Assembly (NCBI RefSeq): GCF_013177655.1
Contig: NZ_CP035946.1
Coordinates: 310,001 to 374,000, forward strand
Reading direction: 5' to 3'
Source: Campylobacter canadensis
Lineage (GTDB): Bacteria > Campylobacterota > Campylobacteria > Campylobacterales > Campylobacteraceae
Length of the DNA stretch: 64,000 nt
Part shown: one piece after another, positions 1-64,000 of the stretch
Layout: every line of letters starts with the position of its first letter
Numbering within the stretch: position 1 is the first letter of the stretch
Notes under the pieces: generated by a model
Database searches by the model: none
What the model saw: the letters and a program-made list of their open reading frames with translations, nothing else
What the model was told of the DNA's origin: nothing
Translations under genes and position numbers: made by a program

Positions 1-332
1 TTATAGCCATAATTTTTCCATTTAAGAATAATCCTAATTATTAGCTTTTAACTTAAGTTTAGTAAGTATTAAAAAGTAAGTTATATTTTTAGCAAATAAT
101 GTTTTTTAATTTAGTTAATTTCATACACTATCCAAAAGCACAAAAAACATCATTTACAAAGTTGTTTAATTTAAGATTGCATCTAAAGGCTATAAAAAAA
201 GCTTTTTAGTAAAGCTTAATTAGCAAGCTCTTTTTATTTTAGGTAGCAGGGTAGGGGGTAATAAGGTTTTTACTATTTTTGTATAGTTTAAAACCTTATT
301 TATCAATATAATATGCAAATAATTTTTTAACT
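1..332. other. AT-rich intergenic region, no gene seen
   Basis: No convincing reading frame with a ribosome binding site is visible on either strand. The only structure is the inverted repeat at 261-299 described separately. The stretch lies beyond the 3' end of the decarboxylase gene, which is read leftward. It may also hold the promoter of a gene outside the window. Confidence 0.5.
261..299. terminator. Long inverted repeat, probable terminator of the ridA-decarboxylase operon
   Basis: ATAAGGTTTT pairs with AAAACCTTAT, and ACTAT with ATAGT inside it, leaving a small loop. It lies about 35 bp beyond the stop codon of the leftward decarboxylase gene. There is no clean U-tract on that strand, so terminator function is inferred from position. 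Confidence 0.45.
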
Positions 333-1727
333 TTAGTAAATATCACAGCTTAAAATATCATCAAAACTATCTTCTCTTCTAATTAAAAAATCATTTTTAT
401 TTTCATCAATTAATATAACCGCACTTCTTGGTCTATTGTTATAAGTCGTTTGAGATTCAATCGTGTAAGCACCAGCATCTAAAAATACTATTAAATCATC
501 AATATTGCTATCTTTTGGTAACAAGAATTCCTTATTTGAATTAGTGCCTATTTTAAACCAATCTCCACCATCGCAAAGCGGACCTGCAAGTCTAAAGCTA
601 GTATCATGCTTTTTAGTAATTTTACTTGCATTATAAACATAGTAAAACCAATCAAAATGCTGAGAATCAGATAAAATAGAATACCCAGCATTAAGAAATT
701 TCCATTCAATTTGTATTGCTTTATCATCTTTTGTTAAAGGATGTAATGTTTTTTGCTTGTAAGCTGCAATTTTGCTAAGTAAAATTCCTGCTGATGAAAC
801 TATTTTTCTTCCAGGTTCAATGCAAATTGTAATATCTCCTAATCTTTTTACTTCATTTATAATTGCCTTAGCGTAGTCATTTGCATTAAAGTGTATTTTC
901 ATATTTTCTTGCTTTGTTTTAATATTATCTTTTTCATACTTATAAGCTGTGCTAATACCACCGCCTACATTAATAAGTTCAAATTTTATATTTAAAGCAT
1001 TTTGAATTTTTATACACTCATCAACCAAAACCTTAGCAGCATTTGCAAAAGGTTCTACAATTGGTAATTGGTCGCCTACATGCATATGCAATCCTTTTAG
1101 TTTTACATAAGGCATATTTAGCATTCTTTTACACAAAGCAAGTGCTTGTTCTTTATCAACCCCAGCCTTAGCGTGAAAACTTGTATCAAGTTGTTCGTGA
1201 GTTCCTTTTGCTTTTACGCTAGGCTCAATTCTTAAAGCAAGATTAGCAACTTTTTTTAACTTAGTACTTATTTGCTCAATTAAATCAAGCTCATATTCGC
1301 TATCAACATTTATTAAAAATAAATCATTTTCAATAGCAAATTCAAGCTCTTCTTTGCTTTTTACAACCCCATTAAATATAATTTGTTCAGGCTTAAAACC
1401 AATTTTTAAAGCCTTTTTAACTTCATATATTGAGTTTGCTTCAATGTCAATTGAGTTATCTTTAATACATTTTAAAATTCCCATAACCGAACAAGCCTTA
1501 CTAGCATAAAAAATCCTAGTTTTATGTTCTTTAAAAGCTTGTTTTATTTCATTTATATTATTGCTAATTTCTTCTTTTGAATAAACATAGGCTGGAGAAG
1601 GGTATTTATTGCTAAGCTCAACTAAATCTACACCAAAAAAAGCCAAATGTTCATTTACACAAGAAAATCTTCTATCATTGCTTAGTAAATCTTGTCTTAA
1701 TTCTTCATAATTTGCAATTATTTGCAT
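333..1727 (-). CDS. LysA-like PLP-dependent decarboxylase (fold type III)
   Basis: 464 residues. The protein shows the signatures of the alanine racemase-fold decarboxylases typified by diaminopimelate decarboxylase: FYASKA near residue 75 with the presumed PLP lysine, HMHVGDQ (about 218), a GGG phosphate-binding stretch (about 257), EPGRK (about 309), GPLCDGGD with the substrate-site Cys and Asp (about 385), and GAYT followed by YNNRPR near the C-terminus. It is longer than typical LysA (about 400-420 residues), with an N-terminal extension of about 40 residues and an insert near residue 340. The substrate may therefore be diaminopimelate or another basic amino acid such as ornithine, lysine or carboxynorspermidine. 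ATG start with AGGA upstream. It lies 11 bp after ridA on the same strand, so the two are probably co-transcribed. Confidence 0.75.
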   Translation of the reverse strand: MQIIANYEELRQDLLSNDRRFSCVNEHLAFFGVDLVELSNKYPSPAYVYSKEEISNNINEIKQAFKEHKTRIFYASKACSVMGILKCIKDNSIDIEANSIYEVKKALKIGFKPEQIIFNGVVKSKEELEFAIENDLFLINVDSEYELDLIEQISTKLKKVANLALRIEPSVKAKGTHEQLDTSFHAKAGVDKEQALALCKRMLNMPYVKLKGLHMHVGDQLPIVEPFANAAKVLVDECIKIQNALNIKFELINVGGGISTAYKYEKDNIKTKQENMKIHFNANDYAKAIINEVKRLGDITICIEPGRKIVSSAGILLSKIAAYKQKTLHPLTKDDKAIQIEWKFLNAGYSILSDSQHFDWFYYVYNASKITKKHDTSFRLAGPLCDGGDWFKIGTNSNKEFLLPKDSNIDDLIVFLDAGAYTIESQTTYNNRPRSAVILIDENKNDFLIRREDSFDDILSCDIY

Positions 1728-1738
1728 ATTTTTTCCTA

Positions 1739-2098
1739 TTATTTACAACTTGCTATTGCTTCTATTTCAATTCTTGCATTTTTAGGTAAGGCAGCAACAG
1801 CAAAGCAAGACCTTGCAGGATAAGGTGCGCTAAAAAACTCAGCATAAGCTTCATTTACACTAGCAAAATCATTAATATCAGCTAACAAAATCGTAGTTTT
1901 AATAACATCTTTCATACTTAAACCTTGCTCTTTTAAAATAGCTTCAATATTTCTTAAACTTTGTCTTGTTAATTCTTTAATATCATTACTTGCAAAGTCT
2001 CCTGTGCTTGGGTTAATTGGTAATTGCCCACTTACAAAAACTAAATTACAACCTTTAGCGCAAACACTATAAGGTCCTATTGCTTTTGGATAATTCAT
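1739..2098 (-). CDS. ridA: RidA family enamine/imine deaminase
   Basis: 119 residues, the normal family length. It begins with the family's typical AIGPYS segment. The later sequence carries [14 protein letters not shown], the [14 protein letters not shown] stretch with the conserved arginine that holds the substrate carboxylate, and the C-terminal ARIEIEAIA. RidA hydrolyses reactive enamine or imine intermediates released by PLP enzymes, usually as a cytosolic trimer. Here it sits directly upstream of a PLP decarboxylase on the same strand, which fits that role. The start has a strong AAGGAG site 5 bp upstream. The gene is divergent from fluC across 83 bp. Confidence 0.9.
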
Positions 2099-2181
2099 AT
2101 TTTCTCCTTTTTTAAAATTTAAGTTAATTGTAAAATAAATTTTTTATATTAGAATGAATAAAAATCACAAAAAGGCATAAT

Positions 2182-2547
2182 TTGAATATATTTTTAATTG
2201 CTCTTGGCGGTGCTATTGGTGCAGTGCTTAGATATTTATGTAGTACTTTTTTAAACAAAATTACAAGCATAAATTCCATAATAGTTGGCACTTTGTTTGT
2301 TAATGTTTTAGGTTGTTTATTAATTGGACTTTTTTATGCACTTCTAAAACAATTTGAGAGCTTAAGTTCATATCGTTTATTTTTTGTGGTTGGATTTTTA
2401 GGTGCATTTACTACATTTTCAAGTATTTCTTATGAAAGTTTAGTATTGCTAAAAACTCAAGGCTTTTTTGCATTTAGTTTAAATATTATTCTTAATTTAA
2501 TATTTGGACTAAGTGCAACTTACCTTGCATTAAATTATATTAAATAG
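2182..2547 (+). CDS. fluC: Fluoride exporter FluC/CrcB
   Basis: 121 residues, the usual single-subunit length, with four predicted membrane helices. Family motifs are visible: the start GGAIGAVLRY, the GTLFVNVLGC segment with the pore asparagine, and GFLGAFTTFSS, the Phe-box/TTFS signature of dual-topology fluoride channels. Expected role: an inner-membrane dimer that lets fluoride leave the cell. The start appears to be TTG at 2182, preceded by AAAAAGG; no ATG gives the family N-terminus. The stop lies 8 bp before htpG, so the two are likely co-transcribed. Confidence 0.88.
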   Translation: MNIFLIALGGAIGAVLRYLCSTFLNKITSINSIIVGTLFVNVLGCLLIGLFYALLKQFESLSSYRLFFVVGFLGAFTTFSSISYESLVLLKTQGFFAFSLNIILNLIFGLSATYLALNYIK

Positions 2548-2555
2548 GAGAAAAA

Positions 2556-4346
2556 ATGGAATTTAAAACAGAAGTAAATCAATTATTAAATTTAATGATT
2601 CATTCGCTTTATTCAAATAAAGAAATTTTTTTAAGAGAACTTGTATCTAACGCATCTGATGCTATTGATAAGCTAAATTATTTATATTTAAGTGATGATG
2701 CTTACAAAAATCTTAATTTTACACCAGCTATTAACATTTATGTAAATAAAGATGCAAAAACATTAATCATTGAAGATAATGGAATTGGTATGGATAAAGA
2801 AGATTTACATAACAATCTAGGTACAATCGCATCAAGTGGAACTAAAAAATTCTTAGAAAATATTAGCGAAGATGCTAAAAAAAATAGTGATTTAATAGGG
2901 CAATTTGGTGTTGGATTTTATTCAGCCTTTATGGTTGCAAGTAAAATTGAAGTTTATACAAAAAAAGCTTTAAGCAATGAAGCCTTTTTATGGACAAGCG
3001 ATGCTAGCGGTTATGAAATTAACTCAACTACAAAAGAAAGTTTTGGAACAAAAATAGTTTTACATTTAAAAGATGAAGAATTTGCAAACGCCTATACAAT
3101 AGAAAATTTAGTAAGCAAATATTCAAATCATATCTCATATCCAATATTTTTAGAAAAAGAAGTTAGCACAAAAGAAGATGATAAAGAAGTTAAAGAAATA
3201 AAATTAGAGCAAATCAACAAAGCAAAAGCTTTATGGCGTGAAAATAAAGCAAGTTTAAAAGAGCAAGATTATTTTAAATTCTATGAAAGCATAAGCTATG
3301 ATTCAAAAGAACCTTTAACTTATGTACATACAAACAGTGAAGGTAGTTTAAATTATTCAAGTTTATTTTTCATTCCAGCTAGTGCGCCTTTTGATTTATA
3401 CAGAGTAGATTATGAAAAGCAATGCAAATTATATGTAAAAAGAGTTTTAATCAGCGAAAAAGAAGAACTTTTACCATCTTATTTAAGATTTGTAAAAGGT
3501 ATAATTGATGTAGAAGATTTACCGCTTAATGTTAGTCGTGAAATTTTGCAAGAAAATACAATTTTAAAGAAAATTAAAGAAGTAAGCACAAAAAAAATTC
3601 TTTCTCAAATATCAAAATTAAAAGAAAATGATAAAGAGAAATTTAAAGAATTTTCTAATCTTTTTGGAGCAGTAATAAAAGAAGCCTTGTTTGAGCACAA
3701 CACAAATAAAGATGAAATTTTATCATTATGTTTATTTAATAATACAAAAAGCGATGAAGCTTTAAGCATAGATGAATTAATAAGCGATGATAATAAAATA
3801 TATTATTTATTAGGCGAAAACTTATCTTTATTAAAAAATTCTCCTTTGCTTGAAAAATATAAAGATAAAACTGTAATTTTCTTAAGCGATAAAGTAGATG
3901 AAATAGTAATGCCAAATGTAACAAAATATAAAGAATACGACCTTATAAATATAAAAGAAACACAATCAGGTATTAAAAGTGATTTAAGCGAAGAAGAGAG
4001 TAAGCTAAAAGATAAAATAAAAGAAAGTTTAAAAGATGAGGTAAAAGATGTAAATTATGCCGAATTAGGCAGTAGTTTAAGTGCTTTAAGCTTTGATAAA
4101 AATGACCAAGAATATCAAATGGCAAAAATGATGGCTCAGTTTGGTGGGCAAAAATTTAATGCCAAACCTATTTTAGAAATAAATCCAAATCACGAAACTT
4201 ATCTTGCTTTAAAAGATAAATTTGATGATGAAAAAATCTTTAATGATTTTTGTTTAATTGCTTATGGATTAGCAGCCTTATCTCAAGGTTTATCTTTTGA
4301 TAAGGTAAGTGAATTTAACAAAGCAATTTTAAGAATGATTAAGTAA
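2556..4346 (+). CDS. htpG: Hsp90-family molecular chaperone HtpG
   Basis: 596 residues, close to the family norm of 610-625. The N-terminal GHKL ATPase domain shows LVSNASDAIDKL with the catalytic Glu and Asn in the first helix, DNGIGM (about 75-80), GTIASSGTK and GQFGVGFYSAFM. The middle domain carries the client-binding and arginine segment around DLPLNVSREILQEN. The C-terminal dimerisation domain follows. Cytosolic ATP-dependent chaperone. Good GGAGA ribosome site. The stop codon lies only about 20 bp before the hairpin of flagellin cassette S1, so island A begins exactly at the end of htpG. Confidence 0.96.
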   Translation: MEFKTEVNQLLNLMIHSLYSNKEIFLRELVSNASDAIDKLNYLYLSDDAYKNLNFTPAINIYVNKDAKTLIIEDNGIGMDKEDLHNNLGTIASSGTKKFLENISEDAKKNSDLIGQFGVGFYSAFMVASKIEVYTKKALSNEAFLWTSDASGYEINSTTKESFGTKIVLHLKDEEFANAYTIENLVSKYSNHISYPIFLEKEVSTKEDDKEVKEIKLEQINKAKALWRENKASLKEQDYFKFYESISYDSKEPLTYVHTNSEGSLNYSSLFFIPASAPFDLYRVDYEKQCKLYVKRVLISEKEELLPSYLRFVKGIIDVEDLPLNVSREILQENTILKKIKEVSTKKILSQISKLKENDKEKFKEFSNLFGAVIKEALFEHNTNKDEILSLCLFNNTKSDEALSIDELISDDNKIYYLLGENLSLLKNSPLLEKYKDKTVIFLSDKVDEIVMPNVTKYKEYDLINIKETQSGIKSDLSEEESKLKDKIKESLKDEVKDVNYAELGSSLSALSFDKNDQEYQMAKMMAQFGGQKFNAKPILEINPNHETYLALKDKFDDEKIFNDFCLIAYGLAALSQGLSFDKVSEFNKAILRMIK

Positions 4347-4365
4347 AAAACTCATATTTTTTATG

Positions 4366-4407
4366 TGCAAGGTGTGGCAGGGTTAAAACCTGCTAAAAAA
4401 CCTTGCA
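4366..4407 (+). other. Cassette border hairpin of silent flagellin cassette S1
   Basis: TGCAAGGT pairs with ACCTTGCA 27 bp later, with an inner stem GCAGG/CCTGC, separated by unequal bulges. The same structure heads all six silent flagellin cassettes and is absent from the intact flaA. S1 lacks the third arm (ACCTTG about 10 bp further out) that the other five have. An in-frame TAA follows just before the flagellin frame. Confidence 0.8.
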
Positions 4408-4433
4408 TATAAGTATTTAAAATCTTTATTGAT

Positions 4434-6326
4434 AATACTACTTCATTTAACGGGCAAAAATTATTAAGCGGAAACTTCTCAAACAAAGAATTCCAAATCG
4501 GTGCATATTCAAACGAAACAGTAAAAGCAAGTATCGGTGCAACAACATCAGATAAAATCGGCTTAACAAGATTTGAAACAGGGCATAATGTAAGAGCAAA
4601 AGATATGCCTATTGATGGTAAAATCACACTTACTTTTAAAAACGTTGATGGGATTAACGATGTTACTTTAGAGCCAGTACAAGTTGCAAAGGGTGGTTCT
4701 ACATTTGCAGGTGGCGGACTTGGTGCTTTAGCTGAAGCTATTAATAAATCAACCGATAAAACAGGTATTAAAGCTTCTGTATCAGCTATAAGTGTATTTG
4801 AATCTCCAATTAGAGCAGGTAAAACATCAGATGATTTTTCAATTAATGGTGTAAAAATCGGCTCAATAGAAGTAAAAGACAAAGATGGAAACGGTGCTTT
4901 AGTAGCTGCAATTAACGCAGTAACCGACCAAACAGGAGTAGAAGCATCAGTTGATAGCAAAGGTAGATTAGTATTAAACAACCGTGATGGTCGTGGTATT
5001 AAGATTACTGATGGTGTTGATAAGAGTTTTGATAAAGATGGTAAAGCCTATACTAAAACTACTTCCGCAGCAGCTGCAGACAAACATTTGTTTTTTACTA
5101 ATAAAGTAGCAGAAGTTGATGATGGCACAAAAAACACTGGGCAAATTGCTGTAGATTTTTCAAAATCAAATACTTGGGGTGGCGGTGGAGAAGATGCTGA
5201 TACCAATGGAAGTAATGATGCCAAAGATTCTATTTTAAACAAAAATAATATGTTTGATGATGTTAAAAAAGCATATTATGAGCAAGCTGCTAGACATGCT
5301 GCGGATGGTTATGAAAGAGCCAAAAATATCACTATCACAGAAGGTACAGGAATTGATTTATCTAAAATACATGCAAATATACAAGGTGCTTTACATTTAG
5401 CAATGGTTGCTGGAGGCAATACAGATGAAACAGCTGGTACAACAACAGCGGCTGGAGATAATGGTAAAGATACCTATAAGCAGTGGGTTGCTGATGCAAA
5501 TGATGCAATAAAAAAAGTAGCAGGACAAGAAACTTCAAAACATAATAGCCTACAAGATTTAAACGCTGCAATTGATGATGCAGTAAATAAACTTACAAAA
5601 GTTATTGATGCGGCTGCAGGTAAAACTATGGCAGATAATGAAGGGGAAAATGGTATTGTCGCATACGCTGCATTAAATTTCTTAAAAGGTTTAAAAGAAG
5701 GTTTAAATGAGCCTAATAGAAGTGGTTTAACTGATATTATTGGTTTAACTGATGAAAATAAAACTAATTTTGGAAGATTAAGCCTTAGCTCAAATAACGG
5801 AAGAGACATAGTTGTACAAGCAACAACTTCAGCTGTAGATGATAAAGGTAAACCAAAAGAAATTGATGTTACAAGCGCTTTAGGCTTTGATAAAAATGTT
5901 GTAGAAAAAACAATATCTTTAAGAGAAACAAACGCAACTATTTCTAAAGAAGACGCAGACGCAATGGGCTTTAACACAGAAGAATGGCAAGCAGGAGAGA
6001 GTGGCGACAACCAAAATGGTTACGCTGCAGGTGTAATGACCTTAAAAGGAGCAATGGCAATGATGAACATAGCAGAAAACGCTATTAAAGCACTAGAAGC
6101 TGTAAGAAGCGACCTTGGTTCTGTTCAAAACCAATTAGTTTCTACAATCAATAACATTAGCGTAACTCAAGTTAATGTTAAATCAGCAGAAAGCCAAATA
6201 AGAGACCTAGACTTTGCTAGTGAAAGTTCTAACTTTAGTAAGCAACAAATCCTAGCTCAAAGTGGTGTTTATGCGTTAAGCCAATCAAATGCAGTTCAAC
6301 AAAATGTTATGAAGTTGTTACAATAG
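4434..6326 (+). pseudogene. Silent flagellin cassette S1 (5'-truncated)
   Basis: 631 codons, open throughout, homologous to flaA codons 128-758 starting at NTTSFNG. There is no first 127 codons, no flagellin promoter, no ribosome site and no start codon at the border; a TAA lies in frame about 20 bp upstream. The first variable part (about 4590-4930, including RAKDMPIDGK) is unique to S1. From about 5030 to the end it matches flaA almost perfectly, with one visible difference (NGSND here, NGKND in flaA). The C-terminal D1/D0 part and the 3' terminator are the same as in flaA. An internal ATG at 4605 could start a 573-codon frame, but there is no sign that it is used. Best read as a donor for recombination into flaA. 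Confidence 0.9.
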
Positions 6327-6335
6327 TAAAAGAAT

Positions 6336-6422
6336 ATAATCTTAGCTTAGTAACAAAAGCTTATAATGTTAGCTTAGTAACAAAAGCTTATAATGTTAGC
6401 TTAGTAACAAAAGCTTATAATC
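6336..6422 (+). repeat. 27-bp tandem repeat after S1, three copies
   Basis: The unit TTAGCTTAGTAACAAAAGCT plus TATAATG is repeated three times just after the stop codon. The same repeat follows every flagellin copy: two copies after S4, three after S1, flaA and S5, and four after S2, S3 and S6. Confidence 0.85.
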
Positions 6423-6430
6423 TTATCTTA

Positions 6431-6458
6431 GAAGTTAGCCTAAAGCTAACTTCTTTTT
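6431..6458 (+). terminator. Intrinsic terminator after S1
   Basis: GAAGTTAGC pairs with GCTAACTTC, 5-bp loop, followed by TTTTTG. The same terminator follows flaA and the other cassettes. Confidence 0.85.
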
Positions 6459-8112
6459 GTTTTATTATATCCCCACATCACAACCATCAACAACCCCACG
6501 CAACCATTTTTGTTTTTCTAAATTCTTTTAATTTTCTTTTGCTTTTTTTAACTTTATTTACACTGTTTTTAATTCTTTTTAATTTTTTTATTTCTTTTTA
6601 TTTCTTTTTGTTTCTTTTAACTTTTTCAATTCTTTTTATTTCTTTTCAATTTTTTAGCTTTCTTTTACTTTTTCTAAACTTTTTTCGCTTTCTTATTTAC
6701 CCCCCCCCAACCAAAAAACAATCAACAACCCTAACTACAAGCTTAAATAAAACTTAATTTAATGTATCTTTAAGCTATTAATTAAAACACAAGATTAATT
6801 TTGTAGTATTTAGAGAAGTTAGGAAAGCTCTTTTAATGTCTTTTTATTTTCTTATCTACCCCCACCACCTACCTTCAAGCTATCAACTACAAACTTAAAT
6901 AAAACTTAATTTAATGTATTTTTAAGTTTGTAGTAAAAAGTACAAGATTAAAATTGTAATATTTATAGAAATTGCAGAAACCACCAATATTTAACCCTAC
7001 AATATAAAAAAGCATTTTTAAAAACTATCTAATCACTCAAAATATTTATAACCCCAACACCATTTTTATCACAACAAATCATCATTCAACCCTACCAATT
7101 TTCAGTCCCACTGCCACCAACAATCAATCCTTACTCTACTTATCAATACTCTAAAATATTTTTACACTATCCAACCACTCAAACTTTACCCCCCCCAAAA
7201 AAACAATCAACAACACTAACTACAAGCTTAAATAAAACTGAATTTAATGTATCTTTAAGCTAAATTATCAATTCTTCTTATTTATATTACAATCTAAGTT
7301 AAAAAATACTAATTCCCACTAATAAAATAACTAAAGCAACAAAATATAGAAAAACACCCCCTAATAAATATCTAATTTTATTTGTTATCAACCAAGCTAA
7401 CTATAAAAACCAACTAACTACTACTAACAATATTACTTAATTTTTACAATCAAATTAAGTATTTTTATTTTACATATTCATTAATCCTTAAACTCCCAAC
7501 TACAAACTTAAATAAAACTTAATTTAATACAATATTAAGTTTATAGTAAAAAAACATAAGATTAAAATTGCATCATTTAGGGAAATTCTTTTAAATTTTT
7601 TAGTTTATTTTGCTTTTTTAAATTCTTTTGATTTTCTTTTAGTCTCTTTTGTTTTCTTTTGCTTTTTTAACTTTATTTACACTGTTTTCAATTCTTTTTA
7701 ATTTCTTTTACTTTTTCTAAACTCTTTTTGCTTTCTTATTTGTCCCCTAACTAAAAATCACTATTCCATCCCCACCACCAAAAAAAACAATCAACAACCC
7801 TAACTATAAGCTTAAATAAAACTGAATTTAATGTATTTTTAAGTTTATAGTAAAAATATGTGATTAAAATTACAGCACTATACGAAGATTACGAAGATTA
7901 CGAAGATTACGAAGATTACGAAGATTACGAAGATTACGAAGATTACGAAGATTACGAAGATTACGAAGATTACGAAGATTACGAAGATTGCAGCTTAAAT
8001 AAAACTTAATTTAATGTGTTCTTAAGTTTGCAGTAAAAAGCACAAGATTAAATTAGCAGTATTACTAAGGTTTGGAATAGTTGGAATAGTTGTAAGAGTT
8101 AGAAAAAAGCAG
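6459..8112 (+). other. Repeat-filled intergenic stretch between S1 and pil1
   Basis: No real gene. It starts with a pyrimidine-rich part made of TTCTTTT-like words. It then carries copies of the approximately 75-bp palindromic element near 6733, 6886, 7216, 7498, 7800 and 7991. C runs occur at 6700-6708 (9) and 7189-7196 (8). A unique-looking AT block lies at about 7258-7497 and recurs at 48067, 54963 and, inverted, 57975. The 9-bp array at 7881 follows. The whole stretch is repeated almost exactly at 54166-55800; the visible length differences are one 9-bp repeat unit and one C. Confidence 0.75.
7881..7988 (+). repeat. 9-bp tandem repeat, 12 copies
   Basis: TACGAAGAT repeated 12 times without a change. 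The same array has 8 copies at 40727-40798 and 11 copies at 55589-55687, in otherwise nearly identical surroundings, so it behaves as a variable-number repeat. Confidence 0.9.
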
Positions 8113-8413
8113 CTTCAATCAAACCTAACTTAATATATTTATAAGTTTATTATTTGTTATTATGTATTTTTACTAAATGTTATTATCTTTATTTATTTAT
8201 CTTACTTATTAACACAAAAAAAGCATCTTTAAAAGTACTAAATAATCAACTTTAATTAGTAATCTTAAAGCTTAAAAAAAGCTAAAAAGTTATGTATTAA
8301 AATATAAGCTAAAGCTATAAAAGTATTTATACATAATAATTTAAAACCAAGTACTTATTTTAATTTCTTGCACAAAAAGTAAAAAGATAAATTATTTTTT
8401 ACAAGGAGTTATT
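8113..8413 (+). promoter_or_regulatory. Common pilin leader and promoter module (copy before pil1)
   Basis: About 300 bp, nearly identical before eleven of the twelve pilin genes. It contains several AGCTT/AAGCT small inverted repeats (about 8268-8320), a possible -10 region around TATACATAAT (about 8328-8338), TTGCACAAAAAG about 45 bp before the start codon, and a strong AAGGAG site 9 bp before ATG. I see no sigma-28 or sigma-54 motif. The exact promoter position is inferred. Confidence 0.6.
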
Positions 8414-8899
8414 ATGAAAAAAGGTTTTACAATGATTGAACTAATCTTTGTTATTGTTATTTTAGGTATATTAGCTGCTGTGGCTATTCCTAAGATTAAT
8501 GCTACTAGAGATGATGCGGAGAAGGTTAAGTCAGCTCAAAATATTGTTACTTTAATTGGGGATTTAGGGTCTTATTATACGGCTCAGGGGGAATTTGCTA
8601 CTAAGACTGGTGGTACTGATATTGATTTTGCAAAAATGACTAATGTGGCTTTTAGTAGCACCGCTACAGATACTGCACAATTAAAGATTGGCTCAGATAG
8701 TGATTGTTTAAAGATTAAGGTTGATTCTGCAAATGGTAAAGTTACTTTTACAGGAAAAACAACTTCACCTAGTAAAGCTTGTGAAGAAACTTTAAAATTA
8801 TCAACAGTTAAAGCAGCTTTTGGTGGTAATGATTTATCAACTGGTAGTGGTACAGCAACAATCGATTTCGCCGCTTCAAGTGTAAATTTTGATTTCTAA
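8414..8899 (+). CDS. pil1: prepilin-like protein (CtsG/GspG type), variant X
   Basis: 161 residues. It starts MKKGFTMIEL, a class III signal: prepilin peptidase should cut after Gly4, leaving Phe+1 and Glu+5. A hydrophobic helix runs to about residue 30 (AAVAIPKINATRDDAE). Residues 1-59 are shared with most copies and the rest is variable. Cys98 and Cys123 could form the usual C-terminal disulfide loop. The N-terminus resembles the CtsG pseudopilin of the Campylobacter type II secretion-like DNA-uptake system, so the product may be a pseudopilin or pilin subunit. The variable end (GGNDLSTGSG...NFDF) is found only here and in the identical, inverted pil4. Full leader, strong ribosome site and terminator are present. 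Confidence 0.85.
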   Translation: MKKGFTMIELIFVIVILGILAAVAIPKINATRDDAEKVKSAQNIVTLIGDLGSYYTAQGEFATKTGGTDIDFAKMTNVAFSSTATDTAQLKIGSDSDCLKIKVDSANGKVTFTGKTTSPSKACEETLKLSTVKAAFGGNDLSTGSGTATIDFAASSVNFDF

Positions 8900-8915
8900 T
8901 TAATAAAAACAAAAC

Positions 8916-8943
8916 AAAAAGGTAGCCTAAAAACTACCTTTTT
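8916..8943 (+). terminator. Intrinsic terminator after pil1
   Basis: AAAAAGGTAG-CCTAAAAA-CTACCTTTTT: stem, short loop and U-tract. The same terminator follows ten of the twelve pilins; pil10 and pil11 have a different one. Confidence 0.88.
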
Positions 8944-9453
8944 ACTTACACTTCTCAAACCTTCAAACAAATAAAACAAACAAAGTCAAAATAACAAAAC
9001 ATAACAAAACAAATTTAAAGTATCTTCATTCTATAATAATTTATTTTATTTTTCTTAATCTTTTTTCTTATTTTTTATCTTATTTAAAGCCAATTCTAAA
9101 GCTTAAAAAAGCTAAAAAGCTATGTATTAATATAAGCAAAACTATAATAAATTAAATTATCTTTACTACCAAAACATGCAACTACAACTATCAAATAAAC
9201 AAAACAATTTTAAATCCTTCTAATAAATCCAAGCAAATACAAAAATACTACTAATTAAAAAGCAAATAAATTTAAAAAGATTAAAAAATTAAAAAAAGCT
9301 GAAAGAATTTAGAGACAGTAAAAATGAGTAAAAAGGCAAAAAGAAAGTAAAAGATTTTTCCTAATTTTCCTAAATACTACTAATTTAATCTTGTACTTTT
9401 TGCTATAAGCTTAAGAATAGATTAAATTAAGTTTTATTTAAGCTGCTAACTTC

Positions 9454-9542
9454 TTCATTTTATTCATTTTATTCATTTTATTCATTTTATTCATTTTATT
9501 CATTTTATTCATTTTATTCATTTTATTCATTTTATTCATTTT
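9454..9542. repeat. 10-bp tandem repeat, about nine copies
   Basis: TTCATTTTAT repeated nearly nine times; the inverted copy is at about 25711-25803. A related array with a one-base change (AATGAAGAAA) is at 48753-48887. Confidence 0.85.
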
Positions 9543-9616
9543 CCTAGTACTGTAAATTTATTCTTGTGTTTTAACTATTGTCTTAAAAATACATTAAATT
9601 CAGTTTTATTTAAGCT

Positions 9617-9862
9617 GCACCCTTCCAAATCTTCCAAATCTTCCAAATCTTCCAAATCTTCCAAATCTTCCAAATCTTCCAAATCTTCCAAATCTTCCAA
9701 ACCTTCCAAACCTTCCAAACCTTCAAATCTTCCAAACCTTCCAAACCTTCCAAACCTTCAAATCTTCCAAACCTTCCAAACCTTCAAATCTTCCAAACCT
9801 TCCAAACCTTCCAAACCTTCAAATCTTCCAAACCTTCCAAACCTTCAAATCTTCAAATCTTC
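9617..9862. repeat. 9-bp tandem repeat array with variants
   Basis: About 27 units of CTTCCAAAT and its variants CTTCCAAAC and CTTCAAAT, arranged in higher-order groups. The reversed copy at about 25385-25632 differs slightly in unit order or length. The open frame across it is only repeat translation ([14 protein letters not shown]). Confidence 0.85.
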
Positions 9863-10891
9863 GCAATCTTTGTATAGTGCTGTAATTTTAATCGCATATT
9901 TTTTACTACAAACTTAAGAATATATTAAATTAAGTTTTATTTAAGTTTATAGTTGGAGTTGTTGATTGTTTTTTGGTGGGGTAAAGTTTGAGTGGTTGGA
10001 TAGCGTAAAAATATTTTAGGGTATTGATAAGCGGAGTAAGGATTGATGGCTGTGCAGGGTTGAATGATGGTTGGGGGGGGGATGGAATAGTGATTTTTAG
10101 TTAGAGAGGCATAAGAAAGCAAAAAGAGTTTAGAAAAAGTAAAAGAAAGTAAAAGAATTGAAAACAGTGTAAATAAAGTTAAAAAAGCAAAATAAACTAA
10201 AAAATTTAAAAGAATTTCCATAAATATTGCTAATTTAATCTTGTGTTTTTTTTACTACAAACTTAAGAACACATTAAATTAAGTTTTATTTAAGTGTATA
10301 GTTGATAGCTTGAAGGTAGGTTGTGAGTAGTTGTTTTTTTTGGGGGGGGGGTAGAGTAAAGTTTTAGTAATTAGATAGTGTGTAAATATTATTTATAGTG
10401 TAAGAATGGTTGGTTTAATTGATAGTATTTTTGTGTTTGTTTGTAGTAAAGGAGAATAGATAATAAAACCAAAAGAAAGTAAAAGAATTAAAAACAGTAT
10501 AAATAAAGTTAAAAAAGCATAATAAACTAAAAAATTTAAAAGAATTTCCCTAAATGTTGCTAATTTAATCTTATGTTTTTTATATAAACTTAAAAATACA
10601 TTAAATTAAGTTTTATTTAAGCTTATAGTTTGAGCTTGAAGGTAGGTAGTGGATAGTTGTTTTTTTGGTGGGGTAAAGTTTGAGTGGTTGGATAATTGTG
10701 CGGGGATAAAAACTGATTATGAGATGTTGTAAAAAGAAGATTTGTGGGCTAAGCGGAGTAAGGATTGGTAGCTGTGCAGGGTTGAATGATGGTTGGGGGG
10801 GGGTGTTGATTGTTTTTTGATGGGGGTGGGGTTAATGAGTTAAGTTGTGTGTTTGTTTTTTTACTTGTTTGAAGGTTTGAGAAGTGTAAGT

Positions 10892-10922
10892 AAAAAGGTA
10901 GTTTTTAGGCTACCTTTTTTTT
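10892..10922 (-). terminator. Intrinsic terminator after pil2
   Basis: Same AAGGTAG/CTACCTT stem with an A/T tract, read leftward after pil2. Confidence 0.85.
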
Positions 10923-10953
10923 GTAAAAATAATTATTATTTAGATTTAGTTTT

Positions 10954-11451
10954 TTATTTAGCTTTTGTAGAAGACACTCCATCAAAATTTATTCCACTTG
11001 CAGAGTAATCAATTGTTATTTCATTATTATCATCTAACTGTTTTCCATCAGCAGTATTTCTTAATAATGTAGAAGCTGCTACAATTTTTGAACATAACTT
11101 CTTACCACTATTACCACTTGAAGAACCTGAAGAAGTAATTTTAATACTTGAATCGTCAGCTATTTCAAATTTTAAGCAAACTTCATTTTTAATCTTTAAA
11201 TTACCATTACTATCTAAAGCAACATTTGTTATTTTATGAAAAGGGATATTACTTCCACTTGAATCCCTAAACCCACCTTGAGAAGTATAAAAAGACGCAA
11301 AGTCACCCATTAATGTTGCAATATTTTGTGTAGCCTTTACTTGTTCTGCATCATCTCTAGTAGCATTAATCTTAGGAATAGCCACAGCAGCTAATATACC
11401 TAAAATAACAATAACAAAGATTAGTTCAATCATTGTAAAACCTTTTTTCAT
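10954..11451 (-). CDS. pil2: prepilin-like protein, variant Y
   Basis: 165 residues, the most divergent variant. The first 36 residues, including the prepilin signal MKKGFTMIEL and the helix, are those of the other copies. From DDAEQVKATQ on, the sequence and codon choice differ. A cysteine pair at about 92 and 120 is kept, and the tail INFDGVSSTKAK is longer and basic. Glycine- and serine-rich SSGSSSGNSG sits in the loop. Standard leader (11452-11750) and AAGGAG site on the minus strand. An identical protein is encoded by pil3 on the plus strand. Confidence 0.83.
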   Translation of the reverse strand: MKKGFTMIELIFVIVILGILAAVAIPKINATRDDAEQVKATQNIATLMGDFASFYTSQGGFRDSSGSNIPFHKITNVALDSNGNLKIKNEVCLKFEIADDSSIKITSSGSSSGNSGKKLCSKIVAASTLLRNTADGKQLDDNNEITIDYSASGINFDGVSSTKAK

Positions 11452-12292
11452 AATAACTCCTTGTAAAAAATAATTTATCTTTTTACTTTTTGTGCAAGAA
11501 ATTAAAATAAGTACTTGGTTTTAAATTATTATGTATAAATACTTTTATAGCTTTAGCTTATATTTTAATACATAACTTTTTAGCTTTTTTTAAGCTTTAA
11601 GATTACTAATTAAAGTTGATTATTTAGTACTTTTAAAGATGCTTTTTTTGTGTTAGTAAGTAAGATAAATAAATAAAGATAATAACATTTAGTAAAAATA
11701 CATAATAACAAATAATAAACTTATAAATATATTAAGTTAGGTTTGATTGAAGTTGCTTTCTTCTAACTCTTACAACTATTCCAATCATTCCAACTATACC
11801 AACTATTCTAACTATTCTAAACCTTCGAACCCTTCCAAATCTTCGTAATACTGCTAATTTAATCTTGTGTTTTTACTGCAAACTTAAAAATACATTAAAT
11901 TCAGTTTTATTTAAGCTTGTAGTTAGTGTTGTTGATTGTTTTTTTTGGGGGGGGCGTAGATAAGAAAATAAAAAAAATTAAAAAGAATTGAAAAACTAAA
12001 AGAAAGCTAAAAGAATTGAAAACAGTGTAAGTAAAACTAAAAAATTGAAAAGAAACAAAAAGAAATAAAAAGAAATAAAAAGAAATAAAAAGAAATAAAA
12101 AGAAATAAAAAGAAATAAAAAGAAATAAAAAGAATTGAAAACAGTATAAATAAAGTTAAAAAAGCAAAAGAAAATTAAAAGAGACTAAAAGAAAATCAAA
12201 TGAATTTAAAAAAGCAAAAGAAAATTAAAAGAATTTAGAAAAACAAAAATGGTTGCATGTGGTTGTTGATGGTTGTGATGTGGGGATATAAT
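11452..12292 (-). other. Pilin leader of pil2, then repeat-filled intergenic stretch
   Basis: 11452-11750 is the common pilin leader in reverse. Beyond it lie words such as TTCCAACTATTCC, one copy of the approximately 75-bp element (about 11857), a G run of 8 (11947-11954), and purine-rich plus-strand sequence with the 10-bp array at 12061. No gene is seen. Confidence 0.7.
12061..12130. repeat. 10-bp tandem repeat AGAAATAAAA, seven copies
   Basis: Seven perfect copies. The matching arrays have seven copies at 23121-23190 (reverse) and ten at 27211-27310. Confidence 0.88.
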
Positions 12293-12325
12293 AAAACAAA
12301 AAGAAGTTAGCTTTAGGCTAACTTC
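12293..12325 (-). terminator. Intrinsic terminator after S2
   Basis: GAAGTTAGC/GCTAACTTC stem with an A-run on the plus strand, giving U's in leftward transcripts. Followed by four copies of the 27-bp repeat towards the stop codon (12326-12450). Confidence 0.85.
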
Positions 12326-12456
12326 TAAGATAAGATTATAAGCTTTTGTTACTAAGATAACATTATAAGCTTTTGTTACTAAGCTAACATTATCAGCTTT
12401 TGTTACTAAGCTAACATTATCAGCTTTTGTTACTAAGCTAAGATTATATTCTTTTA

Positions 12457-14319
12457 CTATTGTAACAACTTCATAACATTTTGTTGAACTGCATTTGATT
12501 GGCTTAACGCATAAACACCACTTTGAGCTAGGATTTGTTGCTTACTAAAGTTAGAACTTTCACTAGCAAAGTCTAGGTCTCTTATTTGGCTTTCTGCTGA
12601 TTTAACATTAACTTGAGTTACGCTAATGTTATTGATTGTAGAAACTAATTGGTTTTGAACAGAACCAAGGTCGCTTCTTACAGCTTCTAGTGCTTTAATA
12701 GCGTTTTCTGCTATGTTCATCATTGCCATTGCTCCTTTTAAGGTCATTACACCTGCAGCGTAACCATTTTGGTTGTCGCCACTCTCTCCTGCTTGCCATT
12801 CTTCTGTGTTAAAGCCCATTGCGTCTGCGTCTTCTTTAGAAATAGTTGCGTTTGTTTCTCTTAAAGATATTGTTTTTTCTACAACATTTTTATCAAAGCC
12901 TAAAGCACTTGTAACATCAATTTCTTTTAATTTTCCATCTGCACCTACAACTGAAGTTGTTGCTTGTACAACTATGTCTCTTCCGTTATTTGAGCTAAGG
13001 CTTAATCTTCCAAAATTAGTTTTATTTTCATCAGTTAAACCAATAATATCAGTTAAACCACTTCTATTAGGCTCGTTTATGCTTTCTTTTACACCTTTTA
13101 AGAATTGTATAAATGAATGAGCTACCATAGCATCTTCACCTTCAGTAGTTGCCATAGTTTTACCTGCAGCACTATCAACTATTTTTGACATTGCATTTAT
13201 TGCAGCATCTATTTTAGCATTTGCATCAGCTACGCTAGCATGTTCTGTTTTAACTGCAGCTAAAGCAACTTTAGCTTCTTCTAATATACCACTAGGTTCT
13301 GCGCCTCCATTTGGACCAGTAGGTCCTTGTTTAGCATTAGCTAAATTTAATGCACCGATAGCTTTTGCAGCTAAATCTGTTAATGTTACCTTACCATCTT
13401 CTGCTACTTTACCTTTAGCTTGATCATAACCATCTTTTGCAATTCTTGCATCTTGTTCATAATGTGCTTTTTGTACATCTTCAAATTTATTATTTTCATT
13501 TAAAATTGAACCTTTATTACCATTTCCTGCTGTACCAGTTACTCCATCGCCTTTCCAAGTATCAACTGCACCCAAATCAACTGCTACTTGACCATTACCA
13601 AGTTTTGCATTACCTGTATCAGCTGCTTTATTATCACCTTTTGTTGTATATAGTAAATGTTTATCTGCTACACGACCATTTGTTATATCTTTATCACCTG
13701 TTTGTTTTGTAACATCTAAATTACTCTTATCAACACCATCAGTAATCTTAATACCACGACCATCACGGTTGTTTAATACTAATCTACCTTTGCTATCAAC
13801 TGATGCTTCTACTCCTGTTTGGTCTTTAACGGCATTAATTGCAGACCTTAAAGCACCGTTTCCATCTTTGTCTTTTACTTCTATTGAACCTATTGTAACA
13901 CCGTTGATTGAAAAGCCTTCAAGTGTTGTTCCTGCTTTAATTGGTTGTGCAAAAACTGTTTGAGCTGTTAAAGAAGCTTTAATACCTGTTTTATCGCTAG
14001 ATTTATTAATAGCTTCAGCTAAAACACCTAAACCATTACCTGCTTTAATATTGTTACCATCAACTATACTTACTGGTTCAAAAGTAAAATCATTAATTCC
14101 ATCAACATTTTTAAAAGTAACTGTTACTTTATCTCCACCTATTGCTAGGTCGCTTTGGCGTACATTATGTCCTGTTTCAAATCTTGTTAAGCCGATTTTA
14201 TCTGATGTTGTTGCACCAATACTTGCTTTTACTGTTTCGTTTGAATATGCACCGATTTGGAATTCTTTGTTTGAGAAGTTTCCACTTAATAATTTTTGCC
14301 CGTTAAATGAAGTAGTATT
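12457..14319 (-). pseudogene. Silent flagellin cassette S2 (5'-truncated)
   Basis: 621 codons, homologous to flaA from codon 128. There is no start codon, promoter or constant 5' end. The first variable part is the same as in flaA (NVRQSDLAIGGDKVT). The middle differs from flaA (SNLDVTKQTGDKDITNGRV, then GAVDTWKGDGVTG and KVALAAVKTEHASV), and so does the block MATTEGEDAMVAHSFIQF. The C-terminal 150 or so codons are the shared D1/D0 sequence. It lies directly downstream of the DUF3972-like gene in the same direction. Its translation is identical to S3. Confidence 0.9.
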
Positions 14320-14345
14320 ATCAATAAAGATTTTAAATACTTATA

Positions 14346-14402
14346 TGCAAGGTTTTTTAGCAGGTTTTAGCCCTGCCACACCTTGCACAATTTTTACAAG
14401 GT
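14346..14402 (-). other. Cassette border hairpin of S2
   Basis: On the plus strand: TGCAAGGT ... ACCTTGCA (14346-14387) with the inner GCAGG/CCTGC stem, then a third arm CAAGGT at 14397-14402 followed by T's. ACCTTG-N11-CAAGGT-TTTTTT reads rightward as a good intrinsic terminator, that is, antisense to the cassette and outward from it. Confidence 0.8.
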
Positions 14403-14427
14403 TTTTTATAAAAAAAGTAAAAATTGG

Positions 14428-14889
14428 TTATTTTTTATAGTTTTCTACAGCCTTATTCCACATTAATTTGTATTTTCTTTTTAAAAATTCAATTTCTTCT
14501 CTAGAAGCTGTCAATTCAGCATTTAAACTCTCAATCACCTTTCTATCAGCGTCGTATAGTTCTTGTACTGAATACAATGCTTCTTTTAAAAAAGCATTTT
14601 CGTTTTTTAAGACTTCTAAGGTCTCATCTTTTGCATCTAAAACCTTTTCGTGTAAATTTAAAATTGTACCTATTGTTTTTTCTACAAAATTTCCTGTTAT
14701 TTGCTGTTGAGATGTTTGAATGGAGTTTGTATTTGGCATTAAAGCAAAAGTTCCTGTACTAGCTTCAATTAAGATTTTATCGTCTTCTTTTTTATGTTTT
14801 AATGAGCCTTTTTCTATCATCGTTAAAACCACTTCTTCATCTAAATGAACCAATTTACAGAATTCTTTTAGCTCTAAATAAGTTTGCAT
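14428..14889 (-). CDS. DUF3972-like small coiled-coil protein
   Basis: 153 residues. The N-terminal third looks like a small helix-turn-helix or MerR-like reader (LELKEFCKLVHLDEEVVLTMIEKGSL). The C-terminal half, about residues 75-150, is a charged coiled coil (LHEKVLDAKDETLEVLKNEN onward). I recognise it as the DUF3972 family of Campylobacter; the function is unknown to me. No signal peptide. The ATG lies 1 bp after the stop of the U32 gene, with AAGGAG inside that gene's end, so it is the third gene of a cheZ-U32-DUF3972 operon. Confidence 0.65.
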   Translation of the reverse strand: MQTYLELKEFCKLVHLDEEVVLTMIEKGSLKHKKEDDKILIEASTGTFALMPNTNSIQTSQQQITGNFVEKTIGTILNLHEKVLDAKDETLEVLKNENAFLKEALYSVQELYDADRKVIESLNAELTASREEIEFLKRKYKLMWNKAVENYKK

Positions 14890-14890
14890 C

Positions 14891-16132
14891 TTAACTCCTT
14901 AAAAATACAAATTCACAAAGTTTTACAGGGCTTTTACATAAATTTATATTACCACTGTGTAATTCATTAAATTCTTTGTTTTTTTCATTGATTAGTTTTT
15001 TAAATTCTAAAAAATATTTACCATCTTTGCAAAATATTTTACCTATTTCATTGTCACATTGTGGTATTAAAATATCATTTGGGGCAAATATTTCATAACT
15101 TTCATTAACTCTTAAAATGCCTTTTGATGCAAAAAATTCTCCATCTTCGCTAATAGCTTGAACTTGCATTGTACCTTGCATTATTGAGGTAATATGGTTT
15201 TGAGTATCATCTTTTTCATAAGGTCTATTTATTAAATAGCCATCTGTAAAGCCACGAGATTTTAATGTGTTTAATTCAGCTTCATATTCACTTGGGTTAA
15301 AAGTGTTATTTAAAGCATCTTTAAGTGCTTTAGCATAAGTTCTAACAGCACAAGCAACATAATATTCGCTTTTTGTTCTTCCTTCTATTTTAAGTGCAGA
15401 AATTGCTTTACTTTGCACTATTTTGTCAATATATTTAGCTAAATTTAAATCTTTTGAATTAAAAATATGAGTTCCACTTTCATTTTCTTCTATACGAAAA
15501 AGTGCGTTATTTTCTGGATTTTTAGCATATAATTCATAAGGAAAACGGCAGTCATTAGCACAAGAGCCTAAATTACTTCTTCTACCACTTTGAACCGCTG
15601 ATATTAAACATCTTCCACTATATGCAAAACACATTGAACCATGCACAAAAGCCTCAAGTTCCACATCGCAATTATTAGCAATATCACAGGCATCTTTTAA
15701 ACTCAACTCTCTTGCTAAAACTACTCTTTTTGCACCTAATTCTTTATATACCTGCGCATCAGCGTAGTTTAAGACATTTGCTTGAGTACTAACATGGATT
15801 GGAATGTTAGGTGCAAATTCTTTTGCTAATTTCATAGCACCTACGCTTGCAATTATTAAAGCATCAGGCTTTAAACGCTCTAGTGTTTTTAAATGTCTTT
15901 TTAAGCCATCAAGTTGAGCTGATGTGTGAAAACCATTTACGGTAGCATAAACTTTGACATTTTTTGAATGTGCATAATTTATACCTTCTAAAAAACTTTC
16001 TTCATTGAATTCTTTGGCTGAACGAGAACGCAATGAAAATTGAGAAAGCCCTGCATAAACTGCATTTGCACCATAATTAACCGCTATTTTTAATTTTTTT
16101 AAATTTCCTGCTGGAGCTACTATTTCTATCAT
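14891..16132 (-). CDS. Peptidase U32 family protein (TrhP/YegQ-like)
   Basis: 413 residues. N-terminal TIM-barrel start IVAPAGNLKKLKIAVNYGANAVYAG, the U32 signature EAFVHGSMCFAYSGRCLIS (about 170-190), a cysteine set including SCANDCRFPYEL, and IEGRTKSEYYVA (about 252). Members act in 5-hydroxyuridine formation at tRNA position 34 (TrhP/TrhO route), and others are annotated as collagenase-like peptidases. Here the tRNA role is the more likely by family, but this is not proven by the sequence. The start overlaps the cheZ stop (ATGA) and the stop is 1 bp from the next start, so the genes are translationally coupled. Confidence 0.85.
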   Translation of the reverse strand: MIEIVAPAGNLKKLKIAVNYGANAVYAGLSQFSLRSRSAKEFNEESFLEGINYAHSKNVKVYATVNGFHTSAQLDGLKRHLKTLERLKPDALIIASVGAMKLAKEFAPNIPIHVSTQANVLNYADAQVYKELGAKRVVLARELSLKDACDIANNCDVELEAFVHGSMCFAYSGRCLISAVQSGRRSNLGSCANDCRFPYELYAKNPENNALFRIEENESGTHIFNSKDLNLAKYIDKIVQSKAISALKIEGRTKSEYYVACAVRTYAKALKDALNNTFNPSEYEAELNTLKSRGFTDGYLINRPYEKDDTQNHITSIMQGTMQVQAISEDGEFFASKGILRVNESYEIFAPNDILIPQCDNEIGKIFCKDGKYFLEFKKLINEKNKEFNELHSGNINLCKSPVKLCEFVFLRS

Positions 16133-16821
16133 TTTTTTCCTAGTGATGCGATTAAGGCTTCGATATCATCGTTACTTACTAAATCTGCTGTATTATCGCC
16201 TTCAATATGAACAGCTGAGCTTACACGCTTTTCATCATCAATTTTACCTTCAAATAAGGAATTCATATATTTTGATAAGGCACGCATAACATTTATAACT
16301 CTTTCAATCTTTTGTCTATGTATATCTTGATATTGCATAGCATCCATTGCCATCATAGCTTCATCTTGTCCCATAGCTAAAGCATCGTTTAATTCATCAT
16401 AATCAGCTTTTAAATTATTTAATTGTTCTAATTCTTCATTAAACCTATTTACATTAGGGAATTTTTCATTTAACAATTTAAATAATTCTTCTAAGTTTGA
16501 ATGATGTTTTTTTAATTTTTTTACTATAGCTTCTGCATTTGCAAAATAATCCATAATCATTTCTATTTTGCCAAGTAATTCAGTAGCTTTTATTTCGCTA
16601 TCTCTTGTAACATCATCTAATTGATGAACTACTTTATGGTCTTGAGTTGGCGGTGGCGGCGGCCAAGATTTAGTAGAATCTGGACGGTATGATTTATAGC
16701 TTTCATCCAATTCTTCTTCACTTGTTTGTGCTTTTTCTTCTTTTACTTCTTGCTCTTCTTGCACAAGTTCTTCATCATCAAGCCCACCAGCCATTAAAGC
16801 ATCTAATTCTTCTTGTGTCAT
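16129..16821 (-). CDS. cheZ: CheZ-like chemotaxis phosphatase
   Basis: 230 residues. An acidic N-terminus with MTQEELDALMAGG, which resembles the FliM/FliN-type N-terminal motif. Then a proline-rich linker (WPPPPPT near 75), a long helical coiled-coil region, and MQYQDIHRQKIERVINVM near 165-180, equivalent to the CheZ catalytic helix with its Gln. The C-terminus is a short helix VSNDDIEALIASLGKK, a plausible CheY-binding tail. Role: dephosphorylation of CheY-P in chemotaxis. First gene of a three-gene leftward operon, divergent from glnA. Confidence 0.8.
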   Translation of the reverse strand: MTQEELDALMAGGLDDEELVQEEQEVKEEKAQTSEEELDESYKSYRPDSTKSWPPPPPTQDHKVVHQLDDVTRDSEIKATELLGKIEMIMDYFANAEAIVKKLKKHHSNLEELFKLLNEKFPNVNRFNEELEQLNNLKADYDELNDALAMGQDEAMMAMDAMQYQDIHRQKIERVINVMRALSKYMNSLFEGKIDDEKRVSSAVHIEGDNTADLVSNDDIEALIASLGKK

Positions 16822-16890
16822 ATCTCTTCCTAATTATTAAAAAAAAATTGTTAATATCATACATAATCAAATCTAACTTAAGGTAAAAAA

Positions 16891-18321
16891 ATGGCTAAAT
16901 TCGTAAAAGACTTAAAAGAGTTTTATAGTTTTTGTGAAAAAAATGAGGTTGAATTTGTAGATTTTAGATTTACTTCTTTTGATGGTGCTTGGAATCATCT
17001 TACTTATACACTTCATTCTGTTACAAATGAATTGTTAGAAAATGGAATTCCTTTTGATGCAAGCTCATATAAAGGTTGGCAGCCAATTGAAAAAAGCGAT
17101 ATGATTTTAAAACCAGATATCACAACTGCTTTTTTAGACCCATTTACTAGCGATAATACGATAATTGTAATTTGTGATATTTATGATGTTTATAAAAATG
17201 ATTTTTATGAAAAATGTCCAAGAACAATTGCAAAAAAAGCTCAAGAATTTTTAAAACAAAGTGGCATTGCTGATGAAATTTTTATAGGTGCTGAAAATGA
17301 GTTTTTTGTTTTTGATGATGTGAAAATAATTGATTCTATGCATTATGCAATGTATCAAATAGATAGTGAAGAAGGCGAATGGAATGACGCTAAAAACTAT
17401 GATGATTCATACAATAGCGCTCATCGTCCTAGAAGAAAAGGTGGTTATACTGCAATTATGCCTGTTGATAGTATGCAAGATTTAAGAGCTGAAATGGTAC
17501 AAGTTTTGCAAAGGGTTGGGCTTGAATGCTTTGTACATCATCACGAAGGAGCGCAAGGGCAAGGCGAAATTGGTGTAAAATTTGATAATTTAGTTCAAGC
17601 AGCTGATAATGTGCAAATATATAAATATGTTGTAAAAATGGTTGCGCATTTAAATGGAAAAACAGCTACATTTATGCCAAAACCACTGCATTTAGATAAT
17701 GGTAGCGGTATGCATGTGCATATGAGCTTATTTAAAGACGGGGTAAATTTATTTTATGATGAAAAAGGCTATTCAAAATTAAGCCAAACAGCAATTCATT
17801 TTATAGGCGGAGTATTAAGACACGCTAAAAGTGTAGCAGCATTTTCAAATGCAACAACCAATTCTTACAAAAGGCTAATACCTGGTTTTGAAGCGCCTAG
17901 CATTCTTACATACTCATGTCAAAATCGCTCTGCAAGTTGCCGTGTGCCTTATGGAATAGGTAAAAATAGCGCAAGGGTTGAAATGCGTTTTCCTGATTCA
18001 AGTTCAAATGTGTATTTATGCTTTGCTAGTTTATTATTAGCTGGTATTGATGGTGTTAAAAATAAACTTTTAGCAGCAGGTCCGATGGATGAAAACTTAT
18101 TTAAATTAAGTCTTGATGAAATTAGAGAAAAAGGTATTGAGCAAATGCCACATACTTTAAGGTCTGCTTTAGAAAATATGCTAAAAGATAATGCTTATTT
18201 AAGACCAATTTTTAGTGAGGTTTGCATTCAAGATTATCAGCGTATGAAATTTAAAAATCAAGTATGGCCGATAGAGCAAAGACCAACTGCTTATGAATTT
18301 AAAACTACATATTCGTGCTAA
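16891..18321 (+). CDS. glnA: Glutamine synthetase type I
   Basis: 476 residues, the length of bacterial GS-I. The beta-grasp N-terminus (VEFVDFRFTSFDG) is followed by catalytic segments GAENEFFVF, HHEGAQGQGEIG, NGSGMHVHMS, RLIPGFEAP and NRSASCRVP, which hold the metal- and glutamate-binding residues. It makes glutamine from glutamate, ammonia and ATP as a dodecamer. At the place of the adenylylation tyrosine (NLYDL in enterobacteria) the sequence is ENLFKLS, with Phe, so regulation by GlnE-type adenylylation seems impossible. ATG with TAAGG upstream. Divergent from cheZ across 69 bp. Confidence 0.95.
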   Translation: MAKFVKDLKEFYSFCEKNEVEFVDFRFTSFDGAWNHLTYTLHSVTNELLENGIPFDASSYKGWQPIEKSDMILKPDITTAFLDPFTSDNTIIVICDIYDVYKNDFYEKCPRTIAKKAQEFLKQSGIADEIFIGAENEFFVFDDVKIIDSMHYAMYQIDSEEGEWNDAKNYDDSYNSAHRPRRKGGYTAIMPVDSMQDLRAEMVQVLQRVGLECFVHHHEGAQGQGEIGVKFDNLVQAADNVQIYKYVVKMVAHLNGKTATFMPKPLHLDNGSGMHVHMSLFKDGVNLFYDEKGYSKLSQTAIHFIGGVLRHAKSVAAFSNATTNSYKRLIPGFEAPSILTYSCQNRSASCRVPYGIGKNSARVEMRFPDSSSNVYLCFASLLLAGIDGVKNKLLAAGPMDENLFKLSLDEIREKGIEQMPHTLRSALENMLKDNAYLRPIFSEVCIQDYQRMKFKNQVWPIEQRPTAYEFKTTYSC

Positions 18322-18338
18322 ATTTTTAATTTTTTTGA

Positions 18339-18344
18339 TATAAT
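18339..18344 (+). promoter_or_regulatory. Probable -10 box for the CNNM/CorC gene
   Basis: TATAAT preceded by GA after a T-tract, 31 bp before the TTG start. Campylobacter sigma-70 promoters use a strong -10 and T-rich upstream sequence, which fits. Confidence 0.6.
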
Positions 18345-18374
18345 GCATATTTTAGTATTTTTAAAGGAGAATAT

Positions 18375-19652
18375 TTGGACCCCAGTTATACGGCATTAAT
18401 GCTATTTTTAGCATTGTTTTGTGTATTTTTAAATGCGTTTTTTGTGTTGTCTGAATTTAGTATTGTAAAGGTTAGAAAAAGCAAGTTAGAAGAATTAGCA
18501 AATTCTGGTAATTCTTCAGCTAAACTTGCTTTAAATATGTATAATCATTTAGATACATATTTATCAGCAACTCAATTAGGTATTACTTTAAGCTCTCTTG
18601 CTTTAGGTTGGCTTGGTGAAAGTTCTGTAGCAACTATTTTAAGTAAATTGCTTTCATCTTTTAATGTTAATCCTGTTGCAATTCATAGCATTAGCGTTGT
18701 AATTTCTTTTATTTTTATTACATTAATGCATGTTGTTTTAGGAGAAATCGTTCCAAAAAGTATTGCAATAGCAAAGACAGAAAAGGTTGTTTTAATAATT
18801 TCAAGACCACTTTATTATTTTAGAATTTTATTTGCTCCATTTATTATTTCTTTTGATTATTTATCCATTGGAATTTTAAAGATTTTTGGCATTAAAACAA
18901 ATATAGAAAATGCCCACACAGAAGAAGAAATAAAAATCATAGCAAGCGAAAGTCAAAGAAGCGGTGTGCTTGATGAATTTGAAACAGAAATCATACAAAA
19001 TGCAGTTGATTTTAGTGATATTGTTGCTAAAGAGATTATGACACCAAGAAGAGATATGATTTGCTTAAATAAAATCTCAAATTATGAAGAAAATTTAAAA
19101 ATCGTAAAAGAATTTAAACACACTAGATTCCCTTACATAGACGCTAGTAAAGATAATATTTTAGGTATGATTCATATTAGAGATTTGCTTGATAATAGCG
19201 ACTTAAATTCTTGTGTTAGAAATGTGTTATTTGTACCTGAAAATCTAAGTATTTCAAAAATACTTTTGCAAATGAATAAAGAACAAATTCACACAGCAAT
19301 CGTAGTTGATGAATATGGCGGTACAGCAGGACTTTTAACTATGGAAGATATTATTGAAGAATTAGTCGGCGAAATAAGCGATGAGCACGATATAAAATCA
19401 CAAGAAATTAAAAAAATAAGTGATAATGTTTATATAGTAAATGGGCGTTTAGATATTGAAAGTGTTGAAGAATTACTAGGTATTAAATTTGATGATGACT
19501 TAGAAGAGCTTACAATTGGGGGGTATGTATTTAATCGCTTGGGTCATATGCCTAGTGAAAAAGAAAGATGCGAAGATGAATTTTGCTACTACGAAGTAAA
19601 ATCAATGCACGCAAACAGTATAAAACTATTAAAAATTATAAAGAAAGGTTAA
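18375..19652 (+). CDS. CNNM/CorC-family membrane protein with CBS domains
   Basis: 425 residues. CNNM (DUF21) membrane domain at about 1-190 with four hydrophobic helices and motifs LSEFSIVKVRKSK and LGEIVPKSIA. Then a CBS pair at about 205-330 (EIMTPRRDMICL, VVDEYGGTAGLLTMEDIIEELVGE) and a C-terminal CorC_HlyC domain (345-425). Such proteins are thought to export or regulate Mg2+ or Co2+; old annotations call them haemolysins. The start is TTG at 18375, 4 bp after AAGGAGA; no in-frame ATG would keep the first helix. The DHH gene starts 3 bp after the stop, so they share a transcript. Confidence 0.85.
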   Translation: MDPSYTALMLFLALFCVFLNAFFVLSEFSIVKVRKSKLEELANSGNSSAKLALNMYNHLDTYLSATQLGITLSSLALGWLGESSVATILSKLLSSFNVNPVAIHSISVVISFIFITLMHVVLGEIVPKSIAIAKTEKVVLIISRPLYYFRILFAPFIISFDYLSIGILKIFGIKTNIENAHTEEEIKIIASESQRSGVLDEFETEIIQNAVDFSDIVAKEIMTPRRDMICLNKISNYEENLKIVKEFKHTRFPYIDASKDNILGMIHIRDLLDNSDLNSCVRNVLFVPENLSISKILLQMNKEQIHTAIVVDEYGGTAGLLTMEDIIEELVGEISDEHDIKSQEIKKISDNVYIVNGRLDIESVEELLGIKFDDDLEELTIGGYVFNRLGHMPSEKERCEDEFCYYEVKSMHANSIKLLKIIKKG

Positions 19653-19655
19653 AAA

Positions 19656-20582
19656 ATGCAAAAATATAGATTAATAACAAGAAGTGATATGGATGGTTTA
19701 GTATGTGCAGTGCTACTAAAGCATATGGATTTAATAAATGATATAAAATTTGTTCATCCAAAGGATATGCAAGATGGAACTATTGAAATTACAAATAACG
19801 ATATTGTAACAAATTTACCATATTGTGAAAATGCTTATTTAGTATTTGACCATCACGAAAGCGAAAGTATTAGAAATGGTAAAAAAGATAATCACATAAT
19901 TATCCCAGATGCTCCATCAGCAGCTAGAGTTGTATATGATTATTACACAAAGCAAGGTGTTAAATTTCCTGAAGATTGGCACGATATGATGGTTGCTGTT
20001 GATAAAGCAGACAGCGCTCAATTTAATAAAGAAGATGTTTTAAATCCACAAGGTTGGGAATTTTTAAGCTTTTTAATGGATAGTAGAACAGGGCTTGGAA
20101 GGTTTCACGATTTTAGAATAAGCAATTATAATTTAATGATGGATTTAATTGATTATTGCAAAAATCATAAAATTGATGAAATTATGAAATTACCTGATGT
20201 TGTTGAAAGAAGCGATTTGTATAAAAAATACGAAAAAGAATTTAAAGACCAATTATTAAGATGTTCAAAAGTTTATAAAAACCTAGTTGTACTTGATTTA
20301 AGCAAAGAAGAAATAATCTATCCAGGCAATCGTTTTATGATTTATGCGCTTTTCCCGCAATGTAATATCTCAATTCATAAAATATTAGGTTTTAGGGGTC
20401 AAAATATGGTTTATGCAACAGGCAAAAGTATATTTGACCGTTCAAGTAAAACAAACATTGGCGAGTTAATGCTTAAATACGGTGGTGGCGGTCACGAAGC
20501 AGCAGGCACTTGTCAAGTTTCACACGAAAAAGCAGAAGAAGTACTAAACGAGTTAATCACAAAAATCAATGCAGATGGTTAA
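19656..20582 (+). CDS. DHH family phosphoesterase
   Basis: 308 residues. Motif I RSDMDGLVCA (about 8-17), the DHHES signature (motif III, about 66-70), a metal-ligand stretch AVDKAD (about 109) and the DHHA1 substrate-binding end GGGGHEAAG (about 280). The family includes exopolyphosphatases, NrnA nanoRNases and cyclic-di-AMP hydrolases. Without membrane or GGDEF parts this is a cytosolic, stand-alone member. I cannot choose the substrate from the sequence. Ribosome site AAAGG overlaps the end of the upstream gene. Confidence 0.82.
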   Translation: MQKYRLITRSDMDGLVCAVLLKHMDLINDIKFVHPKDMQDGTIEITNNDIVTNLPYCENAYLVFDHHESESIRNGKKDNHIIIPDAPSAARVVYDYYTKQGVKFPEDWHDMMVAVDKADSAQFNKEDVLNPQGWEFLSFLMDSRTGLGRFHDFRISNYNLMMDLIDYCKNHKIDEIMKLPDVVERSDLYKKYEKEFKDQLLRCSKVYKNLVVLDLSKEEIIYPGNRFMIYALFPQCNISIHKILGFRGQNMVYATGKSIFDRSSKTNIGELMLKYGGGGHEAAGTCQVSHEKAEEVLNELITKINADG

Positions 20583-20583
20583 A

Positions 20584-20619
20584 ATTTTAGCTAGGCTTAT
20601 GCTTAGCTAAAATATATTT
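20584..20619 (+). terminator. Intrinsic terminator of the CorC-DHH operon
   Basis: ATTTTAGCTA pairs with TAGCTAAAAT, extended by GGC/GCT, followed by a T-rich run. Confidence 0.85.
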
Positions 20620-20696
20620 TTTATTAATCTATAATTATTAGCTACAAAATATTTTAAATTACTTGAAAATTTTATTAAAAAATTAGTTTTGAAGAA

Positions 20697-20771
20697 TGGC
20701 TCCGGATGTAGGATTCGAACCTACGACCAAGCGGTTAACAGCCGCCTACTCTACCGCTGAGCTAATCCGGA
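20697..20771 (-). tRNA. tRNA-Asn (anticodon GTT)
   Basis: 75 nt with an encoded CCA end. The reverse complement begins TCCGGATTAGCTCAGCGGTA and folds as a cloverleaf: acceptor TCCGGA...TCCGGA with G discriminator, anticodon loop CTGTTAACC and T arm GTTCGAATC. A TATAAT box on the same strand lies at 20795-20800. S3 starts about 80 bp further on. Confidence 0.96.
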
Positions 20772-20794
20772 ACTAAGCAGTAAAAAAAAGACTA

Positions 20795-20800
20795 ATTATA
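20795..20800 (-). promoter_or_regulatory. -10 box of the tRNA-Asn gene
   Basis: TATAAT on the minus strand, 23 bp before the tRNA 5' end; T-rich sequence upstream. Confidence 0.55.
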
Positions 20801-20850
20801 ATTAATTTTTTTTTCTTTGTCAAGATTTTTTTTACTTTTTTTATAAAAAA

Positions 20851-20907
20851 ACCTTGTAAAAATTGTGCAAGGTGTGGCAGGGCTAAAACCTGCTAAAAAA
20901 CCTTGCA
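20851..20907 (+). other. Cassette border hairpin of S3
   Basis: ACCTTG (20851), TGCAAGGT (20866) and ACCTTGCA (20900-20907) with the inner GCAGG/CCTGC stem. The middle arm can pair with either outer arm. Confidence 0.8.
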
Positions 20908-20933
20908 TATAAGTATTTAAAATCTTTATTGAT

Positions 20934-22796
20934 AATACTACTTCATTTAACGGGCAAAAATTATTAAGTGGAAACTTCTCAAACAAAGAATTCCAAATCG
21001 GTGCATATTCAAACGAAACAGTAAAAGCAAGTATTGGTGCAACAACATCAGATAAAATCGGCTTAACAAGATTTGAAACAGGACATAATGTACGCCAAAG
21101 CGACCTAGCAATAGGTGGAGATAAAGTAACAGTTACTTTTAAAAATGTTGATGGAATTAATGATTTTACTTTTGAACCAGTAAGTATAGTTGATGGTAAC
21201 AATATTAAAGCAGGTAATGGTTTAGGTGTTTTAGCTGAAGCTATTAATAAATCTAGCGATAAAACAGGTATTAAAGCTTCTTTAACAGCTCAAACAGTTT
21301 TTGCACAACCAATTAAAGCAGGAACAACACTTGAAGGCTTTTCAATCAACGGTGTTACAATAGGTTCAATAGAAGTAAAAGACAAAGATGGAAACGGTGC
21401 TTTAAGGTCTGCAATTAATGCCGTTAAAGACCAAACAGGAGTAGAAGCATCAGTTGATAGCAAAGGTAGATTAGTATTAAACAACCGTGATGGTCGTGGT
21501 ATTAAGATTACTGATGGTGTTGATAAGAGTAATTTAGATGTTACAAAACAAACAGGTGATAAAGATATAACAAATGGTCGTGTAGCAGATAAACATTTAC
21601 TATATACAACAAAAGGTGATAATAAAGCAGCTGATACAGGTAATGCAAAACTTGGTAATGGTCAAGTAGCAGTTGATTTGGGTGCAGTTGATACTTGGAA
21701 AGGCGATGGAGTAACTGGTACAGCAGGAAATGGTAATAAAGGTTCAATTTTAAATGAAAATAATAAATTTGAAGATGTACAAAAAGCACATTATGAACAA
21801 GATGCAAGAATTGCAAAAGATGGTTATGATCAAGCTAAAGGTAAAGTAGCAGAAGATGGTAAGGTAACATTAACAGATTTAGCTGCAAAAGCTATCGGTG
21901 CATTAAATTTAGCTAATGCTAAACAAGGACCTACTGGTCCAAATGGAGGCGCAGAACCTAGTGGTATATTAGAAGAAGCTAAAGTTGCTTTAGCTGCAGT
22001 TAAAACAGAACATGCTAGCGTAGCTGATGCAAATGCTAAAATAGATGCTGCAATAAATGCAATGTCAAAAATAGTTGATAGTGCTGCAGGTAAAACTATG
22101 GCAACTACTGAAGGTGAAGATGCTATGGTAGCTCATTCATTTATACAATTCTTAAAAGGTGTAAAAGAAAGCATAAACGAGCCTAATAGAAGTGGTTTAA
22201 CTGATATTATTGGTTTAACTGATGAAAATAAAACTAATTTTGGAAGATTAAGCCTTAGCTCAAATAACGGAAGAGACATAGTTGTACAAGCAACAACTTC
22301 AGTTGTAGGTGCAGATGGAAAATTAAAAGAAATTGATGTTACAAGTGCTTTAGGCTTTGATAAAAATGTTGTAGAAAAAACAATATCTTTAAGAGAAACA
22401 AACGCAACTATTTCTAAAGAAGACGCAGACGCAATGGGCTTTAACACAGAAGAATGGCAAGCAGGAGAGAGTGGCGACAACCAAAATGGTTACGCTGCAG
22501 GTGTAATGACCTTAAAAGGAGCAATGGCAATGATGAACATAGCAGAAAACGCTATTAAAGCACTAGAAGCTGTAAGAAGCGACCTTGGTTCTGTTCAAAA
22601 CCAATTAGTTTCTACAATCAATAACATTAGCGTAACTCAAGTTAATGTTAAATCAGCAGAAAGCCAAATAAGAGACCTAGACTTTGCTAGTGAAAGTTCT
22701 AACTTTAGTAAGCAACAAATCCTAGCTCAAAGTGGTGTTTATGCGTTAAGCCAATCAAATGCAGTTCAACAAAATGTTATGAAGTTGTTACAATAG
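20934..22796 (+). pseudogene. Silent flagellin cassette S3 (5'-truncated)
   Basis: 621 codons from the flaA codon-128 junction. Translation identical to S2, which lies inverted on the other side of segment 2. No promoter, start codon or constant 5' end; a stop precedes the junction in frame. The internal ATG at 21678 has no visible ribosome site suited to expression. It lies downstream of the tRNA-Asn region. Confidence 0.9.
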
Positions 22797-22804
22797 TAAA
22801 AGAA

Positions 22805-22925
22805 TATAATCTTAGCTTAGTAACAAAAGCTGATAATGTTAGCTTAGTAACAAAAGCTGATAATGTTAGCTTAGTAACAAAAGCTTATAATGTTATCTTA
22901 GTAACAAAAGCTTATAATCTTATCT
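22805..22925 (+). repeat. 27-bp tandem repeat after S3, four copies
   Basis: Same unit as after S1, but four copies, two of them with AAAAGCTGATAATG instead of AAAAGCTTATAATG. Confidence 0.85.
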
Positions 22926-22927
22926 TA

Positions 22928-22955
22928 GAAGTTAGCCTAAAGCTAACTTCTTTTT
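22928..22955 (+). terminator. Intrinsic terminator after S3
   Basis: GAAGTTAGC/GCTAACTTC stem and TTTTTG. Confidence 0.85.
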
Positions 22956-23802
22956 GTTTTATTATATCCCCACATCACAACCATCAACAACCACATGCAA
23001 CCATTTTTGTTTTTCTAAATTCTTTTAATTTTCTTTTGCTTTTTTAAATTCATTTGATTTTCTTTTAGTCTCTTTTAATTTTCTTTTGCTTTTTTAACTT
23101 TATTTATACTGTTTTCAATTCTTTTTATTTCTTTTTATTTCTTTTTATTTCTTTTTATTTCTTTTTATTTCTTTTTATTTCTTTTTATTTCTTTTTGTTT
23201 CTTTTCAATTTTTTAGTTTTACTTACACTGTTTTCAATTCTTTTAGCTTTCTTTTAGTTTTTCAATTCTTTTTAATTTTTTTTATTTTCTTATCTACGCC
23301 CCCCCCCAAAAAAAACAATCAACAACACTAACTACAAGCTTAAATAAAACTGAATTTAATGTATTTTTAAGTTTGCAGTAAAAACACAAGATTAAATTAG
23401 CAGTATTACGAAGATTTGGAAGGGTTCGAAGGTTTAGAATAGTTAGAATAGTTGGTATAGTTGGAATGATTGGAATAGTTGTAAGAGTTAGAAGAAAGCA
23501 ACTTCAATCAAACCTAACTTAATATATTTATAAGTTTATTATTTGTTATTATGTATTTTTACTAAATGTTATTATCTTTATTTATTTATCTTACTTACTA
23601 ACACAAAAAAAGCATCTTTAAAAGTACTAAATAATCAACTTTAATTAGTAATCTTAAAGCTTAAAAAAAGCTAAAAAGTTATGTATTAAAATATAAGCTA
23701 AAGCTATAAAAGTATTTATACATAATAATTTAAAACCAAGTACTTATTTTAATTTCTTGCACAAAAAGTAAAAAGATAAATTATTTTTTACAAGGAGTTA
23801 TT
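22956..23802 (+). other. Intergenic stretch and pilin leader between S3 and pil3
   Basis: Reverse copy of 11452-12292: pyrimidine-rich words, the 10-bp array CTTTTTATTT (seven copies, 23121-23190), a C run of 9 (about 23299-23307), one approximately 75-bp element (about 23330) and the common pilin leader from about 23505. No gene. Confidence 0.7.
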
Positions 23803-24300
23803 ATGAAAAAAGGTTTTACAATGATTGAACTAATCTTTGTTATTGTTATTTTAGGTATATTAGCTGCTGTGGCTATTCCTAAGATTAATGCTACTAGAGA
23901 TGATGCAGAACAAGTAAAGGCTACACAAAATATTGCAACATTAATGGGTGACTTTGCGTCTTTTTATACTTCTCAAGGTGGGTTTAGGGATTCAAGTGGA
24001 AGTAATATCCCTTTTCATAAAATAACAAATGTTGCTTTAGATAGTAATGGTAATTTAAAGATTAAAAATGAAGTTTGCTTAAAATTTGAAATAGCTGACG
24101 ATTCAAGTATTAAAATTACTTCTTCAGGTTCTTCAAGTGGTAATAGTGGTAAGAAGTTATGTTCAAAAATTGTAGCAGCTTCTACATTATTAAGAAATAC
24201 TGCTGATGGAAAACAGTTAGATGATAATAATGAAATAACAATTGATTACTCTGCAAGTGGAATAAATTTTGATGGAGTGTCTTCTACAAAAGCTAAATAA
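23803..24300 (+). CDS. pil3: prepilin-like protein, variant Y
   Basis: 165 residues, same protein as pil2. Class III signal peptide MKKGFTMIEL with cleavage expected after Gly4, one membrane or stalk helix, a cysteine pair at about 92 and 120, and tail VSSTKAK. Full leader and AAGGAG site, terminator at 24334. Being one half of an exact inverted pair, it either adds dosage or is a reserve copy; the sequence does not say which copy is expressed. Confidence 0.83.
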   Translation: MKKGFTMIELIFVIVILGILAAVAIPKINATRDDAEQVKATQNIATLMGDFASFYTSQGGFRDSSGSNIPFHKITNVALDSNGNLKIKNEVCLKFEIADDSSIKITSSGSSSGNSGKKLCSKIVAASTLLRNTADGKQLDDNNEITIDYSASGINFDGVSSTKAK

Positions 24301-24333
24301 AAAACTAAATCTAAATAATAATTATTTTTACAA

Positions 24334-24362
24334 AAAAAAGGTAGCCTAAAAACTACCTTTTT
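24334..24362 (+). terminator. Intrinsic terminator after pil3
   Basis: AAGGTAG/CTACCTT stem with A- and T-tracts. Confidence 0.85.
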
Positions 24363-26311
24363 ACTTACACTTCTCAAACCTTCAAACAAGTAAAAAAACA
24401 AACACACAACTTAACTCATTAACCCCACCCCCATCAAAAAACAATCAACACCCCCCCCCCAACCATCATTCAACCCTGCACAGCTACCAATCCTTACTCC
24501 GCTTAGCCCACAAATCTTCTTTTTACAACATCTCATAATCAGTTTTTATCCCCGCACAATTATCCAACCACTCAAACTTTACCCCACCAAAAAAACAACT
24601 ATCCACTACCTACCTTCAAGCTCAAACTATAAGCTTAAATAAAACTTAATTTAATGTATTTTTAAGTTTATATAAAAAACATAAGATTAAATTAGCAACA
24701 TTTAGGGAAATTCTTTTAAATTTTTTAGTTTATTATGCTTTTTTAACTTTATTTATACTGTTTTTAATTCTTTTACTTTCTTTTGGTTTTATTATCTATT
24801 CTCCTTTACTACAAACAAACACAAAAATACTATCAATTAAACCAACCATTCTTACACTATAAATAATATTTACACACTATCTAATTACTAAAACTTTACT
24901 CTACCCCCCCCCCCAAAAAAAACAACTACTCACAACCTACCTTCAAGCTATCAACTATACACTTAAATAAAACTTAATTTAATGTGTTCTTAAGTTTGTA
25001 GTAAAAAAAACACAAGATTAAATTAGCAATATTTATGGAAATTCTTTTAAATTTTTTAGTTTATTTTGCTTTTTTAACTTTATTTACACTGTTTTCAATT
25101 CTTTTACTTTCTTTTACTTTTTCTAAACTCTTTTTGCTTTCTTATGCCTCTCTAACTAAAAATCACTATTCCATCCCCCCCCCAACCATCATTCAACCCT
25201 GCACAGCCATCAATCCTTACTCCGCTTATCAATACCCTAAAATATTTTTACGCTATCCAACCACTCAAACTTTACCCCACCAAAAAACAATCAACAACTC
25301 CAACTATAAACTTAAATAAAACTTAATTTAATATATTCTTAAGTTTGTAGTAAAAAATATGCGATTAAAATTACAGCACTATACAAAGATTGCGAAGATT
25401 TGAAGATTTGAAGGTTTGGAAGGTTTGGAAGGTTTGAAGATTTGAAGGTTTGGAAGGTTTGGAAGATTTGAAGGTTTGGAAGGTTTGGAAGATTTGAAGG
25501 TTTGGAAGGTTTGGAAGGTTTGGAAGATTTGAAGGTTTGGAAGGTTTGGAAGGTTTGGAAGATTTGGAAGATTTGGAAGATTTGGAAGATTTGGAAGATT
25601 TGGAAGATTTGGAAGATTTGGAAGATTTGGAAGGGTGCAGCTTAAATAAAACTGAATTTAATGTATTTTTAAGACAATAGTTAAAACACAAGAATAAATT
25701 TACAGTACTAGGAAAATGAATAAAATGAATAAAATGAATAAAATGAATAAAATGAATAAAATGAATAAAATGAATAAAATGAATAAAATGAATAAAATGA
25801 AGAAGTTAGCAGCTTAAATAAAACTTAATTTAATCTATTCTTAAGCTTATAGCAAAAAGTACAAGATTAAATTAGTAGTATTTAGGAAAATTAGGAAAAA
25901 TCTTTTACTTTCTTTTTGCCTTTTTACTCATTTTTACTGTCTCTAAATTCTTTCAGCTTTTTTTAATTTTTTAATCTTTTTAAATTTATTTGCTTTTTAA
26001 TTAGTAGTATTTTTGTATTTGCTTGGATTTATTAGAAGGATTTAAAATTGTTTTGTTTATTTGATAGTTGTAGTTGCATGTTTTGGTAGTAAAGATAATT
26101 TAATTTATTATAGTTTTGCTTATATTAATACATAGCTTTTTAGCTTTTTTAAGCTTTAGAATTGGCTTTAAATAAGATAAAAAATAAGAAAAAAGATTAA
26201 GAAAAATAAAATAAATTATTATAGAATGAAGATACTTTAAATTTGTTTTGTTATGTTTTGTTATTTTGACTTTGTTTGTTTTATTTGTTTGAAGGTTTGA
26301 GAAGTGTAAGT
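24363..26311. other. Centre of island B between convergent pilin genes
   Basis: Reverse copy of 8944-10891. C runs of 10 (24451-24460), 11 (24904-24914) and 9 (25175-25183); element copies near 24630, 24955, 25305, 25636 and 25808; the 9-bp array at about 25385-25632 and the 10-bp array at about 25711-25803. No gene. Confidence 0.7.
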
Positions 26312-26339
26312 AAAAAGGTAGTTTTTAGGCTACCTTTTT
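26312..26339 (-). terminator. Intrinsic terminator after pil4
   Basis: AAGGTAG/CTACCTT stem, read leftward. Confidence 0.85.
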
Positions 26340-26355
26340 GTTTTGTTTTTATTAA

Positions 26356-26841
26356 TTAGAAATCAAAATTTACACTTGAAGCGGCGAAATCGATTGTTGC
26401 TGTACCACTACCAGTTGATAAATCATTACCACCAAAAGCTGCTTTAACTGTTGATAATTTTAAAGTTTCTTCACAAGCTTTACTAGGTGAAGTTGTTTTT
26501 CCTGTAAAAGTAACTTTACCATTTGCAGAATCAACCTTAATCTTTAAACAATCACTATCTGAGCCAATCTTTAATTGTGCAGTATCTGTAGCGGTGCTAC
26601 TAAAAGCCACATTAGTCATTTTTGCAAAATCAATATCAGTACCACCAGTCTTAGTAGCAAATTCCCCCTGAGCCGTATAATAAGACCCTAAATCCCCAAT
26701 TAAAGTAACAATATTTTGAGCTGACTTAACCTTCTCCGCATCATCTCTAGTAGCATTAATCTTAGGAATAGCCACAGCAGCTAATATACCTAAAATAACA
26801 ATAACAAAGATTAGTTCAATCATTGTAAAACCTTTTTTCAT
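26356..26841 (-). CDS. pil4: prepilin-like protein, variant X
   Basis: 161 residues, same protein as pil1, on the opposite strand. Prepilin signal, invariant N-terminus to about residue 59, cysteines at 98 and 123. The leader is intact up to 27141. Upstream of the leader the flank differs from pil1 and instead matches the flank of pil12 (GCTTGTAGTTGATAGC...), so flanks and genes have been re-paired by recombination at the leader edge. Confidence 0.83.
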   Translation of the reverse strand: MKKGFTMIELIFVIVILGILAAVAIPKINATRDDAEKVKSAQNIVTLIGDLGSYYTAQGEFATKTGGTDIDFAKMTNVAFSSTATDTAQLKIGSDSDCLKIKVDSANGKVTFTGKTTSPSKACEETLKLSTVKAAFGGNDLSTGSGTATIDFAASSVNFDF

Positions 26842-27473
26842 AATAACTCCTTGTAAAAAATAATTTATCTTTTTACTTTTTGTGCAAGAAATTAAAATAA
26901 GTACTTGGTTTTAAATTATTATGCATAAATACTTTTATAGCTTTAGCTTATATTTTAATACATAACTTTTTAGCTTTTTTTAAGCTTTAAAATTACTAAT
27001 TAAAGTTGATTATTTAGTACTTTTAAAGATGCTTTTTTGTGTTAGTAAGTAAGATAAATAAATAAAGATAATAACATTTAGTAAAAATACATAATAACAA
27101 ATAATAAACTTATAAATATATTAAGTTAGGTTTGATTGAAGCTTGTAGTTGATAGCTTGAAGGTAGGTGGTGGGTAGTTGTTTTTTTTGGTGGGGGGGGG
27201 TGGGGTATGAAAATAAAAAGAAATAAAAAGAAATAAAAAGAAATAAAAAGAAATAAAAAGAAATAAAAAGAAATAAAAAGAAATAAAAAGAAATAAAAAG
27301 AAATAAAAAGAATTGAAAACAGTATAAATAAAGTTAAAAAAGCAAAAGAAAATTAAAAGAGACTAAAAGAAAATCAAATGAATTTAAAAAAGCAAAAGAA
27401 AATTAAAAGAATTTAGAAAAACAAAAATGGTTGCATGTGGTTGTTGATGGTTGTGATGTGGGGATATAATAAA
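26842..27473 (-). other. Leader of pil4 and purine-rich intergenic stretch
   Basis: Pilin leader to 27141, then a G run of 9 (27192-27200) after T's, ten perfect copies of AAATAAAAAG (27211-27310) and purine-rich words. The closest relative of this layout is 11940-12292. No gene. Confidence 0.7.
27211..27310. repeat. 10-bp tandem repeat AAATAAAAAG, ten copies
   Basis: Ten perfect units, against seven in the related arrays at 12061 and 23121. Confidence 0.88.
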
Positions 27474-27503
27474 ACAAAAAGAAGTTAGCTTTAGGCTAAC
27501 TTC
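27474..27503 (-). terminator. Intrinsic terminator after S4
   Basis: GAAGTTAGC/GCTAACTTC stem; only two copies of the 27-bp repeat separate it from the stop codon. Confidence 0.85.
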
Positions 27504-27580
27504 TAAGATAAGATTATAAGCTTTTGTTACTAAGCTAACATTATCAGCTTTTGTTACTAAGCTAAGATTATATTCTTTTA

Positions 27581-29443
27581 CTATTGTAACAACTTCATAA
27601 CATTTTGTTGAACTGCATTTGATTGGCTTAACGCATAAACACCACTTTGAGCTAGGATTTGTTGCTTACTAAAGTTAGAACTTTCACTAGCAAAGTCTAG
27701 GTCTCTTATTTGGCTTTCTGCTGATTTAACATTAACTTGAGTTACGCTAATGTTATTGATTGTAGAAACTAATTGGTTTTGAACAGAACCAAGGTCGCTT
27801 CTTACAGCTTCTAGTGCTTTAATAGCGTTTTCTGCTATGTTCATCATTGCCATTGCTCCTTTTAAGGTCATTACACCTGCAGCGTAACCATTTTGGTTGT
27901 CGCCACTCTCTCCTGCTTGCCATTCTTCTGTGTTAAAGCCCATTGCGTCTGCGTCTTCTTTAGAAATAGTTGCGTTTGTTTCTCTTAAAGATATTGTTTT
28001 TTCTACAACATTTTTATCAAAGCCTAAAGCACTTGTAACATCAATTTCTTTTAATTTTCCATCTGCACCTACAACTGAAGTTGTTGCTTGTACAACTATG
28101 TCTCTTCCGTTATTTGAGCTAAGGCTTAATCTTCCAAAATTAGTTTTATTTTCATCAGTTAAACCAATAATATCAGTTAAACCACTTCTATTAGGCTCGT
28201 TTATGCTTTCTTTTACACCTTTTAAGAATTGTATAAATGAATGAGCTACCATAGCATCTTCACCTTCAGTAGTTGCCATAGTTTTACCTGCAGCACTATC
28301 AACTATTTTTGACATTGCATTTATTGCAGCATCTATTTTAGCATTTGCATCAGCTACGCTAGCATGTTCTGTTTTAACTGCAGCTAAAGCAACTTTAGCT
28401 TCTTCTAATATACCACTAGGTTCTGCGTTTTCATTTGGACCAGTAGGTCCTTTTTTAGCATTAGCTAAATTTAATGCACCGATAGCTTTTGCAGCTAAAT
28501 TTGTTAATGTTACCTTACCATCTTCTGCTACTTTACCTTTAGCTTGATCATAACCATCTTTTGCAATTCTTGCATCTTGTTCATAATGTGCTTTTTGTAC
28601 ATCTTCAAATTTATTATTTTCATTTAAAATTGAACCTTTATTACCATTTCCTGCTGTACCAGTTACTCCATCGCCTTTCCAAGTATCAACTGCACCCAAA
28701 TCAACTGCTACTTGACCATTACCAAGTTTTGCATTACCTGTATCAGCTGCTTTATTATCACCTTTTGTTGTATATAGTAAATGTTTATCTGCTACACGAC
28801 CATTTGTTATATCTTTATCACCTGTTTGTTTTGTAACATCTAAATTACTCTTATCAACACCATCAGTAATCTTAATACCACGACCATCACGGTTGTTTAA
28901 TACTAATCTACCTTTGCTATCAACTGATGCTTCTACTCCTGTTTGGTCTTTAACGGCATTAATTGCAGACCTTAAAGCACCGTTTCCATCTTTGTCTTTT
29001 ACTTCTATTGAACCTATTGTAACACCGTTGATTGAAAAGCCTTCAAGTGTTGTTCCTGCTTTAATTGGTTGTGCAAAAACTGTTTGAGCTGTTAAAGAAG
29101 CTTTAATACCTGTTTTATCGCTAGATTTATTAATAGCTTCAGCTAAAACACCTAAACCATTACCTGCTTTAATATTGTTACCATCAACTATACTTACTGG
29201 TTCAAAAGTAAAATCATTAATTCCATCAACATTTTTAAAAGTAACTGTTACTTTATCTCCACCTATTGCTAGGTCGCTTTGGCGTACATTATGTCCTGTT
29301 TCAAATCTTGTTAAGCCGATTTTATCTGATGTTGTTGCACCAATACTTGCTTTTACTGTTTCGTTTGAATATGCACCGATTTGGAATTCTTTGTTTGAGA
29401 AGTTTCCACTTAATAATTTTTGCCCGTTAAATGAAGTAGTATT
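27581..29443 (-). pseudogene. Silent flagellin cassette S4 (5'-truncated)
   Basis: 621 codons of the S2 type with a few changes: LTNLAAKA for LTDLAAKA, ANAKKGPT for ANAKQGPT, and PNENAEP for PNGGAEP. No start codon, promoter or 5' constant region. It lies just downstream of the response-regulator gene in the same direction. It points away from flaA and forms, with the 3' part of flaA, an inverted repeat around segment 3. It is the nearest inverted partner for exchange with flaA. Confidence 0.9.
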
Positions 29444-29469
29444 ATCAATAAAGATTTTAAATACTTATA

Positions 29470-29526
29470 TGCAAGGTTTTTTAGCAGGTTTTAGCCCTGC
29501 CACACCTTGCACAATTTTTACAAGGT
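29470..29526 (-). other. Cassette border hairpin of S4
   Basis: TGCAAGGT (29470), ACCTTGCA (29504-29511) and CAAGGT (29521-29526) followed by T's. Shared sequence ends after TTTTTTTATAA, which marks the outer border of this copy. Confidence 0.8.
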
Positions 29527-29553
29527 TTTTTTATAAATTAAAAATAATTATTA

Positions 29554-30192
29554 TCAATTTTCAACTAACTTATAACCTAAATATTTTACATTTTTTATAA
29601 GTTCAATACCTAATTTGTCTCTTAGTCTTTTTATAAAAATTCTTACACTTCCATCGCTAACTTCGGAATTTATCCAGCAAAGTTGTTTAATTTGTGTTGT
29701 GTTTAAAACCTTTTTTTGTGATAAATATTCTAAAAAAATCAACTCTTTTTGACTTAACTGTATTATTTTACCATTAATTGTAATTGTTGCATTTTGTGTA
29801 TTTAAAACATTATTAGCGATAATAATTTCACTTATTACATTTGGCTTTAAAGAATTGATAGTTTTTATTAGCTCTTCAGGGATAATTGGTTTTATTAAAT
29901 ATTTGTTTATATTTATGTTAATTGCATTTAGTAATTTATCTCTATCTGAATATGCAGAGATAACAATTATTTTAGTATTATTATTTATTTGTCTTATTTG
30001 TTTTGCTAAATCTAAACCATTCATTCTTGGCATTAAAACATCGCATAATACAAAATCAGGGTTATATTTTTTAAAAAGAAGAAGAGCGCTTGCACCATCT
30101 GTTGCACTTATAATCTCTTTAAAATAAGGTTTTAAAATATCACTCATTAAATTTAAACTGTCTTTTTCATCTTCTGCAATTAGTAATTTCAT
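29554..30192 (-). CDS. OmpR-type response regulator
   Basis: 212 residues. Receiver domain 1-115 with the acidic pocket (AEDEKD), phospho-acceptor Asp in FVLCDVLMPRMNG (about residue 53), and the conserved Ser and Lys (VISAYS, LIKPI). C-terminal winged helix (about 125-212) ending in DGSVRIFIKRLRDKLG and VKYLGYKL, the DNA-recognition and wing parts. DNA-binding transcriptional regulator, partner of the kinase whose stop codon overlaps its start (ATGA). Target genes unknown. The gene ends about 27 bp before the S4 border. Confidence 0.9.
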   Translation of the reverse strand: MKLLIAEDEKDSLNLMSDILKPYFKEIISATDGASALLLFKKYNPDFVLCDVLMPRMNGLDLAKQIRQINNNTKIIVISAYSDRDKLLNAINININKYLIKPIIPEELIKTINSLKPNVISEIIIANNVLNTQNATITINGKIIQLSQKELIFLEYLSQKKVLNTTQIKQLCWINSEVSDGSVRIFIKRLRDKLGIELIKNVKYLGYKLVEN

Positions 30193-31358
30193 TCTTTTTC
30201 CTTAATAAAAACTATTTCAAAACAAGCACCATCTTTATGATTATAGCAATTTAGAGTAGCTGAAATTTTATTTAAAATTTGTTTGCAAATAAACAAACCT
30301 AATCCAACACCTTTTGATTTATGTTTTGTAGTAAAATACGGGTCAAAGATATCGTTTATAATATTCTCATCAACACCTGTTGCGTTATCAAAAAATGATA
30401 ATGTTATATTTTGCTTGTTGTTTTTTAGTACTATTTTTAAATATTTATCATTTTTATTACTTTGTTCTAAAGCATCTTTTGCATTATTAATTAAATTTAA
30501 AAAAACCTGTATTAGCTCATTAGCATAAGCTTCTATAGATAAATTCAAATTGCATTGTTTTATATCAAATATTAATTTTATATTATTCTTTTTTAAACTT
30601 TGGTATGTAATTTGCAAGGCTTTTTTTATTAAAAAAACAACTTTTGTTTTTTCTTTATTTTCTTTAACTTTGATAAAATCATTAAAATCATTTATCGTTT
30701 GGGACATATTTAAGATTAATTTTTGTGCTTGTTTGTAATATTTTTTATCATTATTTTGTTGTAATAAAAATAAATTCATTGATAGTTCATTAAGCGGTTG
30801 TCGCCATTGATGTGCAATATTTTCAAGCATTTGCCCTAAAATAACTTGTCTATTTTGCATAAAGATTATATTTTGTTGTTTTGCATTTTTTTGAACTTCT
30901 TCTTTTACTTTTTTTATTAAATTATTATTTAATGTTTGTAATTTTTTTGTCTGTTTTTGTACTTCTTTGCTTAGATTATTGTTTAATTTTTCTAGTTTAT
31001 CTTTTGTAATAAATAACTCTGTTACATCATGTCTTATAGCAATAAATTCCATTATTTCATCATTAAAAATTATTGGAATTATAGTTGTTTGAGCCCAAAA
31101 CGCTTTGCCGTTTTTTGCTTTATTTTTTACTATTCCCTTATGCACTTTTTTACTTAAAATGGTATCCCATAACTTTTTAAAATCACTTTGTGGGGTATCT
31201 GGGTGCCTTATTATGTTATGATTTTTTCCTATTAATTCTTCTTTAGTATAGCCACATAATTTACAAAATTCATCATTTACAAATGTTATAATGCCGTTAA
31301 TATCGGTTTTTGAAACGATATTTGTATTTTCAATAGCCTTTTTGTATTCATCATACAT
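30189..31358 (-). CDS. PAS-domain sensor histidine kinase
   Basis: 389 residues, no membrane helix, so a cytosolic sensor. PAS domain 5-115 with GYTKEELIGKNHNIIRHPD, the Aer-like type that can bind flavin or sense redox state. Coiled coil 120-165. Dimerisation and phospho-acceptor helix with HQWRQPLNEL (His near 183). ATPase domain with NLINNAKDAL (N box, about 289) and GLGLFICKQIL (G2 box, about 351). It phosphorylates the adjacent response regulator. The signal is unknown; the PAS resemblance suggests energy or redox taxis-type input. Overlaps the TauE-like gene by 8 bp. Confidence 0.88.
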   Translation of the reverse strand: MYDEYKKAIENTNIVSKTDINGIITFVNDEFCKLCGYTKEELIGKNHNIIRHPDTPQSDFKKLWDTILSKKVHKGIVKNKAKNGKAFWAQTTIIPIIFNDEIMEFIAIRHDVTELFITKDKLEKLNNNLSKEVQKQTKKLQTLNNNLIKKVKEEVQKNAKQQNIIFMQNRQVILGQMLENIAHQWRQPLNELSMNLFLLQQNNDKKYYKQAQKLILNMSQTINDFNDFIKVKENKEKTKVVFLIKKALQITYQSLKKNNIKLIFDIKQCNLNLSIEAYANELIQVFLNLINNAKDALEQSNKNDKYLKIVLKNNKQNITLSFFDNATGVDENIINDIFDPYFTTKHKSKGVGLGLFICKQILNKISATLNCYNHKDGACFEIVFIKEKE

Positions 31359-31986
31359 TTTTACTCAACCTTAAAGCAAGATAACAAAAATAAATACCAT
31401 CAATAACAATCAATGAATAAAAAAAGTTTTGAAGATAACGAATTTTTTCTAAATATTTAGGTAAAAAACTTGTAAAAATCATAGCAGGTAAGGTCGCAAG
31501 AGCAAAACTTATTATAATTATAAGTGCTTCATTTATATTTTTAGCTAACATTGTTTTTGCAATAAAAAAATACACTAAACCACAAGGAAAAAGCCCATTA
31601 GCACAACCAATAATAACACTTTTTGCTTTAAAACGCATAATGCTATTAAATAAGGAAATTATTTTTGTATATAAAAAATTATTCTCAAAAAAAGCTAGTA
31701 ATTTACCACGCACAATTAACGCAATACCAATTAGTACACAAAAAATTCCAATTAAAAAATATAAAAGCGATTGTAAAAATACCGAAGTAAAAAAAGAGCC
31801 AATACTAAAAGCTATTAAACCTAAGATAACATAAATTAAAATTCTAAAAAAATTATAAACATATATTTGTATTTTATTAGTATTTTTGCTTAATAAAAAA
31901 ACAACCGCCCCACACATAAAAAAACAATGTGTAAGGCTAAGCAAAAAAGCAAGAACAAAATTTTCTAAAAAGGTGAAAATCATCAC
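31351..31986 (-). CDS. Sulfite exporter TauE/SafE-like (DsbD/CcdA-like) membrane protein
   Basis: 211 residues with about six hydrophobic segments. Family marks: SLTHCFFMCGAVVF at the N-terminus and GCANGLFPCGLVYFFIA (about 126), two Cys-containing helices like the DsbD/CcdA and YtfL-type 'heavy-metal transport' group. Proposed roles in the family are sulfite export, or passing reductant or copper for cytochrome oxidase assembly. The sequence does not decide. It sits inside a leftward run DUF507-like gene > this gene > kinase > regulator with overlapping ends. Confidence 0.7.
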   Translation of the reverse strand: MMIFTFLENFVLAFLLSLTHCFFMCGAVVFLLSKNTNKIQIYVYNFFRILIYVILGLIAFSIGSFFTSVFLQSLLYFLIGIFCVLIGIALIVRGKLLAFFENNFLYTKIISLFNSIMRFKAKSVIIGCANGLFPCGLVYFFIAKTMLAKNINEALIIIISFALATLPAMIFTSFLPKYLEKIRYLQNFFYSLIVIDGIYFCYLALRLSKNV

Positions 31987-31987
31987 C

Positions 31988-32539
31988 TTAGAGCATCCCT
32001 CTACGCTTTAATTCTTCTTCGTAAAGTTTTTCATAAACAAGGTCAAATTCTTCGCTACCAGGCACTAATTTTCTTTTATAATTGCTGATTTTTTCATAAA
32101 CATCATCTTCTATTTTTTCATAACTTTTCAAATATGAGTTTAAACTAGCAAAAATTACATTCCTAACCTTATTTTCAGATACGCTAAAATTAATCAAATC
32201 TTCATCAATCAACTTGTCTAAAATATCGTGAGATAAGGCATTATATCTATCTTCATAATTCATTAAAATACCATACTCATCAGCTAATTTTTTCTTAAGT
32301 AGCCAAAACATATTTTTTCTATCAATTTGCATTAAATCAATCTCTGTTTCTTGCTCATTAATAATATCATTTACTTTTTCATCTAATTGCTTTTCTTTTT
32401 TAACTAAAGCACTAATTAGCTCAGTAACTAGGGCTTTTATAGGTTCAATTCCATTTACTGCTTTTAAAAATTTTGAATTTACTAAATCAAGTGCAATTTT
32501 ATTAGAAATATAAGGAATATGTGGTTGTTTAATACGCAT
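31988..32539 (-). CDS. DUF507 family protein
   Basis: 183 residues, soluble, largely helical and charged. I recognise the general look of the DUF507 family of Campylobacterota (N-terminal MRIKQPHIPYISNKIALDLVNS, C-terminal FDLVYEKLYEEELKRRGML). No catalytic motif is visible and the function is unknown. First gene of the leftward run ending in the two-component system, with 1 bp to the next gene. Confidence 0.65.
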   Translation of the reverse strand: MRIKQPHIPYISNKIALDLVNSKFLKAVNGIEPIKALVTELISALVKKEKQLDEKVNDIINEQETEIDLMQIDRKNMFWLLKKKLADEYGILMNYEDRYNALSHDILDKLIDEDLINFSVSENKVRNVIFASLNSYLKSYEKIEDDVYEKISNYKRKLVPGSEEFDLVYEKLYEEELKRRGML

Positions 32540-32626
32540 TTTCAGTCCTTTTTTTCTTTTAATTATAAATTAGCAAAGATAATAAATTGATTTAAAAAGG
32601 ACTAAAATATTTTAAAATTAAGTATT

Positions 32627-33169
32627 TTATTTATAAATATGTAAAAATTTTCTCTGCTCTTTTTCATAAATCTTATAATTTTTAATCTTATCTAGCTCAT
32701 TTTGCAAAAAAGACCCCTTATAAAATATAAATTCACAGTCTTTTTTACAAATATTTTCGCATAATTTAATAATTATATCAGCCCTAGCAAAAGCCCTAGA
32801 AGTAATATAATCAGCCTTTATTAAGCTTTCATCTTCTACCTTCTTTGCACAAATATGTATATTAGGTAACGATAAGTTAATTTTAATTAAATTTAAAAAA
32901 GCAGCCTTTTTATAATTTGGCTCAAACAAATAAAACTCACAATCTTTTTTAACAAAGGCTAAAAATACAGCAGGAAACCCAGCCCCAGAGCCAATATCAG
33001 CAATCAGCGACCCATCTTTAAAATCAACAAATTCCAAAATACTAATGCTATCATAAGCTTGATTTTTAATATCTTTAAAGCGAGAAATATTATGAACTTT
33101 GTTATATTTATTAAACAAATCTTCATAACTTTTTATAAACTCATTCAAAGCATATGCCCCATTTTGCAT
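32627..33169 (-). CDS. rsmG: 16S rRNA (guanine-N7) methyltransferase RsmG
   Basis: 180 residues. SAM-binding motif I as LIADIGSGAGFPAVFLAF, then FYLFEPNYKKAAFL, and the substrate-side motif YITSRAFAR. It methylates G527 of 16S rRNA (E. coli numbering). Slightly short of the usual 185-210 residues, at the C-terminus. The start overlaps the last 25 bp of ribA, so the two are coupled. Confidence 0.9.
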   Translation of the reverse strand: MQNGAYALNEFIKSYEDLFNKYNKVHNISRFKDIKNQAYDSISILEFVDFKDGSLIADIGSGAGFPAVFLAFVKKDCEFYLFEPNYKKAAFLNLIKINLSLPNIHICAKKVEDESLIKADYITSRAFARADIIIKLCENICKKDCEFIFYKGSFLQNELDKIKNYKIYEKEQRKFLHIYK

Positions 33170-33702
33170 TCTTTTACTTTCAAATAATTTTTATTAAACT
33201 CATTTTCTTTCATAATAATCGGCACCCTTTTTACATCTTTACTAATAGCCTTAAGTTTTTGCGGATTATTCGTAAGCAACGACACTTCCTTAATATTATA
33301 ATATTCTAAAATAAACTCAACCAAGCTATATTCTCTTTCATCATCTTTAAAACCAAGCTTTAAATTAGCCTCAAGCGTATCAAAGCCCTCATCTTGCAAA
33401 GCATAAGCATTAATTTTATTAAATAAACCAATGCCCCTACCTTCTTGCCTTAAATATATCACCATTCCACCATTTTCATTAATATATTTTAAAGCATACT
33501 CAAGCTGTTCTCTACAATCACATTTTAACGAGCCAAGCGCATCTCCGGTTAAGCATTCAGAATGAATTCTAATATTCATTTTTTCCTTTATTTCACCTTT
33601 TATAATACATAAATGGTCTTTATCTTTATAATTAAACGATTGAATTATAAAATCGCCAAATCTAGTAGGCAATTTTGCTTTTTTTGATACTTTTACTTCC
33701 AT
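33145..33702 (-). CDS. ribA: GTP cyclohydrolase II
   Basis: 185 residues, the single-function form. Zinc ligands in SECLTGDALGSLKCDCREQL (three Cys), GTP-binding LRQEGRGIGL with the catalytic Arg, and LLTNNPQKLKAI near the end. It opens GTP to the first pyrimidine intermediate of riboflavin synthesis. Divergent from hemB across 54 bp; followed by rsmG with overlap. Confidence 0.95.
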   Translation of the reverse strand: MEVKVSKKAKLPTRFGDFIIQSFNYKDKDHLCIIKGEIKEKMNIRIHSECLTGDALGSLKCDCREQLEYALKYINENGGMVIYLRQEGRGIGLFNKINAYALQDEGFDTLEANLKLGFKDDEREYSLVEFILEYYNIKEVSLLTNNPQKLKAISKDVKRVPIIMKENEFNKNYLKVKECKMGHML

Positions 33703-33756
33703 TTTTTTACTTTCTTTTGATTTAATTTTTATAAAAATTATAAAAGGAGTGGTTTA

Positions 33757-34734
33757 ATGAAAAGGTTTAGACGACTAAGAAAAAACAACATAATAAGACA
33801 AATGGTGCAAGAAAACAGGCTAGATATAAACGAGCTAATATACCCGCTTTTTGTAGTAGATAAAGCAAGTTTTAAAAAAGAAATCAGCTCAATGCCAAAT
33901 GTTTTTCAACTAGGTTTTAAAGAACTGCTTGAAGAATGCCGTGAATGCTTAAAATTAGGTATAAATAAAATCTTACTTTTTGGTGTTTTAGAAGATGATA
34001 AAAAAGACGCCTGTGGTAGCGACGCCTACAACGAAAATGGCTTAATCTCTCGTGCAATAAAAGCAATAAAGCAAGAATTCAAAGACGATATTTATCTAAT
34101 AGCAGATTTATGCTTTTGCGAATACACAAATCACGGACACTGCGGTATTTTAGATGAAAACGGCTATTTAGATAACGACAAATCCTTGCAAATAAGCGTA
34201 AAACAAGCCCTAGTAATGGCACAAGCAGGAGTGGATATGATAGCTCCAAGTTCAATGCTAGATGGAATAATTTACACCCTTAGAAAAGCGCTTGATGAAA
34301 ACTCTTATTACAATATTCCAATTATGGCATATTCAACCAAATTCGCATCAGCCTTCTACGGACCTTTTAGAGAAGTAGCACAATCAACGCCAAAGCAAGG
34401 CGACAGAAAAAGCTACCAAATGGATGTAGCAAACTCAAAAGAAGCCTTACTAGAAAGCCTAGAAGATGAAAAGCAAGGCGCTGATATCTTAATGGTAAAA
34501 CCAGCCTTAGCCTTCTTAGATGTTGTAAAAGATATAAGCAATCATTCAAAACTCCCAATCGCAGTTTATAATGTAAGCGGCGAATACGCAATGCTAAAAA
34601 ACGCAGCCAAGCAAAATCTAATTGATTATGATAGAATGCTAATTGAAATAATGCTATCTTTTAAAAGAGCTGGTGCAAGCATAATAATCACTTACCACGC
34701 AAAAGAATTAGCCTTAATTTTAGGAGCAAAATAA
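33757..34734 (+). CDS. hemB: Delta-aminolevulinic acid dehydratase (porphobilinogen synthase)
   Basis: 325 residues. Motifs: [18 protein letters not shown], metal-site region [19 protein letters not shown], Schiff-base lysines in YSTKFAS and [10 protein letters not shown], and [12 protein letters not shown]. It condenses two ALA molecules to porphobilinogen in haem synthesis. Ribosome site AAGGAG. The stop and the hemN start overlap (TAATG), so hemB, hemN and pyrD form an operon. Confidence 0.96.
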
Positions 34735-36077
34735 TGGATTTTTCAGTCTTATCAAAATTTCAAAAAGCAGGTCCAAGATACACCTCATATCCCACAGCCA
34801 TAGAGTTTAACACAAATTATACCTATGATGAATATATAAAAGACCTCTCAAGCAACAAAGAGCAAAACCTATCTTTATATTTTCATCTTCCCTTTTGCCG
34901 TTCCGCTTGTTATTTTTGTGGCTGCAATGTAATTTACACAGCAAACGAAGACAAAAAAGAAAGATATTTAAAATACCTTTTAAAAGAAATAGATTTAATA
35001 AAAGACTTTTTGCCAAACAAAAATATCCTTCAAATGCACTTTGGCGGCGGTACTCCAACCTTTTTTAACGCTAAGCAACTAGAGCTTTTATTAAACAAAA
35101 TCTCAAAAGAATTTAGCTTTTTAAACGATGCAGAGCTAAGTTGCGAAATAGACCCAAGATTTTTAGTTCAAGAGCAAATGCAAGTTTTTGCAGACTACAA
35201 AATAAACAGGATTTCCTTTGGCGTACAAGACTTTGATGAAACAGTGCAAAAGCAAATCCACAGAATCCAACCATACGAAGTAACACAAAAAGCCGTCTTA
35301 CTAGCTAGAAAATACGGCGTAAAAAGCATAAACACAGACCTAATTTACGGCTTACCATTTCAAAGCGTAAATTCTTTTAACAAAACCCTAGAGCAAATCC
35401 TAACCCTAAACCCAGATAGACTTGCAGTATTTAATTACGCTCACGTTCCTTGGATTAAAAAAAATATGAGAAAATTTGATGAAAGCACCATTCCAAACGC
35501 CAACATTAAACTAGAAATTCTAAAAAACACAGCAAGTTTTCTAACCCAAAACGGCTACGAAATGATAGGAATGGACCATTTTGCAAAGCCAAGCGATGAG
35601 CTATTTAAAGCCCTAAAAGATGGCACCCTTCATCGCAATTTTCAAGGCTACACCACAAAAGGCGGTGCAAAGTTAGTTGGCATAGGGCTTACAAGCATAG
35701 GCGAAGGGCTTAATTACTATGCGCAAAATCACAAAGAATTAAGCGAGTATGAAAACGCTATTGATAACAATCTTTTACCTTATCACAAAGGCGTAAAACT
35801 AAGCCAAGATGACCTAATAAGAAAATATGTAATAATGCAACTAATGGCAAATTACAAGCTAGATATAAAGCAAACTCAAGAAAAGTTCAATATAAACTTT
35901 TGGGACTATTTTAGCCAAGCAAAGCAAGATTTACTCTTATACAAAGACTACATAAATATAAGTGATGAAGCAATCACTATCAATCAAACAGGCACACTTT
36001 TAATAAGAAATATCTGTATGAGCTTTGATGCCTATATGAAAAACAAAGTAGGCAAAATATTTTCTAAAACACTCTAA
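34734..36077 (+). CDS. hemN: Oxygen-independent coproporphyrinogen III oxidase
   Basis: 447 residues, full HemN length. Radical-SAM cluster motif in FCRSACYFCGCN (CxxxCxxC plus the extra Cys typical of HemN), GGGTPTF for SAM binding, SFGVQDFDETVQKQIHR, and NTDLIYGLP. It decarboxylates coproporphyrinogen III without oxygen, which suits a microaerophile. Linked to hemB upstream; HemJ in segment 4 would act next in the pathway. Confidence 0.95.
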   Translation: MDFSVLSKFQKAGPRYTSYPTAIEFNTNYTYDEYIKDLSSNKEQNLSLYFHLPFCRSACYFCGCNVIYTANEDKKERYLKYLLKEIDLIKDFLPNKNILQMHFGGGTPTFFNAKQLELLLNKISKEFSFLNDAELSCEIDPRFLVQEQMQVFADYKINRISFGVQDFDETVQKQIHRIQPYEVTQKAVLLARKYGVKSINTDLIYGLPFQSVNSFNKTLEQILTLNPDRLAVFNYAHVPWIKKNMRKFDESTIPNANIKLEILKNTASFLTQNGYEMIGMDHFAKPSDELFKALKDGTLHRNFQGYTTKGGAKLVGIGLTSIGEGLNYYAQNHKELSEYENAIDNNLLPYHKGVKLSQDDLIRKYVIMQLMANYKLDIKQTQEKFNINFWDYFSQAKQDLLLYKDYINISDEAITINQTGTLLIRNICMSFDAYMKNKVGKIFSKTL

Positions 36078-36086
36078 GGAAAAAAA

Positions 36087-37067
36087 ATGTACGAATATCT
36101 AAAAAAAATACTTTTTAAACTAGACCCAGAAAACGCCCACGACCTAGCCATAACCCTTTTAAAAAGTCAAAACTACCTAAAATGCTTTGACTTTTCATAC
36201 AATAACGACAAATTAAAAGTAAGCACACTAGGCATAGATTTTAAAAACCCAATCGGCTTAGCCGCAGGATTTGACAAAAACGCAAATATCCTAAACGCCC
36301 TAGCATATTTAGGCTTCGGCTTTATAGAAATAGGTGCTATAACTCCCCTAGCGCAAAGCGGTAATCCAAAACCAAGATTATGGCGTTTAAAAGAAGAGCA
36401 ATCATTACAAAACGCTTTTGGCTTTAACAACGATGGAGTAAAAGTTGTAAAAAACAGGCTAAGCAAGTACAATTTCAACAAACTTCCACCAATCTTTATA
36501 AATGTAGGCAAAAACAAATTCACAAAAAACGAAGATGCAATAAACGACTACGAAAGCGTTATTAAAGAGCTAGACTGCTATGCCGATGCCTTTGTAATCA
36601 ACATCTCATCGCCAAACACCCCAAACCTACGTAGCCTACAAAACAAAGATTTTATAAACGAGCTTTTCACAAGGCTAACAAACATAAGCAAAAAGCCTAT
36701 TTTACTAAAACTCTCTCCAGATATGAACATAGATGAAGCAAATCTTCTTATAAGCACCGCAAAGCAAAGCGGAGCAAAAGGGCTGATTTTAACAAACACA
36801 AGCACAGACTATTCTTTAAGCCCTAACGCAAAAAATATCGGTGGAATAAGCGGCGCCTTGCTTAAAGAAAAATCCCTAACAATGCTAAAAAATATCCAAA
36901 AATACGATGATTTTTGCATTATCTCAAGTGGCGGAATTTCTACAGCCGATGATGTTTATGAAAGGCTAGAACTTGGAGCAAAACTAGTACAAATCTACAC
37001 ATCTTTTATCTACAACGGTCCAAAATCTATTTACAATATAAACAAAAATCTTTGCCAAAAAATCTAA
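36087..37067 (+). CDS. pyrD: Dihydroorotate dehydrogenase (class 2, quinone-linked)
   Basis: 326 residues. N-terminal membrane-association helices (YLKKILFKLDPENAHDLA) characteristic of class 2, then NPIGLAAGFDKN, GFIEIGAITP, NAFGFNNDG, FVINISSPNTPNLR with the catalytic Ser, and IISSGGIST for FMN binding. Fourth step of pyrimidine synthesis, passing electrons to the quinone pool at the inner membrane. 9 bp after hemN. Terminator at 37085. Confidence 0.95.
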   Translation: MYEYLKKILFKLDPENAHDLAITLLKSQNYLKCFDFSYNNDKLKVSTLGIDFKNPIGLAAGFDKNANILNALAYLGFGFIEIGAITPLAQSGNPKPRLWRLKEEQSLQNAFGFNNDGVKVVKNRLSKYNFNKLPPIFINVGKNKFTKNEDAINDYESVIKELDCYADAFVINISSPNTPNLRSLQNKDFINELFTRLTNISKKPILLKLSPDMNIDEANLLISTAKQSGAKGLILTNTSTDYSLSPNAKNIGGISGALLKEKSLTMLKNIQKYDDFCIISSGGISTADDVYERLELGAKLVQIYTSFIYNGPKSIYNINKNLCQKI

Positions 37068-37084
37068 AATTCTATTTTTTTTTA

Positions 37085-37115
37085 AAATCGTTGCACCATT
37101 GCCACGCAACGATTT
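37085..37115 (+). terminator. Intrinsic terminator after pyrD
   Basis: AAATCGTTGC pairs with GCAACGATTT; separates the haem/pyrimidine operon from flaA. Confidence 0.75.
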
Positions 37116-37149
37116 GCTAATTTTTTTAAAATTTTTTTTCAAAAAACTA

Positions 37150-37176
37150 TAAAAATTTTTTTACCACCACCGATAT
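37150..37176 (+). promoter_or_regulatory. Sigma-28 (FliA) promoter of flaA
   Basis: TAAA (37150-37153), 15 bp, then ACCGATAT (37169-37176). Spacing and -10 match the flagellar sigma-28 consensus TAAA-N15-GCCGATAA. It is the only such promoter seen next to a flagellin copy; no cassette has one. Confidence 0.85.
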
Positions 37177-37181
37177 AGTTT

Positions 37182-37203
37182 TTGCTGACAAGGATGCCAG
37201 CAA
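37182..37203 (+). promoter_or_regulatory. Leader hairpin in the flaA 5' untranslated region
   Basis: TTGCTG pairs with CAGCAA around a 10-nt loop containing AAGGATG, about 10 bp before the AAGGAG site (37214-37219). It could stabilise the mRNA or bind a regulator such as CsrA, whose usual target is GGA in a loop. Function inferred. Confidence 0.45.
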
Positions 37204-37225
37204 TTATTTTTTTAAGGAGAAAATT

Positions 37226-39502
37226 ATGGGATTTCGTATTAACACAAATATAGATGCGCTAAGCGCTCACGTTTCAGCTTCTGCAACAAACAGAAACATC
37301 ACAAGTTCATTAAACAAACTTAACTCAGGTTTAAGAATTAACTCAGCAGCAGATGATGCTTCAGGTCTTGCTATCGCAGACAGCTTAAGAGTACAATCAG
37401 AGTCATTAACTCAAGCAATTTCAAACGCAAATGATGCAATCGGTATTATCCAAACAGCTGACAAAGCAATGGATGAGCAAATCAAAATCTTAACAACAAT
37501 TAAGACAAAAGCAGTTCAAGCAGCTCAAGATGGTCAAACCACAGAGACAAGACGCTCACTTCAAGCAGACATCAGTCGTTTAATGGAAGAACTAGACAAT
37601 ATCGGTAATACTACTTCATTTAACGGGCAAAAATTATTAAGTGGAAACTTCTCAAACAAAGAATTCCAAATCGGTGCATATTCAAACGAAACAGTAAAAG
37701 CAAGTATTGGTGCAACAACATCAGATAAAATCGGCTTAACAAGATTTGAAACAGGACATAATGTACGCCAAAGCGACCTAGCAATAGGTGGAGATAAAGT
37801 AACAGTTACTTTTAAAAATGTTGATGGAATTAATGATTTTACTTTTGAACCAGTAAGTATAGTTGATGGTAACAATATTAAAGCAGGTAATGGTTTAGGT
37901 GTTTTAGCTGAAGCTATTAATAAATCTAGCGATAAAACAGGTATTAAAGCTTCTTTAACAGCTCAAACAGTTTTTGCACAACCAATTAAAGCAGGAACAA
38001 CACTTGAAGGCTTTTCAATCAACGGTGTTACAATAGGTTCAATAGAAGTAAAAGACAAAGATGGAAACGGTGCTTTAAGGTCTGCAATTAATGCCGTTAA
38101 AGACCAAACAGGAGTAGAAGCATCAGTTGATAGCAAAGGTAGATTAGTATTAAACAACCGTGATGGTCGTGGTATTAAGATTACTGATGGTGTTGATAAG
38201 AGTTTTGATAAAGATGGTAAAGCCTATACTAAAACTACTTCCGCAGCAGCTGCAGACAAACATTTGTTTTTTACTAATAAAGTAGCAGAAGTTGATGATG
38301 GCACAAAAAACACTGGGCAAATTGCTGTAGATTTTTCAAAATCAAATACTTGGGGTGGCGGTGGAGAAGATGCTGATACCAATGGAAAAAATGATGCCAA
38401 AGATTCTATTTTAAACAAAAATAATATGTTTGATGATGTTAAAAAAGCATATTATGAGCAAGCTGCTAGACATGCTGCGGATGGTTATGAAAGAGCCAAA
38501 AATATCACTATCACAGAAGGTACAGGAATTGATTTATCTAAAATACATGCAAATATACAAGGTGCTTTACATTTAGCAATGGTTGCTGGAGGCAATACAG
38601 ATGAAACAGCTGGTACAACAACAGCGGCTGGAGATAATGGTAAAGATACCTATAAGCAGTGGGTTGCTGATGCAAATGATGCAATAAAAAAAGTAGCAGG
38701 ACAAGAAACTTCAAAACATAATAGCCTACAAGATTTAAACGCTGCAATTGATGATGCAGTAAATAAACTTACAAAAGTTATTGATGCGGCTGCAGGTAAA
38801 ACTATGGCAGATAATGAAGGGGAAAATGGTATTGTCGCATACGCTGCATTAAATTTCTTAAAAGGTTTAAAAGAAGGTTTAAATGAGCCTAATAGAAGTG
38901 GTTTAACTGATATTATTGGTTTAACTGATGAAAATAAAACTAATTTTGGAAGATTAAGCCTTAGCTCAAATAACGGAAGAGACATAGTTGTACAAGCAAC
39001 AACTTCAGCTGTAGATGATAAAGGTAAACCAAAAGAAATTGATGTTACAAGCGCTTTAGGCTTTGATAAAAATGTTGTAGAAAAAACAATATCTTTAAGA
39101 GAAACAAACGCAACTATTTCTAAAGAAGACGCAGACGCAATGGGCTTTAACACAGAAGAATGGCAAGCAGGAGAGAGTGGCGACAACCAAAATGGTTACG
39201 CTGCAGGTGTAATGACCTTAAAAGGAGCAATGGCAATGATGAACATAGCAGAAAACGCTATTAAAGCACTAGAAGCTGTAAGAAGCGACCTTGGTTCTGT
39301 TCAAAACCAATTAGTTTCTACAATCAATAACATTAGCGTAACTCAAGTTAATGTTAAATCAGCAGAAAGCCAAATAAGAGACCTAGACTTTGCTAGTGAA
39401 AGTTCTAACTTTAGTAAGCAACAAATCCTAGCTCAAAGTGGTGTTTATGCGTTAAGCCAATCAAATGCAGTTCAACAAAATGTTATGAAGTTGTTACAAT
39501 AG
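37226..39502 (+). CDS. flaA: Flagellin FlaA, the only complete copy
   Basis: 758 residues, much longer than the roughly 575 of C. jejuni FlaA because of a large central domain. The N-terminal D0/D1 part (1-170) has INTNIDALSAHVSA, LNSGLRINSAADDASGLAIA and ADKAMDEQIKIL, the epsilon-proteobacterial form known to escape TLR5. The C-terminal D1/D0 part (about 620-758) has MAMMNIAENAIKALEAVRSD and ends SNAVQQNVMKLLQ. Codons 1-127 occur only here; codons 128-758 have six silent relatives. The gene is a mosaic: up to about codon 315 it is like S2/S3, and after SFDKDGKAYTK it is like S1. Sigma-28 promoter, AAGGAG site, terminator at 39607. The product is secreted and polymerises into the filament. 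Confidence 0.97.
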   Translation: MGFRINTNIDALSAHVSASATNRNITSSLNKLNSGLRINSAADDASGLAIADSLRVQSESLTQAISNANDAIGIIQTADKAMDEQIKILTTIKTKAVQAAQDGQTTETRRSLQADISRLMEELDNIGNTTSFNGQKLLSGNFSNKEFQIGAYSNETVKASIGATTSDKIGLTRFETGHNVRQSDLAIGGDKVTVTFKNVDGINDFTFEPVSIVDGNNIKAGNGLGVLAEAINKSSDKTGIKASLTAQTVFAQPIKAGTTLEGFSINGVTIGSIEVKDKDGNGALRSAINAVKDQTGVEASVDSKGRLVLNNRDGRGIKITDGVDKSFDKDGKAYTKTTSAAAADKHLFFTNKVAEVDDGTKNTGQIAVDFSKSNTWGGGGEDADTNGKNDAKDSILNKNNMFDDVKKAYYEQAARHAADGYERAKNITITEGTGIDLSKIHANIQGALHLAMVAGGNTDETAGTTTAAGDNGKDTYKQWVADANDAIKKVAGQETSKHNSLQDLNAAIDDAVNKLTKVIDAAAGKTMADNEGENGIVAYAALNFLKGLKEGLNEPNRSGLTDIIGLTDENKTNFGRLSLSSNNGRDIVVQATTSAVDDKGKPKEIDVTSALGFDKNVVEKTISLRETNATISKEDADAMGFNTEEWQAGESGDNQNGYAAGVMTLKGAMAMMNIAENAIKALEAVRSDLGSVQNQLVSTINNISVTQVNVKSAESQIRDLDFASESSNFSKQQILAQSGVYALSQSNAVQQNVMKLLQ

Positions 39503-39606
39503 TAAAAGAATATAATCTTAGCTTAGTAACAAAAGCTTATAATGTTAGCTTAGTAACAAAAGCTTATAATGTTAGCTTAGTAACAAAAGCTTATAATCTT
39601 ATCTTA

Positions 39607-39634
39607 GAAGTTAGCCTAAAGCTAACTTCTTTTT
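39607..39634 (+). terminator. Intrinsic terminator of flaA
   Basis: GAAGTTAGC/GCTAACTTC stem and TTTTTG, preceded by three copies of the 27-bp repeat (39512-39596). Confidence 0.88.
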
Positions 39635-40931
39635 GTTTTATTATATCCCCACATCACAACCATCAACAACCCCACGCAACCATTTTTGTTTTTCTAAATT
39701 CTTTTAATTTTCTTTTGCTTTTTTTAACTTTATTTACACTGTTTTTAATTCTTTTTAATTTTTTTATTTTTTCAATTCTTTTTAATTTTTTTATTTTCTT
39801 ATCTGCGCCCCCACAAAAAAACAATCAACAACCCCAACTACAAACTTAAATAAAACTTAATTTAATGTATCTTTAAGCTAATAGTTAAAACACAAGATTA
39901 AAATTGTAATATTTATAGAAATTGCAGAAACTACCAATATTTAACCCTACAATATAAAAAAGTATTTTTAAAAACTATCTAATCACTCAAAATATTTATA
40001 ACCCCAACACCATTTTTATCACAATAAATCATCATTCAATCCTACCAATTTTCAGTCCCACTTCCACCAACAATCAATCCTTACTCTACTTATCAATACC
40101 CTAAAATATTTTTACACCGCCCAACCACTCAAACTTTACCCCACAACCAAAAAAACAATCAACAACCCTAACTATAAGCTTAAATAAAACTGAATTTAAT
40201 GTATCTTTAAGTTTATAGTAAAAAGTACAAGATTAAATTCACAATATTACGAAGGTTTAGAAAGTTTTGAGAATACCCAACTTTACCCACTCCATTTTTT
40301 AACAACAAACCATCATTCAACCCTAAAAAACAATCAACAACCCCAACTACAAACTTAAATAAAACTTAATTTAATGCGTTCTTAAGTTTATAGTAAAAAG
40401 CACAAGATTAAATTTGCAACATTTAGGGAAATTCTTTTAAATTTTTTAGTTTATTTTGCTTTTTTAAATTCTTTTGATTTTCTTTTAGTCTCTTTTGTTT
40501 TCTTTTGCTTTTTTAACTTTATTTACACTGTTTTCAATTCTTTTTAATTTCTTTTACTTTTTCTAAACTCTTTTTGCTTTCTTATTTGTCCCCTAACTAA
40601 AAATCACTATTCCATCCCCACCACCAAAAAAAACAATCAACAACCCTAACTATAAGCTTAAATAAAACTGAATTTAATGTATTTTTAAGTTTATAGTAAA
40701 AATATGTGATTAAAATTACAGCACTATACGAAGATTACGAAGATTACGAAGATTACGAAGATTACGAAGATTACGAAGATTACGAAGATTACGAAGATTG
40801 CAGCTTAAATAAAACTTAATTTAATGTGTTCTTAAGTTTGCAGTAAAAAGCACAAGATTAAATTAGCAGTATTACTAAGGTTTGGAATAGTTGGAATAGT
40901 TGGAATAGTTGTAAGAGTTAGAAAAAAGCAA
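39635..40931 (+). other. Repeat-filled stretch between flaA and the pilin array
   Basis: Same kind of sequence as 6459-8112 but shorter and lacking some blocks. Copies of the approximately 75-bp element near 39835, 40180, 40345, 40650 and 40797; the 9-bp array at 40727. No gene. Confidence 0.7.
40727..40798 (+). repeat. 9-bp tandem repeat, eight copies
   Basis: TACGAAGAT eight times; 12 and 11 copies in the paralogous places at 7881 and 55589. Confidence 0.9.
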
Positions 40932-41231
40932 CTTCAATCAAACCTAACTTAATATATTTATAAGTTTATTATTTGTTATTATGTATTTTTACTAAATGTT
41001 ATTATCTTTATTTATTTATCTTACTTACTAACACAAAAAAGCATCTTTAAAAGTACTAAATAATCAACTTTAATTAGTAATTTTAAAGCTTAAAAAAAGC
41101 TAAAAAGTTATGTATTAAAATATAAGCTAAAGCTATAAAAGTATTTATACATAATAATTTAAAACCAAGTACTTATTTTAATTTCTTGCACAAAAAGTAA
41201 AAAGATAAATTATTTTTTACAAGGAGTTATT

Positions 41232-41708
41232 ATGAAAAAAGGTTTTACAATGATTGAACTAATCTTTGTTATTGTTATTTTAGGTATATTAGCTGCTGTG
41301 GCTATTCCTAAGATTAATGCTACTAGAGATGATGCGGAGAAGGTTAAGTCAGCTCAAAATATTGTTACTTTAATTGGGGATTTAGGGTCTTATTATACGG
41401 CTCAGGGGGAATTTGCTACTAAGACTGGTGGTACTGATATTGATTTTGCAAAAATGACTAATGTGGCTTTTAGTAGCACCGCTAAAGATACTGCAAAATT
41501 AAAAATCGGTAAAGATGATAATTGTTTAACAATTAAGGTTGATTCTGCAAGTGGTAAAGTTACTTTTACAGGTAAAGCTTCTGCAAGTAAAGCATGCACT
41601 GAAACTTTAAAATTATCAACAGTAAAAGCAGCATTGGGCGGGAACGATATTATAGGTAAAGATTATATTATTGATTTTGCTGCAACTAGTGTAAATTTAA
41701 ACTTCTAA
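41232..41708 (+). CDS. pil5: prepilin-like protein
   Basis: 158 residues. Prepilin signal and helix as in the other copies. Block 1 after residue 59 (EFATKTGGTDIDFAKMTNVAF) as in pil1. Block 2 (GKDDNCLTI) and block 3 (ASASKACTETLKLST) are shared with pil7. Block 4 (ALGGNDIIGKDYIIDFAA) is shared only with pil8. Two cysteines bracket the loop. First unit of the array, 1.7 kb downstream of flaA on the same strand, with full leader and terminator (41721-41748). Confidence 0.84.
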   Translation: MKKGFTMIELIFVIVILGILAAVAIPKINATRDDAEKVKSAQNIVTLIGDLGSYYTAQGEFATKTGGTDIDFAKMTNVAFSSTAKDTAKLKIGKDDNCLTIKVDSASGKVTFTGKASASKACTETLKLSTVKAALGGNDIIGKDYIIDFAATSVNLNF

Positions 41709-41720
41709 TAACAAATCCAA

Positions 41721-41748
41721 AAAAAGGTAGTCTAAAAACTACCTTTTT
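41721..41748 (+). terminator. Intrinsic terminator after pil5
   Basis: AAAAAGGTAG-TCTAAAAA-CTACCTTTTT. The first loop base differs (T for C), as it does after pil8. Confidence 0.85.
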
Positions 41749-42782
41749 ACTTACACTTCTCAAACCTTCAAACAAGTAAAAAACAAACATACAACTTAAC
41801 TCATTCACCACCATCAACAACCCCACGCAACCATCAATCAACCCTGCACAGCTACAATCATCCTTACTCCGCTTATCCCACAAATCTTCTTTTTACAACA
41901 TCTCATCATCAGTTTTTATCCCCGCACAATTATCCAACCACTCAAACTTTACCCCACCAAAAAAAACAACTATCCACTACCTACCTTTAAGCTCAAACTA
42001 TAAGCTTAAATAAAACTTAATTTAATGTATCTTTAAGTTTATAGTAAAAAGTACAAGATTAAAATTGTAATATTTATAGAAATTGCAGAAACTACCAATA
42101 TTTAACCCTACAATATAAAAAAGCATTTTTAAAAACTATCTAATCACTCAAAATATTTATAACCCCAACACCATTTTTATTACAACAAATCATCATTCAA
42201 CCATGCACAGCTACCAATTCTTACTCTACTTATCAATACTCTAAAATATTTTTACACTATCCAACCACTCAAACTTTACCCCCCCCCAAAAAAAACAATC
42301 AACAACACTAACTACAAGCTTAAATAAAACTGAATTTAATGTATTTTTAAGTTTGCAGTAAAAACACAAGATTAAATTAGCAGTATTACGAAGATTTGGA
42401 AGGGTTCGAAGGTTTAGAATAGTTAGAATAGTTGGTATAGTTGGAATGATTGGAATAGTTGTAAGAGTTAGAAGAAAGCAACTTCAATCAAACCTAACTT
42501 AATATATTTATAAGTTTATTATTTGTTATTATGTATTTTTACTAAATGTTATTATCTTTATTTATTTATCTTACTTACTAACACAAAAAAAGCATCTTTA
42601 AAAGTACTAAATAATCAACTTTAATTAGTAATCTTAAAGCTTAAAAAAAGCTAAAAAGTTATGTATTAAAATATAAGCTAAAGCTATAAAAGTATTTATA
42701 CATAATAATTTAAAACCAAGTACTTATTTTAATTTCTTGCACAAAAAGTAAAAAGATAAATTATTTTTTACAAGGAGTTATT
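41749..42782 (+). other. Spacer and leader between pil5 and pil6
   Basis: Two approximately 75-bp elements (near 41995 and 42310), a C run of 9 (about 42279-42287), words such as CAACCACTCAAACTTTACCC, then the common pilin leader from about 42482. No gene. Confidence 0.7.
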
Positions 42783-43271
42783 ATGAAAAAAGGTTTTACA
42801 ATGATTGAACTAATCTTTGTTATTGTTATTTTAGGTATATTAGCTGCTGTGGCTATTCCTAAGATTAATGCTACTAGAGATGATGCGGAGAAGGTTAAGT
42901 CAGCTCAAAATATTGTTACTTTAATTGGGGATTTAGGGTCTTATTATACGGCTCAGGGGAAATTTGCTACTAAGACTGGTGGTACTGATATTGATTTTGC
43001 AAAAATGACTAATGTGGCTTTTAGTAGCACCGCTAAAGATACTGCAAAATTAAAAATCGGTAAAGATGATAATTGTTTAACAATTAAGGTTGATTCTGCA
43101 AATGGTAAAGTTACTTTTACAGGAAAAACAACTTCACCTAGTAAAGCTTGTGAAGAAACTTTAAAATTATCAACAGTAAAAGCAGCTTTTGGTAATAAAG
43201 ATTTAACAGATAGTAGCGCAAATACTCACACAATCGACTATTCAGCTTCAGGTGTTAAATTAGATTTCTAA
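42783..43271 (+). CDS. pil6: prepilin-like protein
   Basis: 162 residues. Invariant prepilin N-terminus; block 1 as pil1 but starting GKF; block 2 GKDDNCLTI; block 3 TTSPSKACEETLKLST as in pil1; block 4 AFGNKDLTDSSANTHTID as in pil7. It differs from pil9 by one residue (SSAN here, SGAN in pil9). Leader and terminator (43286) present. Confidence 0.84.
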   Translation: MKKGFTMIELIFVIVILGILAAVAIPKINATRDDAEKVKSAQNIVTLIGDLGSYYTAQGKFATKTGGTDIDFAKMTNVAFSSTAKDTAKLKIGKDDNCLTIKVDSANGKVTFTGKTTSPSKACEETLKLSTVKAAFGNKDLTDSSANTHTIDYSASGVKLDF

Positions 43272-43285
43272 TAAAAACAAAAACA

Positions 43286-43312
43286 AAAAGGTAGCCTAAA
43301 AACTACCTTTTT
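43286..43312 (+). terminator. Intrinsic terminator after pil6
   Basis: AAGGTAG/CTACCTT stem with A- and T-tracts. Confidence 0.85.
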
Positions 43313-44346
43313 ACTTACACTTTTTAAACATTAAAACAAACACACAACTTAGCTCATTACCCCCCCCCCACCCATCATCAACAACCCCACGCAACCATCA
43401 ATCAACCCTGCACAGCTACAATCATCCTTACTCCGCTTATCCCACAAATCTTCTTTTTACAACATCTCATCATCAGTTTTTATCCCCGCACAATTATCCA
43501 ACCACTCAAACTTTACCCCACCAAAAAAAACAACTATCCACTACCTACCTTTAAGCTCAAACTATAAGCTTAAATAAAACTTAATTTAATGTATCTTTAA
43601 GTTTATAGTAAAAAGTACAAGATTAAAATTGTAATATTTATAGAAATTGCAGAAACTACCAATATTTAACCCTACAATATAAAAAAGCATTTTTAAAAAC
43701 TATCTAATCACTCAAAATATTTATAACCCCAACACCATTTTTATTACAACAAATCATCATTCAACCATGCACAGCTACCAATTCTTACTCTACTTATCAA
43801 TACTCTAAAATATTTTTACACTATCCAACCACTCAAACTTTACCCCCCCCCAAAAAAAACAATCAACAACACTAACTACAAGCTTAAATAAAACTGAATT
43901 TAATGTATTTTTAAGTTTGCAGTAAAAACACAAGATTAAATTAGCAGTATTACGAAGATTTGGAAGGGTTCGAAGGTTTAGAATAGTTAGAATAGTTGGT
44001 ATAGTTGGAATGATTGGAATAGTTGTAAGAGTTAGAAGAAAGCAACTTCAATCAAACCTAACTTAATATATTTATAAGTTTATTATTTGTTATTATGTAT
44101 TTTTACTAAATGTTATTATCTTTATTTATTTATCTTACTTACTAACACAAAAAAAGCATCTTTAAAAGTACTAAATAATCAACTTTAATTAGTAATCTTA
44201 AAGCTTAAAAAAAGCTAAAAAGTTATGTATTAAAATATAAGCTAAAGCTATAAAAGTATTTATACATAATAATTTAAAACCAAGTACTTATTTTAATTTC
44301 TTGCACAAAAAGTAAAAAGATAAATTATTTTTTACAAGGAGTTATT
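43313..44346 (+). other. Spacer and leader between pil6 and pil7
   Basis: C runs of 10 (43360-43369) and 9 (about 43843-43851), two approximately 75-bp elements (near 43555 and 43865) and the common leader. No gene. Confidence 0.7.
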
Positions 44347-44811
44347 ATGAAAAAAGGTTTTACAATGATTGAACTAATCTTTGTTATTGTTATTTTAGGT
44401 ATATTAGCTGCTGTGGCTATTCCTAAGATTAATGCTACTAGAGATGATGCGGAGAAGGTTAAGTCAGCTCAAAATATTGTTACTTTAATTGGGGATTTAG
44501 GGTCTTATTATACGGCTCAGGGGGAATTTAATGCAGATATTACAAAAATGACTAATGTGGCTTTTAGTAGCACCGCTAAAGATACTGCAAAATTAAAAAT
44601 CGGTAAAGATGATAATTGTTTAACAATTAAGGTTGATTCTGCAAGTGGTAAAGTTACTTTTACAGGTAAAGCTTCTGCAAGTAAAGCATGCACTGAAACT
44701 TTAAAATTATCAACAGTAAAAGCAGCTTTTGGTAATAAAGATTTAACAGATAGTAGCGCAAATACTCACACAATCGACTATTCAGCTTCAGGTGTTAAAT
44801 TAGATTTCTAA
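44347..44811 (+). CDS. pil7: prepilin-like protein
   Basis: 154 residues. Invariant N-terminus; short block 1 (EFNADITKMTNVAF) found only here; block 2 GKDDNCLTI; block 3 ASASKACTETLKLST as in pil5; block 4 AFGNKDLTDSSANTHTID as in pil6. A clear mosaic of its neighbours. Two cysteines kept. Confidence 0.84.
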   Translation: MKKGFTMIELIFVIVILGILAAVAIPKINATRDDAEKVKSAQNIVTLIGDLGSYYTAQGEFNADITKMTNVAFSSTAKDTAKLKIGKDDNCLTIKVDSASGKVTFTGKASASKACTETLKLSTVKAAFGNKDLTDSSANTHTIDYSASGVKLDF

Positions 44812-44825
44812 TAAAAACAAAAACA

Positions 44826-44852
44826 AAAAGGTAGCCTAAAAACTACCTTTTT
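44826..44852 (+). terminator. Intrinsic terminator after pil7
   Basis: AAGGTAG/CTACCTT stem with A- and T-tracts. Confidence 0.85.
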
Positions 44853-45885
44853 ACTTACACTTTTTAAACATTAAAACAAACACACAACTTAGCTCATTAC
44901 CCCCCCCACCCATCATCAACAACCCCACGCAACCATCAATCAACCCTGCACAGCTACAATCATCCTTACTCCGCTTATCCCACAAATCTTCTTTTTACAA
45001 CATCTCATCATCAGTTTTTATCCCCGCACAATTATCCAACCACTCAAACTTTACCCCACCAAAAAAAACAACTATCCACTACCTACCTTTAAGCTCAAAC
45101 TATAAGCTTAAATAAAACTTAATTTAATGTATCTTTAAGTTTATAGTAAAAAGTACAAGATTAAAATTGTAATATTTATAGAAATTGCAGAAACTACCAA
45201 TATTTAACCCTACAATATAAAAAAGCATTTTTAAAAACTATCTAATCACTCAAAATATTTATAACCCCAACACCATTTTTATTACAACAAATCATCATTC
45301 AACCATGCACAGCTACCAATTCTTACTCTACTTATCAATACTCTAAAATATTTTTACACTATCCAACCACTCAAACTTTACCCCCCCCCCAAAAAAAACA
45401 ATCAACAACACTAACTACAAGCTTAAATAAAACTGAATTTAATGTATTTTTAAGTTTGCAGTAAAAACACAAGATTAAATTAGCAGTATTACGAAGATTT
45501 GGAAGGGTTCGAAGGTTTAGAATAGTTAGAATAGTTGGTATAGTTGGAATGATTGGAATAGTTGTAAGAGTTAGAAGAAAGCAACTTCAATCAAACCTAA
45601 CTTAATATATTTATAAGTTTATTATTTGTTATTATGTATTTTTACTAAATGTTATTATCTTTATTTATTTATCTTACTTATTAACACAAAAAAAGCATCT
45701 TTAAAAGTACTAAATAATCAACTTTAATTAGTAATCTTAAAGCTTAAAAAAAGCTAAAAAGTTATGTATTAAAATATAAGCTAAAGCTATAAAAGTATTT
45801 ATACATAATAATTTAAAACCAAGTACTTATTTTAATTTCTTGCACAAAAAGTAAAAAGATAAATTATTTTTTACAAGGAGTTATT
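44853..45885 (+). other. Spacer and leader between pil7 and pil8
   Basis: Same as the previous spacer, with C runs of 8 (about 44900-44907) and 10 (45381-45390) at the places where the other spacers have 9-10 and 9. No gene. Confidence 0.7.
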
Positions 45886-46341
45886 ATGAAAAAAGGTTTT
45901 ACAATGATTGAACTAATCTTTGTTATTGTTATTTTAGGTATATTAGCTGCTGTGGCTATTCCTAAGATTAATGCTACTAGAGATGATGCGGAGAAGGTTA
46001 AGTCAGCTCAAAATATTGTTACTTTAATTGGGGATTTAGGGTCTTATTATACGGCTCAGGGGAGTTTTACAGGAAAAAAAATACAAGAATTAACAAATGT
46101 TGCTTTAGGTGGTACTGATACAGAAGGAACTATGAAAATCGGTAAAGATGATAATTGTTTAACAATTAAGGTTGATTCTGCAAATGGTAAAGTTACTTTT
46201 ACAGGTAAAGCTTCTGCAAGTAAAGCATGCACTGAAACTTTACAGTTAGAGACAGTTAAAGCAGCATTGGGCGGGAACGATATTATAGGTAAAGATTATA
46301 TTATTGATTTTGCTGCAACTAGTGTAAATTTAAACTTCTAA
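45886..46341 (+). CDS. pil8: prepilin-like protein
   Basis: 151 residues, the shortest. Invariant N-terminus; unique block 1 (SFTGKKIQELTNVALGGTD); block 2 GKDDNCLTI; block 3 ASASKACTETLQLETV as in pil10; block 4 ALGGNDIIGKDYIIDFAA as in pil5. Two cysteines kept, leader and terminator (46353) present. Confidence 0.84.
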   Translation: MKKGFTMIELIFVIVILGILAAVAIPKINATRDDAEKVKSAQNIVTLIGDLGSYYTAQGSFTGKKIQELTNVALGGTDTEGTMKIGKDDNCLTIKVDSANGKVTFTGKASASKACTETLQLETVKAALGGNDIIGKDYIIDFAATSVNLNF

Positions 46342-46352
46342 TAACAAATCCA

Positions 46353-46381
46353 AAAAAAGGTAGTCTAAAAACTACCTTTTT
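46353..46381 (+). terminator. Intrinsic terminator after pil8
   Basis: AAGGTAG-TCTAAAAA-CTACCTT, as after pil5; the pil5 and pil8 spacers are near-identical. Confidence 0.85.
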
Positions 46382-47415
46382 ACTTACACTTCTCAAACCT
46401 TCAAACAAGTAAAAAACAAACATACAACTTAACTCATTCACCACCATCAACAACCCCACGCAACCATCAATCAACCCTGCACAGCTACAATCATCCTTAC
46501 TCCGCTTATCCCACAAATCTTCTTTTTACAACATATCATCATCAGTTTTTATCCCCGCACAATTATCCAACCACTCAAACTTTACCCCACCAAAAAAAAC
46601 AACTATCCACTACCTACCTTTAAGCTCAAACTATAAGCTTAAATAAAACTTAATTTAATGTATCTTTAAGTTTATAGTAAAAAGTACAAGATTAAAATTG
46701 TAATATTTATAGAAATTGCAGAAACTACCAATATTTAACCCTACAATATAAAAAAGCATTTTTAAAAACTATCTAATCACTCAAAATATTTATAACCCCA
46801 ACACCATTTTTATTACAACAAATCATCATTCAACCATGCACAGCTACCAATTCTTACTCTACTTATCAATACTCTAAAATATTTTTACACTATCCAACCA
46901 CTCAAACTTTACCCCCCCCCAAAAAAAACAATCAACAACACTAACTACAAGCTTAAATAAAACTGAATTTAATGTATTTTTAAGTTTGCAGTAAAAACAC
47001 AAGATTAAATTAGCAGTATTACGAAGATTTGGAAGGGTTCGAAGGTTTAGAATAGTTAGAATAGTTGGTATAGTTGGAATGATTGGAATAGTTGTAAGAG
47101 TTAGAAGAAAGCAACTTCAATCAAACCTAACTTAATATATTTATAAGTTTATTATTTGTTATTATGTATTTTTACTAAATGTTATTATCTTTATTTATTT
47201 ATCTTACTTACTAACACAAAAAAAGCATCTTTAAAAGTACTAAATAATCAACTTTAATTAGTAATCTTAAAGCTTAAAAAAAGCTAAAAAGTTATGTATT
47301 AAAATATAAGCTAAAGCTATAAAAGTATTTATACATAATAATTTAAAACCAAGTACTTATTTTAATTTCTTGCACAAAAAGTAAAAAGATAAATTATTTT
47401 TTACAAGGAGTTATT
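46382..47415 (+). other. Spacer and leader between pil8 and pil9
   Basis: As the other array spacers: two approximately 75-bp elements (near 46630 and 46940), a C run of 9 (46912-46920), then the common leader from 47115. No gene. Confidence 0.7.
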
Positions 47416-47904
47416 ATGAAAAAAGGTTTTACAATGATTGAACTAATCTTTGTTATTGTTATTTTAGGTATATTAGCTGCTGTGGCTATTCCTAAGATTA
47501 ATGCTACTAGAGATGATGCGGAGAAGGTTAAGTCAGCTCAAAATATTGTTACTTTAATTGGGGATTTAGGGTCTTATTATACGGCTCAGGGGAAATTTGC
47601 TACTAAGACTGGTGGTACTGATATTGATTTTGCAAAAATGACTAATGTGGCTTTTAGTAGCACCGCTAAAGATACTGCAAAATTAAAAATCGGTAAAGAT
47701 GATAATTGTTTAACAATTAAGGTTGATTCTGCAAATGGTAAAGTTACTTTTACAGGAAAAACAACTTCACCTAGTAAAGCTTGTGAAGAAACTTTAAAAT
47801 TATCAACAGTAAAAGCAGCTTTTGGTAATAAAGATTTAACAGATAGTGGCGCAAATACTCACACAATCGACTATTCAGCTTCAGGTGTTAAATTAGATTT
47901 CTAA
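47416..47904 (+). CDS. pil9: prepilin-like protein
   Basis: 162 residues, pil6 with one change (SGAN for SSAN). Last forward unit of the tandem array. Identical to pil12, which is its inverted copy in island D. Leader, ribosome site and terminator (47919) present. Confidence 0.84.
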   Translation: MKKGFTMIELIFVIVILGILAAVAIPKINATRDDAEKVKSAQNIVTLIGDLGSYYTAQGKFATKTGGTDIDFAKMTNVAFSSTAKDTAKLKIGKDDNCLTIKVDSANGKVTFTGKTTSPSKACEETLKLSTVKAAFGNKDLTDSGANTHTIDYSASGVKLDF

Positions 47905-47918
47905 TAAAAACAAAAACA

Positions 47919-47945
47919 AAAAGGTAGCCTAAAAACTACCTTTTT
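47919..47945 (+). terminator. Intrinsic terminator after pil9
   Basis: AAGGTAG/CTACCTT stem with A- and T-tracts. Confidence 0.85.
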
Positions 47946-48752
47946 ACTTACACTTTTTAAACATTAAAACAAACACACAACTTAGCTCATTACCCCCCCC
48001 CTCAACCAAAAAACAATCAACAACTCCAACTACAAGCTTAAATAAAACTGAATTTAATGTATCTTTAAGCTAAATTATCAATTCTTCTTATTTATATTAC
48101 AATCTAAGTTAAAAAATACTAATTCCCACTAATAAAATAACTAAAGCAACAAAATATAGAAAAACACCCCCTAATAAATATCTAATTTTATTTGTTATCA
48201 ACCAAGCTAACTATAAAAACCAACTAACTACTACTAACAATATTACTTAATTTTTACAATCAAATTAAGTATTTTTATTTTACATATTCATTAATCCTTA
48301 AACTCCCAACTACAAACTTAAATAAAACTTAATTTAATACAATATTAAGTTTATAGTAAAAAAACATAAGATTAAAATTGCATCATTTAGGGAAATTGCA
48401 GAAACCGCCAATCATTCAACCCTGAACAACCATCAATCTTTACTCTACTTATCAATACTTTATCTAATACACAAGCAATCATTCTTACACTACATCTCAT
48501 CAGTTTTTACCACTCCCTATACAATACAACAAATCATCATCTCTCACTCATCAAAATCCCAACCATAAACTTAAATAAAACTTAATTTAATATATTTTTA
48601 AGCTAGTAATTAAAGCACAAGATTAAATTAGCAGTATTACGAAGATTTGGAATAGTTGGAAGGGTTGGAAGGGTGCAGCTTAAATAAAACTGAATTTAAT
48701 GTATTTTTAAGACAATAGTTAAAACACAAGAATAAATTTACAGTACTAGGAA

Positions 48753-48887
48753 AATGAATAAAATGAATAAAATGAATAAAATGAAGAAAATGAAGAAAAT
48801 GAAGAAAATGAAGAAAATGAAGAAAATGAAGAAAATGAAGAAAATGAAGAAAATGAAGAAAATGAAGAAAATGAAGAAAATGAAGAA
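48753..48887. repeat. 10-bp tandem repeat, about 13 copies in two versions
   Basis: Three units of AATGAATAAA followed by about ten of AATGAAGAAA: two alleles of one repeat joined in one array. Reverse copy at about 57405-57538. Confidence 0.85.
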
Positions 48888-48979
48888 GTTAGCAGCTTAA
48901 ATAAAACTGAATTTAATTTATTTTTAAACTAATAGTAAAAAGTATGAGATTAATTTTATAGTACTAGAAAGCTAGAGAA

Positions 48980-49051
48980 GTTAGAGAAGTTGCAGATGTT
49001 AGAGAAGTTGCAGATGTTAGAGAAGTTGCAGATGTTAGAGAAGTTGCAGAT
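48980..49051. repeat. 18-bp tandem repeat, four copies
   Basis: GTTAGAGAAGTTGCAGAT four times, reverse copy at 57238-57309. Confidence 0.88.
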
Positions 49052-49301
49052 GTTAGAGAAGATGGCAGCTTAAATAAAACTGAATTTAATGTATTTTTAA
49101 GACAATAGTTAAAACACAAGATTAAATTTACAGCACTAGGAAAATAAAAAAAATAAAAAAATATACAAATATATTAGCAAGTATGTGTTTATATGAAATT
49201 TTTAAATAAGATTATAAATAATTATATAACAAAATAAATTGAAGTAAAAATTGTGTATTTTCACTTTGTATATTACTTAAATTGTAAAAAATGTATAAAA
49301 A

Positions 49302-49655
49302 CTATACATTCTCTACTTCAGGATTAATATTAAGGTCGTTTTTATATAAAGCAATAAGTTCTTTTACTCTTGATGGATTTAAGCAAAATTTATCAGCAAT
49401 TATTTCTTTTAATATAGCTAAAGTAAATTTACGACTAATTCTTATTGGAGCAATATTTTTATTACCGCCAGCAGTTGGATAAGGTATGCTATCATTATCG
49501 TGCTTAGTATTTGACCAAAATAAGCCAATATCTCTACCTTGACCTAAACCATCAGTATAATCAGCTACAACAATTCCTAATTTACCATCATCATATAATA
49601 ATTCAAAGTCTTTTTGCCATTTTTGGATAAAGTCATTTTTTGTTAAAGTTTTCAT
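49302..49655 (-). CDS. Unknown 117-residue protein linked to pil10
   Basis: 117 residues, soluble, no signal peptide, no cysteine pair. I do not recognise the family. Visible features: a helical start (TKNDFIQKWQKDFELLYDDG), a Gly-rich middle (DYTDGLGQGRDIGLFW) and PTAGGNKNIAP, then a helical end (FTLAILKEIIADKF, PSRVKELIALYKND). Good AAGGAG site 7 bp before ATG. It follows pil10 in the same direction after a 20-bp hairpin, so it may be read from the pilin transcript. An identical copy follows pil11. Codon use is like the neighbours. Confidence 0.7.
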   Translation of the reverse strand: MKTLTKNDFIQKWQKDFELLYDDGKLGIVVADYTDGLGQGRDIGLFWSNTKHDNDSIPYPTAGGNKNIAPIRISRKFTLAILKEIIADKFCLNPSRVKELIALYKNDLNINPEVENV

Positions 49656-49674
49656 ATTTTCTCCTTTGTTTTAT

Positions 49675-49694
49675 AACCCAGTATAAACTGGGTT
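49675..49694 (-). terminator. Hairpin between pil10 and the small ORF
   Basis: AACCCAGT-ATAA-ACTGGGTT, a strong stem replacing the usual pilin terminator. No U-tract follows, so it may be a leaky terminator or processing site. Confidence 0.6.
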
Positions 49695-49705
49695 AGTGTT
49701 ATTTA

Positions 49706-50176
49706 TTAAAAATTAAAATTTACGCTTGAAGCAGCATAATCAATTTCAGCTTTATGATCTGTTTCGGTAACTAAATCTTTCCCTCCAAAAGCTGCTTTAA
49801 CTGTCTCTAACTGTAAAGTTTCAGTGCATGCTTTACTTGCAGAAGCTTTACCTGTAAAAGTAACTTTACCATTTGCAGAATCAACCTTAATCTTTAAACA
49901 ATCACTATCTGAGCCAATCTTTAATTGACCTGTTAAACCAGTTACAGTATTTAAAGCCACATTTGTTAACTCATTTAATTTTTTAGCTGATGCAAATTCC
50001 CCCTGAGCCGTATAATAAGACCCTAAATCCCCAATTAAAGTAACAATATTTTGAGCTGACTTAACCTTCTCCGCATCATCTCTAGTAGCATTAATCTTAG
50101 GAATAGCCACAGCAGCTAATATACCTAAAATAACAATAACAAAGATTAGTTCAATCATTGTAAAACCTTTTTTCAT
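49706..50176 (-). CDS. pil10: prepilin-like protein with cut leader
   Basis: 156 residues. Invariant prepilin N-terminus; block 1 EFASAKKLNELTNVALNT, unique to this type; block 2 GSDSDCLKI as in pil1; block 3 ASASKACTETLQLETV as in pil8; block 4 AFGGKDLVTETDHKAEID, unique. Its leader is cut: identity with the other leaders stops at TTGCAC (50222), about 45 bp before the ATG, and different sequence leading to the integrase gene follows. The ribosome site is kept. It is therefore likely silent, or driven from the integrase side. Confidence 0.83.
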   Translation of the reverse strand: MKKGFTMIELIFVIVILGILAAVAIPKINATRDDAEKVKSAQNIVTLIGDLGSYYTAQGEFASAKKLNELTNVALNTVTGLTGQLKIGSDSDCLKIKVDSANGKVTFTGKASASKACTETLQLETVKAAFGGKDLVTETDHKAEIDYAASSVNFNF

Positions 50177-50257
50177 AATAACTCCTTGTAAAAAATAATT
50201 TATCTTTTTACTTTTTGTGCAATAAAGTAAAAACGGTGTAATTTTATGATTAAAATC
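50177..50257 (-). promoter_or_regulatory. Truncated pilin leader at the integrase junction
   Basis: 50177-50222 is common leader (AAGGAG to TTGCAC). From 50223 the sequence is unrelated and runs into the 3' end of the recombinase gene. The break falls at TTGCACAA, a word also present in the cassette border hairpins (CTTGCACAA). Confidence 0.6.
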
Positions 50258-51187
50258 TTAAAATTTTCTTAAATTGAATATTTTTTTTAACTTTTGCTGT
50301 TCTGCCCTTGAATAAATATTATGTGAATAAACTTTGCTTAACATTGATATATCTTTATGCCCTAATAACTTTGCTATTAAGGGGAGATTTACATTTTTAT
50401 TTGTCAATAAACTTGCGTAGGTGTGCCTTGTTGAGTGTAGGGATTTTTGCTTAATATTATGTTTTTTAAGTAACTTTTTAAAAGAATAATAAATTGAATG
50501 ATAACTTTGTGTGAATGATTTGAATTTTATTTTTTGTAAATGCTCTTTTAAAAGCTCTGGCATATATATTTTACGAGATTGATTATTTTTAGGAGTGCTT
50601 ATGCCGTAGCGAGTTTTATTTAGGGTTATTAAAATATAATTTTGCTTGTAATTAATGCTAGAATTCGTTAGGGCTAGGATTTCTCCTGCTCTTGCACCTG
50701 TGAAAAATGCAAAATATAAAAAGGTTTGAAGTTCGCTTGCGGAAGTTAGTAAAAGGGATTTTATTTGGCTTAGTTTAAAAGTTTTTTTGTTATTTTGGAT
50801 TGATGGTTTAAGCTTTTTTATGGTTTTTGTGGTTGGGTTTTGACTTATTATATTTAAATCTATTGCTAGGTTAAAGGCGCTTGATGCATAGGAGATGATT
50901 TGCTTTATGCTGCTTTGTTTTAAGCCTTTATTTAAAAGAGAATTTAAAAGGGAGTAAAAGTCTAGGTTTGTGTATGTGCTGATGGCTTTATCTTCAAGAT
51001 AGCTAAAAAGTGTTTTGTGAAGAAAAAATCTTGTGCTTTTGGTGGTTTGCTTGATATGGCTTAGCTTTGTATTTAGCTTGCAAAGTTGTGAAAGCTTTGA
51101 GTGTTTAGCGATTTTGCTTGGTTTTGCGATGGCAAAAAATAATTTTTTTATTTTTTTAAATATGTTTAAAAAATAATTTAAAAACAT
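50258..51187 (-). CDS. Tyrosine recombinase / integrase
   Basis: 309 residues from the ATG at 51187, which has AGGAG 5 bp upstream; a longer reading start exists at 51220 but is less likely. Basic N-terminus, SAM-like core-binding domain (about 70-150), catalytic domain with Arg in FTGARAGEILAL, a beta-hairpin Lys in NQSRKIYMP, HSTRHTYASLL, LLGHKDIS and Tyr in SKVYSHNIYS. All catalytic residues are present, so it is probably active. It is a stand-alone, phage-integrase-like enzyme, not adjacent to phage or transfer genes. It reads into the truncated pil10 leader, on the edge of an inverted repeat, so it may act on the islands or be a passenger. Confidence 0.88.
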   Translation of the reverse strand: MFLNYFLNIFKKIKKLFFAIAKPSKIAKHSKLSQLCKLNTKLSHIKQTTKSTRFFLHKTLFSYLEDKAISTYTNLDFYSLLNSLLNKGLKQSSIKQIISYASSAFNLAIDLNIISQNPTTKTIKKLKPSIQNNKKTFKLSQIKSLLLTSASELQTFLYFAFFTGARAGEILALTNSSINYKQNYILITLNKTRYGISTPKNNQSRKIYMPELLKEHLQKIKFKSFTQSYHSIYYSFKKLLKKHNIKQKSLHSTRHTYASLLTNKNVNLPLIAKLLGHKDISMLSKVYSHNIYSRAEQQKLKKIFNLRKF

Positions 51188-51275
51188 TGTGTCTCCTTTG
51201 TGTAAAATTAATTCATACAAATATTATCCTTTATTTGATATATTTTTAGTGCAATTTTAAAAATAAGGAGAAAAA

Positions 51276-51920
51276 ATGTTTAGTTTAAGAACTTTAAAAT
51301 ACGATATTAAAGACTTTTCAGGCTTTTTAAGTGAGGAAACTTTTAATTACCACTATTCAAAACATCATCAAACTTATGTGAATAATTTAAATAATTTAAT
51401 TAAAGGAAGTGAGTTTGAGGGTAAGGATTTAGTAAGCATAATTAGGGGCTCTAAAGATGGTATTTTCAATAATGCTGCGCAGGTTTATAACCACGATTTT
51501 TACTTTGATTGCATTGCACCTAGCAAAGATGTAGGGGCGATGAGCGATGAGCTAAAGGCGGCTATTGAAAGAGATTTTGGCACCTGTGAGAAGTTTAAAG
51601 ATGAGTTTATAAAAGGTGCTACAGGACTTTTTGGTAGTGGGTGGTTTTGGCTTGTGCTAAACCTTGATAGTAAGAAATTAGAGCTTGTAAAAACACAAAA
51701 TGCACAAACTCCAATCGTAGAAAATAAGGTGCCTTTGCTTGTGGTTGATGTGTGGGAGCATGCTTATTATGTTGATTATAGAAACGCTAGAGCTGGTTAT
51801 TTAGAGAAATTTTATGAGCATATTTGTTGGCATTTTGTGTCGGCTTGTTATGAATGGGCGTTAAAAGAAGGTATGAATTCTGTTAGCTTTTATGCTAATG
51901 AGTTACATAACAATAAGTAA
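51276..51920 (+). CDS. sodB: Iron superoxide dismutase
   Basis: 214 residues. Metal ligands are visible: His in FNYHYSKHHQTYVNNL (about 27 and the second His near 74 in YNHDFYFDCI), Asp and His in VDVWEHAYYVDYRN (about 157-161). GSGWFWLV and the Gly and Gln pattern fit the Fe form. Cytosolic superoxide detoxification. AAGGAG site. Divergent from the integrase and flanked on both sides by island repeats; a strong terminator follows at 51932. Confidence 0.95.
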   Translation: MFSLRTLKYDIKDFSGFLSEETFNYHYSKHHQTYVNNLNNLIKGSEFEGKDLVSIIRGSKDGIFNNAAQVYNHDFYFDCIAPSKDVGAMSDELKAAIERDFGTCEKFKDEFIKGATGLFGSGWFWLVLNLDSKKLELVKTQNAQTPIVENKVPLLVVDVWEHAYYVDYRNARAGYLEKFYEHICWHFVSACYEWALKEGMNSVSFYANELHNNK

Positions 51921-51931
51921 ATATTATATAA

Positions 51932-51967
51932 AAATGGGTGCTATATTTTACAAATATACGCCCATTT
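51932..51967 (+). terminator. Terminator after sodB
   Basis: AAATGGG/CCCATTT outer stem and TATATTT/AAATATA inner stem. Confidence 0.75.
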
Positions 51968-52087
51968 ATGAAATATATTTTTCTTTGAAAAATCTGCACT
52001 TAATTGGTAAATGCGTTCTTGCTTAGAAAATACACACTTGATTAATAGTAAAAAATCGTTATAAATGTAGTTAAATATTATAAAAAA

Positions 52088-52144
52088 ACCTTGTAAAAAT
52101 TGTGCAAGGTGTGGCAGGGTTAAAACCTGCTAAAAGACCTTGCA
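52088..52144 (+). other. Cassette border hairpin of S5
   Basis: ACCTTG (52088), TGCAAGGT (52103) and ACCTTGCA (52137-52144), with the inner GCAGG/CCTGC stem and one base change in the last bulge (TAAAAG for TAAAAA). Confidence 0.8.
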
Positions 52145-52170
52145 TATAAGTATTTAAAATCTTTATTGAT

Positions 52171-54033
52171 AATACTACTTCATTTAACGGGCAAAAATTA
52201 TTAAGTGGAAACTTCTCAAACAAAGAATTCCAAATCGGTGCATATTCAAACGAAACAGTAAAAGCAAGTATTGGTGCAACAACATCAGATAAAATCGGCT
52301 TAACAAGATTTGAAACAGGACATAATGTACGCCAAAGCGACCTAGCAATAGGTGGAGATAAAGTAACAGTTACTTTTAAAAATGTTGATGGAATTAATGA
52401 TTTTACTTTTGAACCAGTAAGTATAGTTGATGGTAACAATATTAAAGCAGGTAATGGTTTAGGTGTTTTAGCTGAAGCTATTAATAAATCTAGCGATAAA
52501 ACAGGTATTAAAGCTTCTTTAACAGCTCAAACAGTTTTTGCACAACCAATTAAAGCAGGAACAACACTTGAAGGCTTTTCAATCAACGGTGTTACAATAG
52601 GTTCAATAGAAGTAAAAGACAAAGATGGAAACGGTGCTTTAAGGTCTGCAATTAATGCCGTTAAAGACCAAACAGGAGTAGAAGCATCAGTTGATAGCAA
52701 AGGTAGATTAGTATTAAACAACCGTGATGGTCGTGGTATTAAGATTACTGATGGTGTTGATAAGAGTAATTTAGATGTTACAAAACAAACAGGTGATAAA
52801 GATATAACAGATGGTCGTGTAGCAGATAAACATTTACTATATACAACAAAAGGTGATAATAAAGCAGCTGATACAGGTAATGCAAAACTTGGTAATGGTC
52901 AAGTAGCAGTTGATTTGGGTGCAGTTGATACTTGGAAAGGCGATGGAGTAACTGGTACAGCAGGAAATGGTAATAAAGGTTCAATTTTAAATGAAAATAA
53001 TAAATTTGAAGATGTACAAAAAGCACATTATGAACAAGATGCAAGAATTGCAAAAGATGGTTATGATCAAGCTAAAGGTAAAGTAGCAGAAGATGGTAAG
53101 GTAACATTAACAGATTTAGCTGCAAAAGCTATCGGTGCATTAAATTTAGCTAATGCTAAACAAGGACCTACTGGTCCAAATGAAGGCGCAGAACCTAGTG
53201 GTATATTAGAAGAAGCTAAAGTTGCTTTAGCTGCAGTTAAAACAGAACATGCTAGCGTAGCTGATGCAAATGCTAAAATAGATGCTGCAATAAATGCAAT
53301 GTCAAAAATAGTTGATAGTGCTGCAGGTAAAACTATGGCAGATAATGAAGGGGAAAATGGTATTGTCGCATACGCTGCATTAAATTTCTTAAAAGGTTTA
53401 AAAGAAGGTTTAAATGAGCCTAATAGAAGTGGTTTAACTGATATTATTGGTTTAACTGATGAAAATAAAACTAATTTTGGAAGATTAAGCCTTAGCTCAA
53501 ATAACGGAAGAGACATAGTTGTACAAGCAACAACTTCAGTTGTAGGTGCAGATGGAAAATTAAAAGAAATTGATGTTACAAGTGCTTTAGGCTTTGATAA
53601 AAATGTTGTAGAAAAAACAATATCTTTAAGAGAAACAAACGCAACTATTTCTAAAGAAGACGCAGACGCAATGGGCTTTAACACAGAAGAATGGCAAGCA
53701 GGAGAGAGTGGCGACAACCAAAATGGTTACGCTGCAGGTGTAATGACCTTAAAAGGAGCAATGGCAATGATGAACATAGCAGAAAACGCTATTAAAGCAC
53801 TAGAAGCTGTAAGAAGCGACCTTGGTTCTGTTCAAAACCAATTAGTTTCTACAATCAATAACATTAGCGTAACTCAAGTTAATGTTAAATCAGCAGAAAG
53901 CCAAATAAGAGACCTAGACTTTGCTAGTGAAAGTTCTAACTTTAGTAAGCAACAAATCCTAGCTCAAAGTGGTGTTTATGCGTTAAGCCAATCAAATGCA
54001 GTTCAACAAAATGTTATGAAGTTGTTACAATAG
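52171..54033 (+). pseudogene. Silent flagellin cassette S5 (5'-truncated, mosaic)
   Basis: 621 codons of S2 type, except for a patch around 53341-53417 (MADNEGENGIVAYAALNFLKG), which is identical in bases to S1 and flaA where S2, S3, S4 and S6 have TEGEDAMVAHSFIQF. After the patch it returns to S2 type (SVVGADGKLKEID). Also ITDGRV for ITNGRV. No promoter, start or 5' constant part. It lies downstream of sodB. Confidence 0.9.
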
Positions 54034-54137
54034 TAAAAGAATATAATCTTAGCTTAGTAACAAAAGCTTATAATGTTAGCTTAGTAACAAAAGCTTATAA
54101 TGTTAGCTTAGTAACAAAAGCTTATAATCTTATCTTA

Positions 54138-54165
54138 GAAGTTAGCCTAAAGCTAACTTCTTTTT
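54138..54165 (+). terminator. Intrinsic terminator after S5
   Basis: GAAGTTAGC/GCTAACTTC stem and TTTTTG, after three copies of the 27-bp repeat. Confidence 0.85.
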
Positions 54166-56112
54166 GTTTTATTATATCCCCACATCACAACCATCAACAA
54201 CCCCACGCAACCATTTTTGTTTTTCTAAATTCTTTTAATTTTCTTTTGCTTTTTTTAACTTTATTTACACTGTTTTTAATTCTTTTTAATTTTTTTATTT
54301 CTTTTTATTTCTTTTTGTTTCTTTTAACTTTTTCAATTCTTTTTATTTCTTTTCAATTTTTTAGCTTTCTTTTACTTTTTCTAAACTTTTTTCGCTTTCT
54401 TATTTACCCCCCCCCAACCAAAAAACAATCAACAACCCTAACTACAAGCTTAAATAAAACTTAATTTAATGTATCTTTAAGCTATTAATTAAAACACAAG
54501 ATTAATTTTGTAGTATTTAGAGAAGTTAGGAAAGCTCTTTTAATGTCTTTTTATTTTCTTATCTACCCCCACCACCTACCTTCAAGCTATCAACTACAAA
54601 CTTAAATAAAACTTAATTTAATGTATTTTTAAGTTTGTAGTAAAAAGTACAAGATTAAAATTGTAATATTTATAGAAATTGCAGAAACCACCAATATTTA
54701 ACCCTACAATATAAAAAAGCATTTTTAAAAACTATCTAATCACTCAAAATATTTATAACCCCAACACCATTTTTATCACAACAAATCATCATTCAACCCT
54801 ACCAATTTTCAGTCCCACTGCCACCAACAATCAATCCTTACTCTACTTATCAATACTCTAAAATATTTTTACACTATCCAACCACTCAAACTTTACCCCC
54901 CCCCAAAAAAACAATCAACAACACTAACTACAAGCTTAAATAAAACTGAATTTAATGTATCTTTAAGCTAAATTATCAATTCTTCTTATTTATATTACAA
55001 TCTAAGTTAAAAAATACTAATTCCCACTAATAAAATAACTAAAGCAACAAAATATAGAAAAACACCCCCTAATAAATATCTAATTTTATTTGTTATCAAC
55101 CAAGCTAACTATAAAAACCAACTAACTACTACTAACAATATTACTTAATTTTTACAATCAAATTAAGTATTTTTATTTTACATATTCATTAATCCTTAAA
55201 CTCCCAACTACAAACTTAAATAAAACTTAATTTAATACAATATTAAGTTTATAGTAAAAAAACATAAGATTAAAATTGCATCATTTAGGGAAATTCTTTT
55301 AAATTTTTTAGTTTATTTTGCTTTTTTAAATTCTTTTGATTTTCTTTTAGTCTCTTTTGTTTTCTTTTGCTTTTTTAACTTTATTTACACTGTTTTCAAT
55401 TCTTTTTAATTTCTTTTACTTTTTCTAAACTCTTTTTGCTTTCTTATTTGTCCCCTAACTAAAAATCACTATTCCATCCCCACCACCAAAAAAAACAATC
55501 AACAACCCTAACTATAAGCTTAAATAAAACTGAATTTAATGTATTTTTAAGTTTATAGTAAAAATATGTGATTAAAATTACAGCACTATACGAAGATTAC
55601 GAAGATTACGAAGATTACGAAGATTACGAAGATTACGAAGATTACGAAGATTACGAAGATTACGAAGATTACGAAGATTACGAAGATTGCAGCTTAAATA
55701 AAACTTAATTTAATGTGTTCTTAAGTTTGCAGTAAAAAGCACAAGATTAAATTAGCAGTATTACTAAGGTTTGGAATAGTTGGAATAGTTGTAAGAGTTA
55801 GAAGAAAGCAACTTCAATCAAACCTAACTTAATATATTTATAAGTTTATTATTTGTTATTATGTATTTTTACTAAATGTTATTATCTTTATTTATTTATC
55901 TTACTTACTAACACAAAAAAAGCATCTTTAAAAGTACTAAATAATCAACTTTAATTAGTAATCTTAAAGCTTAAAAAAAGCTAAAAAGTTATGTATTAAA
56001 ATATAAGCTAAAGCTATAAAAGTATTTATACATAATAATTTAAAACCAAGTACTTATTTTAATTTCTTGCACAAAAAGTAAAAAGATAAATTATTTTTTA
56101 CAAGGAGTTATT
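54166..56112 (+). other. Repeat-filled stretch and pilin leader between S5 and pil11
   Basis: Nearly identical copy of 6459-8413: C runs of 9 at about 54407 and 54896, element copies near 54445, 54590, 54925, 55205, 55515 and 55690, the 240-bp AT block at 54963-55200, the 9-bp array at 55589 and the complete pilin leader from about 55812. No gene. Confidence 0.7.
55589..55687 (+). repeat. 9-bp tandem repeat, 11 copies
   Basis: TACGAAGAT, one unit fewer than the paralogous array at 7881. Confidence 0.9.
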
Positions 56113-56583
56113 ATGAAAAAAGGTTTTACAATGATTGAACTAATCTTTGTTATTGTTATTTTAGGTATATTAGCTGCTGTGGCTATTCCTAAGATTAATG
56201 CTACTAGAGATGATGCGGAGAAGGTTAAGTCAGCTCAAAATATTGTTACTTTAATTGGGGATTTAGGGTCTTATTATACGGCTCAGGGGGAATTTGCATC
56301 AGCTAAAAAATTAAATGAGTTAACAAATGTGGCTTTAAATACTGTAACTGGTTTAACAGGTCAATTAAAGATTGGCTCAGATAGTGATTGTTTAAAGATT
56401 AAGGTTGATTCTGCAAATGGTAAAGTTACTTTTACAGGTAAAGCTTCTGCAAGTAAAGCATGCACTGAAACTTTACAGTTAGAGACAGTTAAAGCAGCTT
56501 TTGGAGGGAAAGATTTAGTTACCGAAACAGATCATAAAGCTGAAATTGATTATGCTGCTTCAAGCGTAAATTTTAATTTTTAA
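56113..56583 (+). CDS. pil11: prepilin-like protein with complete leader
   Basis: 156 residues, same protein as pil10, but here the common leader is complete, so this is the copy more likely to be expressed. Prepilin signal, two cysteines and variable end VTETDHKAEIDYAASSVNFNF as in pil10. Followed by the 20-bp hairpin and the 117-residue ORF. Confidence 0.84.
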   Translation: MKKGFTMIELIFVIVILGILAAVAIPKINATRDDAEKVKSAQNIVTLIGDLGSYYTAQGEFASAKKLNELTNVALNTVTGLTGQLKIGSDSDCLKIKVDSANGKVTFTGKASASKACTETLQLETVKAAFGGKDLVTETDHKAEIDYAASSVNFNF

Positions 56584-56594
56584 TAAATAACACT

Positions 56595-56614
56595 AACCCA
56601 GTTTATACTGGGTT
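56595..56614 (+). terminator. Hairpin between pil11 and the small ORF
   Basis: AACCCAGT-TTAT-ACTGGGTT; the same as after pil10. Confidence 0.6.
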
Positions 56615-56633
56615 ATAAAACAAAGGAGAAAAT

Positions 56634-56987
56634 ATGAAAACTTTAACAAAAAATGACTTTATCCAAAAATGGCAAAAAGACTTTGAATTATTATATGATG
56701 ATGGTAAATTAGGAATTGTTGTAGCTGATTATACTGATGGTTTAGGTCAAGGTAGAGATATTGGCTTATTTTGGTCAAATACTAAGCACGATAATGATAG
56801 CATACCTTATCCAACTGCTGGCGGTAATAAAAATATTGCTCCAATAAGAATTAGTCGTAAATTTACTTTAGCTATATTAAAAGAAATAATTGCTGATAAA
56901 TTTTGCTTAAATCCATCAAGAGTAAAAGAACTTATTGCTTTATATAAAAACGACCTTAATATTAATCCTGAAGTAGAGAATGTATAG
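56634..56987 (+). CDS. Unknown 117-residue protein linked to pil11
   Basis: Identical to the protein at 49302-49655 and in the same relation to its pilin: 50 bp after the pilin stop, AAGGAG site, same strand. Not recognised; soluble, with helices at both ends and a Gly-rich middle. No dedicated promoter is visible, so it likely depends on read-through from the pilin. Its presence after only one pilin type suggests it travels with that type as a cargo gene. Confidence 0.7.
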   Translation: MKTLTKNDFIQKWQKDFELLYDDGKLGIVVADYTDGLGQGRDIGLFWSNTKHDNDSIPYPTAGGNKNIAPIRISRKFTLAILKEIIADKFCLNPSRVKELIALYKNDLNINPEVENV

Positions 56988-58343
56988 TTTTTATACATTT
57001 TTTACAATTTAAGTAATATACAAAGTGAAAATACACAATTTTTACTTCAATTTATTTTGTTATATAATTATTTATAATCTTATTTAAAAATTTCATATAA
57101 ACACATACTTGCTAATATATTTGTATATTTTTTTATTTTTTTTATTTTCCTAGTGCTGTAAATTTAATCTTGTGTTTTAACTATTGTCTTAAAAATACAT
57201 TAAATTCAGTTTTATTTAAGCTGCCATCTTCTCTAACATCTGCAACTTCTCTAACATCTGCAACTTCTCTAACATCTGCAACTTCTCTAACATCTGCAAC
57301 TTCTCTAACTTCTCTAGCTTTCTAGTACTATAAAATTAATCTCATACTTTTTACTATTAGTTTAAAAATAAATTAAATTCAGTTTTATTTAAGCTGCTAA
57401 CTTCTTCATTTTCTTCATTTTCTTCATTTTCTTCATTTTCTTCATTTTCTTCATTTTCTTCATTTTCTTCATTTTCTTCATTTTCTTCATTTTCTTCATT
57501 TTCTTCATTTTATTCATTTTATTCATTTTATTCATTTTCCTAGTACTGTAAATTTATTCTTGTGTTTTAACTATTGTCTTAAAAATACATTAAATTCAGT
57601 TTTATTTAAGCTGCACCCTTCCAACCCTTCCAACTATTCCAAATCTTCGTAATACTGCTAATTTAATCTTGTGCTTTAATTACTAGCTTAAAAATATATT
57701 AAATTAAGTTTTATTTAAGTTTATGGTTGGGATTTTGATGAGTGAGAGATGATGATTTGTTGTATTGTATAGGGAGTGGTAAAAACTGATGAGATGTAGT
57801 GTAAGAATGATTGCTTGTGTATTAGATAAAGTATTGATAAGTAGAGTAAAGATTGATGGTTGTTCAGGGTTGAATGATTGGCGGTTTCTGCAATTTCCCT
57901 AAATGATGCAATTTTAATCTTATGTTTTTTTACTATAAACTTAATATTGTATTAAATTAAGTTTTATTTAAGTTTGTAGTTGGGAGTTTAAGGATTAATG
58001 AATATGTAAAATAAAAATACTTAATTTGATTGTAAAAATTAAGTAATATTGTTAGTAGTAGTTAGTTGGTTTTTATAGTTAGCTTGGTTGATAACAAATA
58101 AAATTAGATATTTATTAGGGGGTGTTTTTCTATATTTTGTTGCTTTAGTTATTTTATTAGTGGGAATTAGTATTTTTTAACTTAGATTGTAATATAAATA
58201 AGAAGAATTGATAATTTAGCTTAAAGATACATTAAATTCAGTTTTATTTAAGCTTGTAGTTGGAGTTGTTGATTGTTTTTTGGTTGAGGGGGGGGGTAAT
58301 GAGCTAAGTTGTGTGTTTGTTTTAATGTTTAAAAAGTGTAAGT
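56988..58343. other. Repeat-filled centre of island D
   Basis: Reverse copy of 47946-49301: the 18-bp array (57238-57309), the 10-bp array (about 57405-57538), element copies near 57150, 57335, 57550, 57660, 57920 and 58208, the 240-bp AT block reversed at about 57975-58215 and a G run near 58288. No gene. Confidence 0.7.
57238..57309. repeat. 18-bp tandem repeat, four copies
   Basis: ATCTGCAACTTCTCTAAC four times, the inverted partner of 48980-49051. Confidence 0.88.
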
Positions 58344-58371
58344 AAAAAGGTAGTTTTTAGGCTACCTTTTT
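58344..58371 (-). terminator. Intrinsic terminator after pil12
   Basis: AAGGTAG/CTACCTT stem, read leftward. Confidence 0.85.
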
Positions 58372-58384
58372 GTTTTTGTTTTTA

Positions 58385-58873
58385 TTAGAAATCTAATTTA
58401 ACACCTGAAGCTGAATAGTCGATTGTGTGAGTATTTGCGCCACTATCTGTTAAATCTTTATTACCAAAAGCTGCTTTTACTGTTGATAATTTTAAAGTTT
58501 CTTCACAAGCTTTACTAGGTGAAGTTGTTTTTCCTGTAAAAGTAACTTTACCATTTGCAGAATCAACCTTAATTGTTAAACAATTATCATCTTTACCGAT
58601 TTTTAATTTTGCAGTATCTTTAGCGGTGCTACTAAAAGCCACATTAGTCATTTTTGCAAAATCAATATCAGTACCACCAGTCTTAGTAGCAAATTTCCCC
58701 TGAGCCGTATAATAAGACCCTAAATCCCCAATTAAAGTAACAATATTTTGAGCTGACTTAACCTTCTCCGCATCATCTCTAGTAGCATTAATCTTAGGAA
58801 TAGCCACAGCAGCTAATATACCTAAAATAACAATAACAAAGATTAGTTCAATCATTGTAAAACCTTTTTTCAT
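58385..58873 (-). CDS. pil12: prepilin-like protein
   Basis: 162 residues, same protein as pil9, inverted. Complete leader to 59174. Upstream of it the flank GCTTGTAGTTGATAGC is shared with pil4 and not with pil9. Only about 530 bp separate it from the end of S6, less than in any other island. Confidence 0.84.
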   Translation of the reverse strand: MKKGFTMIELIFVIVILGILAAVAIPKINATRDDAEKVKSAQNIVTLIGDLGSYYTAQGKFATKTGGTDIDFAKMTNVAFSSTAKDTAKLKIGKDDNCLTIKVDSANGKVTFTGKTTSPSKACEETLKLSTVKAAFGNKDLTDSGANTHTIDYSASGVKLDF

Positions 58874-59245
58874 AATAACTCCTTGTAAAAAATAATTTAT
58901 CTTTTTACTTTTTGTGCAAGAAATTAAAATAAGTACTTGGTTTTAAATTATTATGTATAAATACTTTTATAGCTTTAGCTTATATTTTAATACATAACTT
59001 TTTAGCTTTTTTTAAGCTTTAAGATTACTAATTAAAGTTGATTATTTAGTACTTTTAAAGATGCTTTTTTTGTGTTAATAAGTAAGATAAATAAATAAAG
59101 ATAATAACATTTAGTAAAAATACATAATAACAAATAATAAACTTATAAATATATTAAGTTAGGTTTGATTGAAGCTTGTAGTTGATAGCTTGAAGGTAGG
59201 TGGTGGGTAGTTGTTTTTTTTTTTTGGGGGGGGGGATATAATAAA
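58874..59245 (-). other. Leader of pil12 and short G-run spacer
   Basis: Pilin leader to 59174, then the flank shared with island B, a run of 12 T's directly followed by 10 G's (59226-59235), and the S6 terminator. The purine-rich spacer seen in the other islands is missing, as if deleted between G runs. Confidence 0.65.
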
Positions 59246-59275
59246 ACAAAAAGAAGTTAGCTTTAGGCTAACTTC
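59246..59275 (-). terminator. Intrinsic terminator after S6
   Basis: GAAGTTAGC/GCTAACTTC stem with an A-run; four copies of the 27-bp repeat lie between it and the stop codon. Confidence 0.85.
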
Positions 59276-59406
59276 TAAGATAAGATTATAAGCTTTTGTT
59301 ACTAAGATAACATTATAAGCTTTTGTTACTAAGCTAACATTATCAGCTTTTGTTACTAAGCTAACATTATCAGCTTTTGTTACTAAGCTAAGATTATATT
59401 CTTTTA

Positions 59407-61269
59407 CTATTGTAACAACTTCATAACATTTTGTTGAACTGCATTTGATTGGCTTAACGCATAAACACCACTTTGAGCTAGGATTTGTTGCTTACTAAAG
59501 TTAGAACTTTCACTAGCAAAGTCTAGGTCTCTTATTTGGCTTTCTGCTGATTTAACATTAACTTGAGTTACGCTAATGTTATTGATTGTAGAAACTAATT
59601 GGTTTTGAACAGAACCAAGGTCGCTTCTTACAGCTTCTAGTGCTTTAATAGCGTTTTCTGCTATGTTCATCATTGCCATTGCTCCTTTTAAGGTCATTAC
59701 ACCTGCAGCGTAACCATTTTGGTTGTCGCCACTCTCTCCTGCTTGCCATTCTTCTGTGTTAAAGCCCATTGCGTCTGCGTCTTCTTTAGAAATAGTTGCG
59801 TTTGTTTCTCTTAAAGATATTGTTTTTTCTACAACATTTTTATCAAAGCCTAAAGCACTTGTAACATCAATTTCTTTTAATTTTCCATCTGCACCTACAA
59901 CTGAAGTTGTTGCTTGTACAACTATGTCTCTTCCGTTATTTGAGCTAAGGCTTAATCTTCCAAAATTAGTTTTATTTTCATCAGTTAAACCAATAATATC
60001 AGTTAAACCACTTCTATTAGGCTCGTTTATGCTTTCTTTTACACCTTTTAAGAATTGTATAAATGAATGAGCTACCATAGCATCTTCACCTTCAGTAGTT
60101 GCCATAGTTTTACCTGCAGCACTATCAACTATTTTTGACATTGCATTTATTGCAGCATCTATTTTAGCATTTGCATCAGCTACGCTAGCATGTTCTGTTT
60201 TAACTGCAGCTAAAGCAACTTTAGCTTCTTCTAATATACCACTAGGTTCTGCGCCTTCATTTGGACCAGTAGGTCCTTGTTTAGCATTAGCTAAATTTAA
60301 TGCACCGATAGCTTTTGCAGCTAAATCTGTTAATGTTACCTTACCATCTTCTGCTACTTTACCTTTAGCTTGATCATAACCATCTTTTGCAATTCTTGCA
60401 TCTTGTTCATAATGTGCTTTTTGTACATCTTCAAATTTATTATTTTCATTTAAAATTGAACCTTTATTACCATTTCCTGCTGTACCAGTTACTCCATCGC
60501 CTTTCCAAGTATCAACTGCACCCAAATCAACTGCTACTTGACCATTACCAAGTTTTGCATTACCTGTATCAGCTGCTTTATTATCACCTTTTGTTGTATA
60601 TAGTAAATGTTTATCTGCTACACGACCATTTGTTATATCTTTATCACCTGTTTGTTTTGTAACATCTAAATTACTCTTATCAACACCATCAGTAATCTTA
60701 ATACCACGACCATCACGGTTGTTTAATACTAATCTACCTTTGCTATCAACTGATGCTTCTACTCCTGTTTGGTCTTTAACGGCATTAATTGCAGACCTTA
60801 AAGCACCGTTTCCATCTTTGTCTTTTACTTCTATTGAACCTATTGTAACACCGTTGATTGAAAAGCCTTCAAGTGTTGTTCCTGCTTTAATTGGTTGTGC
60901 AAAAACTGTTTGAGCTGTTAAAGAAGCTTTAATACCTGTTTTATCGCTAGATTTATTAATAGCTTCAGCTAAAACACCTAAACCATTACCTGCTTTAATA
61001 TTGTTACCATCAACTATACTTACTGGTTCAAAAGTAAAATCATTAATTCCATCAACATTTTTAAAAGTAACTGTTACTTTATCTCCACCTATTGCTAGGT
61101 CGCTTTGGCGTACATTATGTCCTGTTTCAAATCTTGTTAAGCCGATTTTATCTGATGTTGTTGCACCAATACTTGCTTTTACTGTTTCGTTTGAATATGC
61201 ACCGATTTGGAATTCTTTGTTTGAGAAGTTTCCACTTAATAATTTTTGCCCGTTAAATGAAGTAGTATT
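59407..61269 (-). pseudogene. Silent flagellin cassette S6 (5'-truncated)
   Basis: 621 codons of S2 type, with PNEGAEP where S2 has PNGGAEP. No start codon, promoter or constant 5' part. Inverted relative to flaA and S5. Unlike S2 and S4 it does not follow a gene in its own direction; hemJ, on the other strand, starts about 100 bp outside the border. Confidence 0.9.
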
Positions 61270-61295
61270 ATCAATAAAGATTTTAAATACTTATA

Positions 61296-61352
61296 TGCAA
61301 GGTTTTTTAGCAGGTTTTAGCCCTGCCACACCTTGCACAATTTTTACAAGGT
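61296..61352 (-). other. Cassette border hairpin of S6
   Basis: TGCAAGGT (61296), ACCTTGCA (61330-61337) and CAAGGT (61347-61352) followed by TTTTTTT. The outer flank TATAAAAAAAGTAAAA is also found outside S2 and S3. Confidence 0.8.
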
Positions 61353-61457
61353 TTTTTTATAAAAAAAGTAAAACTTATATTTAAATAAAAATAATTTTAT
61401 AATTTGTTTAGAGAAGTTTATATTTATGCTAGTAAAATGTAATTTGAAGGAGAAAAT

Positions 61458-61901
61458 ATGGAATTTTTATTAACACATTATGATTATGTAAAGTGGTTAC
61501 ACTACTTGGCGTTTATTTCTTGGATGGCGGAGCTTTTTTATCTACCTAGATTATTTGTTTATCATGCAGAAAATAATGATAACAAAGATTTTGTAAAAGT
61601 TATAAAAATTCAAGAAGATAAATTATTTTATTTCATTGGGCAACCTGCCTTTATAGTTACTTTGCTAACAGGTGCTTTAATGTTATTTTTAAATCCAACT
61701 TTGTTTTCTTTAGGTTATATTCATTTAAAGTTACTTAGTGTTGTGTTACTTATAATTTATCATTTTGATAACTTAAGACATCTTAAAAACTTAAAAAATG
61801 ATAAATCTAATAAAAGCGGTAAATTTTTTAGATTTTATAATGAAGTGCCAACTATAATTATGATTAGTATAATTACTGCAATGATTTTAAGACCATTTTA
61901 A
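61458..61901 (+). CDS. hemJ: Protoporphyrinogen oxidase HemJ
   Basis: 147 residues with four hydrophobic helices. HemJ/UPF0093 marks: YVKWLHYLAFISWMAELFYLPRLFVYHAE with the conserved His near the N-terminus, and YIHLKLLSVVLL with the conserved His-Leu-Lys. It oxidises protoporphyrinogen IX to protoporphyrin IX in the membrane, the step after HemN. AAGGAG site 7 bp upstream. It shares a bidirectional terminator with the convergent cadF-like gene. Confidence 0.9.
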   Translation: MEFLLTHYDYVKWLHYLAFISWMAELFYLPRLFVYHAENNDNKDFVKVIKIQEDKLFYFIGQPAFIVTLLTGALMLFLNPTLFSLGYIHLKLLSVVLLIIYHFDNLRHLKNLKNDKSNKSGKFFRFYNEVPTIIMISIITAMILRPF

Positions 61902-61906
61902 AAAAA

Positions 61907-61930
61907 TTTGCAAGCAATTAAGCTTGCAAA
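61907..61930. terminator. Bidirectional terminator between hemJ and the cadF-like gene
   Basis: TTTGCAAGC pairs with GCTTGCAAA, with A's before and A/T after, 6 bp past the hemJ stop. Confidence 0.85.
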
Positions 61931-61933
61931 ATA

Positions 61934-62887
61934 TTAATCACAAAGAACTTTTACTTCTACTCTTCTTGATTTAGCGTAGTCTTTTTTGTCTTTTGTATTT
62001 GTTTCGCCACTTGCGATTGATTTTATTTTATTAGCATCAAAACCTGCTTGAACTAGGATATTTTTTACTGCATCTGCACGGCGTTTTGATAATTTTTCAT
62101 TATATTTTGCATTTCCGCTTGGGTCTGCATAGCCATACACAGAAATGTTATACTCTTGTTAGTTAGCTTTTGAAACTAAGTATTTTAAATTTTCATTATA
62201 TTTTGGTTCCACATTAGCTTTATTAACCGCAAAATATACATATTCGGTTGGTAAATCATAACATGCTTGTTTGATTTCTTCAACGCTTGGCACTACTTCT
62301 TCTTTAACTTCTTGTTTTACTTCTTCTTTAACTTCTTGTTTTACTTCTTCTTGTACAGGAAGAACGCTTTTTTTATTAGTATCAAAGTTAAATACAAAAC
62401 CTAAAGTACTAATTAAATGATGGTTTGCTCTATTGAATGCTAGTTCATCTCTAACTTCTGCTCTTAAGCCAAAATAATCACTAATTTTATATTTTAATCC
62501 AAGACCATAGTGTCCAAAGCCACCATTTTTGTTGCCGTAAAGATTTTTTCCAAAGTTTTCATAACCAGCACCAATTAAACCATATAAATCAAACTTGCTA
62601 TCGCCTAAAGAAAAAGGTAATAATAAGTTTAAAAATCCACGATGAACATTAAAGCTTGATGATGAGTTTTTAAATTTTGCTTTTGCAAATTCGTAGCCTA
62701 ATTCTGTTCCTACATATTCATACATTTGTCCGATACGAATTCCGTAATTTGCTTTAGATTTTAAATCTAAATTACCTTCAGGAACAACCCAACCAATTGT
62801 AGGTGTGATTTCTAACCCACTAAAATTTTGTGCATATAAAGCACTTGAGCAGCATAAAGCTGCTAGTGCATAACTTAATTTTTTCAT
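61934..62887 (-). pseudogene. cadF: CadF-like OmpA-family outer membrane protein, broken by one stop codon
   Basis: ATG at 62887 gives a signal peptide (MKKLSYALAALCCSSALYAQ), an eight-strand-type beta-barrel (about 20-180, with GGFGHYGLGLKYKISD) and a linker of EVKQEVKEE repeats. An OmpA C-terminal domain follows. At codon 243 (62161-62159) a TAA interrupts the same frame: SKAN-stop-QEYNISVYGYADPSGN. The remaining 74 codons continue with NEKLSKRRADAV and end EVKVLCD as in CadF. Without read-through the product would lose its peptidoglycan anchor. CadF binds fibronectin in C. jejuni. One base change, or a sequencing error, explains it. An in-frame start further upstream exists (62968) but lacks the signal peptide logic. 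Confidence 0.8.
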
Positions 62888-62906
62888 AATTCCCCCAAAA
62901 AATAAA

Positions 62907-63296
62907 TTAACGTTTAGAAAATTGTGGTTTTCTTCTTGCTTTGCGGCGACCGTATTTTTTACGCTCAACTACACGGCTATCTCTTGTTAATAAGCCTTGT
63001 GGTTTTAATAAAGCTCTAAAATCAGCACTCATTGCAGCTAATGCTCTTGAAATACCGTGTCTTAAAGCTTCTGCTTGTGCGTTATAACCACCACCTAAAG
63101 TTGTAGCTGTAATATCAACTAATTGCTCTTGCTTTGTTACTAATAAAGGCTGAACAACTTTTAACTTAATAGCTTCGTGTCCGCCTAACCAAGTATTTAA
63201 ATCACTGCCATTTACTATAATCTTACCACTTCCTGCTTTTACCCATACTTTAGCAATAGCGGTTTTTCTTTTACCTGTTGCGTAAAATTTTTCCAT
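62907..63296 (-). CDS. rpsI: 30S ribosomal protein S9
   Basis: 129 residues, standard length. [20 protein letters not shown] at the start, [20 protein letters not shown] in the middle and the basic end [17 protein letters not shown] whose last residues reach the P-site. 1 bp after rplM, as a normal rplM-rpsI operon. Confidence 0.98.
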
Positions 63297-63297
63297 A

Positions 63298-63717
63298 TTA
63301 TTTTCCTTTTACTTGTGCTGTATGAGGATGCTCGCTACCTGCATAAACTTTTAACTTTTTAAGCATTGCACGACCTAAAGTAGTTTTAGGAAGCATACCA
63401 CGAACTGCTAATTTGTATAATTTAGCTGGATTTTTTTCTAATAAATCACCGAATTTTTCACTTTTTGTACTTCCAAAATAGCCTGAATGGCGATGATATA
63501 GCTTATCTTCAGCTTTATTTGTACCTGTAAAGTCTGCTTTAGATGCGTTGATTATTACAACGAAATCTCCACAATCAACATTTGGTGTATAGCAAGGTTT
63601 ATGCTTGCCTTTTAAAATTGTTGCAACTTCTGTTAAAAGACGACCAAAACGCTTACCTTCAGCGTCTAGCACAATCCAATCTCTTTTAACTTCTGTTGGC
63701 TTTGTAATCTTTGTCAT
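63298..63717 (-). CDS. rplM: 50S ribosomal protein L13
   Basis: 139 residues. Family motifs [43 protein letters not shown] and [32 protein letters not shown]. First gene of the rplM-rpsI operon; a TATAAT box lies at 63755-63760. Confidence 0.98.
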
Positions 63718-63754
63718 TTTAATACCTTTGCCAATGAATTTAATAAAAGCGGTG

Positions 63755-63760
63755 ATTATA
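63755..63760 (-). promoter_or_regulatory. -10 box of the rplM-rpsI operon
   Basis: TATAAT on the minus strand, 37 bp before the rplM start, with A/T-rich sequence upstream. Confidence 0.65.
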
Positions 63761-63802
63761 TGATTTTTAGCTTAAAATTTACTTAATTTAAGCTAACTTT
63801 AA

Positions 63803-63832
63803 TTTTACTCAGTAAAAAATTGCTGAGTAAAA
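63803..63832. terminator. Terminator after addA
   Basis: TTTTACTCAG pairs with CTGAGTAAAA. Confidence 0.75.
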
Positions 63833-64000
63833 TTATACTTTTTTTATTTGAAAATCATTGTTTTCGTAAAAAATAACATAAGAAGAAATAGTAGAATTTG
63901 GGTATTGTTTTTTTATAAATTCTTCATAATTTTTTATTTGTTTTTCATATTCTTTTTTAAAGAATGAGCTTTTGTAATCAATTATATTTATTTGTTCGTT
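63833..64000 (-). CDS. addA: C-terminal end of AddA-like RecB-family helicase/nuclease (partial)
   Basis: The last 55 codons of a frame that runs off the window. NEQINIIDYKSSFFKKEYEK fits the nuclease-domain motif (IIDYKS with catalytic Asp and Lys) and the following helix of RecB/AddA nucleases, ending YVIFYENNDFQIKKV. In C. jejuni addA lies just upstream of rplM, which supports the call. Recombination repair from double-strand ends would be relevant to exchange among the cassettes. Confidence 0.7.
   Translation of the reverse strand, partial: NEQINIIDYKSSFFKKEYEKQIKNYEEFIKKQYPNSTISSYVIFYENNDFQIKKV

Follow-up and report, generated by a model that had tools for sequence, protein, structure and literature searches.

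A single complete flagellin gene and six partial copies

We analysed a stretch of 64,000 nucleotides (the window) from the genome of Campylobacter canadensis, a single contig of 1,923,009 bases. The window comprises its positions 310001-374000, and coordinates are those of the window unless stated otherwise. Its open frame and domain matches identify flaA (37226..39502, +; 758 aa) as the sole complete flagellin gene in the genome. Pfam places Flagellin_N at residues 5-141, the best stretch of Flagellin_IN at 263-311 and Flagellin_C at 673-757, and the N- and C-terminal domains score above cut-off (PF00669/PF00700/PF07196), making flaA a member of the flagellin family. Only one other Flagellin_N match was found in the whole genome, a 784-aa frame at genome position 1245679 that, from its low score and length, looks like FlgL. 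With this sole second match read as FlgL, the genome is therefore without flaB. Comparison with congeners revealed a sigma-28-type -10 element, CCGATATAG, at 37170 and the Shine-Dalgarno and start region TTTTTTTAAGGAGAAAATTATG, together occupying 37168..37225 (+). Both are kept 5′ of the complete flagellin in two congeners, and flaA, with its start codon and a promoter conserved in three species, appears to be the one expressed copy. No match to flaA was found in phage records, and thus that collection gives no sign of a phage origin.

A blastn search of flaA against the window returned six further places, all matching the region after codon 125, and a whole-genome search found no additional copies. 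We refer to these as cassettes S1 (4427..6326, +), S2 (12457..14326, -), S3 (20927..22796, +), S4 (27581..29450, -), S5 (52164..54033, +) and S6 (59407..61276, -). The genome therefore holds one complete Flagellin_N gene and six Flagellin_C-only copies. In each cassette, homology to flaA runs from codon ~127 to the stop codon and on through 27-bp repeats and a terminator-like hairpin. Each reads as an open frame, 630 codons long in S1, and a stop codon precedes the homology by about 8 codons. None of the six contains a Flagellin_N domain or start codon, and CCGATATAG and TTTTTTTAAGGAGAAAATTATG, the putative promoter and ribosome site of flaA, are likewise missing upstream of them. S1-S6 would thus be silent partial copies, to judge from the signals that they lack.

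A 40-nt hairpin (predicted -24.1 kcal/mol as RNA) lies 5′ of S1 at 4367..4406 (+) and recurs 5′ of the other cassettes at 14347-14386 (-), 20867-20906 (+), 29471-29510 (-), 52104-52143 (+) and 61297-61336 (-). This element, which has a two-part stem, has six matches in the window, all upstream of cassettes and none elsewhere there, and it is absent from the flagellin arrays of the congeners. A shared C-rich motif 5′ of the cassettes was also considered as a candidate signal and dropped, its exact form being found only upstream of two cassettes of one sister species (G002).

Pilin-like genes and repeats among the cassettes

Interspersed with the flagellin cassettes are twelve pilin-like genes (MKKGFTMIELIFVIVILGILAAVAIPKIN...) that are identical in their start regions but vary in their 3′ halves. 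These are found at 8414 (+), 11451 (-), 23803 (+), 26841 (-), 41232 (+), 42783 (+), 44347 (+), 45886 (+), 47416 (+), 50176 (-), 56113 (+) and 58873 (-), and a thirteenth copy lies at genome position 1167357. Eleven of the twelve share >200 bp of upstream sequence. The copy at 50176, which directly follows a tyrosine recombinase-like gene (frame 50258-51220, -), departs from this shared sequence beyond about -55. The pilin-like array looks like a second cassette system. Moreover, the window contains a 6.3-kb inverted repeat (8111-14423 and 20829-27143, 99.8% identity) that carries a flagellin cassette and pilin-like genes and could allow inversion of the intervening stretch. Short coding tandem repeats are present on both arms, at 9622-9866 and 25371-25691.

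flaA is a mosaic of cassette sequences

Alignment of flaA with the six cassettes divides the gene downstream of its start region into five parts. A 5′ anchor (37606..37755, +; codons 127-177) is common to flaA and all cassettes, with two differences between S1 and S2. It is followed by variable module 1 (37756..38101, +), which in flaA is identical to S2-S6, the S2-like sites beginning at 37642; S1 has its own type of module 1. A 101-bp block (38102..38202, +; codons 293-326), GRLVLNNRDGRGIKITDGVDKS, is identical in all seven copies and leads into variable module 2 (38203..39052, +), where flaA is of S1 type. Lastly, a 3′ anchor (39053..39632, +) shared with the cassettes includes the conserved C-terminal part, the stop codon, the 27-bp tandem repeats and the terminator-like hairpin. 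Here, downstream of the stop codon, the 3′ repeats and the post-hairpin sequence of flaA match S1 and S5, not S2-S4.

An earlier note on this DNA had proposed that two cassette types are combined in flaA and that they meet by a crossover in shared sequence at about 38120-38200, a claim to be checked by sliding-window identity and a breakpoint test and to be given up if an alignment revealed no sharp change of nearest relative. The change is sharp. In 60-bp steps, flaA matches S2-S6 at 60/60 throughout 37646-38185 and S1 at only 36-51/60 between 37766 and 38125; from 38186 it matches S1 at 60/60 in all steps but one, and identity to S2-S6 is far lower per step until the shared 3′ part. At sites that discriminate S1 from S2, flaA is S2-like at 91/91 between 37642 and 38101 and S1-like at 312/313 (105 + 207) between 38203 and 39052, the exception being 38389. 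A maximum chi-square test over 332 ungapped informative sites puts the break between 38101 and 38204 with a statistic of 326.9, and the highest value among 2000 site shuffles was 22.4. Both approaches place the switch in the 38102-38202 block, which contains the crossover and supports the proposed position within a slightly wider interval. The block starts inside the Flagellin_IN motif and ends just beyond it.

The finer claims of the note needed some adjustment. The front stretch is of S2 type as stated, ending at codon 326 and not at about 315. The four cassettes named as its matches (S2, S3, S4 and S6) all hold, and S5, which had been omitted, matches equally well. In the back half, the single reported residue difference from S1 (NGK against NGS, K for S) is real and is caused by two adjacent bases, 38388-38389, the only differences from S1 in module 2. 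These two bases, without a match in S1, speak against a cassette origin of all of flaA.

S5 is itself a mosaic. In flaA numbering it is S2-like to 38788, S1-like over 38810-38884 (24 sites) and S2-like again over 39009-39052, so that the S1-type tract is at least 75 bp long (about 53341-53415 of the window). Two breaks around a short tract are the pattern that a gene conversion tract would leave. It follows from this tract that silent copies can be recipients too, and that sequence is not copied in one direction only, from store to expression site.

The closest solved structure to flaA is Flagellin A (PDB 6x80); the alignment takes in the first 323 residues, and relative to this structure the greater part of module 2 (about 325-564) is an insertion. 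A single AlphaFold model of moderate quality (mean pLDDT 64.9, pTM 0.45) predicts mainly strands in module 1 and mainly helices in module 2, and in this model a linker of low confidence (323-342) begins where the exchange block ends.

Flagellin copies in sister species and in the wider family

The same layout is found in two sister species of the same small genus, each represented, like that of the window, by a single genome. Campylobacter sp. RM12651 from a Canada goose (G001), to whose plasmids the two smaller contigs of that genome are 100% identical, contains one complete flagellin and two silent copies with homology from codon 12. The second sister species (G002) has four silent copies, starting from codons 5-12, beside one complete flagellin. 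All six of these silent copies read as open frames, and a further count for nine of the twelve cassettes across the three species again gave no stops. The complete flagellin of G001 and its cassette a run together for 943 bp, with three mismatches, and part at codon 326. The complete flagellin of G002 matches its cassette b over 929 bp with no mismatch and departs at codon 321, and for cassettes a and d of that genome 999 bp are shared, with departure slightly further on. As flaA of the window departs at codon 326-327, the break in the three species falls at, or some ten to twenty codons from, the conserved motif GRGIK. The mosaic reading is strengthened by the expressed flagellins of the two sister species switching at codons 326 and 321, each after a stretch with 99.7-100% identity to one cassette.

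In both sister species, the complete gene is a mosaic of cassette sequence by virtue of module 1 alone. No copy in the same genome exceeds 48% aa identity to module 2 of the complete gene. With no donor for the expressed module 2 in either genome, cassettes do not explain everything in these species; this module was either retained from an older state or received from a donor since gone. RM12651 has been reported as closest to Campylobacter canadensis (PMC10975922), and the genome of the window is a more distant member of the group with RM12651. A 60-contig draft from the same genus (G003) returned no flagellin domain match.

The synonymous divergence of S1 from S2 amounts to 0.595 for module 1 and 0.81 for module 2, but is 0 for both the middle block and the C-terminal anchor. 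In the C-terminal anchor, flaA and the G001 gene are separated by a dS of 1.24. Zero anchor divergence within a genome and 1.24 between genomes mean that the anchors are homogenised per genome while the modules stay different, a pattern suggestive of concerted exchange. Moreover, the trees of the two modules conflict: module 1 of flaA groups with S2, S5 and copies from both congeners, and module 2 with S1 and cassette a of G001. Module types are common to several species in these trees and are therefore older than these species, and the conflict itself may be read as independent exchange of the two modules.

Among 150 sampled family genomes, only that of the window pairs many C-terminal with few N-terminal flagellin matches (8 vs 2), in a count that is blind to copies shortened only at codon 12. 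In the remaining genomes the two counts are broadly alike, apart from slight excesses in some of the fragmented drafts. Up to twelve matches per flagellin domain, in complete frames, occur in a related genus, where the arrangement is different. Three genomes from a family genus other than that of the window (G054, G018 and G007) have seven to twelve matches per domain scattered round the chromosome, with nearly identical C-terminal scores. In G143, three flagellin frames are clustered at C1:431472-439190, one without the first ~30 positions of the N-terminal domain; this is possibly a similar small system in another genus. A flagellin scan of genome contigs gave matches in Helicobacter and other Campylobacterota and none from the window's own clade.

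Proposed mechanism and alternative explanations

Taken together, these sequence comparisons point to flaA as the expression site of a flagellin cassette system that uses segmental gene conversion, a reading to which we give a probability of roughly 0.83. S1-S6, lacking a promoter, a start codon and the first ~126 codons, would serve as sequence stores, and homologous recombination would copy sequence between them and flaA segment by segment. We infer that transfer is by non-reciprocal gene conversion involving RecA-type enzymes. Exchange tracts would begin and end in blocks identical in all copies, namely codons 127-177, the end of Flagellin_IN (codons 293-326) and the C-terminal region together with 3′ untranslated sequence. 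At least one such event would have produced flaA as it now stands, joining an S2-S6-type module 1 to an S1-type module 2 within 38102-38202. The likely effect is combinatorial change in the surface-exposed middle of the protein while the filament-forming ends stay constant. If cassettes are reused, open frames are to be expected, and all six in the window and the six in the congeners are open.

Copying may also have run the other way, S1 having taken its module 2, or S2-S6 their module 1, from flaA, with flaA as the source and the cassettes as the record of it. That S5 has received a tract, and that the expressed genes of G001 and G002 carry a module 2 present in no cassette, would fit such a history. 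Yet module 1 of S1 is unlike that of flaA, and five cassettes share one module 1 and one module 2, a spread that from flaA alone would take several separate events. We consider this direction rather unlikely, though any single event may have gone either way. Import of flagellin sequence from another strain by natural transformation would account for module types common to several species and for the module 2 donors missing in G001 and G002. Against import, module 1 of flaA is identical to five resident cassettes and its module 2 is two adjacent bases off resident S1; this near-identity makes a resident source the simpler one, and import improbable.

The region is rich in duplications, of which the inverted repeat at 99.8% identity is an example, and the cassettes could in principle be ordinary duplicated flagellin genes decaying by drift with occasional recombination and with no role in switching. 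Decaying copies would gather stops and varied ends, but the twelve cassettes in three species are open, uniformly truncated and without a start codon, leaving this explanation quite improbable. Misjoined reads deserve mention since the break falls inside a 101-bp repeat common to seven copies, and the 60-contig draft of a sister taxon (G003) lacks any flagellin. The copy numbers argue strongly otherwise: module 1 is present as one S1-type to six S2-type copies and module 2 as two to five, so that a copy with an S2-type front and an S1-type back must exist at least once, however the reads are put together. Moreover, in the two other genomes the switch occurs at the same site or right beside it and leads into a back half found nowhere else, which misjoining cannot make. 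An assembly artefact is therefore highly improbable. Preferring segmental conversion at an expression site, we lean, by a small measure, towards a clade-wide system with two slots, in which module 1 and module 2 types would be swapped independently of each other, with a fixed anchor at the end of Flagellin_IN as the point of exchange. Types would persist across species and anchors would be homogenised within species, and here the system would be interleaved with the similar pilin-like array.

Comparison with known systems and implications

Known silent-cassette systems act on surface lipoproteins, pilins and S-layers. The text of PMC5126078 that cites Harrington 1997 and Wassenaar 1995 attributes to them recombination between flaA and flaB of C. 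jejuni/coli, genes with separate promoters, sigma-28 and sigma-54 (PMC5126078). The likeness to the present case is close, in a related Campylobacter with a flagellin mosaic arising by within-genome recombination, for which antigenic variation was proposed. Unlike that two-gene arrangement, there is here one complete gene with six start-less partial copies, and a pair of complete flagellin genes with separate promoters was found nowhere in the whole genome. As in vlsE/vls of Borrelia burgdorferi, one expressed gene is accompanied by a silent cassette array and would undergo segmental replacement. Events at vlsE are ‘unanchored’ and mostly short, and the donors are unaltered (PMC2632889), unlike the tracts here of ~600-940 bp that end at a fixed conserved block in a different protein. 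One-way transfer with unchanged donors was also looked at here, and the S1-type tract carried by S5 marks a recombinant cassette. Neisseria pilE/pilS (PMC3899283) resembles the proposed system in that partial silent copies supply one expression locus, and differs in protein, genus and donor layout.

A further parallel within Campylobacter is the sap system of C. fetus. There, full-length homologues that have a 5′ region in common are brought behind a promoter by relocation or inversion. Variation of the S-layer depends on one promoter expressing one of several recombining homologues (PMC3887049). The common elements are the genus, the single promoter and the exchange of homologues by recombination; the difference is that internal segments would be exchanged here and the 5′ part of flaA is missing from the cassettes. 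Systems of this kind are known. The present one is set apart by the protein concerned, by having one complete gene and no flaB, by long tracts whose ends lie at a fixed anchor, and by recombinant cassettes. The literature searched, which leaves out most subscription journals, contained no description of a silent-cassette system for flagellin. A review on bacterial antigen variation (PMC4534519) had no match for ‘flagellin’, and literature on silent flagellin cassettes yielded only the unrelated ‘silent flagellin’ in the TLR5 sense.

Typing by flaA and drafts from short reads can overlook such a locus or put it together wrongly. A 92-contig draft of MG1, a goose isolate from the same clade, was reported to give ‘no significant hits’ for flaA (PMC10056850). 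By analogy with the systems above, the arrangement may serve escape from immunity or from phages. Host immune responses have flagellin as a main target, and selection could also come from phages. From the comparison of the copies, this bird-associated Campylobacter and its two sister species are probably able to rearrange the outer flagellar surface. One gene with many cassettes and a fixed recombination anchor would represent a simple natural model of modular gene conversion.
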